42,666 nucleotides of DNA from Alphaproteobacteria bacterium (GTDB lineage Bacteria; Pseudomonadota; Alphaproteobacteria; Puniceispirillales; UBA1172): NCBI GenBank assembly GCA_016778985.1, contig JADHOM010000016.1:1-42666 (forward strand), in the 5' to 3' direction. Below, one piece after another: positions 1 to 42,666 of this stretch. The position numbers and the translations under genes are program-made. Each line of letters begins with the position of its first letter. The stretch's first letter is position 1. The notes below the pieces were generated by a model. It did not search any database. It was not told the DNA's origin and saw only the letters and a list, made by a program, of their open reading frames with translations.

Positions 1-1
1 C

Positions 2-283
2 CCCATTCTTGTTCCTGTTGGCAAGGCCTATTCAGGGCTTTCGGATGCTGAGCTGAAAAAACTTGATGCTTTTGTTCGTGCCAATACAACCCAGCGTTTT
101 GGGCCCGTGCGGGAGCTTGAAAAATCCCTGGTGGTAGAAGTAGCGTTTGATGCCATCAGCCGCTCAACTCGCCATAAATCAGGCGTTGCCATGCGCTTTC
201 CACGGTTTCAGCGCATCAGATGGGATAAGCCAGCGATTGAGGCTGATGATCTGCCCACCCTGATGAAATCGATCGATAGTTAG
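2..283 (+). CDS. ATP-dependent DNA ligase, C-terminal fragment (5' end outside window)
   Basis: An open frame enters from the left edge and ends at a TAG at 281-283, giving 93 residues. The tail contains RSTRHKSGVAMRFPR followed by RIRWDKP, which is the usual C-terminal OB-fold ending of bacterial ATP-dependent DNA ligases (the ligase-associated type that seals nicks in a repair context). The adenylation domain with the KxDG lysine lies outside the window, so activity cannot be judged. It is co-directional with the following SDR gene, about 90 bases before the start chosen there. The family call rests on the C-terminal motif only. Confidence 0.85.
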   Translation, partial: PILVPVGKAYSGLSDAELKKLDAFVRANTTQRFGPVRELEKSLVVEVAFDAISRSTRHKSGVAMRFPRFQRIRWDKPAIEADDLPTLMKSIDS

Positions 284-372
284 GGATTGCTATCAGCTAT
301 TTTGCCCTATGTTAGATGGCTATGGGAGACGTTTTCAAAACTAATGCTGAGCTGACCAGTTTCACCGATAAA

Positions 373-1071
373 ATGCGGGTTGCGGTGTTCGGCTCGGCTG
401 GTGGCATCGGCTCAGCGCTTTATAATATGCTGGCTGCGCATCCGCGGGTTGAGCACGTCTTTGGGTTTTCGCGCCAGCATCCTGATCCAAAGTTTCAAAT
501 TGATTTTCTCAATCCTGATAGCCTTACCCGTGCTGGTGAAACCTTGGCAGAAATAGCCCCCTTGCACTTAGCGATTATGGCAACTGGCGTTCTTCATGAT
601 GACAGATTGGGTATCACCCCTGAAAAATCATGGCGCCATTTAACCAGCCAGAATATGGCAAAAAATTTTCAAATTAACAGCATTGGCCCGGCTATTATAG
701 CTAGCCATGTTCTGCCGATCCTAGCCAGGGATAGCAAAGCCGTTTTTGCCGCCATATCAGCGCGAGTCGGAAGCATTAGCGATAATCGGCTGGGCGGCTG
801 GCATAGTTATCGGGCATCAAAAGCCGCGTTGAACATGCTACTGAAGAACTTTGCTTTGGAATTACGTCACCGCAATCCTGCTGGCATTGTTTTGGGTTTG
901 CATCCGGGAACAACCGATACGCCACTGTCAAAACCATTTCAATCAGGGCTTGGCCATGATCTGTTCTCGCAAGCCGATGCCGCTCAGCATCTGTTAGGCG
1001 TTATTGATGGCGCCGGCACAGATATCAGTGGTCAAGTCGTGGCATGGGATGGTCACATCATCCCCGCCTGA
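373..1071 (+). CDS. Short-chain dehydrogenase/reductase (SDR), CsgA/C-factor-like
   Basis: An NAD(P)-dependent oxidoreductase with a Rossmann fold. With the ATG at 373 it has 232 residues and opens directly with the first beta strand and the glycine motif GSAGGIG (residues 7-13). The catalytic residues are visible: Asn102, Ser129 (ISARVGSIS) and Tyr146/Lys150 (YRASK). The frame is open back to an ATG at 316, which would add 19 residues with no SDR character; neither start has a clear Shine-Dalgarno, so the start is uncertain. The length fits the short C-factor-like SDRs. The substrate cannot be told. The stop codon lies inside an 8-bp tandem repeat (1067-1090), and the gene converges on the acyl-CoA synthetase gene. 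Confidence 0.85.
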   Translation: MRVAVFGSAGGIGSALYNMLAAHPRVEHVFGFSRQHPDPKFQIDFLNPDSLTRAGETLAEIAPLHLAIMATGVLHDDRLGITPEKSWRHLTSQNMAKNFQINSIGPAIIASHVLPILARDSKAVFAAISARVGSISDNRLGGWHSYRASKAALNMLLKNFALELRHRNPAGIVLGLHPGTTDTPLSKPFQSGLGHDLFSQADAAQHLLGVIDGAGTDISGQVVAWDGHIIPA

Positions 1072-1090
1072 TGTCCTGATGTCCTGATGA
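1067..1090. repeat. 8-bp tandem repeat across a stop codon
   Basis: Three consecutive copies of an 8-bp unit: CCTGATGT, CCTGATGT, CCTGATGA. The first copy contains the TGA stop of the SDR gene, so the array begins in the last codons and continues into the short gap before the convergent acyl-CoA synthetase gene. It resembles replication-slippage products seen at other junctions in this window. Confidence 0.8.
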
Positions 1091-1098
1091 TTTATTGA

Positions 1099-2832
1099 TT
1101 ATGATTTATAAAGCGCGTCCAGGGTTTTGGCATAGCGTTTGATCACAACATGGCGGCGGACTTTCAGGGTTGGTGTCATTTCGCCATTTTCAATGCTAAA
1201 TGGCTCATCCGCAATGATAAAGCGCCGGATTTTTTCCAATGGTGACAGATTAGCATTAATGTCGTCACAAGCGGCTTTCAGGTGTTTCTGCTGCTCCGCT
1301 TTTGGCAATCCGCGCATTTCAGCCGAGGGGACGATCACCGCCGCCAGCCATGGCCGCTTATCGCCTGTCAGCATAGCCTGTTCAATATCAGGGTGAATTG
1401 AGAGCAGCGCCTCAACCCGTGCCGGGGCAATATTATCACCGCCAGAGTTAACAATGATTTCTTTCTTGCGGCCAGTAATCTTGACGTAACCATCCGCATC
1501 CATCTCACCAATATCACCAGTATGCAGCCAGCCATCCTGAATGGCATCGGCGGTCGCATCGGGAGCCCCCCAATAGCCCTGCATCACCATGTCACCTCTG
1601 ACAAGGATTTGCCCGTCATCATCAAAGATAAGATCAACACCCGGAACAGGGACACCAACGGTAGAGATACGAATATCATCTGGCGGGTTAAGTGATATGA
1701 CAGGTGAGGCCTCAGTCTGGCCATAGCCTTGCAGAATACCAACACCAATTGCCAGAAAAAACCGCCCAATATCAGGATTAAGCGGCGCCCCCCCTGAACA
1801 AAAATAGCACAATCGCCCACCAAGTCTTTGCCGAACCTTAGCCCGAACCAGACGTTCAAGCGCTCTATCCATCAGCTTTTCAGTCAAGGATAGCCGCTTA
1901 CCATCGAGTTTCTTTAATCCCAGCGCAACGGCTTTACGGAACAGGGTTTCACTCAAGCCGCCCTTCGCCTTAAGTCCGCGTTCGATACGGTCATACAAGA
2001 CTTCATAAAGCCGCGGCACAGCGATCATTAGCGTTGGCTGAGCTTCCTGCAAATTGCTCGATACCTGATCGACACTTTCACAATACCAAATCTCCGCCCC
2101 CATGCGCACAGGCAGATGTAGCCCGCCTGTATGCTCATAAGAATGTGATAGCGGCAACAGCGACAGAAAGCGCTGACCCTTGACCAGATCAGCACGTTCC
2201 AGCATTTGCCTTACGCCCTCAACATTTGCGCTGATTGACCGATGGGTTAGCATCACGCCTTTCGGCTGCCCGCCAGTGCCTGACGTATAGATTAAACAGC
2301 TCACATCATCAGGGTCTAGCTTGACGCGAATATCACCAAATTGAGACGGATCAATCTGCGCCATCTCTTTCTTCCAGCTTTTGACAGTAATGGATTTTGG
2401 TTTGGTTTTAAGGGCAGGATCATCAAAACAGACTAGCGTTTTACAGGCTTTAGACCTATCTGACGCTGCTGCCATTTTTTCCGCCAGCTCGCCCGCAGAT
2501 GTGATCGCTAGCACGGCACCGGAATCATTAATGACATGTAAATGATCTGCCACCGTGTTGGTGCTGTATGATGGCACAACTAACGCCCCTAATGTCATGA
2601 TCGCCAGATCAGCAATAGCCCAGTTCATACAATTTTCTGATCCAATGACAACGCGATCGCCTTTGTTGACGCCCAGCATGCGAAGCATAGCAGCGGCACG
2701 AAGCACATCATTGGCGACCTCCCCATATGTCCTGCCCTGCCAGACACCACCTGTTTTTTCATAAAGGAAAGGTTTTGCAGATTGTGCCGCCGCCATTTCA
2801 AAGAATTGATCACTTAGAATAACTGCTGACAT
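1099..2832 (-). CDS. Long-chain fatty acid--CoA ligase (AMP-binding, FadD15-like)
   Basis: Activates a carboxylic acid, most likely a long-chain fatty acid, to its acyl-CoA via an acyl-adenylate, in the cytosol or at the inner membrane face. The 577 residues fit the FadD15/long-chain ligase group. Seen: the P-loop YTSGTGGQPKGV (182-193), with Gly in place of the more common second Thr; GYGQTEASPV (A5-type motif); and the C-terminal hinge HTGDIGEMDADGYVKITGR with the following KKE. The start ATG is preceded by a good AGGGG ribosome site. The aldo/keto reductase gene lies just upstream on the same strand (15 bases between), so the two may be co-transcribed. The exact chain-length preference cannot be read from sequence. 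Confidence 0.9.
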   Translation of the reverse strand: MSAVILSDQFFEMAAAQSAKPFLYEKTGGVWQGRTYGEVANDVLRAAAMLRMLGVNKGDRVVIGSENCMNWAIADLAIMTLGALVVPSYSTNTVADHLHVINDSGAVLAITSAGELAEKMAAASDRSKACKTLVCFDDPALKTKPKSITVKSWKKEMAQIDPSQFGDIRVKLDPDDVSCLIYTSGTGGQPKGVMLTHRSISANVEGVRQMLERADLVKGQRFLSLLPLSHSYEHTGGLHLPVRMGAEIWYCESVDQVSSNLQEAQPTLMIAVPRLYEVLYDRIERGLKAKGGLSETLFRKAVALGLKKLDGKRLSLTEKLMDRALERLVRAKVRQRLGGRLCYFCSGGAPLNPDIGRFFLAIGVGILQGYGQTEASPVISLNPPDDIRISTVGVPVPGVDLIFDDDGQILVRGDMVMQGYWGAPDATADAIQDGWLHTGDIGEMDADGYVKITGRKKEIIVNSGGDNIAPARVEALLSIHPDIEQAMLTGDKRPWLAAVIVPSAEMRGLPKAEQQKHLKAACDDINANLSPLEKIRRFIIADEPFSIENGEMTPTLKVRRHVVIKRYAKTLDALYKS

Positions 2833-2847
2833 GCCTGACCCCTAAGA

Positions 2848-3870
2848 TTAACAAAATCGCTCTACGGCTTTCCACTGGCTTTCAGCATAGCGATCACCAT
2901 GACACCATCCTGCCGGAAGGATTTGGTCAATCCTAGCCAAAATGTCATCTGATAGCGTCATCCCAGCGGCGGCAATCAATTCACCAAAATGATCAACAGA
3001 GCGTGTTCCAGGGATTGGTATGACATGATCATCACGGCTCAACAGCCATGCCACAGCCAATGTTGACGTTGCCACCCCCAAGTCTTTAGCCAGTTGACGA
3101 AAAGGCTCTGTGGCGGTGATATTACGCGCCAAATTATCCCCCATAAAGCGCGGATTAATGGCCAAAAATGGCATTTCTACAATCCGCTCTGGCGAATGCG
3201 GATGATCGGTCAGAAGCCCGCGTCCAACAGGGGAAAACGCCACCATCGCCGCGCCGATATCACGAGTTGCTGAGACCAGCCCTAATTCAGCCCCGCGCGT
3301 TTGCAGCGAATATTCTGATTGCACAGCGGCAATCGGATGAACAGCCTCTGCCCGCCGCAGGGATGTTGGGGCAATTTCGGAAAACCCGATACTCGCGGTC
3401 AAGCCTTCCTTGACCAGTTCTGCTAATGCGCCTGTCACCTCCTCTATCGGAATATCGCTCTGCCGCCGATGCACATAAAACAGATCAACCTGCTCAACGC
3501 CAAGCCGGTCAAGCGATGCCAGCAAGGAGGCGCGCAAATATGCAGGATCATTATTATAGCCGCTTCCTTTTTCTGCACCTACACGATCAACGGCGCGGTC
3601 AATACCAGCCTTGGTTGCAATACGGAAAAATTGGCGGGCTGGTGCGCCTTGATCAGCAATAAAGGCGCCAATGACGCTTTCTGATTGCCCCATGCCATAA
3701 ATATCGGCGGTATCGAGGTGATTAACGCCTTTATCCATCGCCATACGGAGCAGAGCAAACGATGCCTCTTTATTCGTCTGACCATAAAAATTGGTGAAAG
3801 ACATAGCGCCAATACCAACAGGAAAGATATCTGCTCCATTTAAGCCAAGTCGCCGCATCTGTATTGACAT
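2848..3870 (-). CDS. Aldo/keto reductase
   Basis: An NADP(H)-dependent carbonyl reductase of the AKR superfamily with a TIM-barrel fold. The 340 residues include LDTADIYGMGQSE (catalytic Asp and Tyr), IATKAG (catalytic Lys) and FYVHRR (catalytic His position), then a C-terminal cofactor segment IPIPGTRSVDH. The N-terminus MRRLGLNGADIFPVGIGAM is typical of the AKR11/YajO-like group. The start has a clear AAGGG ribosome site. It is the first gene of a two-gene minus-strand unit with the acyl-CoA synthetase. The substrate is unknown; these enzymes often act on broad aldehydes. Confidence 0.88.
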   Translation of the reverse strand: MSIQMRRLGLNGADIFPVGIGAMSFTNFYGQTNKEASFALLRMAMDKGVNHLDTADIYGMGQSESVIGAFIADQGAPARQFFRIATKAGIDRAVDRVGAEKGSGYNNDPAYLRASLLASLDRLGVEQVDLFYVHRRQSDIPIEEVTGALAELVKEGLTASIGFSEIAPTSLRRAEAVHPIAAVQSEYSLQTRGAELGLVSATRDIGAAMVAFSPVGRGLLTDHPHSPERIVEMPFLAINPRFMGDNLARNITATEPFRQLAKDLGVATSTLAVAWLLSRDDHVIPIPGTRSVDHFGELIAAAGMTLSDDILARIDQILPAGWCHGDRYAESQWKAVERFC

Positions 3871-4022
3871 AGTTTCACCCTTACCTAACTTCTGCTGATG
3901 ATTACATTATTGTATTTCGTTTAATTATCACTAATTTAATTTCCCTAGCAATTGCCACTAATCTGTCATATGACCGTAAAATTAATTTCATAATATAGAG
4001 ATAATAATTGAGGTAATTAGGA

Positions 4023-4949
4023 ATGCCAATGTTACTTCCACCTTTTAATCAAGACACCCCATTGTTTCGCGGTAATTTGCACGGTCATACCACCAATTCT
4101 GATGGCTTGAAACCGGCAGCAGAGGTGGTTAGCTGTTATCAGAGCTTAGGTTATGATTTTATCGCTCTTTCGGATCATCTTTGGCATGATGATTCATTTG
4201 CGGCAGATCGCGTGACCGATGCCCAGCACTATGATGACAGTCATTTTATTACCATACCATCAGCGGAACTACATTGTTTGGGTAAGCGTTATGATCAAGA
4301 TGGGCTATGGCATATCGTAGCCAATGGCTTGCCGGTCGATTTTGATGTGGCAAGCCAGGATGAGGACATTAGCACCTTAATCAGCCGCGCGATTGAGGCC
4401 GGAGCTTATGTATCCCTCGCGCATCCAGAATGGCATAGCATGACATCTGATGAGGCCATTATGGCAAGCACCGCGCATGCGGTTGAGGTGTATAATTATT
4501 CCTGTGCGATTAACAGCAATCGCGGCTCAGGCATAGCGGTTGCCGATATCTTGCTTCAGGAAGGCCATAGGATCAGTTTTACTGCCACCGATGACTCGCA
4601 TTTCAATGGCCTTGATTATGGGGGCGGTTGGGTCATGGTTGGCGCTAGTGAGTTGACCGCAGATGCTATCGTCACGGCATTAAAGGCAGGTCGGCATTAC
4701 AGCTCAACCGGGGCAGAGATTCATGCCATTATTGTCGATGATAATACGCTTCATATTTCATGCTCGCCAGCGCATCATATTATCATATCAGGCCAAGGTT
4801 ATACCGCACATGCCGTTCACGGCAATAATCTGACTTATGCGATATTTGATCTAGCTGATTTTGCCTCACCGTTTTTTCGCATCACGGTTTTGAATAATGA
4901 TGGCCGCAAAGCATGGTCAAATCCCTATTGGTTTGATCAATTGCGTTAA
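4023..4949 (+). CDS. PHP-domain metal-dependent phosphoesterase-like protein
   Basis: A 308-residue protein of the PHP (polymerase and histidinol phosphatase) superfamily, normally a trinuclear-metal hydrolase. Seen in order: HGHTTNSDG (HxH metal motif), ALSDHLWHDD (Asp-His), PSAELHC (Glu), LAHPEWH (His) and TATDDSHF (Asp-x-His). This is the full ligand set, so the site looks intact. The C-terminal 70 residues form a small beta-rich extension seen in PHP proteins of the CehA/McbA type. An ATG at 4029 is an alternative start with a better-spaced AGGA. The gene overlaps the 3' end of the convergent dehydratase gene by 4 bases. The substrate is unknown; the position beside ectoine catabolism does not by itself link it to that pathway. 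Confidence 0.75.
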   Translation: MPMLLPPFNQDTPLFRGNLHGHTTNSDGLKPAAEVVSCYQSLGYDFIALSDHLWHDDSFAADRVTDAQHYDDSHFITIPSAELHCLGKRYDQDGLWHIVANGLPVDFDVASQDEDISTLISRAIEAGAYVSLAHPEWHSMTSDEAIMASTAHAVEVYNYSCAINSNRGSGIAVADILLQEGHRISFTATDDSHFNGLDYGGGWVMVGASELTADAIVTALKAGRHYSSTGAEIHAIIVDDNTLHISCSPAHHIIISGQGYTAHAVHGNNLTYAIFDLADFASPFFRITVLNNDGRKAWSNPYWFDQLR

Positions 4950-5956
4950 TTCATCAATGCGAACGGCGTTTGATCTTGGGTATTACTCGCCCACCTTTCA
5001 GGGCTAATCGTTGATCCACATGCCAAAAGTCCAACACGCTTACCAGCCAAGCGTTGCCGCAATGGCCCTAAAGCACCAGCCAGCGAGGCGGCACATGCCG
5101 GCTCTACCATCAGAGACAGGCTTTCCCGCATCCGCAGCATCATGGCGGCTAGTTCGGCATCTGTTACCGTGATCACCTCATCGACATGCTGGCGAACTAT
5201 ATTTAGGCTATAATCCAGCGTTTCAGGTGCGCCTAAACTATCGGCAATGGTATTGACCTTATCCATAGCAACAGCTTTGCCAGCGGCCAGCCCACGGGTC
5301 ATATTATTACAGCCTTCGGGTTCAACACCGATTACTATCGTATCAGGGTTGTGAAGTTTAATCGCTGTCGCCATGCCAGCGATCAGGCCGCCACCACCAA
5401 CAGGCAAGACAACAACGTCAAGTGGCGGCATTTGGCTGATCAGTTCTGCCCCGCAAGTTGCTGAGCCAAGAACCATAGTCGGATCATTAAATGGGTGGAG
5501 ATAGGTTCGCCCCTCATCCTCACAGATCGCTTTAACCAAGTTGGAACAGCTGATCATATCTTTGGCGAGGACCAATTCAGCTCCCATCTGGCGGCAGCCC
5601 TCAATTCGCAAGGGGTCAGCCGTTTCCATCATCACAACCTTAACCGGGACATTGCTCTGCCGTGCCGCCCATGACAAAGCAAGCGCGTGATTGCCGCCGC
5701 TAAATGTTACAACGCCTTTGGCCATCGCCTCACTGGATAATGAAGATACACCCAGATAAGCGCCTCTGGCCTTAAAACTGCCAGTATGCTGAAACAACTC
5801 AAGCTTCAAATACATCTCTGCCTCGGCAGGCAGAAAGGGGGCAATTTTACTACTCCGTAAGGTCAAAACAGGGGTTTCGATAAGCGTATTTTTAATCGCC
5901 TGCCGCGCGTTATTGATCGTATGCTGATCCCAGATGATAGACATTTTATAAACCAT
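4946..5956 (-). CDS. eutB: PLP-dependent threonine/serine dehydratase family, candidate hydroxyectoine-utilization EutB
   Basis: A fold-type II PLP enzyme of 336 residues. The PLP lysine is Lys62 in GSFKARGA, and the phosphate-binding glycine loop is PVGGGGLIAG. The C-terminal LACGSTIS segment matches the family. By fold it could be a threonine/serine dehydratase. It is transcribed divergently from doeA with a 97-base promoter region between them, which is the setting of EutB, the dehydratase thought to remove the hydroxyl from the hydroxyectoine breakdown product. Specificity between EutB and a general dehydratase cannot be decided by eye. An ATG at 5944 is an alternative start; neither has a strong ribosome site. 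Confidence 0.72.
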   Translation of the reverse strand: MVYKMSIIWDQHTINNARQAIKNTLIETPVLTLRSSKIAPFLPAEAEMYLKLELFQHTGSFKARGAYLGVSSLSSEAMAKGVVTFSGGNHALALSWAARQSNVPVKVVMMETADPLRIEGCRQMGAELVLAKDMISCSNLVKAICEDEGRTYLHPFNDPTMVLGSATCGAELISQMPPLDVVVLPVGGGGLIAGMATAIKLHNPDTIVIGVEPEGCNNMTRGLAAGKAVAMDKVNTIADSLGAPETLDYSLNIVRQHVDEVITVTDAELAAMMLRMRESLSLMVEPACAASLAGALGPLRQRLAGKRVGLLACGSTISPERWASNTQDQTPFALMN

Positions 5957-6053
5957 TTATGCAATAATTCCTTACAGCAGATTAAATGCTCTTGCCGGAA
6001 ATGCAATCCTGATCATATTATATTATAGTATTATATCAGTGAATTATCCTTAA
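5957..6053. promoter_or_regulatory. Divergent promoter region between eutB-like and doeA genes
   Basis: A 97-base gap between two divergent starts, with a very A/T-rich core of alternating TATTATA-type sequence at about 6016-6040. It must hold promoters for both directions. I see no unambiguous -35/-10 pair and no clean operator palindrome. Confidence 0.45.
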
Positions 6054-7250
6054 ATGAGAATTGATATGTCGATCACACGCGCCCCATTTAGCCAAAAAGA
6101 ATATGACCGCCGATTAACGAAAACGCGGCAAGCTATGGAGGTTGATGGATTAGATGCAGTTATTGTCACTGATCCATCAAATATGGCATGGCTAACCGGC
6201 TATGATGGATGGTCATTCTATGTTCATCAGGCGGTGATTGTCACCCATGATACAGCCCCCTTTTGGTGGGGGCGGCGGATGGATGGCAATGGCGCCTTAC
6301 GGACGGTCTGGATGCCTGATGATCACATTCATTCGTATTCCGATGATTATGTTATGTCGCCCAGCTTGCATGCTATGAATACGCTTGCTGATCTGATGAA
6401 ATCATTGGGGCATGGCGGCTCACGTATCGGGGTTGAGATGGAAAATTACTATTACTCTGCTCGCGCCCATCAGGTGTTAACGGCGGCATTAGATCAAGCG
6501 ACCATTTGCGATGCAACCGGATTAGTGAACTGGCAGCGCGGCGTCAAATCAGACGAAGAAATTGGTTTCATGAAAAATGCCGCGCGAATTGCCGAAAAAA
6601 TGGTTTCCGTCGCCTTAGAGAGAGCTGAGCCAGGGCTGCCCAAAAATGAACTTGTCAGCGATATTTATAAAACCATGATTAGTGGCGTTGATGATATCTG
6701 GGGCGATTATCCGGCGATCGTGCCGATGTTGCCATCAGGCAAAGATGCTAGTGCCGCGCATTTGACATGGAATGGTGATCCCATGAAATCTGGCGAAGTT
6801 ACCTTTTTTGAACTTGCCGGATGCTATCGCCGCTATAATGTTCCACTTTGTCGAACCATCCATTTAGGGCCCGCCCCGCAAGCGATTATTGATGCCTCAA
6901 AAGCTTTAACCGAAGGCTTGGAAAAAGGTCTGGAGCAAGCGGTTGCCGGCAACCGCGCTTGTGATATTGCAAATGCCTTAACTGAGACACTGGCAAAAGC
7001 AGGCATTGATCGGCATGGACGCTGCGGCTACCCCATTGGCATTTCATACCCACCAGATTGGGGGGAAAGAACAATATCGCTGCGTTCCAATGATGACAGT
7101 ATTTTAGAACCGGGGATGACGTTTCATTTCATGCCGGGGTTATGGATGGATGATTGGGGCATTGAAACGACCGAAACAATCTTAATCACCGATACTGGCG
7201 CGCCATATATGTTCACAAATCTGCCCCGCGAATTGACAATAAAGCCATGA
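6054..7250 (+). CDS. doeA: Ectoine hydrolase (M24 peptidase family)
   Basis: Opens the ectoine ring to N-acetyl-2,4-diaminobutyrate in the cytosol, the first step of ectoine catabolism. The 398 residues equal the usual DoeA length. Family-specific segments are very close to known DoeA/EutD proteins: MAWLTGYDGWSFYVHQ near the N-terminus, YPAIVPMLPSGKDASAAHL mid-protein, FFELAGCYRRYNVPLCRT, YPIGISYPPDWGERT and EPGMTFHFMPGLW. The creatinase/aminopeptidase P fold is therefore clear, and these blocks separate it from generic Xaa-Pro peptidases. The frame has ATGs at 6054 and 6066; both are possible starts. Its TGA overlaps the next gene's ATG, so the two are translationally coupled. Confidence 0.9.
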   Translation: MRIDMSITRAPFSQKEYDRRLTKTRQAMEVDGLDAVIVTDPSNMAWLTGYDGWSFYVHQAVIVTHDTAPFWWGRRMDGNGALRTVWMPDDHIHSYSDDYVMSPSLHAMNTLADLMKSLGHGGSRIGVEMENYYYSARAHQVLTAALDQATICDATGLVNWQRGVKSDEEIGFMKNAARIAEKMVSVALERAEPGLPKNELVSDIYKTMISGVDDIWGDYPAIVPMLPSGKDASAAHLTWNGDPMKSGEVTFFELAGCYRRYNVPLCRTIHLGPAPQAIIDASKALTEGLEKGLEQAVAGNRACDIANALTETLAKAGIDRHGRCGYPIGISYPPDWGERTISLRSNDDSILEPGMTFHFMPGLWMDDWGIETTETILITDTGAPYMFTNLPRELTIKP

Positions 7251-8416
7251 TGCATCGCAATCTAGACCATATGACAAGCATATTATCTGATCTCATTGGG
7301 TTTGAGACGATATCCAGCGAGAGCAATCGTGATATCATTGCCTATCTATCCGAACGGCTTGATGATCATGGTGCTGATATCATTATTGATGAAAGCTCGT
7401 GTGGCAAAAAAGCCAATCTCTTTGCGACGCTTGGCAAGACGGATAAGGGCGGCATTATGCTGTCTGGACATACCGATGTTGTGCCTGTTGCTGATCAGGA
7501 TTGGTCGTGCAATCCGTTTCAGATGAAACAGCAAGATGGCTTAATCTATGGTCGCGGAAGCTGCGATATGAAGGGATTTATTGCGGCTTGTATAGCACAG
7601 CTTGATGATTTTGCCGCTGCTTCTCAGCATGAGCCTATTCACTTTGCTTTCACTTATGATGAAGAAACTGGATGCCTTGGCGCTTCGCACCTTGCCGAAA
7701 CCTTAAAACAGCATCATATCGCCCCGCGTCTGGCCATCATTGGTGAACCTACCGAAATGCGCGTCATCGAAGGCCATAAGGGATGTTATGAATATTCAAC
7801 ATTTATCCAAGGGCTTGCTGGACATGGGTCAGCCCCTGAATTAGGGGTCAATGCTGCCGAATATGCCGTGCGATTCGTTTCACGTTTACTCGAATTGCGC
7901 GAAAAATTAAAATCCTGCCCGCCGGAGAGCAGCCCCTATCAACCGCCACACACAACAATCAATATTGGCCGGATTGAAAGCGGCATCGCGCATAATGTCA
8001 TTGCTCAAAAAGCCCATATTGACTGGGAAATGCGGCCTGTTCAGACCTCTGATGCTGATTTTGTCAAATCAGATTTACAGGGATTCTGTGAAAATGAGCT
8101 ACTGCCGATGATGCAAAAAACCTATCCAGAAGCTCAAATCTGGAGTGAAGTCATTGCCGAAGTAGCAGGTTTTGATATCATGCCAGATAATGAGGCTAGA
8201 AAACTTGTTCAGGAACTCACAGGTTCAAATGCCAGTGATGTCGTTGCCTTTTGTACTGAGGCCGGAGTGTTTCAGTCACTTGGAACCGATTGTGTGATTT
8301 GTGGCCCCGGTTCGATTGAACAAGCACATAAGGCGGATGAGTTTGTGTCTGTTGATCAAATGGATCAATGTTTAGTAATGTTAAATAAACTGACGGATAC
8401 CATTACCAACTCCTAA
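7247..8416 (+). CDS. M20 deacetylase, acetylornithine deacetylase (ArgE)-like; probable N-acetyl-diaminobutyrate deacetylase
   Basis: A metal-dependent amide hydrolase of the M20/ArgE family, 389 residues. Seen: His75-x-Asp77 (SGHTDVVP), bridging Asp107 (GRGSCDMKG), catalytic Glu139-Glu140 (DEETGCLG), Glu167 (GEPTE) and the C-terminal His in GSIEQAHKADEFV. All zinc ligands are present. By sequence it would be called acetylornithine deacetylase. By position, overlapping doeA by 4 bases, its likely substrate is N-acetyl-2,4-diaminobutyrate, one carbon shorter than acetylornithine. The usual enzyme for that step, DoeB, belongs to the unrelated AstE/AspA family and is absent here. The ATG at 7250 is an equally possible start. 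Confidence 0.85.
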   Translation: MMHRNLDHMTSILSDLIGFETISSESNRDIIAYLSERLDDHGADIIIDESSCGKKANLFATLGKTDKGGIMLSGHTDVVPVADQDWSCNPFQMKQQDGLIYGRGSCDMKGFIAACIAQLDDFAAASQHEPIHFAFTYDEETGCLGASHLAETLKQHHIAPRLAIIGEPTEMRVIEGHKGCYEYSTFIQGLAGHGSAPELGVNAAEYAVRFVSRLLELREKLKSCPPESSPYQPPHTTINIGRIESGIAHNVIAQKAHIDWEMRPVQTSDADFVKSDLQGFCENELLPMMQKTYPEAQIWSEVIAEVAGFDIMPDNEARKLVQELTGSNASDVVAFCTEAGVFQSLGTDCVICGPGSIEQAHKADEFVSVDQMDQCLVMLNKLTDTITNS

Positions 8417-8426
8417 CTTTCGCCTA

Positions 8427-8552
8427 ATGATCGGTCTGAATATATGGCTGGCATGCGTCTTGCTGGCCTTAATATTAACAGGTTTCACGATCTGGTCGTT
8501 TAGATGTTATGGCCAAATCAATTTTAGGTGGCGGGTTTTAGGTGGATCATAG
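8427..8552 (+). CDS. Possible small single-span membrane protein (41 aa)
   Basis: A short ATG-initiated ORF in the gap after the deacetylase gene. It encodes 41 residues with one continuous hydrophobic span, NIWLACVLLALILTGFTIW, then a short basic tail. The topology is what a real small membrane protein would show. Against it, there is no clear ribosome site, and it overlaps the GTG start of the next gene by 11 bases. I recognise no family. It is listed because it fills the gap and has a coherent transmembrane segment. Confidence 0.3.
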   Translation: MIGLNIWLACVLLALILTGFTIWSFRCYGQINFRWRVLGGS

Positions 8553-9714
8553 TGAAATGGATACCGAGGCGTTAATCGATCGCATCAGGTCTTTGCGTGA
8601 TCGGATTGATGTACCTGCCTCACCTACCAAAAAGCCTGTCTATCAGCCTGAGCTAGCAGAAGAACCTAAACCTGCGCCAAATGACCATCTAACAGAAGAT
8701 CAAACAACAGAACCTGCTGTGCCAATCGAAACAGCAGATCAGACCACGGAAGCTGTGTTAGAGCCTAATATTGAGCCTAATATTGAGCCTGGTCCTGATA
8801 TAGCCCAAAATAATTCTGACGATGATGCTGATGACCAGCCCGATGAACGCTCAACCAAGATAGCTGATAATCTTGCCGCCGCCATGTCATCACTTAACGA
8901 AGATGTCTATGATGTTTATGCCAATAAATCTGATGTAACCGCACTTGATATGCGGATGCAGATGATTGAAAACAAACTTAAAAAAACCCAAGACATGATT
9001 GTGACCTTAAATCGTGCCGTCGGGCGGCTCATTGATTATGAAGAAAAACATGCTGAAGCCGCACCGCCTCTGGAACAACGCCAACATTCATCAACCGATA
9101 CCCCAAAACAGGCGATTGCTGAACAGGCTATTCCAGAACAGGCAATTATGGTGCTTGATAAAGTGGCGCCAGACAAATACATGCCTGATAAACCTATCTC
9201 ACATCATGCTGACACCTATCATAATCAAGCTGGTCGCGGCGCGCCCAAAAAACGCTCATATCATTCGCTCTGGTACGTTGCCGCCACCATTATGCTGACG
9301 GTGCTTTACTTTATGTTTGCTTTAAGCAGCACGACGTCTAACCCTGCCTCATCTTTGCCTGAAAGTGATGCCTTTCTTAATGAAAATGAAATGGCTGTTT
9401 ATTCGCATATTGAAATGGGGATGGCGCGGCCATTAGGTCTCACATCGCTTGATGAATTCTCAACAAGAATGTGGGAAAAAGGGGTCGATTTACCGCAATA
9501 TTACGAATGTATGGTCAGCATTATGGATGCCAGCACCAAGCCAATGAATCAAATGATGATTATTGAATTGCTTGATAATCCCCTGCGCTCTGATTATAAC
9601 CCTGCGGTGGTTGACAGGCAACGCGCCTTGTTTGAAAGCCGCTATGGTTCAGCCAATCATTATGGTGGTTATGGCCGCGCACAAACTAATATTGAGTCAT
9701 GCCGTAACTGGTAG
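8542..9714 (+). CDS. Hypothetical membrane-anchored coiled-coil protein
   Basis: Not recognised. With a GTG start at 8542 (ATG at 8557 is an alternative) it has 390 residues. Residues 20-110 are acidic and proline-rich, with a short repeat (EPNIEPNIEP). Residues about 130-170 look like a coiled coil (DMRMQMIENKLKKTQDMI). A low-complexity stretch with QAIAEQAIPEQAI follows, then a single transmembrane segment (WYVAATIMLTVLYFMFAL, about 245-262). The C-terminal 120 residues would be periplasmic and carry two cysteines (YYECMV and IESCRNW) that could form a disulfide. The layout suggests a cytoplasmic sensing or scaffolding arm linked to a small extracytoplasmic domain. Its neighbours give no clear functional link. 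Confidence 0.65.
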   Translation: MDHSEMDTEALIDRIRSLRDRIDVPASPTKKPVYQPELAEEPKPAPNDHLTEDQTTEPAVPIETADQTTEAVLEPNIEPNIEPGPDIAQNNSDDDADDQPDERSTKIADNLAAAMSSLNEDVYDVYANKSDVTALDMRMQMIENKLKKTQDMIVTLNRAVGRLIDYEEKHAEAAPPLEQRQHSSTDTPKQAIAEQAIPEQAIMVLDKVAPDKYMPDKPISHHADTYHNQAGRGAPKKRSYHSLWYVAATIMLTVLYFMFALSSTTSNPASSLPESDAFLNENEMAVYSHIEMGMARPLGLTSLDEFSTRMWEKGVDLPQYYECMVSIMDASTKPMNQMMIIELLDNPLRSDYNPAVVDRQRALFESRYGSANHYGGYGRAQTNIESCRNW

Positions 9715-9789
9715 TCAGAACCGCTTGACATCATATATTCAGTTAGCGTTAAGTGATTATAATTTTTATATCATCTAGTGAGATTTGTC

Positions 9790-10206
9790 ATGACCATGCA
9801 CAAGCGCATTCGCACTTTCAATACAAAAGAAACCTATCCTGAACAAAACCTTGATAATGATTTGTCTCAGGCTGTTGTTGCCAAAGGCACAATGGTATTT
9901 TTGCGTGGTCAGGTATCACAAAACCTTGATACTAGAGAAAGTCTCCACCCTAGTGACGCTGGCAAGCAAACCGAAAAAACAATGCAGAATATAAAAATGC
10001 TTCTCGAAGAAGCTGGCACGACAATGGACAGCATCTGTCGGATTGTCGTTTACGTCACTGATATTCGCTATCGTGAGGCTGTTTATCAAGAAATGGGAAA
10101 ATGGCTGAAAGGCGTTTTCCCATGTTCCACTGGTCTGGTTGTTCCTGCTTTGGCTCGTCCTGAATGGGTTGTCGAGATTGAGATTACAGCCGTTATTCCT
10201 GAATAG
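9790..10206 (+). CDS. RidA family (YjgF/YER057c/UK114) protein
   Basis: A 138-residue protein of the RidA superfamily, small trimeric enzymes that hydrolyse reactive enamines/imines or related intermediates. Seen: the family core VFLRGQVSQN, the helix AGTTMDSICRIVVYVTDIRYR, and the C-terminal PEWVVEIEITAVIPE. The canonical RidA arginine that binds substrate carboxylates is probably the Arg in SICRIVVYV. The frame extends to a GTG at 9778, but the ATG at 9790 has a better-placed GTGAG. It is followed after 8 bases by the Rieske oxygenase and then DUF1028, forming a compact operon, so its job is probably to clear an imine released by the oxygenase step. Confidence 0.85.
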   Translation: MTMHKRIRTFNTKETYPEQNLDNDLSQAVVAKGTMVFLRGQVSQNLDTRESLHPSDAGKQTEKTMQNIKMLLEEAGTTMDSICRIVVYVTDIRYREAVYQEMGKWLKGVFPCSTGLVVPALARPEWVVEIEITAVIPE

Positions 10207-10214
10207 GAAATCCC

Positions 10215-11345
10215 ATGCTCCCAGGCCTCTTAAAGACGCTTAAACAGGTTGCCGCCTCACCATTATCGCAGGCGACAACGATGCCGAAAGAGATATATAC
10301 AAGCCCGATCGTGCTTGACCATGAAACGCAACATATTTTTAGCAAAGAATGGATTTGCGTTGGCCGCGCCGATAGCTTGCCCAAGATTGGCGACTATATG
10401 ACGGTTGAGATTGCTAATCAGCCTCTGATTGTCACGCGCGGCAAGGATGGCAAACTTAATGCTATATCCAATATTTGCCTGCATCGGGGGATGGTGCTGG
10501 CACAAGGCCGCGGCAATGCTAAGAAGTTTACCTGCCCTTACCATGCCTGGACATATCAGCCAGATGGCAAGCTAGTGGCAGCGGCATTTATGGATAAAAC
10601 TGAGTGTTTTGACAAATCCGCTATGCGGTTGCCGCAAGCCCGCTGTGAGGAATATTTAGGCTGGATATATGTTAATCTTGATCCTGATGCGGTATCTGTC
10701 AGAGACCAATTATCTGAGCTGACAGAATTGCTTGAACCTTATCATATGGAAAATTATGTCAGTATTTTTGAAGAAGAGCATCACTGGAACACCAACTGGA
10801 AATGCCTGACCGAGAACTTTATGGAAGGCTATCACCTGCCAGTCGCCCATCAAGCAACCGTTGGGGCGCATTTTAACCTGATGGATACAGAGTTTGATGA
10901 GCGTGGTAAGTTTGATCATTTCACCTATCAATATTTTACCAAAAAAGATAGCGCACCTGTTGGCACGGCGCATCCCGCAAATACATGGCTGACTGGTAAA
11001 TGGCGCTCAACATCAATCATGCCAACCGTCTTTCCTTCGCATATGTATGTGCTGGCACCTGATCATCTATGGTATTTGGCCTTGCTGCCCGATGGTCCTG
11101 ATCATGTTCGGATCCGATATGGCGCCGCTATGGCACCAGAGGTTCTAGAGGCATGGGATAATCCCGAAGCGATGATTGCCGATACCAAAGCCTTTCTGGA
11201 TGATGTTCAAGAAGAAGACAGAGCCGTTGTCGAAGGTATTTTCAGGGGCGCCAAAGCCCCCATGACCAAGGCAGGCCCGCTAAGCTGGCTTGAGCGGGAA
11301 AATCATGAGTTTACCAATTATCTGGCACGCATGCTGTGCCCATAA
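10215..11345 (+). CDS. Rieske non-heme iron oxygenase, alpha subunit (carnitine/betaine monooxygenase-like)
   Basis: A 376-residue terminal oxygenase. The Rieske [2Fe-2S] ligands are Cys88, His90, Cys107 and His110 in a CxH-16-CxxH pattern. The mononuclear iron site is in ENFMEGYHLPVAHQ, with His207 and His212. The residue that bridges the two metal centres is Asp in ring-hydroxylating dioxygenases; here Glu204 lies three residues before the first His, the same E-x2-H-x4-H spacing as in carnitine monooxygenase CntA. This points to an N-methyl/quaternary amine substrate rather than an aromatic ring. No reductase subunit lies nearby, so an electron donor must come from elsewhere. The ribosome site AGGAAAT precedes the ATG. 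Confidence 0.82.
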   Translation: MLPGLLKTLKQVAASPLSQATTMPKEIYTSPIVLDHETQHIFSKEWICVGRADSLPKIGDYMTVEIANQPLIVTRGKDGKLNAISNICLHRGMVLAQGRGNAKKFTCPYHAWTYQPDGKLVAAAFMDKTECFDKSAMRLPQARCEEYLGWIYVNLDPDAVSVRDQLSELTELLEPYHMENYVSIFEEEHHWNTNWKCLTENFMEGYHLPVAHQATVGAHFNLMDTEFDERGKFDHFTYQYFTKKDSAPVGTAHPANTWLTGKWRSTSIMPTVFPSHMYVLAPDHLWYLALLPDGPDHVRIRYGAAMAPEVLEAWDNPEAMIADTKAFLDDVQEEDRAVVEGIFRGAKAPMTKAGPLSWLERENHEFTNYLARMLCP

Positions 11346-11374
11346 TTCCCGTAATCCAAAATAAGGAGAAGTAA

Positions 11375-12052
11375 ATGACCATTGCTATCGTCGGACGCTG
11401 TGCCAAAACCAATATGGCAGGAGTTGCCATTACGACCTCTAGTATCGCTGTTGGTAGCCGCTGTCCCTATGCTATGGCTGGTGCTGGTGCGGTAACAACG
11501 CAAAACATAACTGACCCGACGATTGGCCCTGCTGTGCTGGCGCTTATGAGTGAGGGGCATAGTGCTGAGACCGCCATTAAGATGACAATGGATGGCCGCC
11601 CCCACGCTGATTTTCGGCAAGTCGCAGCGGTTGATCTTCACGGCGGAACAGGGGTTTTCACAGGCCGTGAGATACTTGGCAATAATGCTGTTAATCAGGG
11701 CAAAGATTGTGTTGGTGCAGGTAATTTGCTGTCACGGGTTGAGGTTATTCCAGCCATGACACAAGCCTTTGAGGACGGGCATGATTTGCATCTGGCGGAA
11801 CGGCTGTCTCGAGCTTTAATCGCCGCTCTCGATGCTGGCGGTGAAGAAGGCCCCACCCATTCTGCGGCTCTCATCGTTGCGCATGAACGGCCTTGGCCGC
11901 TTGTTGATTTGCGGATTGACTGGACCGATGACTGCCCGGGACAGGCGTTGTTAGCGTTATGGGAGGAGTACAAGCCGCAAATGAATGATTATCTGACCCG
12001 TGCGATTAATCCATCTGCCGCCCCAAGCTATGGTGTCCCCGGAGATGAATAA
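11375..12052 (+). CDS. DUF1028 family protein (Ntn-hydrolase-like)
   Basis: A 225-residue DUF1028 protein. The N-terminus MTIAIVGRCAKTNMAGVAI and the following GAGAVTTQN are characteristic. Known members have a fold like N-terminal-nucleophile hydrolases, but their reactions are mostly undefined. It has a strong AAGGAG ribosome site 29 bases after the Rieske gene and shares its direction, so it belongs to the same operon. A role as an amidohydrolase acting on a product of the oxygenase is a reasonable inference and no more. Confidence 0.85.
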   Translation: MTIAIVGRCAKTNMAGVAITTSSIAVGSRCPYAMAGAGAVTTQNITDPTIGPAVLALMSEGHSAETAIKMTMDGRPHADFRQVAAVDLHGGTGVFTGREILGNNAVNQGKDCVGAGNLLSRVEVIPAMTQAFEDGHDLHLAERLSRALIAALDAGGEEGPTHSAALIVAHERPWPLVDLRIDWTDDCPGQALLALWEEYKPQMNDYLTRAINPSAAPSYGVPGDE

Positions 12053-12091
12053 AGGCTGATAACACGGCTTTAGATAGGTAAGTGAGTGAAA

Positions 12092-12132
12092 CTAGCAAGA
12101 CATCTCATAAAGATTCCAATCAGTCTTGCTAG
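12092..12132. terminator. Inverted repeat at the end of convergent genes
   Basis: A perfect 10-bp inverted repeat: CTAGCAAGAC (12092-12101) and GTCTTGCTAG (12123-12132), separated by 21 bases. It covers the last codons of the GNAT gene and lies 40 bases past the DUF1028 stop. It may act as a transcript end for both directions, but no strong T-run follows on either strand and the loop is long. Confidence 0.35.
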
Positions 12133-12538
12133 CATATTTGTCATAAACCCCACGCGCGCGATAATTATTGTCGCGGGTGATCCAGCGTATCACCGCCCAT
12201 TCATTGTCTTGCGCCATTGCCTTCAAGCTCGTCATCAAGGCATCAACCACGCCGATGCCGCGCTGATCATGATCAACAAATAAATCATCAAGAAAGCCGA
12301 TTACCTTGCCTCGCAATGGGCTTGGCATTGGCCGAATATGCGCCAGACCAACAAGCCTATCATCATAAACCGCAACCAGACCATGAACAGGATGTGAGGC
12401 GTCCATGAGCCAGCCCCAAGTTGTTTGGATAATATCTTCGGTTAATGTGACTTTATAATGCTCAGCATAACCGTGATAAAGGTGTAGCCATTGGTCATAA
12501 TCTGTCGTGGTAAGAGACCTCACTAGCACATCTGGCAT
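12092..12538 (-). CDS. GNAT family N-acetyltransferase
   Basis: A 148-residue acetyl-CoA-dependent transferase. Seen: GLVAVYDDRLVGLAHI (beta strands 3-4 region), the pyrophosphate-binding segment FVDHDQRGIGVVDALM (the Q/RxxGxG/A motif A), and the C-terminal NNYRARGVYDKY. The ATG at 12538 has AGGA at proper spacing; the upstream ATG at 12544 sits almost on top of that ribosome site. The protein is short and complete for the family. The substrate is unknown. It is divergent from the carbonic anhydrase gene across about 88 bases. Confidence 0.85.
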   Translation of the reverse strand: MPDVLVRSLTTTDYDQWLHLYHGYAEHYKVTLTEDIIQTTWGWLMDASHPVHGLVAVYDDRLVGLAHIRPMPSPLRGKVIGFLDDLFVDHDQRGIGVVDALMTSLKAMAQDNEWAVIRWITRDNNYRARGVYDKYASKTDWNLYEMSC

Positions 12539-12626
12539 ATTCATTTCCTAATCGTTACAGTCTTTACATTATCTTAATCAATGCTTACACATTAAGCAAT
12601 ATAATCCAGATAATAAGGAGTGACCA

Positions 12627-13316
12627 ATGAGCGAGAAAAAGAAATTGGCCAGTCTTAGCAATGAAATGGTGCGGCCATTACCAGGATATCTCAGTAAGCG
12701 TTATGTAAGTTGGTATAATGGACATTTTCAGGATAACCAAAGCTGGTATCAGAACCTAGCCACATTCGGGCAACATCCGCGTGCCATGATCATCTCATGC
12801 TGTGATAGCCGCGTTAATGCCATGTCATTATTTGGTGGTGAAGATGGTGATTTTTTCATTCACCGAAATATTGCAAATCTCATCCCGCCGTTTAACCCAA
12901 ATGGTGACCATCATGGCACTTCAGCGGCAATAGAATACGCGGTAACAGTGCTTAAAGTATCGCATCTGATTGTTTTGGGACATTCTGGATGCGGCGGCAT
13001 TGAAAATGGTTACCATGCCTGTAATGGCACCAATGATGAGGCGCTTAAACAATCAAACTTTATTGCTAAATGGCTAGAAATCCTGACCCCTGCCTTTCAA
13101 GATGGGGCGAATCTTAAAACAGATGCTGAACGCATCCGGGATTTGGAACAGCGAAGCATTGTTCATTCGCTGAGCAATCTGGTGGCGTTCCCTTTTATCA
13201 GATTGGCGCAGAACGATGGCCGTCTATCACTCCATGGATTATGGCATGATATCGGTACCGGACAGCTTCATATCTATGATGCCGAAAGTGGCCTCTTTGC
13301 CCCTGTTGGTGTGTGA
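12627..13316 (+). CDS. Beta-class carbonic anhydrase
   Basis: Interconverts CO2 and bicarbonate in the cytosol using zinc. The 229 residues contain the full zinc set: Cys58 and Asp60 in SCCDSRVN, then His119 and Cys122 in LGHSGCGGI. The dyad Asp60-Arg62 is intact. The C-terminal beta strand region LHGLWHDIGTGQLHIYD is typical. A clear AAGGAG ribosome site precedes the ATG at 12627. The TGA stop coincides with the first base of a 35-bp segment that is repeated inside the EutA-like gene (see 13316-13350), so the sequence right after the gene has been rearranged. Confidence 0.92.
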   Translation: MSEKKKLASLSNEMVRPLPGYLSKRYVSWYNGHFQDNQSWYQNLATFGQHPRAMIISCCDSRVNAMSLFGGEDGDFFIHRNIANLIPPFNPNGDHHGTSAAIEYAVTVLKVSHLIVLGHSGCGGIENGYHACNGTNDEALKQSNFIAKWLEILTPAFQDGANLKTDAERIRDLEQRSIVHSLSNLVAFPFIRLAQNDGRLSLHGLWHDIGTGQLHIYDAESGLFAPVGV

Positions 13317-13350
13317 TTATAGACGATCACATTCACATCACTGCGATAAG
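13316..13350. repeat. 35-bp direct duplication of a segment of the EutA-like gene
   Basis: The 35 bases here match 14749-14783 at 33 positions, in the same orientation; only the 13th and 14th bases differ. The copy at 14749-14783 lies inside the intact EutA-like gene and encodes, on the minus strand, YRSDVNAIVYN. The copy here follows the carbonic anhydrase stop codon and is not part of a complete gene. The two copies bracket the whole toxin-antitoxin module. Confidence 0.85.
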
Positions 13351-13442
13351 CCGCGATCAGGCAAGGCATGACATCCTTAAAAAACTGATGGCAGCATGGC
13401 GGCAAAACTGGATGGGGTCGAGCTGGTTGGCATTGATCAGTA

Positions 13443-13462
13443 AAAGCAAAACTAAATGATGA
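13443..13462. repeat. 20-bp copy of the antitoxin gene's 3' region
   Basis: These 20 bases are identical to 14355-14374, near the 3' end of the antitoxin gene, in the same orientation. Together with the 35-bp copy at 13316-13350 this shows that the 250-base gap upstream of the toxin gene is assembled from pieces of the genes that lie downstream. Confidence 0.8.
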
Positions 13463-13463
13463 C

Positions 13464-13491
13464 TTGACATTATATTCATTCTGCCTATCAT
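13464..13491 (+). promoter_or_regulatory. Sigma-70-type promoter of the toxin-antitoxin operon
   Basis: A perfect -35 box TTGACA (13464-13469), a 16-base spacer and a -10 box TATCAT (13486-13491, one mismatch from consensus). It is the best promoter match I saw in the window, about 75 bases upstream of the toxin ATG. Confidence 0.7.
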
Positions 13492-13499
13492 AATGATAG
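13485..13499. promoter_or_regulatory. Palindromic operator over the -10 box
   Basis: A perfect 15-bp palindrome, CTATCAT-A-ATGATAG, with 7-bp arms and a one-base centre. It contains the whole -10 box, so a protein bound here would block transcription. HTH antitoxins usually repress their own operon through such sites, and the antitoxin encoded just downstream has an XRE-type HTH. Confidence 0.7.
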
Positions 13500-13529
13500 T
13501 TTATTGATGAAGTGCTTGCCCAAAAACAC

Positions 13530-13561
13530 ATAATAAACGTCGGCGTATAATAAACTTCGGC
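13530..13561. repeat. 15-bp direct repeats in the toxin leader
   Basis: Two copies of a 15-bp sequence, ATAATAAACGTCGGC (13530-13544) and ATAATAAACTTCGGC (13547-13561), differing at one base and phased by 17 bp. The second copy ends three bases before the toxin ATG and covers its ribosome-binding region. It could be a second regulatory site or a small slippage duplication. Confidence 0.7.
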
Positions 13562-13564
13562 ACC

Positions 13565-13909
13565 ATGATAATCAAAACGCAGAATTGGCAATCGGGGCTT
13601 TCTACTGCTGCCGCCACAGATGGAATTAGGGCGTTGGTGCGTGATGATGAAGCGGTTGCTCATATAAGAGTACATTTTAAAGAGCAACTTAATCAGCGTG
13701 GGTTACTGATCTCTGATGCCTTGCATGTATTAAAATATGGTTTTGTCTATGATAAGCCGGAACAATCAACACAACCAGGCTTCTGGAAATACAAGATGCA
13801 GAGTACATCACCGAATTCAGGCAAGAGAAAATTAGAGATTGTTGTCATACCTGATTTTAATCAATGCGGTTACAAATTGATCACTATCTACTGGGTGGAT
13901 GGGCAATAG
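13565..13909 (+). CDS. Putative toxin, DUF4258 family
   Basis: A 114-residue protein with the DUF4258 layout: FKEQLNQRGLLISDALHVL, then an ...GFVYDKP... strand, FWKYKMQ, and a beta pair KLEIVVIPD and KLITIYWVDG. DUF4258 proteins have an RelE/MqsR-like fold and are typically the toxin of a two-gene type II module, with RNase activity in characterised relatives. Its stop is 31 bases before the antitoxin ATG. The gene order is toxin first, as for MqsR/MqsA and HigB/HigA. The start lacks a strong ribosome site, which would keep toxin translation low. The first 25 residues are not conserved in the pattern I know, so a downstream start is possible. Confidence 0.75.
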   Translation: MIIKTQNWQSGLSTAAATDGIRALVRDDEAVAHIRVHFKEQLNQRGLLISDALHVLKYGFVYDKPEQSTQPGFWKYKMQSTSPNSGKRKLEIVVIPDFNQCGYKLITIYWVDGQ

Positions 13910-13940
13910 GTTAAATATTTACAAAAGGGAGGAATTTGTC

Positions 13941-14408
13941 ATGTCACATAATGGGTATCATTATACCGAATGTGGATTAGATGATGTGTTCATTATCGCC
14001 GATCATCTGCAATCAGATGATGAAGATGAGGCGGTGTTGACCATACCGGCAATAGGCATGCTGCATAAGGTTATTGCAGAGGGCGTGATTAATGCTGACG
14101 GTATCCTTAACGGTAAGGAAATTCGTTTCCTGCGGACAGAGATGGGTATGACACAAGCCCAGCTCGCAAAAATTCTGCACCGTAAAGAGTTAACTGTTGC
14201 TCGCTGGGAGAAAAATGAAGTTGGCATTGATGCCACCCTAGACCTTATCTTGCGGCAATTAGCGGCAGAAAAACTAGACGTTCCTTTTGGGCAAGGCCAA
14301 ACGATTGAAAGACTTTGCCTTGAAAGGGTGCCGATAAAGCAACCAATGCCAATTAAAGCAAAACTAAATGATGATAACGGGTTGCCGCGCTATACGCTGA
14401 TTGCATGA
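13941..14408 (+). CDS. Antitoxin, XRE/MqsA-type helix-turn-helix protein
   Basis: A 155-residue DNA-binding protein. The N-terminus YHYTECGLDDVFI is the signature start of YgiT/MqsA-like antitoxins that lack the zinc-finger cysteines. An XRE HTH covers about residues 60-92 (EIRFLRTEMGMTQAQLAKIL, then the recognition helix ending RWEKNE). The frame is open to an ATG at 13899 that would overlap the toxin stop, but the ATG at 13941 has a strong GGGAGG ribosome site, so I use that. Strong translation of the antitoxin beside a weak toxin start fits the expected stoichiometry. It probably binds the palindrome at 13485-13499. Confidence 0.82.
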   Translation: MSHNGYHYTECGLDDVFIIADHLQSDDEDEAVLTIPAIGMLHKVIAEGVINADGILNGKEIRFLRTEMGMTQAQLAKILHRKELTVARWEKNEVGIDATLDLILRQLAAEKLDVPFGQGQTIERLCLERVPIKQPMPIKAKLNDDNGLPRYTLIA

Positions 14409-14418
14409 GTTTAGGATA

Positions 14419-15228
14419 TTAGGGTAAGGGAGCGTTATATAGCTGACCTAAATGCGGGATCGTATCCGTCACACCAGCTAGCCGTAAGCAATGCCACGCC
14501 ATAGCATGATTAGAAGATGTGACAGGCAGCCCTATGCTTTGCTCAATCTGGGCGACATGTTCGGCCAGCCGAACCGATGTGCATGACACAAATACCATAT
14601 CAATGCTTTCGCCATCGCGGGCGGCTTTATCTTTAATCGTGTTAATGGCAGAGATCAGACTATCGGCGTCAATACTGGCAACAATCGGGTCTTTTTCTTC
14701 GTTGAATGAGCCAAAAACAGGCACCTCAAACCCATGTTGTGTAATGTAATTATAGACGATAGCATTCACATCACTGCGATAAGGCGTTAAAACAGCAATA
14801 CGTTTTGCCTGCATTGTCCGAAACGCCGCAAACGCCGCCGTAATAGGGGTTGTTGTTTTTGCCATAGGCTTTGCTGCTTTCAGGAACCCGTGGACAGCCT
14901 CCTCCCCCAGCACCGTTGAGGCTGACGTACAGCCATAAGCCAGAACATCAAGGCGGTCTTCGGGCAGAATGAGTGATGCCGTATCGGTAATCCGCGGCCC
15001 CATATCAGACAGTGTTTTCGGCGTCACTGATACCTCATTAGCAATGCGCGCAGCAAACACATCAATTCCTGGCTCTCTGATAATCTGCCGAAACTCATGC
15101 TCAACCGTGTAATCGGTAGCAAGCACAACCAGCCCTATACGTGCCTTTTCGCCAATCACCATATGTGTCGAAAACGGTAGGTTCTCAATTAAATATGATT
15201 GATCCTTATTAATAATCTCATCCATCAT
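14419..15228 (-). CDS. eutA: Asp/Glu racemase-superfamily protein, EutA/arylmalonate decarboxylase-like
   Basis: A 269-residue member of the maleate isomerase / arylmalonate decarboxylase branch of the Asp/Glu racemase superfamily. Two cysteines sit at the expected active-site positions: Cys100 (AYGCTSAS) and Cys216 (VSCTSVR). IGLVVLATDYT at the N-terminus and LPVTSSNHAMAW near the C-terminus match the EutA group, which is linked to hydroxyectoine use, but the precise reaction of EutA has not been settled as far as I know. Here it sits at the end of a TRAP transporter run, 19 bases after dctM and about 9 kb from the eutB/doeA genes, so it could equally serve the TRAP substrate. A 35-bp stretch of it is duplicated at 13316-13350. 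Confidence 0.72.
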   Translation of the reverse strand: MMDEIINKDQSYLIENLPFSTHMVIGEKARIGLVVLATDYTVEHEFRQIIREPGIDVFAARIANEVSVTPKTLSDMGPRITDTASLILPEDRLDVLAYGCTSASTVLGEEAVHGFLKAAKPMAKTTTPITAAFAAFRTMQAKRIAVLTPYRSDVNAIVYNYITQHGFEVPVFGSFNEEKDPIVASIDADSLISAINTIKDKAARDGESIDMVFVSCTSVRLAEHVAQIEQSIGLPVTSSNHAMAWHCLRLAGVTDTIPHLGQLYNAPLP

Positions 15229-15230
15229 TT

Positions 15231-15256
15231 TATCCTATCTGGGTATCCTATCCGGA
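15231..15256. repeat. 13-bp tandem repeat at the dctM / eutA-like junction
   Basis: Two adjacent 13-bp units, TATCCTATCTGGG and TATCCTATCCGGA, 11 of 13 bases alike. On the minus strand this covers the dctM stop codon and the ribosome site of the EutA-like gene (AGGAT before the ATG), so the AGGATA motif is present twice. Confidence 0.7.
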
Positions 15257-16561
15257 ACCTGATTGTCTAATATTATCTGGTAGCCATGTTGCCAATTCAG
15301 GGAATATTATCAAGACAAATACCATTAATACCATGATGAAAAACATGGGCAAGCCAGCGCGTGCGATAAAGCTCATCTCATGGCCTGTCATCCCCTGCAA
15401 GACAAACAGATTAAAGCCAATGGGCGGGGTGATCTGTGCCATTTCGACAACAACAACAATGAAAATTCCGAACCAGATCATATCAATTCCGGCATCACGG
15501 ATCATTGGCTCTACCACCGCCATCGTTAAAACAACTGAGGAAATGCCGTCAAGGAACATCCCCAGAATGATATAGAAAATCAGCAGCACCATCAGTAGCT
15601 CAAAGCGGCTTAGATTCCATTCCGCGATCAGATTAGCTAATCCGCGCGGCAATCCAGTAAACCCCATTGATAGTGATAAGAACGCTGCACCAGCCAGAAT
15701 AAGCGCAATCATGGCAGAGGTTCGGGTTGCCCCCATCAGCGACGATGAGAAGCTATGCCAATTTAATGTGCCTTGCGCAGCAGCCAGAACAAGCGCCCCA
15801 ATAACGCCAAATGCCGCCGCCTCTGTCGCTGTTGCAAAACCAAAGAACATTGAGCCAATAACGAGAAGGATCAAACAAATCACAGGGATTAAGAAACGCG
15901 AGTTCTTAATTTTTTCAAGAAAGCTCATTGGCTTATCAAGTTTAGGATTCCAGTTTTTTGATAGTTTTGAATAAATCGCCACATAGGACATAAACATCGC
16001 CGCCAGCACCAGCCCCGGAAAGACGCCCGCAAAAAACAGCTTCTTGATCGATTCATTAATCGTGACGCCATAAACAATTAAGGTCAAAGATGGCGGGATC
16101 ATTAAGCCTAACGTTGCCGCCCCAGCCAAAGTGCCAATGACCATATGTTCAGGGTAATCACGCCGCCGCAATTCTGGAATAGACATCTTGCCAACGGTGG
16201 TTAATGTTGCCGCTGATGATCCTGATACTGCCGCAAATACTGTACATCCAACAATATTAGTATGAACTAAGCCGCCAGGAAAACGTGACATCCATGGCGC
16301 TAGACCGCGGAACATGTCTTCGGAAAGACGAGTGCGGTATAGTATCTCACCCATCCAGATAAATAGCGGTAACGCCGTTAATGTCCATGAAGAAGATGCC
16401 GACCAGATCGTCGTCATCATGACATCACCGACTGGCCGCGTGGTAAATAATTCCATCCCCACCCACGCCACACCAACCAGCGAAAGACCAACCCAGACGC
16501 CTGTCCCCAGCAAGGTGAACATGACAAAGAGAAAAAGGATGATGATAGATAGATTTTCCAT
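15248..16561 (-). CDS. dctM: TRAP transporter large permease (DctM)
   Basis: The large membrane subunit of a tripartite ATP-independent periplasmic transporter, 437 residues with about 12 hydrophobic segments. Family blocks seen: PLFIWMGEILYR, GCTVFAAVSGSSAATLTTVG, GTLAGAATLGLMIPPSLTLI, FGVIGALVLAAAQG and VVEMAQITPPIGFNLFVLQG. It couples uptake to the sodium gradient in known members. It follows dctQ by 15 bases and precedes the EutA-like gene by 19. Length and motifs indicate an intact protein. Confidence 0.93.
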   Translation of the reverse strand: MENLSIIILFLFVMFTLLGTGVWVGLSLVGVAWVGMELFTTRPVGDVMMTTIWSASSSWTLTALPLFIWMGEILYRTRLSEDMFRGLAPWMSRFPGGLVHTNIVGCTVFAAVSGSSAATLTTVGKMSIPELRRRDYPEHMVIGTLAGAATLGLMIPPSLTLIVYGVTINESIKKLFFAGVFPGLVLAAMFMSYVAIYSKLSKNWNPKLDKPMSFLEKIKNSRFLIPVICLILLVIGSMFFGFATATEAAAFGVIGALVLAAAQGTLNWHSFSSSLMGATRTSAMIALILAGAAFLSLSMGFTGLPRGLANLIAEWNLSRFELLMVLLIFYIILGMFLDGISSVVLTMAVVEPMIRDAGIDMIWFGIFIVVVVEMAQITPPIGFNLFVLQGMTGHEMSFIARAGLPMFFIMVLMVFVLIIFPELATWLPDNIRQSGSG

Positions 16562-16576
16562 AATGCGCCCTAACCT

Positions 16577-17086
16577 CTATTCAATAGATGAGGCCTGAAT
16601 ACGATCTCGGCCAGTAAATATTAATGAAATTAAATTATCGGTAAGCGCAATTGCCAGAATAATGGAACCGATGACCATTGTTGATTGCGGTATCCATAGC
16701 ATCGTTGCATCTTGGCCTTGGGAGATATCATTGAACTTCCACGACCAATAGGTAAATCGCCACGCATAATAGGCCACATACCAGCTAACCACAGTGCCAA
16801 CAGCAAAGCACCATGTGTTTAGCACCAAGCAGGCGCGTGCTGGCAATGCATTAAGCAAGATAGAAACACGGATATGCGAGCCATGATTAAGTGCGCTGGC
16901 AAAAGCTAGAAAGCTCGCCGCCGCCATAGAATAGCCAGCATATTCAGGCGCGCCAGGAAAAATTTCCCCTGTCCAGCGTGCCACCATTTGAACAACGATC
17001 AAGGTTAGGATTGCAATTAAGAAACATGCCGCCAGAATACCCGACAACAGATATAGCCCATCAAGCCCTCGTCTTAACACCTTCAC
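16577..17086 (-). CDS. dctQ: TRAP transporter small permease (DctQ)
   Basis: The small membrane subunit, 169 residues with four transmembrane segments and the family block MAAASFLAFASALNHGSHIR around residues 55-75. It starts with GTG at 17086, preceded by an AAGGGGGAA ribosome site. It lies between dctP and dctM; the 131-base gap to dctP holds a hairpin (17159-17186), while the gap to dctM is 15 bases. Confidence 0.9.
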   Translation of the reverse strand: MKVLRRGLDGLYLLSGILAACFLIAILTLIVVQMVARWTGEIFPGAPEYAGYSMAAASFLAFASALNHGSHIRVSILLNALPARACLVLNTWCFAVGTVVSWYVAYYAWRFTYWSWKFNDISQGQDATMLWIPQSTMVIGSIILAIALTDNLISLIFTGRDRIQASSIE

Positions 17087-17158
17087 TGTCTTCCCCCTTA
17101 ATATGGCAAGGCTTTGATGCCCTCGCTGTCATGTGTTTATAGTGCTTAGCATATGGTT

Positions 17159-17186
17159 ACGGATGACAGGCTGCCCCAGCATCCGT
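17159..17186. terminator. Hairpin between dctP and dctQ
   Basis: A 7-bp inverted repeat ACGGATG (17159-17165) and CATCCGT (17180-17186) with a 14-base loop, in the 131-base gap after dctP. On the minus strand no T-run follows, so it is unlikely to be a strong terminator; a 3' mRNA-protecting hairpin that raises the level of dctP over dctQM is the more likely role. On the plus strand a run of seven T lies 8 bases beyond it. Confidence 0.4.
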
Positions 17187-17217
17187 GTAAAGGTTTTTTT
17201 ATTGACGATTAGCCCAA

Positions 17218-18228
17218 TTATTGCATCGCGTTAAAGCTATCAACAATCGCCTGACCGTCGGCGCCAGCGGCTTTTAGCCAATCTGCTGTCATAGTTGCGC
17301 CGATATCTTTCAGCTCATTTTGGAGCCCATCACCAGCAGGCTCAACCGTCATACCGCCAGCCCGCAGACCAGCAAGCGTAAAGCCAGTATATTCTTTTGA
17401 CCGCCATGTTCCCGCATACTCAGCCAGTTCAGCACAGCCACGGATGACATTCTGATTGGCTTCGCTGGTGCTGTTCCAAACAGCTGTGTTGACCATGATG
17501 TAGTTACGTGGCAGCCAAGCATCGACTTCATAGAAATGAGTTAGCGACTCCCAGATTTTCCGGTCATATCCTGTTGCCCCTGATGAAACCATAGATTCGA
17601 CAACGCCAGTAGCAAAGGCTTGTGAAATCTCAGCCGCTTCAATGACAACGGGAAGCATGCCAGTCAGCTCAGCAAGGCGAGTTGTTGTATTATTGTATGA
17701 GCGGAATTTAATCCCATTCATATCAGCAACTGAATTAATCTCTTTTTTGAAATATAGCCCTTGTGGCGGCCATGGCACGGCATAAAGCAAGGTCAGATTC
17801 TGATCAGCAAGGGTTTTCTCAATACTAGGCTTTGCGGCTTTCCATAATTTGTCAGCGTCATCAAACGAAGTCGCCAGAAACGGCACAGAATCAAAACCAA
17901 AAATAGCATTCTCATTCTGGTGACCTGATAATAGCCGCTCACCAATAGGCACCTGACCAGTTTGCACCGCCCGCTTAATATCGGCGCCTTTAATCAGTGA
18001 TCCTGATGGATGCGTAACAATTTCAATCGCCCCGCCTGTCCCTGTGGTGACGCAAGCACCAAACTCCGCCGCTGTGACCGAATGGAAATTTGATCCGCTA
18101 TATGCCAGCGGCATATCCCAGACTTCTGCTTTTGCGACACCAGACATGCCTAAACTCATCCCCAAGCCAAGACCTAGACCAAGTCCGGCAGTAATCATAG
18201 ATGAAACAATGTTTTTTGATTTAATCAT
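17218..18228 (-). CDS. dctP: TRAP transporter substrate-binding protein (DctP)
   Basis: The periplasmic receptor of the TRAP system, 336 residues. A signal peptide ends at VAKA (about residue 34), with an unusual Gly-Leu repeat core (AGLGLGLGLGMSLGM). Mature blocks: IKGADIKRAVQTGQVPIGE, AVPWPPQGLYFKK, MNGIKFRSYN (with the conserved Arg that salt-bridges a carboxylate), and EISQAFATGVVESM. The Arg implies an organic acid or amino acid ligand. It does not resemble the ectoine-binding UehA in the regions I know. A strong AGGGAGG ribosome site precedes the ATG, in keeping with a highly expressed receptor. Confidence 0.9.
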   Translation of the reverse strand: MIKSKNIVSSMITAGLGLGLGLGMSLGMSGVAKAEVWDMPLAYSGSNFHSVTAAEFGACVTTGTGGAIEIVTHPSGSLIKGADIKRAVQTGQVPIGERLLSGHQNENAIFGFDSVPFLATSFDDADKLWKAAKPSIEKTLADQNLTLLYAVPWPPQGLYFKKEINSVADMNGIKFRSYNNTTTRLAELTGMLPVVIEAAEISQAFATGVVESMVSSGATGYDRKIWESLTHFYEVDAWLPRNYIMVNTAVWNSTSEANQNVIRGCAELAEYAGTWRSKEYTGFTLAGLRAGGMTVEPAGDGLQNELKDIGATMTADWLKAAGADGQAIVDSFNAMQ

Positions 18229-18355
18229 AATATCCTCCCTAAAGTGTTTCTCTTTCAGTTATTAAATATAGAAACGTATTTCCTTACAATCAGCAAGAAA
18301 AATCAGATTTAGACGAAAGGTTAAATATGTACTGAAGGCAGCGGGAGAAAATAAT

Positions 18356-19639
18356 TTACGTCGTAAATCTGCCAATATCATAGGCGGATAAATCCATATT
18401 TGGATTATTGCCAGACGCCAACATAGCCAGAAGATGACCTGTTTTCGGCCCGCCTGTTAGCCCAACATGATGATGCCCAAAGCCCATAAAAACACCTTTC
18501 ATGTTCGGAACTTCACCAATAACCGGAATGGAATCTGTCGGCGCAGGTCTATGCCCCATCCAGCGTGTGTCCTCATCCCATGTTAAATCTGGCATATATT
18601 GCTTCACATTTTGCATCAGCAAGCGGAACGGCGGCTCTGATGCGCCAGCTTTAAGACCGCCAAACTCAACAACCCCGGCAAGCCTGATACGGTCTTTCAT
18701 GGGGGTTACAACAAACTTGCCGGCCGCCACCATAAGCGGCGTATGAGGCATTTTATTAGGATGCCATAATTCGATATGATATCCACGCTCGGCTTCAAGA
18801 GGGATAGTTAGCCCTAATTGTTTGGCTAATGTGCCTGACCATGCGCCCATGGCAAGGATGACCCGCTCAGCTGGCATTTGCGTGCCACCTGCCCTGATCC
18901 CTGTCACATGGCCATTTTCATGACTGATGGCTTCAACCTCGGCCATGATGACTTTACCGCCTCTTTCCTCAAACACTTTTGCCAGATCAGCGATATAATC
19001 ACCGGGGCTTAAAATCATGCCATGATGCTGCATAGCAATAGCAAAGCGATGACTATCTGACATAAAATCATCATAGGCAGTAAAGGCTTCGTCCTCGTAT
19101 TCTATCCATTCATGGCCAAGGGCTTTGCGGATATTCCACATCGCTTTATCAGCTTCAAACACTGATCTATTCTTGAATATATAGGTATAATCACATGGCT
19201 TGATCCAACGCTCGGCTAGCGTCCCTGCGGCTAGTGCCTGATGATCTTGCAGCGATTGGCCAATAATCGGGTTTAGGGCTTTGGCGATACGCTCAGTATC
19301 CGCCATATTTGCATGCCGCAGATAGGGAATAAGCCAAGGCAATAATTTCGGCAAATAGCGCCAGCGCAAAAATAATGGCTGCTGCGGATCAAACAGCATT
19401 TTCGGAGCTTTCTTTATAATGCCGGGGGTCGTCACCGGGATGACGGAGGATGAGGCTAGGATACCAGCATTGCCAAAACTAGTGCCGCCAGCCGGCCCTG
19501 CCCGATCAATCAATGTCACCTGATGGCCATTTTCCTGCATGCGGAGAGCGGCAGAAATACCAACCATGCCAGCACCAACAACGATGACCGATAATGGATC
19601 AGCTTGCGATGCTGCTTTCGCCCTTTCCATGCGCGTCAT
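18356..19639 (-). CDS. FAD-dependent amino-acid oxidoreductase, DadA-like
   Basis: A DAO/DadA-family flavoprotein of 427 residues. Seen: the FAD-binding motif VVGAGMVGISAAL near the N-terminus, the DadA hallmark GGTSFGNAGIL, and the C-terminal HHVGLTGGPKTGHLLAML. It likely oxidises a D-amino acid or a secondary amine such as a cyclic imino acid, passing electrons to the respiratory chain. I chose the ATG at 19639: its ATGA overlaps the stop of the enolase-superfamily gene and GGAG lies 8 bases upstream; the frame is open to 19660. It is the third gene of a tightly packed unit with the ThDP enzyme and the enolase-superfamily enzyme, and the TRAP operon follows 127 bases downstream. Confidence 0.87.
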   Translation of the reverse strand: MTRMERAKAASQADPLSVIVVGAGMVGISAALRMQENGHQVTLIDRAGPAGGTSFGNAGILASSSVIPVTTPGIIKKAPKMLFDPQQPLFLRWRYLPKLLPWLIPYLRHANMADTERIAKALNPIIGQSLQDHQALAAGTLAERWIKPCDYTYIFKNRSVFEADKAMWNIRKALGHEWIEYEDEAFTAYDDFMSDSHRFAIAMQHHGMILSPGDYIADLAKVFEERGGKVIMAEVEAISHENGHVTGIRAGGTQMPAERVILAMGAWSGTLAKQLGLTIPLEAERGYHIELWHPNKMPHTPLMVAAGKFVVTPMKDRIRLAGVVEFGGLKAGASEPPFRLLMQNVKQYMPDLTWDEDTRWMGHRPAPTDSIPVIGEVPNMKGVFMGFGHHHVGLTGGPKTGHLLAMLASGNNPNMDLSAYDIGRFTT

Positions 19640-20781
19640 GACTGATGCTCCATGTGCCATGACTGAACCGCGTAATGCTTGACCTTATCGAGATCAGGAT
19701 CAATCCCTAAGCCGTCACCTTGTGGCAGTATCACATTACCGTTTTCAATCGGAAATGGTGATGTTAAAATATCTTCTTTGAGGTAATATTTAGCCTGATA
19801 AAACTCACACCCCAGAGTGATATTTGGGGTCGCGGCGATCATATGCGTGCCTGCCAAATGCGCGATACCTGCCTCAAACATATCACCGCCATAAGCCGCC
19901 ATACCTGTCGCCTCTGCCAATGCGGCGATTTGCTGAGCTTGGCTTAGGCCGCCAGATTTCATGATTTTAATGGACACCCCATCACAGATGTCTTCGGCGG
20001 CGGCGCGATGCATATCTGCCAGACTAAACACCGTTTCATCGGCTAGTAATGGCACAGGCATCAGCGTCCGCAGACGCCGCATGACGTCAACATGTCTGGA
20101 CGCCACAGGCTGTTCAATAAAATCAGGGGCAAATGAAGCGACATCAAGCACCTTCGCCTCAGCCCCATAAGGCGACAGCCCCTGATTATAATCAACCCTG
20201 ATAGCAAGGTCGGGGAAATGTTTGCGCAAGGTTTCTAGCCGCATGATATCAAACTGATGATCAGCAAATCCTGTCTTTAGCTTAACCATGTTCACCTGAT
20301 CATCCTGCAGCCGCTTAACCAGTTCCAGATCAGCATCAAAATCAGGATTAGCCAGCGAACAAGATAACGCAATATGGGTGCGAACTGCGCCGCCTAGCAA
20401 TTCTGCCACACTAACCCCTAAGGCTTTGCCGGTGGCATCCAGCAATGCTGTTTCAAGCGCCGCTTTAGCCTCGGTGCAATGCGCGACCGCTTGGCTTGCA
20501 TCTCGGCATATAGATTGTCTTTCACTTAATCGGCGACCCAGAATATGTGGCGGCATATAGCGCGTCAGGGCGGCAAGACTTGCCTCAACTGAGCCTGTAA
20601 ATACAGCCCAGGGCGAGGCCTCACCATAGCCATTAATTCCGCCAGTAGTCTGACATTCCAGCACCCCGATATCAATGGTGTGATCAACGCGGCCAATACC
20701 ATGATCACGCGCAGATATAACTGGCAGTTGCAGATGCCAGACCCGCAAGCCAATAATCCGCTCATCATCTAATCGCGACAT
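19636..20781 (-). CDS. Mandelate racemase/muconate lactonizing enzyme family protein (enolase superfamily)
   Basis: A 381-residue enolase-superfamily enzyme of the MLE subgroup. Catalytic residues are visible: Lys167-x-Lys169 (MVKLKTG), metal ligands Asp197 (VDYNQ), Glu223 (FIEQP) and Asp248 (LADET), and Lys272 at the end of the sixth strand (SIKIMKSGG). This pattern supports proton abstraction at the alpha carbon of a carboxylate: cycloisomerisation, epimerisation or dehydration. Candidates by context include cis-3-hydroxyproline dehydratase or an amino-acid/betaine epimerase, but I cannot decide between them. It starts 3 bases after the ThDP gene's stop and overlaps the DadA-like gene. Confidence 0.85.
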   Translation of the reverse strand: MSRLDDERIIGLRVWHLQLPVISARDHGIGRVDHTIDIGVLECQTTGGINGYGEASPWAVFTGSVEASLAALTRYMPPHILGRRLSERQSICRDASQAVAHCTEAKAALETALLDATGKALGVSVAELLGGAVRTHIALSCSLANPDFDADLELVKRLQDDQVNMVKLKTGFADHQFDIMRLETLRKHFPDLAIRVDYNQGLSPYGAEAKVLDVASFAPDFIEQPVASRHVDVMRRLRTLMPVPLLADETVFSLADMHRAAAEDICDGVSIKIMKSGGLSQAQQIAALAEATGMAAYGGDMFEAGIAHLAGTHMIAATPNITLGCEFYQAKYYLKEDILTSPFPIENGNVILPQGDGLGIDPDLDKVKHYAVQSWHMEHQS

Positions 20782-20784
20782 GAT

Positions 20785-22482
20785 CTAGGCAACCCATTCA
20801 GATACTGGCGCCGCCGCTTCGTGGAGAGGCTGGCTAATCACATCAATCAAGCTCGGCCCATTATGATCTAAGGCCTGCCGCATAATAGACGGAAGCTCAG
20901 CCGGATTTTCAACTCGCCAGCTCTTAACACCAAATGCACTCGCTACCGCCGCATGATCTGTGCGATTAAAATCAACATTATGATAGCGCCCGCCAAAGCC
21001 AGATTTCTGGCCAGCCTTAATCCATCCATAGACCGCATTCGAGAAAACGATTGACGTAATCGGCATGTTGTATCGCATCATAGTTTCAAACTCACCACAG
21101 CAAAAGCCAAATGACCCATCGCCCATTAATGCCACAGTTTTAACAGCCGGATTACCAATATGCGCCCCCATCGCCGCCGCCATACCATAGCCTAGCGCCC
21201 CATGCGCGCGGTTCGTAATAAAGACGCGGCCATCACGGCGCCAGCGATAATGCGCCGATACATAAGGGCATGGCGTCCCTGGATCAGCAACAACAATAGC
21301 ATCATCGTCTAGCACTGCGGATAAATGATGAATAACGGCTTCAGGCGTGATCGGGGATTGCGACGACATCGCCAGAGGTTCAAAGTCGGCTAGTTTTGCT
21401 GTCCATGCTGCGGCTGCCCGTGCCTTGCCATCAAAATCAGGCAAGTCATCGCTGTCATAGCGGCTTTCAATGGCCTGAATTAATCCAGCCAACGCCAGTT
21501 TAGCATCAGCGATAATAGCCGCCTCAGTCTGATAATTCGCTCCCGGCACCATCGGGTCATTATCAATATGTAAAATGGTTTTATCATGTGACGGGCTGCG
21601 CCAGCGTTCGGTCGTAACCGACCCAGCACGACAGCCAACAAACAACACCAGATCAGCCGCATCAACCAGCGCCCTTGTCGAGGCAACGCCGCCATTTGAG
21701 CCAACAACTCCAACCGCTAAAGGATGCGTTTCCGCGATAACGCCCTGCCCTGATACGGTTGTCGCGACTGGCATATTAAGCATCTCCGCTAATCGCGCGA
21801 CTTCTGCCATAGCGCCAGCAAGCAACGGCCCGCCGCCACAAATCATGACCGGATGCTTTGCCGCCAGCAACAGACCTGCCATGACTTCACATTCACTCAC
21901 TTGCGCCGCTTGCCGTGCCGCAGGAAATACCGCATGAGATTGATCTGCCCAGATGAGATCAGGATCAACAGGCGCTTTCTGGGTATCAAAAGGCAGGGCT
22001 AAATGCGCTGACCCCGGACGTCCAGTAGACATCGCCCGAAAGGCTGATCTTATCTGAGCTGGCAATTGATTAGCTTGATCGAGCGAAGCATTCCATTTGG
22101 TCACTGGCTTGAATAAAGCTGGCTGATCGAGTTCTGTGAGCGGATATTTGCCACGTGAGGTAGTCGCCACATCGGTAGTAATCGCCAGGATTGGGATAGA
22201 GCTTTCGCCCGCTTCAACCAAAGCTGGCAGGATATAAGTTGCGCCGCCGCCTGATGGTCCCTCACATATGCCGGGCTTGCCAGTGACTCTGGCATAGCCA
22301 TCAGCCATATATCCAGCATGCCGCTCATCACGAGTCAGGATATGCGTCATACCATGATCAAGCCGCGCCATCGCGTCATAAAATGGCAGGGTCGTGTCGC
22401 CGCAAAGTCCGAAAATATGTTTAACCTTATAGGCTTCTAGCATCTTAACGGTGGCTTCGGCACCGATTAACTGATTCTTCAT
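20785..22482 (-). CDS. ThDP-dependent enzyme (acetolactate synthase / benzoylformate decarboxylase-like)
   Basis: A 565-residue thiamine diphosphate enzyme with the three usual domains. Seen: the catalytic Glu in ILTRDERHAGYMADGYAR, the central domain MICGGGPLLAGAM, and the ThDP-binding motif beginning MGDGSFGFCCGEFE and ending in VFSN. It probably decarboxylates a 2-oxo acid, or joins the active aldehyde to an acceptor. I use the ATG at 22482, preceded by GAGGG; the frame is open to 22518. It heads a three-gene unit. Since the DadA-like product of this unit would yield a 2-oxo acid, a decarboxylase is the simplest reading. The family is often labelled acetolactate synthase automatically, but no regulatory subunit gene is present. 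Confidence 0.85.
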   Translation of the reverse strand: MKNQLIGAEATVKMLEAYKVKHIFGLCGDTTLPFYDAMARLDHGMTHILTRDERHAGYMADGYARVTGKPGICEGPSGGGATYILPALVEAGESSIPILAITTDVATTSRGKYPLTELDQPALFKPVTKWNASLDQANQLPAQIRSAFRAMSTGRPGSAHLALPFDTQKAPVDPDLIWADQSHAVFPAARQAAQVSECEVMAGLLLAAKHPVMICGGGPLLAGAMAEVARLAEMLNMPVATTVSGQGVIAETHPLAVGVVGSNGGVASTRALVDAADLVLFVGCRAGSVTTERWRSPSHDKTILHIDNDPMVPGANYQTEAAIIADAKLALAGLIQAIESRYDSDDLPDFDGKARAAAAWTAKLADFEPLAMSSQSPITPEAVIHHLSAVLDDDAIVVADPGTPCPYVSAHYRWRRDGRVFITNRAHGALGYGMAAAMGAHIGNPAVKTVALMGDGSFGFCCGEFETMMRYNMPITSIVFSNAVYGWIKAGQKSGFGGRYHNVDFNRTDHAAVASAFGVKSWRVENPAELPSIMRQALDHNGPSLIDVISQPLHEAAAPVSEWVA

Positions 22483-22652
22483 ACTCAATCCCTCATATAT
22501 AATCTTATCTTTCCCCATGTGGGATGTTTTAACAAGTCATTTCACCGCTCTTTATAATAGCTCACAGACTTAAATAGCAGACTTGCATAACCGACTTGCG
22601 GGGCAACTCAAATTGGCGCATCATGCCTATTATGAGTATGATTAAGGGTACA

Positions 22653-23375
22653 ATGGCTAAAGGCGGCAAAGCGGTTTACGGTGCTTCAGTTGGCATCCTT
22701 ATGCTCGAAGCCCAGTTTCCGCGCATCCCCGGTGATATGGGAAATGCACTAAGCTGGCCATTTCCTGTTCATTATAAAATTGTGCGCGGGGCTTCACCTG
22801 ATCTTGTTGTGCGCAGGCGTGCCGAAAATATGCTCACCCCATTTATTGATGCCGCGCGTGAATTGGTGGCAGATGGCGTCGATGGAATTACCACTAATTG
22901 CGGCTTTCTGTCATTATTTCAGGCTGAGCTAGCGGCGGCAGTCCCTGTTCCTGTCATGACATCATCATTGATGCAATGGGATATGGTAGCGCGGTTAATC
23001 CCACATGGGAGGCGCCCCGGCATCCTAACCATAAACGCATCGAGCCTAAGTCCTGATCACCTTTCAGCCGCTGGCGTTCCGCTGGATGCGCCTATCGTGA
23101 CCACCGAAGGGCGGCGGATGTTCACCCGCGCTATTTTGGATAATGAGCCGGAAATGGATATTGATTTAGCCCGCGCTGATAATATTGAGGCGGCGATTGA
23201 GCTGGCATCTGATCCAACCATAGGCGGAATTATTCTGGAATGTACAAACATGATCCCCTATGCCGCCGATATTCGTGCCGCGACTGGCTTGCCTGTCTAT
23301 TCTATTTATAATTTGGTGATGTGGTTTCAGGCAAGTTTGCGGCCACCGCGATTTCCATCACATGAAGATAGTTGA
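22653..23375 (+). CDS. Asp/Glu/hydantoin racemase-superfamily protein
   Basis: A 240-residue protein with the two-cysteine active site of cofactor-independent racemases: TTNCGFL (first Cys) and ILECTNM (second Cys). The block YGASVGILMLEAQFPRIPGD near the start is characteristic of a subgroup without assigned function. I chose the ATG at 22653 because AAGGG lies just upstream; the frame remains open to a TTG at 22596, with ATGs at 22623, 22632 and 22638. It is divergent from the ThDP gene and precedes a BASS-like transporter by 6 bases, so it may racemise or epimerise the compound moved by that transporter. Confidence 0.75.
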   Translation: MAKGGKAVYGASVGILMLEAQFPRIPGDMGNALSWPFPVHYKIVRGASPDLVVRRRAENMLTPFIDAARELVADGVDGITTNCGFLSLFQAELAAAVPVPVMTSSLMQWDMVARLIPHGRRPGILTINASSLSPDHLSAAGVPLDAPIVTTEGRRMFTRAILDNEPEMDIDLARADNIEAAIELASDPTIGGIILECTNMIPYAADIRAATGLPVYSIYNLVMWFQASLRPPRFPSHEDS

Positions 23376-23381
23376 TAATTC

Positions 23382-24323
23382 ATGATTAAATTGCTGGAAT
23401 GGTTAGGCCGAAACGCCATGTTGGTATTGCCTGCGGGTATTGTTGTCGCCTTAATTTTACCTGAAACAAATGCGCCGATTAAAGGCATTGTGCCACCATT
23501 GATCGCAATGATTTATGCGGTCACATTTATTCGCATGGATTTACCAGCGTTATTGCACGACATGCTAACGCCTATGGAAATTATCAGGCAGCTGATGATT
23601 GCTGGCTTTATTCTGGTTATCATGCCGCTCATTTTAATCGGCGGCTGTCTCATAGCAAAGGTAGATATCGCCTTACTGCCATCCGCGACTTGGTATGCGG
23701 TTGCCCCCCCTATTGCCTCAACGGCGTGGATTTGCGCGATCATGGGATTGAGCTTAGCAACCGCTATGCGGATCATTGTTATGACTAGCTTAATTGCCCC
23801 TTTTACAGGGCCATTTATGCTAAGTATCATCATGCCTGATGTGATGAGCATATCATCATTGACGATGTTTTTTAATTTAGCGGCAATGATTTTTGCTGGC
23901 GTTATTCTAGCATTATTAGGGCAGATGATCTTGGGCAAGGCGGCGATTGCCAGACATTCGCCTCGATTTGATGGGCTGGCCGCAATCACTATGCTGATTT
24001 TCCTGATCCCGGTATTTAATGGTATTCCGCGCCAGATGATGCTTGTGCCTGAACTTGCCTTAAAAATTTTACTGCTGGCGACATTATTGAACTTTTCAAC
24101 CCAAATCATATTGATGCTAGTGGCACGGCAATCGCCAACACATCAGGGGAAAGATTTAGCCTCTGTGCTGGCTGTGCTTTCAGGTAACCGAAATGTTGGG
24201 CTGTATTATGGGGCGTTGCCGAGTGATCCGATATTCAGCATGTTCACGGCTTTATATCAGGTGCCATTATATTTAACGCCGCTTTTGATGAGCCGTGTTC
24301 GCCACCTTATGGGTCTAGTTTAG
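23382..24323 (+). CDS. Bile acid:sodium symporter (BASS)-like membrane transporter
   Basis: A 313-residue integral membrane protein with about ten hydrophobic segments. The signature SGNRNVGLYYGAL near the C-terminus and the internal repeat of five-segment bundles (APPIASTAWICAIMGLS in the middle) fit the BASS/arsenite-transport fold. Members take up organic acids with sodium. It is probably co-transcribed with the racemase-fold gene 6 bases upstream. It converges with the LysR gene (12-base gap). The substrate is unknown. Confidence 0.72.
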   Translation: MIKLLEWLGRNAMLVLPAGIVVALILPETNAPIKGIVPPLIAMIYAVTFIRMDLPALLHDMLTPMEIIRQLMIAGFILVIMPLILIGGCLIAKVDIALLPSATWYAVAPPIASTAWICAIMGLSLATAMRIIVMTSLIAPFTGPFMLSIIMPDVMSISSLTMFFNLAAMIFAGVILALLGQMILGKAAIARHSPRFDGLAAITMLIFLIPVFNGIPRQMMLVPELALKILLLATLLNFSTQIILMLVARQSPTHQGKDLASVLAVLSGNRNVGLYYGALPSDPIFSMFTALYQVPLYLTPLLMSRVRHLMGLV

Positions 24324-24335
24324 CGCCGCTACCCC

Positions 24336-25415
24336 CTATTTACCTTGAGCTTGACTATCTTGTATCAGCATACCGGGCAAATCCCCTGCCAAGGCGCGCG
24401 CTGCCACATGATCAACAAAGCTGCTGACAAGGCGTGGCGGCTTATCCAAAAACTTATGCGCAAGGCCAAGCAACATCGGTTTATGATCACCTTCTAAGGG
24501 CAAGAACACCAATGGCTTACCATCAGGTGCCACCGCCGCACGTGTCCGAATATTGATCAGACCATAGCCAAAGCCATTAGCAACAAGGCTCCGCATAACA
24601 GAAAGCTCTTTGGTGCGGTCGGCAATTTTGGGGCTTAATCCCTGACGGTGAAACATCGATAAAAAATAGTCACCACTTAATGGTAAATCCAGCAACACCA
24701 TTGGCATATCAACCAATTCAGCTAGCGATATCGATTGCTGGTCGGCCAATGGATGATCAGAGCCAAGCAAAACATACGGCGGCAAGGTCGCAACACTGGA
24801 AAATGCCGTATCTGTCCCTATCCCTAGATTATAAGTCACCGCGACATCTATTTCTGACCGATCAAGCATGGCTAGCAGATCGGCTTGATGCGCTTCATAA
24901 AGCATAATCTGCGCCTCTGGGTAGGCTTGCTCAAAACTGCGTCTGATATTGGCGCTGAGGATGGGGGCAATGGTGATCAGGCAGCCGATCTTTAGTGTCC
25001 CCCGTACATGATCTTGCAAATCTTCGGCGATAGACCCAAGATTCTGCACCCAGTTAAGAATTCCCTTAGCTTCTTCGACCAGTCGCCTGCCACTAGTCGT
25101 TACTGTCAAGCCACGCGCATGGCGGCGAACAAACATCTGAACATTAAGGTCTTGTTCTAGTTGTGAAATGGCAGCAGATATAGATGGTGATGAGACATTA
25201 AGATGTACTGACGCGGCGGTAATGCTTCCTAATTCTCCGACCGCAACCAAATATTCTAGCTGGCGGATGGTAATGCGTTGATTGGTGATCCGCCCTGATC
25301 CACGCCCTGATCCACGCCCTGATCCACGCCCTGATCCACGCCCTGATTCACGCCCTGATCCATGAGCTAGTCCAAGAGCTGAATTGGGCGATGAATTGGG
25401 TCTCGCCTTGCTCAA
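24336..25415 (-). CDS. LysR-type transcriptional regulator with a GSGR-repeat N-terminal extension
   Basis: A 359-residue LysR regulator. The winged HTH is in TIRQLEYLVAVGELGSITAA and the following SISAAISQLEQDL; the C-terminal part is the periplasmic-binding-like effector domain (ILSANIRRSFEQAYPEAQI onward). Normal LysR proteins begin at about the QLEYL strand, but here 45 residues precede it, including a GSGR tetrapeptide repeat (residues 19-42) encoded by a 12-bp tandem array. The only canonical start upstream of the HTH is a TTG at 25415, since a stop lies just before it; that TTG overlaps the aldehyde dehydrogenase stop. It is the last gene of the HpaB operon and probably controls it. 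Confidence 0.85.
   Translation of the reverse strand: MSKARPNSSPNSALGLAHGSGRESGRGSGRGSGRGSGRGSGRITNQRITIRQLEYLVAVGELGSITAASVHLNVSSPSISAAISQLEQDLNVQMFVRRHARGLTVTTSGRRLVEEAKGILNWVQNLGSIAEDLQDHVRGTLKIGCLITIAPILSANIRRSFEQAYPEAQIMLYEAHQADLLAMLDRSEIDVAVTYNLGIGTDTAFSSVATLPPYVLLGSDHPLADQQSISLAELVDMPMVLLDLPLSGDYFLSMFHRQGLSPKIADRTKELSVMRSLVANGFGYGLINIRTRAAVAPDGKPLVFLPLEGDHKPMLLGLAHKFLDKPPRLVSSFVDHVAARALAGDLPGMLIQDSQAQGK
25287..25380. repeat. 12-bp tandem repeat inside the LysR gene
   Basis: A partial unit at 25287-25296, then seven units of 12 bp. Four are identical (GATCCACGCCCT at 25297-25344), one has a single change (25345-25356), and two have diverged (25357-25380). The unit is a multiple of three, so copy changes keep the reading frame and simply lengthen or shorten the Gly-Ser-Gly-Arg stretch of the regulator. 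Confidence 0.9.
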
Positions 25416-26917
25416 TATTTAATCCATGTGGTTTTAAGCGCGGTATATTTATCAAGCGCGTGGAGCGATAAATCGCGCCCATATCCGGATTGCTTAAAGC
25501 CGCCAAACGGCGTCATTGGGCTTAACGCATCAACCGTATTAACAGAAACCGTTCCTGCATGAAGCCGCTTTGAAAGACGATGTGCGCGTGACAGACTGCC
25601 TGTCCAGAGAGAGGCGGCAAGACCATAAATGCTGTCATTAGCCATAGCCAAGGCCTCGTCTTCGCTATCAAATGGAATAACCGATAGGACAGGGCCAAAT
25701 ATTTCTTCTTTAGCGATTAGGCTATCGGGCGGCACATCATTAAATATCGTTGGCTGAACAAAATATCCCTTACCATTGAGTTGCACCGCTTCACCGCCGA
25801 CAACACAATCGGCATAGGTTTTGCCGTCCTCAATCATCGCCATAATGCGCTGATGCTGCTCTTTGCTAACAATCGCCCCCATTTTCGCCGCAGGGTTTAG
25901 CGGATCATCAGGTTGATGGGCATGCGCTTGCGTAATCATGCGGTCGAGAAACTCTTGATGAATTGACCGCTCAACCAACAGCCGTGAATTGGCAGAGCAC
26001 ACCTCACCCTGATTGAAAAAGATACCAAACGCCGCCATTGCTGCGGCGGCATCTAAATCATCCGTATCGGCAAAAATCAGGTTAGGGCTTTTGCCGCCAG
26101 TTTCGAGCCAAACTTGCTTCATATTGGATTGGCCAGCATATTGCTGAAACATTTTTCCAACCGGAGTTGAGCCAGTAAATGCCAGACAATCGACATCATT
26201 ATGAATCCCTAATGCCTTGCCTGCGGTTTCGCCATATCCTGTCACCACATTAAACACACCTTCGGGCAGACCAGCTTCCATAGCTAATTCAGCCAGACGG
26301 AGCGCCGAAAGCGGTGATTGCTCTGCCGGTTTCAAGACAACAGAATTACCTGCCGCTAACGCTGCCGCGGCTTTCCATGTTGCCATATCCAGCGGAAAGT
26401 TCCACGGCACCACTGCACCAACAACGCCAAGCGGTTCTTTGGTGATAAGGGCTAGGTTACCTGCACCAGTCGGCGCAATCTCATCATAGATTTTGTCAAT
26501 AGCCTCAGCATACCATTGAAAAAATGCCGCTGATCCGGGCACATCCACCGCCGCCGCATCTTCCACCAGCTTGCCCATATCCATACTATCAAGGAGCGCT
26601 AGTTCTTCCAGATTATCTCTGATCAGATCAGCGAGTTTGAGCAACACAGCCTTGCGGTTTTGCGGCGTTTCTTGTGACCAGACGCCCTTATCAAAAGCCG
26701 TCCGAGCTGCCATAACTGCACGATCAATATCGGCGCTATCGCCCTCAGCAACCTCAGCCAAGATGGCATTATTAGCAGGGTTCATAGAGGCAAAACATTT
26801 GCCAGAAGCGGCATCCTCAAAGCGGCCATTAATAAAAAGCTGATGCCGCGGCCTTAGCTGGTCAGCCAAGTTCTGCCATTCTTGATAACTATGAAAAGAT
26901 GTAGATGCTCCAGACAT
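25412..26917 (-). CDS. NAD(P)-dependent aldehyde dehydrogenase, PuuC-like
   Basis: Oxidises an aldehyde to a carboxylate in the cytosol. The 501 residues include Asn173 (PWNFP), general base Glu272 (WLETGGKSP) and the nucleophile Cys307 (NQGEVCSANS). The segments WYAEAIDKIYDEIAPTG and FADTDDLDAAAAMAAFGI are close to gamma-glutamyl-gamma-aminobutyraldehyde dehydrogenase PuuC, which acts in putrescine breakdown. The gene is third in the HpaB operon but is only a few kb from the polyamine locus, so it could oxidise an amine-derived aldehyde as well. AGGGGGG precedes the ATG. Confidence 0.9.
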   Translation of the reverse strand: MSGASTSFHSYQEWQNLADQLRPRHQLFINGRFEDAASGKCFASMNPANNAILAEVAEGDSADIDRAVMAARTAFDKGVWSQETPQNRKAVLLKLADLIRDNLEELALLDSMDMGKLVEDAAAVDVPGSAAFFQWYAEAIDKIYDEIAPTGAGNLALITKEPLGVVGAVVPWNFPLDMATWKAAAALAAGNSVVLKPAEQSPLSALRLAELAMEAGLPEGVFNVVTGYGETAGKALGIHNDVDCLAFTGSTPVGKMFQQYAGQSNMKQVWLETGGKSPNLIFADTDDLDAAAAMAAFGIFFNQGEVCSANSRLLVERSIHQEFLDRMITQAHAHQPDDPLNPAAKMGAIVSKEQHQRIMAMIEDGKTYADCVVGGEAVQLNGKGYFVQPTIFNDVPPDSLIAKEEIFGPVLSVIPFDSEDEALAMANDSIYGLAASLWTGSLSRAHRLSKRLHAGTVSVNTVDALSPMTPFGGFKQSGYGRDLSLHALDKYTALKTTWIKY

Positions 26918-26950
26918 ATGCCCCCCTAATTGACGGCGTCATGGATAGGC

Positions 26951-27448
26951 TCAGGCGATACCCTGAAACCGCCCATAGCTCCGCTTAGAATAAACTAATG
27001 CATCACCTTCTGAAGGGTGATGAATACTAACAACGCCGCCGATAAAGATATAATGTGTTCCAACACGCTCGACTTGATAGAGATTGCAATCAAATGACAC
27101 TAAGGCATCACTTAAGATTGGCACACCGGTTTTTAATTTATGCCAATTAAGATGACTAAACTTACTTTCAGCTTCTGACAGGCGGCCAGCAAAAACATCA
27201 GAAATATGCGACTGATCTGATCGCAGCATGTTCACAGCAAAGGCTTTATTTTCCATAATCGCATCCGCCGCAGAGCTAAGATGATGGATGCAGACAAGCA
27301 AGGTAGGATCATCCATATCCGCAGAAACGGAGGACATCGCAGATACAGTGACACCATGTTGACCGGCCGTGCCGTCTGTTGTCACCACATAGACCGTGGT
27401 TCCTGCTGCCGACATCGCCTTGATAAACTGGTCGCGTATTTCGTCCAT
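26951..27448 (-). CDS. Flavin reductase (HpaC-like)
   Basis: A 165-residue flavin reductase domain protein that would supply reduced flavin to the HpaB-type monooxygenase immediately upstream. Seen: TTVYVVTTDGTAGQHGVTVS at the N-terminus, then SSVSADMDDPTLLVCI, FAVNMLRSDQ (the flavin-binding SxxP-like loop region) and the C-terminal HYIFIGGVV. The length is standard. It lies 46 bases after hpaB and 33 before the aldehyde dehydrogenase. Confidence 0.88.
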   Translation of the reverse strand: MDEIRDQFIKAMSAAGTTVYVVTTDGTAGQHGVTVSAMSSVSADMDDPTLLVCIHHLSSAADAIMENKAFAVNMLRSDQSHISDVFAGRLSEAESKFSHLNWHKLKTGVPILSDALVSFDCNLYQVERVGTHYIFIGGVVSIHHPSEGDALVYSKRSYGRFQGIA

Positions 27449-27494
27449 ATGTATATTCCCAATATATACCCCATAATCCAGGGTAGCAGACGTC

Positions 27495-29030
27495 CTATTC
27501 TGCGGCTAAATCTTTGTTGTCATCAAACCATTGTCTGACCGCTCTGTCACCTTTTTTCCCTTCGCTCCCATCAAGCACACGATCGGATAAATCGGCACCT
27601 TCTTTAACAAAGTTAAGCGCGCCATCCCATTCATAATTACGATATACCGCCCCAAGATGCGCGGTTGGCGGGCTTTGCGCGAAGAGCTGAAAGGTCAGCC
27701 GGTGGCCAGCATAATCGGAGTTAAGCAAATCACGCGCATAGGCTAGTAACTTGCGGCGGTCCTCAGCTAGCCATTTATCATTAATGGTGTAAAACTTTTC
27801 CATCCAGGGCCGCGTTGCTTCAGCCTCGAATGAGGCGACATTAGGCGTCACACAAATCTGACCGCCACATAACTCACGCGTCAAATGCATCATCGTTGGC
27901 AGGTTAGACATGGCATGATAACGGCCAGTCATCAACAACGACTGATTAGGCATCAGCAAGCCGGCAGGTGACGTTTCGCCCAAGGCAATAGCCGCCGTCA
28001 AATGCGCGTTAATGCCCTCACGCCAGACCGCAAGTTGCGAAAGCTTTTCCTGAACCGCAGGGATTTTTTCAAGCCCTGTCTGGCGGATATTGAATAACGC
28101 CGTGCCAATCATCTGATCCGCTTGCTTTAATGTCCGCTGAACAAAGGCAAACGCCGAATAGCGATGCAAGGTTGCACGAATAAATGTTGCGGCTTTGGTG
28201 TGGCGATAGAACAGCACATTTTCCCATGGCACAAGGACGTTATCAAAAATGACTAAGGTATCGACCTCATCAAACTTATTCGATAGCGGATAATCACGGT
28301 GATCAGATCGTGGGCAACCGCCGCGCGCACCGGCAAACCCTGTCCGGCAAATAAACTTCAAGTTAGGTGAGTTCAGGTCACAGATAAAGCCAAGCGCATA
28401 ATCCGACAGTTTGCTATCACCCCAATTGGCGATTGTCGGCTTAGTGAAAGCCTGATTAGCATAGGCGGCGGCGGTTTCATATTTGGCGCCTCTAACAACA
28501 ATACCCTCATCGGTTTCTTTAACCACATGGAGCAACATATCAGGGTCTTGATCTTGTGGTGCTAGTGATCGGTCGCCCTTTGGGTCGGTATTGGCCGACA
28601 CATGAAACGGATCATTCTTAAGCACTTTGAAGATATGATTTTCAATATTTTTGGAAAATTGTGGGTCAACTTCGTTTAAAACATCCTGACCATCATAAAG
28701 CGACCACATCTCACCAACGGTTTCATCACCGACACGCGTCACCACGCCGCCGACATCCTCAAGCACAGCATCAGTCGCCCGACGCTTTGCCCACCAGTCA
28801 TCTTGTGTAAAAGGCAGGGCATTGCCAATAGCATTAATCTCACCCTGATCTTCGACTGTCATGACGTCCTTAGTGGCTGGATCATGCGCCATGTCATAAA
28901 TGCGGGCACGAATATCAATTAAGGGTTTGAACATAGGATGCGCCGTGACGTCTTTAACGCGCTGGCCATCCATATAAACCTCACGATTGTCGCGGATGGA
29001 ATCTTTATATTCTTCGCCAGTTCTAATCAT
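27495..29030 (-). CDS. hpaB: 4-hydroxyphenylacetate 3-monooxygenase family oxygenase (HpaB-like)
   Basis: The FADH2-using oxygenase component of a two-component monooxygenase, 511 residues. N-terminal domain: MIRTGEEYKDSIRDNREVYM; middle: TQDDWWAKRRATDAVL and DYPLSNKFDEVDTLVIFDNV; C-terminal: RELCGGQICVTPNVASFE. Known family members ortho-hydroxylate phenols such as 4-hydroxyphenylacetate. No catechol ring-cleavage enzyme is nearby, so the substrate may not be a simple phenol, or the later steps may be elsewhere. GAGGA precedes the ATG. It is the first gene of the four-gene minus-strand operon. Confidence 0.87.
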   Translation of the reverse strand: MIRTGEEYKDSIRDNREVYMDGQRVKDVTAHPMFKPLIDIRARIYDMAHDPATKDVMTVEDQGEINAIGNALPFTQDDWWAKRRATDAVLEDVGGVVTRVGDETVGEMWSLYDGQDVLNEVDPQFSKNIENHIFKVLKNDPFHVSANTDPKGDRSLAPQDQDPDMLLHVVKETDEGIVVRGAKYETAAAYANQAFTKPTIANWGDSKLSDYALGFICDLNSPNLKFICRTGFAGARGGCPRSDHRDYPLSNKFDEVDTLVIFDNVLVPWENVLFYRHTKAATFIRATLHRYSAFAFVQRTLKQADQMIGTALFNIRQTGLEKIPAVQEKLSQLAVWREGINAHLTAAIALGETSPAGLLMPNQSLLMTGRYHAMSNLPTMMHLTRELCGGQICVTPNVASFEAEATRPWMEKFYTINDKWLAEDRRKLLAYARDLLNSDYAGHRLTFQLFAQSPPTAHLGAVYRNYEWDGALNFVKEGADLSDRVLDGSEGKKGDRAVRQWFDDNKDLAAE

Positions 29031-29112
29031 GATGAAATCCTCATAAAATGCTTAATAATATGATTTGATAAACTTATGACAAATTAGACAAGCATCATTA
29101 TTCAATTCATTG

Positions 29113-29129
29113 ATTAGGATAAACCTAAT
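29113..29129. promoter_or_regulatory. Candidate LysR-type binding site upstream of hpaB
   Basis: An inverted repeat ATTAGG-ATAAA-CCTAAT that contains the T-N11-A pattern of LysR boxes. It lies 83-99 bases upstream of the hpaB start, where a LysR activator would be expected to bind, and a LysR gene is the last gene of that operon. This is a sequence-pattern inference. Confidence 0.45.
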
Positions 29130-29214
29130 TTACTTTGAATGAAAGTAGTTTTGAATGAGGATAGGATTTATCGAGAACTATCTTGCCATGACCAATACAT
29201 TTATGCACCATACA

Positions 29215-29275
29215 CCGATAGTCTGGGTACCGATAGCCTGGGTACCGATAATATGGGTATCGATAATCTGGGGTA
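29215..29275. repeat. 15-bp tandem repeat upstream of the polyamine transporter operon
   Basis: Four units: CCGATAGTCTGGGTA, CCGATAGCCTGGGTA, CCGATAATATGGGTA and the 16-base TCGATAATCTGGGGTA. The array ends 94 bases before the potA start. The unit shares the core TCTGGGT with the 13-bp arrays at 15231 and 38939. Confidence 0.85.
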
Positions 29276-29369
29276 ATCACGATCTGCTGATTAATCCGAC
29301 ATAGGGTTCATGAAAAGGACTAACAAAAGACTAAATAATAGACTAAACGAAAGTATATGGGGAATAGTG

Positions 29370-30527
29370 ATGGATAAAGCCAAGACAGCCAATAACAACA
29401 AAACACATGCCATTGACATCTTATCTGTTACGAAAATCTATCCGCATCGGACGCATCCGGTGACCGCACTAAACGACATCAGTTTTGCTATTGAGGATAA
29501 TGAGTTTTTTACCCTTTTGGGGCCGTCGGGTTGCGGCAAAACTACATTGCTCCGCATGATTGGCGGTTTTGAAGGGATTACCAAAGGCCAGATACAGCTC
29601 TATGGCGAAGATATCAGCACCTTACAGCCGAACCAACGGCCGATTAATACGGTGTTTCAGCAATATGCCCTGTTTCCGCATCTGACGGTTTTTGAAAATG
29701 TGGCTTTTGGGCTGAAACGCTTAGGCCGCGACCGCGCCTTTATTCAAAAGCAAACTGAGGCCATGCTTGAGCTTATCCGAATGGCAGACTTCGCGCATCG
29801 CAAACCTAATCAGCTCTCCGGCGGCCAGCAGCAACGTGTTGCCTTGGCACGCGCCCTCGCCCCTCAGCCCAAAGTCTTATTGCTGGATGAGCCACTATCA
29901 GCACTTGATCTTAAATTGCGGCAAGCCATGCGCGAAGAATTAAAAGATATTCAGAAGAAAACGGGGATCACCTTTATTTTTGTGACCCATGATCAAGAAG
30001 AAGCCTTGACCATGTCCGACCGCATTGCTGTCATGAGCAATGGTGAGGTTCAGCAGATTGGCACGGCAACAGATATCTATGATCATCCGATTAATCATTT
30101 TGTCGCAACCTTTATTGGCGAGGCCAATATCCTTAGTGCCAGCGTTACTAAAATAAATAAAAATAGCATCATGGCGACGCTTGCGGCGGGTGGCGGCAGT
30201 GTTGAGGTTGCAACTGACCTAGCCATGACAAAGGGCCAGAAAATCAGCCTTATGATCAGACCGGAACGTGTCAAGATTGGCAAAGCTAGCCGCGCTAAAT
30301 CGGCGCTTTCTGGTGTTGTTCAGTCGATTTCCTACCTTGGCACCGACACCCAGCTTCATGTCAGCCTTAATGCCAGACAGGAAACCGAGCTTAATACTGG
30401 CCAAAGTAATGGCGAGATAATTATTGCCAGACAACAAAACCATGGTGATGGCGGCTCACCGTTTCATAAAGGGGATGCGGTTAGCGTCACCATTGCTGAA
30501 AACGCACTTCGAATTTTACAAGACTAA
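29370..30527 (+). CDS. potA: Spermidine/putrescine ABC transporter ATP-binding protein (PotA-like)
   Basis: The ATPase of a polyamine importer, 385 residues from the ATG at 29370. I prefer this start because of the GGGGA ribosome site; the frame is open to 29310. Walker A GPSGCGKTTLL, Q-loop FQQYALFPHLTVFENV, signature LSGGQQQRVALAR, Walker B VLLLDEPLSALD and switch His VTHDQEE are all intact. The C-terminal 130 residues form the TOBE domain (MIRPERVKIG). It heads an operon with both permeases and the binding protein, which supports the polyamine assignment over other spermidine/iron-type ATPases. Confidence 0.92.
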   Translation: MDKAKTANNNKTHAIDILSVTKIYPHRTHPVTALNDISFAIEDNEFFTLLGPSGCGKTTLLRMIGGFEGITKGQIQLYGEDISTLQPNQRPINTVFQQYALFPHLTVFENVAFGLKRLGRDRAFIQKQTEAMLELIRMADFAHRKPNQLSGGQQQRVALARALAPQPKVLLLDEPLSALDLKLRQAMREELKDIQKKTGITFIFVTHDQEEALTMSDRIAVMSNGEVQQIGTATDIYDHPINHFVATFIGEANILSASVTKINKNSIMATLAAGGGSVEVATDLAMTKGQKISLMIRPERVKIGKASRAKSALSGVVQSISYLGTDTQLHVSLNARQETELNTGQSNGEIIIARQQNHGDGGSPFHKGDAVSVTIAENALRILQD

Positions 30528-30546
30528 TAGGAGCATAAGTAGAATA

Positions 30547-31488
30547 ATGGCAGGCATTATCAATCAAACCAGCAAGACGACAGATGGCGCGCAGACATCT
30601 ATTGTTGATGGCAAGCAACATATTCTACTGCTGCCAGCATGGTTGATCATTGGCGTATTGTTGGTCATCCCGGTAATTCTGATGCTTGTCTATTCCTTCT
30701 TGACCCAAGATTTTCGTGGTGGCGTAATATGGGAGTTTTCGCTAGAAGCCTATGATCAGTTTTTCTTTGATCGCGGGCTCTTTGGGGATGAGCCGCCAAG
30801 CATTGAGTGGACATATATCGGTATTTTCTGGCGGTCATTCCTGCAAGCGCTTTTTGCCATGATCTTTTGCTTTCTTATTGGCTTTCCGACAGCCTATTTC
30901 ATTGCTACACGAGCACCACAATCACGGTCATTCTGGCTCTTTCTAGTGACAATACCATATTGGGTAAATCTGCTAATCCGGACAGTTTCAATGAAGTTTC
31001 TGATCCGGGATAACGGCCCTATTAACACATGGCTGTTATCGGGTGGCATCATTGATGAGCCTATCAGCATGATCAACACCAATTTTGCTATCCAAATAGG
31101 CTTATTTTACTCATACCTGCCATTTATGGTTCTGCCCATTTATGCCTCGATAGAACGCTATAATTTTGCACTATCAGAAGCCGCGGCAGATTTGTATTCA
31201 AGTCGCTGGGTGACGCTTTTTAAGATTGTGATACCATCGGTAAAGCCCGGTATTATTGCCGGCTGTATATTGGTTTTCATCCCTAGCCTTGGGGCATTTC
31301 TTGCGCCTGACTTACTGGGCGGGGCTAAGAATTTCATGATCGGTTCACTGGTCGAAGAGCAATTTAAAGGCCAGGCTGGTGACTGGCCATTTGGCGCCGC
31401 CGTCTCAATGATCCTATTGTCGATCATTATGGTTATCTTGCTGTTTTATGCGCGCGCCCAGATCAGACAAAATGATGGAGGGCATTAA
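30547..31488 (+). CDS. potB: Polyamine ABC transporter permease (PotB-like)
   Basis: An inner-membrane permease of 313 residues from the ATG at 30547, with six predicted membrane segments (first: [20 protein letters not shown]). The EAA loop that contacts the ATPase is [20 protein letters not shown]. The frame extends upstream into potA, but 30547 lies 19 bases after the potA stop and has AGGAG upstream. The potC ATG follows its stop after a single base. Confidence 0.9.
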
Positions 31489-31489
31489 T

Positions 31490-32302
31490 ATGGCCAATAC
31501 CTCAGAACGTATCCGCTGGTATCCAGGCTTTAGAGAGATTGCTCTCATCTGCTTAGTGATCCTCTATGCGCCGCTGATTATCGTTATGATTTATTCATTT
31601 AATAACTCACCTTCTATTACTATTTGGAAAGGCTTTAGCTTTGTTTGGTATGAAGAGGTGTTTTTTGGCCCCGAGTCGGCGAAGTTCAAACAGGCGACAG
31701 TGAACTCCCTTATCATTGCCGTACTTGCCGCCATCACATCAACCACAATCGCTACCGCATCAGCTTTAGCTATGATACGTGGCCGCCGCTTTCGTGGACA
31801 GGCAATGACATTTGGGCTGATTAACTTACCGCTAATGGTGCCTGAAATTGTGACAGCAGTAGCAACGCTGATCTTTTTTGCCTCAATCGGTTTTGATCGT
31901 GGGATATTAAGTATTCTGCTTGCCCATATTGTCTTTTGCATCCCATTCGCCTATCTGCCGATAGCTGCGCGTCTGCAAGGTATTGCGAATGTCTATGAAC
32001 AAGTGGCGCGTGATCTTTATGCCACCCCCGGTCAAGCCTTTCGGTTAGTGTTGTTGCCGATGATGCTGCCAGGAATTCTATCAGGGTTCTTGCTGGCTTT
32101 TATTATTTCCCTTGATGATTTTATTATTACTAATTTTGTCAAAGGCGCAGGAGTTGAGACGCTACCAACAGCCATATTTGGCGCTATCAAACAGGGCATA
32201 AAGCCGAATATCATGGCAATCTCTACGCTGATGTTGGCGGCATCATTTATTCTTGTCTCAATTTCGTATTTCATCAGCCGCATAGGCAATCACGATAGAT
32301 AG
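31490..32302 (+). CDS. potC: Polyamine ABC transporter permease (PotC-like)
   Basis: The second permease, 270 residues from the ATG at 31490 (GGAGGG at good spacing; the open frame before it lies in potB). The first segment is [19 protein letters not shown], and the EAA-type loop reads [38 protein letters not shown] near the C-terminus is typical of PotC. Together with potB it forms the transmembrane channel. Confidence 0.92.
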
Positions 32303-32392
32303 GAAAATCCTAATCAATGATTAACTAAATTCTCTTTTTTCAAATCCAACAATTAGATACTCTATTCAAGACAATAAACGTAGGAGGAAAAA

Positions 32393-33427
32393 ATGCGTAA
32401 GTTTACAACGATGCTAGGAGCAGTAGCCCTTAGCATGTCTTTTGCACAGAGTGCAATGGCAGAAAAGCTAACGATATATCATTGGTTTGAGTATATCCCA
32501 CAAGAATTGCTGAATAAGTTTACCGCCGAAACAGGTATCGAAGTTGTCATGGATACCTATGATTCTAACGAAGCCTTGCTCGCCAACCTGAAAGCCACAG
32601 GCATGGGCAATTATGATGTTGCTGTACCAGGTGATTATATGGTCAATATCATGCGTGATGAGGGGATGCTTGATACCTTTACGCCATCTGAGCTAAGCAA
32701 CTTTAGTAATATTCAAGACCAGTGGCTGAATGTCAGCTTTGATATGGGTCGCCAGAACTCCGTTCCTTATCAGTGGGGTTCAACCAGTTTCATGGTTGAC
32801 CGTGAAGTCTATTCAGGGGACATCAGAACCGCTGATATCATCTTCAATCCACCTGCCGAATTAAAAGGCAAGATCAATATTCTGGACACCGCAGGGGAAA
32901 CGCTGGCCTTTGCTTCACTATATATGGGTATTCCACAATGCAGCAACGACAGAAGCGAGCTCAAAAAGCTGAGCGCTATGCTTCAGGAAGCAAAGGTAAA
33001 CTGGGCATCATTTAATTCAGATGGCGCCAAGGATGTTTTGGCATCTGGTGATGCCGCCGCCGGTATGATCTGGAATGGATTTGGTGCTAAAGCCAGAGCT
33101 GAACGGGCATCGCTCGAATATTCCTATCCAAAAGAAGGCTATCTTGTTTGGGCAGATAGTGTTGTTCTGTTAAAAGATGCGCCAAACCGTGATGCTGCAT
33201 TGAAGTTCATGGATTTCTTGCTTGAGCCAGAAAATGCTGCTGCTGTAACTAATTACGCGCGTTACACAGCTGGCGTTAAAGGCGTGGAAGAGTTTCTTGA
33301 CGCTGAACTAGTCACTTCACCAGAAAACAACCCACCAGCAGATGCTCCTGCTGGGACATTTGTTGAAGTCTGCGCTCCAGAAACCCAAGCGCTTTATGAT
33401 GCGATCTGGACACAGCTGAAAAAATAA
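32393..33427 (+). CDS. potD: Periplasmic spermidine/putrescine-binding protein (PotD-like)
   Basis: The receptor of the importer, 344 residues with a signal peptide cut after about residue 23 (SFAQSAMA). The mature start KLTIYHWFEYIP and GNYDVAVPGDYMVNIM match the PotD/PotF family, in which an acidic and aromatic pocket binds diamines. ALKFMDFLLEPENAAAVTNY is the usual C-terminal segment. A strong AGGAGG ribosome site precedes the ATG, and a stable hairpin follows the stop, both fitting higher expression than the permeases. Confidence 0.92.
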   Translation: MRKFTTMLGAVALSMSFAQSAMAEKLTIYHWFEYIPQELLNKFTAETGIEVVMDTYDSNEALLANLKATGMGNYDVAVPGDYMVNIMRDEGMLDTFTPSELSNFSNIQDQWLNVSFDMGRQNSVPYQWGSTSFMVDREVYSGDIRTADIIFNPPAELKGKINILDTAGETLAFASLYMGIPQCSNDRSELKKLSAMLQEAKVNWASFNSDGAKDVLASGDAAAGMIWNGFGAKARAERASLEYSYPKEGYLVWADSVVLLKDAPNRDAALKFMDFLLEPENAAAVTNYARYTAGVKGVEEFLDAELVTSPENNPPADAPAGTFVEVCAPETQALYDAIWTQLKK

Positions 33428-33436
33428 TCATAAGCC

Positions 33437-33460
33437 GGCCACGTCTCATCAGATGTGGCC
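33437..33460 (+). terminator. Stable hairpin after potD
   Basis: A 10-bp stem with one G-U pair, GGCCACGTCT (33437-33446) and AGATGTGGCC (33451-33460), closed by a CATC tetraloop, 9 bases after the potD stop. No good U-run follows, so partial termination or protection of the potD mRNA 3' end is more likely than full termination; the amidase and later genes continue in the same direction. Confidence 0.6.
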
Positions 33461-33487
33461 GCTTTGCTCCCGTTGATTGTATCGAAC

Positions 33488-34933
33488 ATGCAAAAATCCT
33501 ATCATCACTTATCAGGGATTGAGATTAGAGACGGCATCTCAAACGGTACATTTGATCCATGTCAGATTATGGAACACTGCCTATCCCGATGTGATGCGGT
33601 TCAACAAAAGCTTAACCCTTTCACAGCTATTTATCATTCCGATGCTATGGCCGCCGCCGCGATGGTGGCAGAGCGTAAAGCAGATGGTCTGCCCATGCGG
33701 CCAATGGAAGGCATCCCTGTTGCTATTAAAGAGTTCACCCCAATTAAGGGCAAGAGCACAACCCGCGGATCGGCCGCGCTAGAGCATTACATAGCAGACA
33801 GACAGCCCGTTATTGTTCAGAGATTGCTTGATGCTGGTGCGATTATTGTTGCGCGCACAACCACGCCTGAGTTTGCTCATTCTAGTTTTACCCGCTCACC
33901 TCTATTTGGTCATACGCTAAACCCATTTGATCCATCCCGAACATCCGGTGGATCATCTGGTGGCTCTGGCGTTGCTGTTGCGACAGGCTGTGTTCCTCTA
34001 GCTGAAGGCACGGATATGGGTGGGTCAGTTCGCATTCCAGCGGCGTTTTGCGGTGTTCTTGGTCTCAAGCCTAGCCATGGCCGCATCCCTATGGATATTC
34101 TATCAACTGTATTTGATACCATCTCTCATTTTGGCCCACTCGCCCGCACCGTCGATGATATGACGCTATTCATGACTTGCGTTGAAGGCGCTGATGATGC
34201 CGATATCATGAGCCAGATAGCACCCATTCCACTAGATGATGTTAGCCATGATCTTGGTAATGATATTAACGGATTACGGATCGCGGCAAGTGTTGATCTA
34301 GGCTGCTTTCATGTTGATGCTGACGTCGCTGCCAATTTTGCCAAAAGCCTGGATACTTTGGCCAAGGCTGGCGCCATTGTCACCCCTGTTGAGATTGCCT
34401 TTACCGCCGATATGGTTGATGCGTGGTATGATTACTGGTGCGTTTATCTGGCCGCCGCCGTAGAAGATATGCTGCCCGAATATCGAGATGCGATGGACCC
34501 TGATTTTCTTGAGCTTGTGGATAGAGGATTAAGCATAAGCGCGGTTGCCTTTCGCCGTCTTGATGAGGTACGGACAACCCAATGGCATGCCTTTACCGCG
34601 GCGATAACTGATCATGATATGCTAGCTTGCCCAACCATGGCCTTGCCTGCACCGGCCTTTCAAGACAAAGAACTTAACTACACCAGCACCGATGCAGATG
34701 GTAAACTGCATGCACTGGATATGACCTGCTTGTTTAATTCGATTGGTCAATGTCCGGCGCTGAGTGTGCCTAGCGGCTTAACCGCATCTGGACTACCAAC
34801 AGCAATTCAGCTCATTGGGCGGCGATTTGATGACGCAACGCCAATGCGCGTTGCCCGCAGCTTAGAGCAAAACCAACCGTGGATTGATCACTTAAATGCC
34901 TGTGATCATGTATTATTAAGTATGGAGGAATAG
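33488..34933 (+). CDS. Amidase signature family hydrolase
   Basis: A 481-residue amidase with a Ser-cisSer-Lys triad: Lys in VAIKEFTPIKGKSTTRGS, cis-Ser in TSGGSSGGSG and the nucleophile Ser in TDMGGSVRIPA, followed by LGLKPSHGRIP. The frame opens at a GTG (33455) that lies inside the potD hairpin, so the ATG at 33488 is preferred, though it lacks a clear ribosome site. It sits between the polyamine importer and an amine dehydrogenase, so it may cleave an acylated amine or an amide made from one, but the family is too broad for a substrate call. Confidence 0.87.
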   Translation: MQKSYHHLSGIEIRDGISNGTFDPCQIMEHCLSRCDAVQQKLNPFTAIYHSDAMAAAAMVAERKADGLPMRPMEGIPVAIKEFTPIKGKSTTRGSAALEHYIADRQPVIVQRLLDAGAIIVARTTTPEFAHSSFTRSPLFGHTLNPFDPSRTSGGSSGGSGVAVATGCVPLAEGTDMGGSVRIPAAFCGVLGLKPSHGRIPMDILSTVFDTISHFGPLARTVDDMTLFMTCVEGADDADIMSQIAPIPLDDVSHDLGNDINGLRIAASVDLGCFHVDADVAANFAKSLDTLAKAGAIVTPVEIAFTADMVDAWYDYWCVYLAAAVEDMLPEYRDAMDPDFLELVDRGLSISAVAFRRLDEVRTTQWHAFTAAITDHDMLACPTMALPAPAFQDKELNYTSTDADGKLHALDMTCLFNSIGQCPALSVPSGLTASGLPTAIQLIGRRFDDATPMRVARSLEQNQPWIDHLNACDHVLLSMEE

Positions 34934-34935
34934 TG

Positions 34936-37050
34936 ATGCCACTTGATCCAACATCTAAACAGAAAAGCCGATATGATATCCTGTTTGAGCCATTAGCCAT
35001 TGGCCCGGTGACGGCTAAAAACCGATTTTACCAAGTGCCGCATTGTAACGGTGGCGGCTATCGTGATCCGTCAGCTGTTGCTGAAATGCGCCGTGTTAAG
35101 GCTGAAGGCGGCTGGGGTGTTGTCTTTACCGAACAGGTGGAAATACATCAGACAAGCGAAATATCGCCATTTATCGAATTACGGCTGTGGGATGATAAAG
35201 ACATGCCGATGCTGGCAAAAATGGCAGATGCTATCCATAGCCATGATGCGCTTGCCGGGATTGAGCTAACCTATTCAGGTATTAACGGCCCTAATCTCTA
35301 TTCGAAAGAGGTGCCATTAGCGCCAACCGCTGGCCCTATCCTGACCTTTAGCTCTGATCCGGTTAATGCCCGGGCCATGGATAAAGATGATATTCGTGAT
35401 GTTCGCCGATGGTATGTTAACGCCGCCAAAAGATCACAGGCCTGTGGCTATGATTTAATTTGTCTTTATGGCGCGCATGGGTTTGGAGTTATCCAGCATT
35501 TTCTGTCACGGACAACCAATAAGCGCAATGATGAATATGGCGGCAGTCTGGAAAACCGCAGCCGCTTCATGAAAGAATTGGTTGAAGATATCCGTGATGC
35601 TGTCGGTGATACAATGGGCATTACCATTCGCTTATCGCTCGATGAAGCCTTTGATGAGCTGAGCTTTTCAAATAGTGAAGTGCGCGAATGTATAGACATG
35701 CATAGTGATTTGCCTGATCTTTGGGATTTGGCGCATGGTACATGGGAAGATTGTTCTGCTACCTCACGCTTCAAAGACGAAGCCGCGCAAGAAGCCTTGA
35801 TCAGCGGGATTAAGGATTTGACGTCACGTCCAGTAGTTGGGGTTGGCCGCTTCACCTCACCCGATACTATGGTCAGACAGATCAAATCAGGTGTTATCGA
35901 TTTCATTGGCGCGGCGCGTCCATCTATTGCCGATCCATTTCTGCCCAAGAAAGTTGCTGAAAATCGCTTTGAAGATATTCGAGAATGTATTGGCTGTAAT
36001 ATGTGCGTGACAGGCGATATGACCATGTCAATCTCACGCTGCACCCAAAACCCAAGCTTCATGGAAGAATGGCGCAAAGGCTGGCATCCTGAGCATAAGC
36101 CAGCCAAAGGCAAGAGCCAGTCTGTTTTGATTGTTGGCTCTGGCCCTGCTGGACTTGAGGCAGCAAGAATGCTTGGCGGGCGTGGCTATGATGTGGCGGT
36201 GGCGGAGGCATCATCTGATCTCGGCGGCAGGGTGGCGAAGGAACGATTGCTGCCTAACCTATCAGCATGGGGGCGCGTCATGGATTATCGGCTAGGCCAG
36301 ATTGAGCCTATGGCAAATGTGTCGATCTATCGCGAAAGCCACCTGACCGCTGATGATGTTCTAGGATTTGGCTTTGAGCATGTCTGTATAGCGACAGGCG
36401 CGCAGTGGCGGCGTGATGGAACAGCACGCTTTGTGCTTATTCCGGTCAACATTGATGCCGATATGCCAGTCTTTACCCCTGATGATATTATGTCAGGACA
36501 GATGCCGTCGGGGCATGTCGTTATTTATGATGATGATCATTATTATATGGGCGGGGTATTGGCGGAAAAACTGCGCCAAAATGGCTGCACCGTGACGCTA
36601 GTCACGCCGGCGACTATGGTATCAGAATGGACGGTAAACACGCTTGAGCAGGGCTTCATCCAAAAGGGGCTATTGGATATGGGGGTTGCGATTATAACGA
36701 CCCATAAAATCGCCGCTGTCGGGCGTGATCATGTTGATGTCTCATGCGTCTATTCAGGCCAGATCAAATCGGTTGCCGCTGATGCCGTGCTGATGGTGAC
36801 CGCCAGAGACGGCAATGACGGGTTATGGCAAGAGTTGAAACAAAAACAAGATGAATGGCAAGGCGCTGGCATTTCCTCAATCAAGATCATTGGAGATGCC
36901 GCCGCCCCTGCCCCGATTGCATGGGCAACCTATGCTGGTCATTCCTATGCTATGAATATGGATGAACCAGCGGCAGGGGATGAGCCTGTCTTCCGGCGTG
37001 AGGTTGCGGGGCTAGACCCAACACCAATTTCGAGCATAAGAAAGGCATAA
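34936..37050 (+). CDS. FMN/[4Fe-4S] amine dehydrogenase of the trimethylamine dehydrogenase family, histamine dehydrogenase-like
   Basis: A 704-residue TMADH-family enzyme: a TIM barrel with FMN (1-340), an iron-sulfur segment and two nucleotide-binding domains (VLIVGSGPAGLEAARML from about 395). Seen: flavinylation Cys37 (QVPHC), active-site Tyr178-Gly-Ala-His181, Arg232, and [4Fe-4S] Cys351/354/357/369. In TMADH the substrate cage is Tyr60, Trp264 and Trp355; the aligned residues here are Gln67, Trp263 and Asp361. Gln-Trp-Asp is the cage I recall from histamine dehydrogenase (Gln65, Trp267, Asp358), so a primary amine such as histamine, agmatine or putrescine is predicted instead of trimethylamine. 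Perfect GGAGG at the ATG; the amidase stop lies 2 bases upstream. Automatic labels such as N-methylproline demethylase are possible alternatives. Confidence 0.85.
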   Translation: MPLDPTSKQKSRYDILFEPLAIGPVTAKNRFYQVPHCNGGGYRDPSAVAEMRRVKAEGGWGVVFTEQVEIHQTSEISPFIELRLWDDKDMPMLAKMADAIHSHDALAGIELTYSGINGPNLYSKEVPLAPTAGPILTFSSDPVNARAMDKDDIRDVRRWYVNAAKRSQACGYDLICLYGAHGFGVIQHFLSRTTNKRNDEYGGSLENRSRFMKELVEDIRDAVGDTMGITIRLSLDEAFDELSFSNSEVRECIDMHSDLPDLWDLAHGTWEDCSATSRFKDEAAQEALISGIKDLTSRPVVGVGRFTSPDTMVRQIKSGVIDFIGAARPSIADPFLPKKVAENRFEDIRECIGCNMCVTGDMTMSISRCTQNPSFMEEWRKGWHPEHKPAKGKSQSVLIVGSGPAGLEAARMLGGRGYDVAVAEASSDLGGRVAKERLLPNLSAWGRVMDYRLGQIEPMANVSIYRESHLTADDVLGFGFEHVCIATGAQWRRDGTARFVLIPVNIDADMPVFTPDDIMSGQMPSGHVVIYDDDHYYMGGVLAEKLRQNGCTVTLVTPATMVSEWTVNTLEQGFIQKGLLDMGVAIITTHKIAAVGRDHVDVSCVYSGQIKSVAADAVLMVTARDGNDGLWQELKQKQDEWQGAGISSIKIIGDAAAPAPIAWATYAGHSYAMNMDEPAAGDEPVFRREVAGLDPTPISSIRKA

Positions 37051-37053
37051 ATC

Positions 37054-38085
37054 ATGGATATTATTTATACCGATGATCATCGCTTGCGGGCAGCAAAAAC
37101 TGAACTTTATGGGGGTGAGCTGGTGCCGCCATTTGAGTGTCCTGAACGCATGGATTTTATCCTGGAAGCCTTAAAAGAAAGACCGATTGGCAGTATCATA
37201 GCCCCTAATCACTATGGCACTGATATCATCAACCAAGTGCATGATGCGGATTATTTGTCGTTTCTGGATACCGCTTGGGATGAGTGGCAGGCCGCAGGCA
37301 TGAAGGGTGAGCCTATCCCCACTGTCTGGCCATCACGATCCATGCCAGCACCGCATATCCCGGCATTTATTGATGGCAAGATTGGCTATTACGCGCTGTC
37401 TAGTGAAACCTCAATCGCCAAAGGCACGATTGAGGCCGTCCATGCATCCGCGCAAGTCGCGCTGACGGGCGCTGATCATATTGCATCGGGCAAAGCGCAT
37501 CACATGTTTTCGCTATGCCGGCCACCCGGTCATCATGCGTCACGCGATCAATATGGCGGCTATTGCTTTATTAATAATGCGGCGATAGCAGCACAATATA
37601 TGCGTCAGAACGGCGCTCAAAAAGTTGCTATTCTTGATGTTGATTTTCATCATGGTAATGGCACGCAAGCGATTTTTTATGATCGTGATGATGTGATGTT
37701 TTTATCACTACATGGCGACCCTAGCGATGCCTTTCCTCATTTCCTGGGCTATGCTGATGAAACCGGATATGGGCAAGGCGAAGGTTATAATATCAATTAT
37801 CCGATGCCGCCAAACACCCCTTATGCGGCGTGGGTTGAGGCGTTGGATCAGGCGATTGCATCCATCCGCGCCTATGCCCCGGATAGTTTGATCGTGTCAT
37901 TTGGTGCAGATACTTATGAGAATGATCCCATTAGTTTTTTCAAACTAAAGAGCGATGATTATTTTGATATGGGGGCGCGCATCAATGCTCTTGGTCTGCC
38001 GACGCTGACGGTTATGGAGGGCGGCTATGCGGTCAAGGATATTGGCATAAACACGGTTAATTTCCTTATTGGATTGGAACGCTAA
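37054..38085 (+). CDS. Acetylpolyamine amidohydrolase (histone deacetylase family)
   Basis: A zinc hydrolase of 343 residues that removes acetyl groups from acetylated polyamines such as N-acetylputrescine. Seen: the His160-His161 charge relay in RPPGHHASRDQYGG, zinc ligands Asp197 and His199 (LDVDFHHGNG), Asp286 (SFGADTYENDP) and the transition-state Tyr325 (MEGGYAV). The N-terminal half has the long loop typical of bacterial APAH enzymes. Its ATG follows the dehydrogenase stop by 3 bases, and its own stop is one base before the AguB-like gene, so translation is coupled. The polyamine neighbours support this function over other HDAC-family roles. Confidence 0.9.
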   Translation: MDIIYTDDHRLRAAKTELYGGELVPPFECPERMDFILEALKERPIGSIIAPNHYGTDIINQVHDADYLSFLDTAWDEWQAAGMKGEPIPTVWPSRSMPAPHIPAFIDGKIGYYALSSETSIAKGTIEAVHASAQVALTGADHIASGKAHHMFSLCRPPGHHASRDQYGGYCFINNAAIAAQYMRQNGAQKVAILDVDFHHGNGTQAIFYDRDDVMFLSLHGDPSDAFPHFLGYADETGYGQGEGYNINYPMPPNTPYAAWVEALDQAIASIRAYAPDSLIVSFGADTYENDPISFFKLKSDDYFDMGARINALGLPTLTVMEGGYAVKDIGINTVNFLIGLER

Positions 38086-38086
38086 A

Positions 38087-38941
38087 ATGCCCCGACTTGC
38101 TATCACACAGATGCCATGTGGCTGGAATGTTGAGGATAATATCAATCAGGCTGAGGTGCTGGTTCGGCAGGCAGCAGATCAAGGCGCGAATATTATTTTG
38201 CTGCAAGAGCTATTTGCCACGGTTTATTTCTGCCCGGAGCAGAAAAAAGACTATTTCTCGTATGCTCATGAGGTCGATAGCCATCCATTTTTGCCAAGAT
38301 TTAGGGCGCTTGCAAAAGAATGTGGTGTTGTCCTACCCATTAGTTTTTTTGAGAAAAGCAATAACGCCTATTTCAATTCCGTAATGATGATCGACGCTGA
38401 TGGAAGCGATATGGGGCTTTACCGGAAAACCCATTTACCGCAAGGCCCTGGCTATGAAGAAAAGTTTTATTTTAATCCCGGCGATTTGGGCTTTCGCGTC
38501 TGGGATACGGCATTTGGCCGGATCGGTGTGGCGATATGCTGGGATCAATGGTTCCCGGAAGCCGCCCGTATCATGGCGCTTAAAGGCGCTGATATTTTGC
38601 TTTATCCGACGGCTATTGGCTCCGAGCCGGGTGATCCATCACTTGATTCAAGCGGCCATTGGCAGCGCGTGATGCAAGGCCATGCCGCCGCCAATATGGT
38701 CACCCTGGCGGCAAGTAACCGAATTGGCAATGAGAAGATTGGCACCATCAATATGTCATTTTATGGCCAGTCATTTATCGCTGGTCATACCGGCGCATTA
38801 ATAGCCGAATGTCATGACGGCGTTAATCAGATTGCGGCCAGCGATATTGATATTGATGCCATGCGGGCGGAACGCGCAAGCTGGGGATTATTTAGAGATA
38901 GACGGCCAGAGAAATATCAGGACATAATGTCCTTATCTTAA
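38087..38941 (+). CDS. aguB: N-carbamoylputrescine amidase (nitrilase superfamily)
   Basis: Converts N-carbamoylputrescine to putrescine, CO2 and ammonia. From the ATG at 38087 it has 284 residues, the family norm. Catalytic triad: Glu41 (LLQELFATVYFC), Lys114 (YRKTHLP) and Cys151 (AICWDQWFPEAAR). The stretch PTAIGSEPGDPSLDSSGHW is characteristic of AguB. Its usual partner, agmatine deiminase AguA, is not in the window; agmatinase, which bypasses both, is nearby on the other strand. Its stop codon is the first unit of a 13-bp tandem repeat. Confidence 0.9.
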   Translation: MPRLAITQMPCGWNVEDNINQAEVLVRQAADQGANIILLQELFATVYFCPEQKKDYFSYAHEVDSHPFLPRFRALAKECGVVLPISFFEKSNNAYFNSVMMIDADGSDMGLYRKTHLPQGPGYEEKFYFNPGDLGFRVWDTAFGRIGVAICWDQWFPEAARIMALKGADILLYPTAIGSEPGDPSLDSSGHWQRVMQGHAAANMVTLAASNRIGNEKIGTINMSFYGQSFIAGHTGALIAECHDGVNQIAASDIDIDAMRAERASWGLFRDRRPEKYQDIMSLS

Positions 38942-39015
38942 ACTTGGGTGCTAAACTTGGGTGTCAAATCTGGATCATAAATCTGGGTCTTAAATCTGAG
39001 TCGTGAATTGATATC
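38939..39015. repeat. 13-bp tandem repeat filling the aguB-sulfatase gap
   Basis: Five 13-bp units and a degenerate sixth: TAAACTTGGGTGC, TAAACTTGGGTGT, CAAATCTGGATCA, TAAATCTGGGTCT, TAAATCTGAGTCG and TGAATTGATATC. The first TAA is the aguB stop and the last unit ends at the base before the sulfatase ATG, so the array is the entire spacer. Units start with TAA or TGA, which gives stops in all three frames because 13 is not a multiple of three. Confidence 0.88.
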
Positions 39016-40419
39016 ATGAAAAATATTATTGTCATCATATCTGATGAGCATCGCCGCGATGCCATGGGTTGCATGGGGCATGATATTGTCAAAACACCAC
39101 ATCTCGATCAACTGGCGAATGACGGCACGTTGTTCAAACGCGGCTACACCGCCTCACCCATGTGTGTGCCAACAAGGGCGGCACTGGCGACCGGAACTTA
39201 TGTTCACCAGAACCGCTATTGGGATAGCGCGACCCCCTATGATGGTCAGCAGATCAGCTGGATGCATATGCTTCGCAGCCAAGGATATGACACGACATCA
39301 ATTGGCAAACTGCATTTTCAGGCTGGCGTGGATCACGGCTTTAGCAAAGAAATTAAGCCTATGCATGTTCATGGAAAAGGCTGGCTAGTTGGATTAATCC
39401 GTGATGAATTACCTGACTATCAAGGCGCCGCAGAATTAGCAACTGAGGTTGGCAGTGGGGAGAACAGTTACACCAATTATGACCTTAGCATCACATCAGC
39501 CGCCGAAACATGGCTAGCTGAACCAGCGCGGCATGATGTGCCTTTTGCCGGATTTATATCTTTAGTCAGCCCACATTATCCGCTTATTGCGCCGGATGAA
39601 TATTATCGCTTGTATGATCCTGATCAGATGCCTGTGCCAGAACCCTTCACGCATGATCATGCCGAAGTTCAGAATATGGCAGGTTTTTTTAATTATCATG
39701 ATCATTTTGACGCTAAGCGCGCCCAGCAAGCTATCGCGTCATATTACGGCTTAACCAGTTTTATGGATGCTTGCGTTGGCCGAATTTTAGCCGCCATTGA
39801 TGCCGCCGGTTTGCGCGACGATACGCTGATTATTTATACATCTGATCATGGTGAGTTGCTTGGTGATCACGGGTTATGGACAAAGCAGTTTATGTTTGAA
39901 GCCTCCGCAGGGATACCTATTATCATATCAGGGCAAGATATCCCACAAGCCAAAATCAGCGATAGCGGCGTCCATTTACTTGATATTCCAGCCACTATTC
40001 TTAAGGCCGCTGGCATCACAAAACCACCTGAATGGCCAGGCACTGATCTTGTGCAACTTGCCCAAGCAGGCAGTGATGATCTCACGCGGCCATGTTTTAG
40101 TGAGTATCACGATGGCGGCTCAACAACAGGCTCATTTATGGTGGCGTGGGAGCAATGGAAACTGATCTGGTATGCTGGCATGTCGCCATTGCTATTTGAT
40201 CTGAGCAATGATCCTGATGAGCGGCATGACCTGTCCGATAATCCCGCATATGCGCATATCTTAGCGCAAGGAAAATCGCATTTATGGAATATTTGCGATC
40301 CTGAAAAAGTCTCACAATTAGCGCTCAGCGATCAAAAGCAGAAAATCGCACAAATGGGCGGCGTTGATGCCTGCATTAACAGCTTTCAGTTTAATGCAAC
40401 GCCAATCCCAGAGCTCTGA
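39016..40419 (+). CDS. Sulfatase family protein (formylglycine type)
   Basis: A 467-residue member of the alkaline phosphatase/sulfatase superfamily. The modification motif C-x-P-x-R is Cys50-Val-Pro-Thr-Arg54, followed by AALATG, so Cys50 would be converted to formylglycine by a maturase not in the window. Metal residues appear in IIVIISDEHRRDAMGC and in IIYTSDHGELLGDHGLWTK. No signal peptide is visible, so it probably works in the cytosol, as choline sulfatase does. Sequence distance and the neighbours leave choline-O-sulfate, another sulfate ester or a phosphonate/phosphate diester open. It has no good ribosome site because the upstream repeat abuts the ATG. Confidence 0.82.
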   Translation: MKNIIVIISDEHRRDAMGCMGHDIVKTPHLDQLANDGTLFKRGYTASPMCVPTRAALATGTYVHQNRYWDSATPYDGQQISWMHMLRSQGYDTTSIGKLHFQAGVDHGFSKEIKPMHVHGKGWLVGLIRDELPDYQGAAELATEVGSGENSYTNYDLSITSAAETWLAEPARHDVPFAGFISLVSPHYPLIAPDEYYRLYDPDQMPVPEPFTHDHAEVQNMAGFFNYHDHFDAKRAQQAIASYYGLTSFMDACVGRILAAIDAAGLRDDTLIIYTSDHGELLGDHGLWTKQFMFEASAGIPIIISGQDIPQAKISDSGVHLLDIPATILKAAGITKPPEWPGTDLVQLAQAGSDDLTRPCFSEYHDGGSTTGSFMVAWEQWKLIWYAGMSPLLFDLSNDPDERHDLSDNPAYAHILAQGKSHLWNICDPEKVSQLALSDQKQKIAQMGGVDACINSFQFNATPIPEL

Positions 40420-40435
40420 TCACCACAAAGCCAGA

Positions 40436-41407
40436 TTATACTTTGCCGACAATATTTTCCTTGGCGCCAGCCTTTGCCGCCATCACACAAAGCCAATCAT
40501 GGGCAATATTTGCCGCCGCCATCGCGGTGATATCCGCATGATCATAGGCTGGCGATACCTCAACCAAATCCATGCCAATCATATTCAATGGAGTCAAACC
40601 ACGGATCAGCTCAAGCGCTTGCCATGACGCCAGCCCGCCCGGAACAGGGGTTCCCGTCCCCGGAGCAAAAGCCGGATCAAGGCAATCAATATCAAAACTA
40701 ATATAAGCCGGATGATCACCGACCCTTTCCATGATCGCATCGAGTGTTGCCGCAATGCCATTGCGATGCACCCACGGGCTCGTCAAAATCTCAAACCCAT
40801 GATCAGATTGGTTCCATGTCCGCAAACCAACCTGAATAGACCGCGATGGATCAATAGCGCCTTCTTGATAGCCATGCAGGAACATAGACCCATGATTTAG
40901 CGTTGAGCCGCCATCATCCCAAGTATCGCAATGAGCATCAAATTGCACCAATGCGACCGGCCCATATTTTTCAGCATGCGCCCGAATAAGCGGCAAAGCT
41001 ACAAAATGATCACCGCCAAAGGTTAGCATTTTTGAGCCAGCCGCGATAATGCCCCGGGCGTGATTTGTGATCGTCTCAGGGATAGATTTTGGATCATGCG
41101 GATCAAGCGCACAATCACCATAGTCAACGACAGCAAGCGTATCAAAGGGATCAAAGCCAAATGGAAAGGCAGTTAGACTAGCCAATTCCGTTGACGCCGC
41201 CCGAATAGCACGCGGGCCAAAGCGGGTTCCCGGACGGTTCGTCACCGCTCCATCAAATGGAATACCGCTAATGGTGATATCCACATCTTTAAGATCACGA
41301 CTATATTTTCGGCGCAAAAAACTTAACGCGCCGGCATAAGTCATCTCATGTTTAGTGCCTTTGATATTTTGCTTTAGAAACGCCTGATCAGAATCGACAT
41401 AATCCAT
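40436..41407 (-). CDS. speB: Agmatinase (ureohydrolase, SpeB-like)
   Basis: Hydrolyses agmatine to putrescine and urea with two manganese ions. From the ATG at 41407 (GGGGGA ribosome site; the frame is open to a TTG at 41419) it has 323 residues. Metal ligands: His134 (FGGDHFVALPL), Asp157, His159 and Asp161 (FDAHCDTWDDGG), Asp239 and Asp241 (SFDIDCLDPAFAPGTGTP). The blocks are near those of E. coli SpeB. Guanidinobutyrase is an alternative in the same family. It converges with the sulfatase gene and lies downstream of the aminotransferase, so agmatine would flow to putrescine and on to transamination. Confidence 0.88.
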   Translation of the reverse strand: MDYVDSDQAFLKQNIKGTKHEMTYAGALSFLRRKYSRDLKDVDITISGIPFDGAVTNRPGTRFGPRAIRAASTELASLTAFPFGFDPFDTLAVVDYGDCALDPHDPKSIPETITNHARGIIAAGSKMLTFGGDHFVALPLIRAHAEKYGPVALVQFDAHCDTWDDGGSTLNHGSMFLHGYQEGAIDPSRSIQVGLRTWNQSDHGFEILTSPWVHRNGIAATLDAIMERVGDHPAYISFDIDCLDPAFAPGTGTPVPGGLASWQALELIRGLTPLNMIGMDLVEVSPAYDHADITAMAAANIAHDWLCVMAAKAGAKENIVGKV

Positions 41408-41458
41408 GCTTTCCCCCAAAATTACGATTTAACGTGTTGATTTATCAGAGGCTCCCCT

Positions 41459-42666
41459 TCATGAAAGGTTTAGGGTATCCATTGCCGCATCAAGAGCTTT
41501 TCGCAAGATTGCCAGCGTTTCATCAATATCCGCCCGCTCATAGGTTAATGGCGGTGATAAGATCATCCCATCACGTACTGCTCTGATCATCATACCCATG
41601 CTAATCGCGTGATCACGAACAACAACCGCCGCATGACCTTGCTTGGCAAAATGCCGAGGCCCTTTATTGTCAGGCCCAGATTTATTTTCCACCAGTTCAA
41701 CCGCACCTAACAAACCGAAACTTCTGGCTTCACCAACCATTGGATGATCAGCCAGCGTTTGTATAGCTTCGGCCAGATAAGGGCCGGTGTCATTTCTGAC
41801 CTTTTCAATAAGCCCCTCATCTTCGATCAGTTTGAGGTTAGCCAGCGCGACTGCCGCCGCTACTGGATGCCCTGAATAGGTAAAGCCATGATAAAACTCA
41901 CCGCCATCAGAGATCAGCTTTTCTGCCACCCTTTCACCTACCAGAACCGCCGACATCGGCTGATAGCCTGAGGTCAGGCCTTTCGCTGTTGCCATCAGAT
42001 CAGGCTTTAGGTTCATCGTTTGGCTAGCAAACCATTCCCCTGTGCGGCCATAACCGGTGATAACCTCATCAGCAACAAAGAGAATATCATGACGGCGGCA
42101 AATCGCTTGAATACGATCAAAATAGCCTTTCGGAGGGATAATCACGCCACCTGCCCCTTGAATAGGTTCAGCAATAAATGCCGCCACATGATCAGCCCCT
42201 AGCTCTAGTATTTTATCTTCGAGCCAGCCTGCGGAGACTTCGGCGAATGTATCTTCGTCCATATTGCCCTGATAGAGAAAGCCATATGGCGGCTTGATAT
42301 GCTCAAAATCAGGCAGGCGGCAGGCCTGATCATGCATACCGCTCATCCCGCCCATACTTGCTGAGACCATAGTACTGCCATGATAGCCATATTCGCGGCT
42401 GATAATTTTTTGTTTCTGTGGCTTGCCTTCGAGGGCCCAGTAATGCCTGATCATGCGGACAATCGTATCATTAGCTTCGGAGCCTGAATTAGCATAAAAG
42501 ACATGGCTAATGCCATCGGGGGCAATATCAATCAGACGCTGAGATAATTGTGCCGCTGGCGTATTACTGGTTTTGAAAAACGTGTTGTAATAGGGCAGTT
42601 TGTTGAGCTGTTTGGTCGCCGCATCAATCAGCTCTTGGCGGCCATAACCCACATTCACACACCATA
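41459..42666 (-). CDS. spuC: Class III aminotransferase, putrescine--pyruvate (SpuC)-like, 5' end outside window
   Basis: A PLP-dependent omega-aminotransferase; the frame is open to the right edge, reading WCVNVGYGRQEL, so about 45-55 N-terminal residues are missing. Seen: FYANSGSEANDTIVRMIRHY (phosphate-binding), the DEVITGYGRTGEWF segment with the PLP Asp, and the PLP lysine in ATAKGLTSGYQP, followed by EFYHGFTYSGHPVAAAVAL. These blocks are close to SpuC-type putrescine:pyruvate aminotransferases. Beta-alanine or taurine transaminases are close relatives. Location 50 bases upstream of the agmatinase gene on the same strand supports a putrescine role. A DoeD-type diaminobutyrate function cannot be fully excluded. 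Confidence 0.88.
   Translation of the reverse strand, partial: WCVNVGYGRQELIDAATKQLNKLPYYNTFFKTSNTPAAQLSQRLIDIAPDGISHVFYANSGSEANDTIVRMIRHYWALEGKPQKQKIISREYGYHGSTMVSASMGGMSGMHDQACRLPDFEHIKPPYGFLYQGNMDEDTFAEVSAGWLEDKILELGADHVAAFIAEPIQGAGGVIIPPKGYFDRIQAICRRHDILFVADEVITGYGRTGEWFASQTMNLKPDLMATAKGLTSGYQPMSAVLVGERVAEKLISDGGEFYHGFTYSGHPVAAAVALANLKLIEDEGLIEKVRNDTGPYLAEAIQTLADHPMVGEARSFGLLGAVELVENKSGPDNKGPRHFAKQGHAAVVVRDHAISMGMMIRAVRDGMILSPPLTYERADIDETLAILRKALDAAMDTLNLS

Follow-up and report, generated by a model that had tools for sequence, protein, structure and literature searches.

The use of histamine dehydrogenase (HDH) in biosensors is well known. The active site of the HDH of Rhizobium sp. 4-9 (6de6; EC 1.4.9.1) comprises Gln60, Ile69, Phe72, Glu74, Asn110, Tyr171, His174, Phe176, Arg225, Trp263, Asp265, and Asp354 (PMC10180351). 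Substitutions of Phe72 and Asn110 changed the histamine/agmatine ratio of this enzyme, whose rates with agmatine and 1,3-diaminopropane are 10% and 13%, respectively, of that with histamine (PMC10180351). For the HDH of Nocardioides (Pimelobacter) simplex (3k30), the Km values for histamine, agmatine, and putrescine are printed as 31, 37, and 1280 mM, respectively (PMC10180351), where mM appears to be a printing error for micromolar. Another amine-oxidizing FMN/4Fe-4S relative, Pno (6-hydroxypseudooxynicotine oxidase) of Agrobacterium tumefaciens S33, belongs to a nicotine pathway and was reported to be 46-48% identical to HDHs (PMC5500553). No paper on an "agmatine dehydrogenase" was found among open-access papers.

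In Pseudomonas putida U and P. aeruginosa PAO1, the hinFLHG operon leads from imidazole-4-acetate to aspartate; HinF is an FAD monooxygenase (EC 1.14.13.5), HinL an enamine deaminase, HinH an amidase or hypothetical protein, and HinG is described either as an amidase (EC 3.5.1.8) or as a "peptidic bond hydrolase" (PMC8231116, PMC6467879). Among open-access papers, none was found that links HDH to the Hin pathway, and none was found on DUF1028. We describe herein a stretch of alphaproteobacterial DNA of 42,666 nucleotides (contig JADHOM010000016.1; hereafter the window), in which an HDH gene is accompanied by counterparts of several hin genes.

The HDH gene (34936-37050, forward strand) has an intact frame with an ATG at 34936 and a stop codon at 37048-37050 (coding 34936-37047), and encodes 704 residues of the 6-S-Cys-FMN/[4Fe-4S]/ADP type. 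When compared with solved structures by phmmer, the protein scored 1077 bits against 6de6, 825 against 3k30, 666 against 6l6j, and 480 against trimethylamine dehydrogenase (TMADH; 1djn). In a MAFFT alignment of five proteins, it was 66.8% identical to the Rhizobium HDH over 686 aligned residues, 54.9% to the Nocardioides HDH, 47.0% to 6l6j, and 38.4% to TMADH. The alignment spans the whole length, with TMADH as claimed in a first-pass annotation and with both HDHs. HDH-like proteins were then drawn from 80 genome-contig loci, 81 related genomes, 385 alphaproteobacterial genomes, and plasmids. In a tree built with FastTree, with TMADH as the root (a single program, with local support values), the window protein fell into a clade of 95 that includes 6de6 (support 1.0); the Nocardioides HDH stood next to this Rhizobium-type clade (support 0.98), and 6l6j and TMADH lay outside. 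The first-pass annotation had regarded a grouping with TMADH as counting against its assignment; the protein instead belongs to the HDH clade, apart from TMADH. While a demethylase of methylamines or N-methyl amino acids, of the TMADH/DgcA kind, would come from the same superfamily, this position in the tree, away from both TMADH and 6l6j, and the presence of Q67 where TMADH has Y60 leave such a function with a negligible probability. A model of the window HDH built with AlphaFold2 from 12 close orthologues was poor (mean pLDDT 60, pTM 0.46); a crystal structure 67% identical to the protein exists. The same genome encodes a second, distant (28%) member of the TMADH superfamily (G000:C17:40516-42222).

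The pocket of the window HDH is made up of Q67, I76, F79, E81, N117, Y178, H181, F183, R232, W270, D272, C273, and D361. When 7 is added to the Rhizobium numbering of PMC10180351, all 12 of the active-site residues named there are identical in the window HDH, with F79 and N117 standing for the Phe72 and Asn110 whose substitution altered the substrate ratio. Conservation extends to the flavinylation and catalytic set (C37, Y178, H181, and D272), the FMN arginine (R232), and all four FeS cysteines (C351/C354/C357/C369), and the cofactor residues had been read correctly in the first-pass annotation (Cys37, Tyr178, His181, Arg232, and four FeS cysteines). With TMADH, the protein shares the flavinylated Cys, the Tyr-His pair, the FeS cysteines, and a cage Trp, but the aromatic cage Tyr60/Trp264/Trp355 is not reproduced; Q67 takes the place of Y60, and D361 lies in the W355 region. 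That annotation had named Gln67, Trp263, and Asp361 as three cage residues changed from TMADH. Gln67 and Asp361 hold, and they align with Q65 and D358 of the Nocardioides HDH. The Trp does not: the aligned residue is W270, which matches W264 of TMADH, W267 of the Nocardioides HDH, and W266 in the PDB numbering of the Rhizobium HDH, and "Trp263" is the Rhizobium enzyme's own numbering (PMC10180351). Since TMADH also has this Trp, only two cage residues differ, not three. The Nocardioides residues I74, F77, E79, N115, and W267 are conserved in the window HDH as well, whereas its Y181 is replaced by F183 and its catalytic-loop D270 by C273, the Asp being one position earlier. The Rhizobium-type clade, the Rhizobium sp. 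4-9 HDH included, has this unusual Asp-Cys (D272-C273 in the window HDH) where the Nocardioides HDH and TMADH have x-Asp, such that the catalytic-triad Asp appears to be shifted by one residue across the clade.

The Gln/Trp/Asp trio, said earlier to occur in HDH, is indeed present in all 94 close orthologues (identity at least 63.9%, 6de6 included), but 11 of 51 paralogues share it, and thus by itself it is not diagnostic. The full pocket (Q67, I76, F or Y79, E81, and N117, with W270 and D361) was found in 94/94 close orthologues and 4/51 paralogues. Variation among the 94 was confined to F/Y at position 79, D/N/E at 272, and a single H at 183, with Cys at 273; below 63.9% identity, the pocket varies. 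The correction to W270 matters for annotation, because the trio alone would mislabel many paralogues. As judged by identity, tree position, and complete conservation of the active site, the assignment of the window protein as a Rhizobium-type HDH is strongly supported, and the earlier description of an HDH-type flavin/FeS amine dehydrogenase is sustained. The protein adds a member to an established family, from another organism and another operon than the Rhizobium sp. 4-9 enzyme.

Upstream of HDH on the same strand lie a Pot-type ABC importer, with an ATPase (29310-30527; above the TIGR01187 cut-off), a PotB-like permease (30424-31488), a PotC-like permease (31448-32302), and a PotD-like substrate-binding protein (32393-33427), and an amidase-signature hydrolase (33455-34933; PF01425), whose stop codon abuts the HDH start (TAGTGATG). 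An HDAC-fold amidohydrolase of the acetylpolyamine amidohydrolase kind (37054-38085, forward; PF00850) begins 3 nt after HDH and is followed by an AguB-like member of the N-carbamoylputrescine amidase family (38069-38941, forward; TIGR03381, 443.5 bits against a cut-off of 410). On the reverse strand, an agmatinase-family ureohydrolase (40436-41419; above the NF002564 and TIGR01230 cut-offs) and, near the contig end, a class III aminotransferase (41459-42658; above the NF005682 cut-off) may have a separate polyamine function. The first-pass annotation placed HDH in a polyamine operon, and the importer, amidohydrolase, AguB-family, and agmatinase genes are all where it saw them; genes farther upstream that point to a histamine pathway escaped it.

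If HDH acted mainly on polyamines (agmatine, putrescine, or 1,3-diaminopropane), it would yield 4-guanidinobutyraldehyde or 4-aminobutyraldehyde, to be processed by an aldehyde dehydrogenase and a ureohydrolase. Such a route would account for the importer, AguB-family, HDAC-fold, agmatinase, and aminotransferase genes of the locus; moreover, HDH is again accompanied by aphA and aguB in distant loci (e.g., L098, L108, and L205), and HDHs oxidize agmatine (PMC10180351). However, agmatine deiminase (AguA; PF04371), which would supply AguB, was absent from a search of the window's own genome and was found in 5 of 14 controls, which weakens the agmatine reading. The window HDH has the pocket of the enzyme that is more specific for histamine, and agmatine is only a side substrate (about 10%) of the closest characterized HDH, as it is likely to be of the window HDH. 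A polyamine role also leaves unexplained the RidA, DUF1028, FAD monooxygenase, and M20 genes that stand beside HDH in most genera and are missing at paralogue loci. We therefore consider it unlikely.

Divergent from the importer, on the reverse strand, are genes for the oxygenase of an HpaB-family two-component flavin monooxygenase (27495-29030; PF11794/PF03241), its presumed partner, an HpaC/RutF-type flavin reductase (26951-27448), an aldehyde dehydrogenase (25412-26917), whose homologues beside HDH in other loci are mostly 64-77% identical to it, and a LysR regulator (24336-25415). The best solved relatives of the latter, 6m5f and 3fzv, labeled "probable transcriptional regulator", lead the next by about 60 bits. 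We take both to be P. aeruginosa HinK (PA0218), the imidazoleacetate-responsive LysR regulator of the Hin pathway, and the window LysR can accordingly be called HinK-like. About 23 kb from HDH is a forward-strand trio consisting of a RidA-family protein (9778-10206; TIGR00004 match; 60% identical to the RidA proteins of other HDH loci), a Rieske oxygenase alpha subunit (10215-11345; 45% identical), which occurs with RidA/DUF1028 in this group of bacteria, and the single DUF1028 match of the genome (11375-12052; PF06267, 202.5 bits; 50% identical). About 12 kb of other genes separate this trio from the LysR, HpaB, and HDH genes; in many other genera, the hin-like genes and HDH are grouped in one locus. 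An M20 deacylase gene in the window (7247-8416, forward; 40%) was considered as the HinG counterpart and downgraded to a paralogue on finding a 58% homologue at the end of contig C17, outside the window (G000:C17:56227-57369).

The genes that accompany HDH elsewhere were counted by tblastn gene mapping at 60 HDH loci whose 8-kb flanks were complete. LysR was found beside HDH in 51 loci, FAD monooxygenase, RidA, and DUF1028 in 49 each, M20 in 46, an aldehyde dehydrogenase (at least 50% identical) in 32, and a Pot importer in about 29; the AguB family was found in 7, the HDAC fold in 5, and agmatinase in 1. RidA and DUF1028 adjoin HDH together in 49 of the 60. The genes that travel with HDH are thus, for the most part, of another kind than polyamine genes. 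Many of the loci come from two groups, Mesorhizobium (linkage in 23 of 25 loci) and Rhodobacterales, such that the counts are not independent and shared ancestry inflates the totals. For loci 11 kb or longer, RidA and DUF1028 were nearby for 57 of 86 pocket-bearing genes versus none of 44 without the pocket. The one protein as low as 52% identity that retains this linkage (L215) also has the HDH pocket. About 20 genera of Rhodobacterales show the linkage again, as do Geminicoccus and some gammaproteobacterial bins. In Shinella (L117), where the protein is sister to 6de6, the order is LysR-ALDH-HDH-potABCD-RidA-DUF1028-argE. Most SAR116 relatives do not have their hin-like genes next to HDH. 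A PLP-dependent decarboxylase gene directly follows HDH in five Rhodobacteraceae loci (L064, L066, L072, L078, and L087), and could produce an amine that HDH oxidizes; its identification as histidine decarboxylase was dropped, the best NCBIfam match being diaminobutyrate decarboxylase, far below its cut-off.

The order monooxygenase-RidA-DUF1028-M20 also exists apart from HDH, in Burkholderia and Mycolicibacterium, and Acetobacter has the same genes in another order. The Burkholderia order, FMO-RidA-DUF1028-ArgE, in which the FAD monooxygenase is present, equals hinF-L-H-G; the matching of HinH and HinG to DUF1028 and M20 follows gene order and the product names in the literature rather than the Pseudomonas sequences. 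By family and order, counterparts of hinL (RidA), hinH (DUF1028), and hinD (aldehyde dehydrogenase) are present in the window and that of hinG (M20, 58%) on contig C17 of the genome, and a LysR counterpart is likewise shared with the Hin pathway. The Hin pathway starts with the aminotransferase HinC, whereas the window has HDH; it uses the permease HinA, whereas the window has a Pot ABC importer; and it uses HinF, whereas no homologue of this FAD monooxygenase was found in the window's own genome, which has HpaBC, plus the Rieske oxygenase, instead.

The distribution of HpaB was compared in 81 related genomes. Of the 13 HDH genomes, 10 have HpaB, compared with 4 of the remaining 68 (p about 1e-7), and DUF1028 accompanies it in 13 of 14 cases. 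While HpaB occurs in 14 genomes and a close HinF-like monooxygenase in 6, plus one fragment, the two never overlap, a count from which distant homologues of 33-37%, one of them in an HpaB genome (G045), were left out. Exactly one of the two is present in 12 of the 13 HDH genomes. The expectation that HDH genomes lacking HpaB carry the HinF-like monooxygenase was tested and holds for G010 and G019, and neither gene was found in G011, which is 88% complete in 380 contigs. The two genes also share a position: in G073 and G079, a distance of 130-139 bp separates the monooxygenase from DUF1028, and HpaB adjoins RidA-Rieske-DUF1028-M20 in G016 (L255) and RidA-DUF1028 in G007 (L256). In L026, L073, and L205, HpaB accompanies RidA and DUF1028 without a monooxygenase; four loci outside SAR116 (L054, L079, L084, and L085) contain both genes. 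The window HpaB is 62-82% identical to HpaB of hin-like loci outside its genus. On the grounds of this mutually exclusive distribution and shared position, an oxygenase unrelated to HinF seems to have taken over the usual ring-hydroxylating step. That HpaBC, possibly with the Rieske oxygenase, is an unrecognized imidazole-4-acetate oxygenase replacing HinF, in a SAR116-type histamine-to-aspartate pathway started by HDH and fed by Pot, is a proposal to which we give an even chance. The Rieske alpha subunit recurs in the RidA-DUF1028 module, whether the FAD monooxygenase is there or not (L255, L257, L073, and L082).

HpaBC might instead be an ordinary 4-hydroxyphenylacetate hydroxylase in a route for tyramine-like arylethylamines, as the HpaB/HpaC fold adjoins an aldehyde dehydrogenase resembling phenylacetaldehyde dehydrogenases. 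The window HpaB, however, falls below all curated HpaB equivalog cut-offs (216.6 versus 480.2 bits) and travels with RidA/DUF1028, and the ring-cleavage enzyme HpaD_Fe was not found in a search whose control was weak. Such a route appears very improbable.

In this marine bacterium of the SAR116 type, a true HDH beside most of a known histamine-to-aspartate pathway probably starts the use of histamine rather than of polyamines. Histamine is thus the part of the earlier proposal (agmatine, putrescine, or histamine) that stands; the polyamine pathway gives way, with conserved neighbors that are Hin counterparts. We regard it as quite probable that the window gene is a Rhizobium-type HDH that starts histamine breakdown, with a Hin-type lower pathway in which HpaBC serves for HinF. 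Histamine or related amines would be taken up by the Pot-type importer, and the amidase and HDAC-fold amidohydrolase, perhaps together with the AguB-family protein, may free histamine from N-acyl forms. HDH would oxidize histamine at the 6-S-cysteinyl-FMN to an imine and on to imidazole acetaldehyde and ammonia, with electrons passing via the [4Fe-4S] cluster to an acceptor such as ETF, as suggested by the homology of the active site. The divergent aldehyde dehydrogenase, in the putative role of HinD, would give imidazole-4-acetate, which the HinK-like LysR may sense. HpaB/HpaC would oxidize the imidazole ring in place of HinF, and RidA (HinL), DUF1028 (HinH), and the M20 deacylase (HinG) would open and trim the product to aspartate, an assignment that draws on family, order, and the published annotation of Pseudomonas hinFLHG. 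The Rieske oxygenase is also part of the set.

In L205, potABCD-aphA-aguB-M20-HDH-DUF1028-RidA-LysR-hpaC-hpaB are joined within 13 kb, so the hydrolases may share the same function. The coexistence of histamine and polyamine genes, in SAR116 and in L205, together with the known dual activity of HDHs (PMC10180351), would also fit a broad biogenic-amine locus in which HDH takes histamine and agmatine alike through one shared uptake system. Most HDH loci outside SAR116, however, are hin-like and without agmatinase (1/60) or AguB (7/60), and we consider a locus of this kind improbable. Arranged as proposed, the genes would make up a new version of the known histamine pathway. The neighborhoods place HDH in the physiology of many Alphaproteobacteria and make the use of histamine probable in an abundant marine group as well, and they predict an HpaBC-type imidazoleacetate oxygenase.

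Between the RidA/DUF1028 and HDH modules, the window contains a separate catabolic cluster (14419-24323) with an arylmalonate decarboxylase-like racemase, a TRAP transporter, a D-amino-acid dehydrogenase-like protein, a muconate-cycloisomerase-like enolase, a ThDP enzyme, a member of the Asp/Glu racemase family, and a protein of 313 aa that has no Pfam match. A sulfatase gene (39016-40419; choline-sulfatase/arylsulfatase-like, below cut-offs) lies between the AguB-family and agmatinase genes, a position it occupies only in the nearest relatives (L021, L023, L101, and L102). Near the HinG-like M20 gene on contig C17 is a cupin protein (L271:5939-6688), which gives the impression of a DMSP-lyase-type enzyme.
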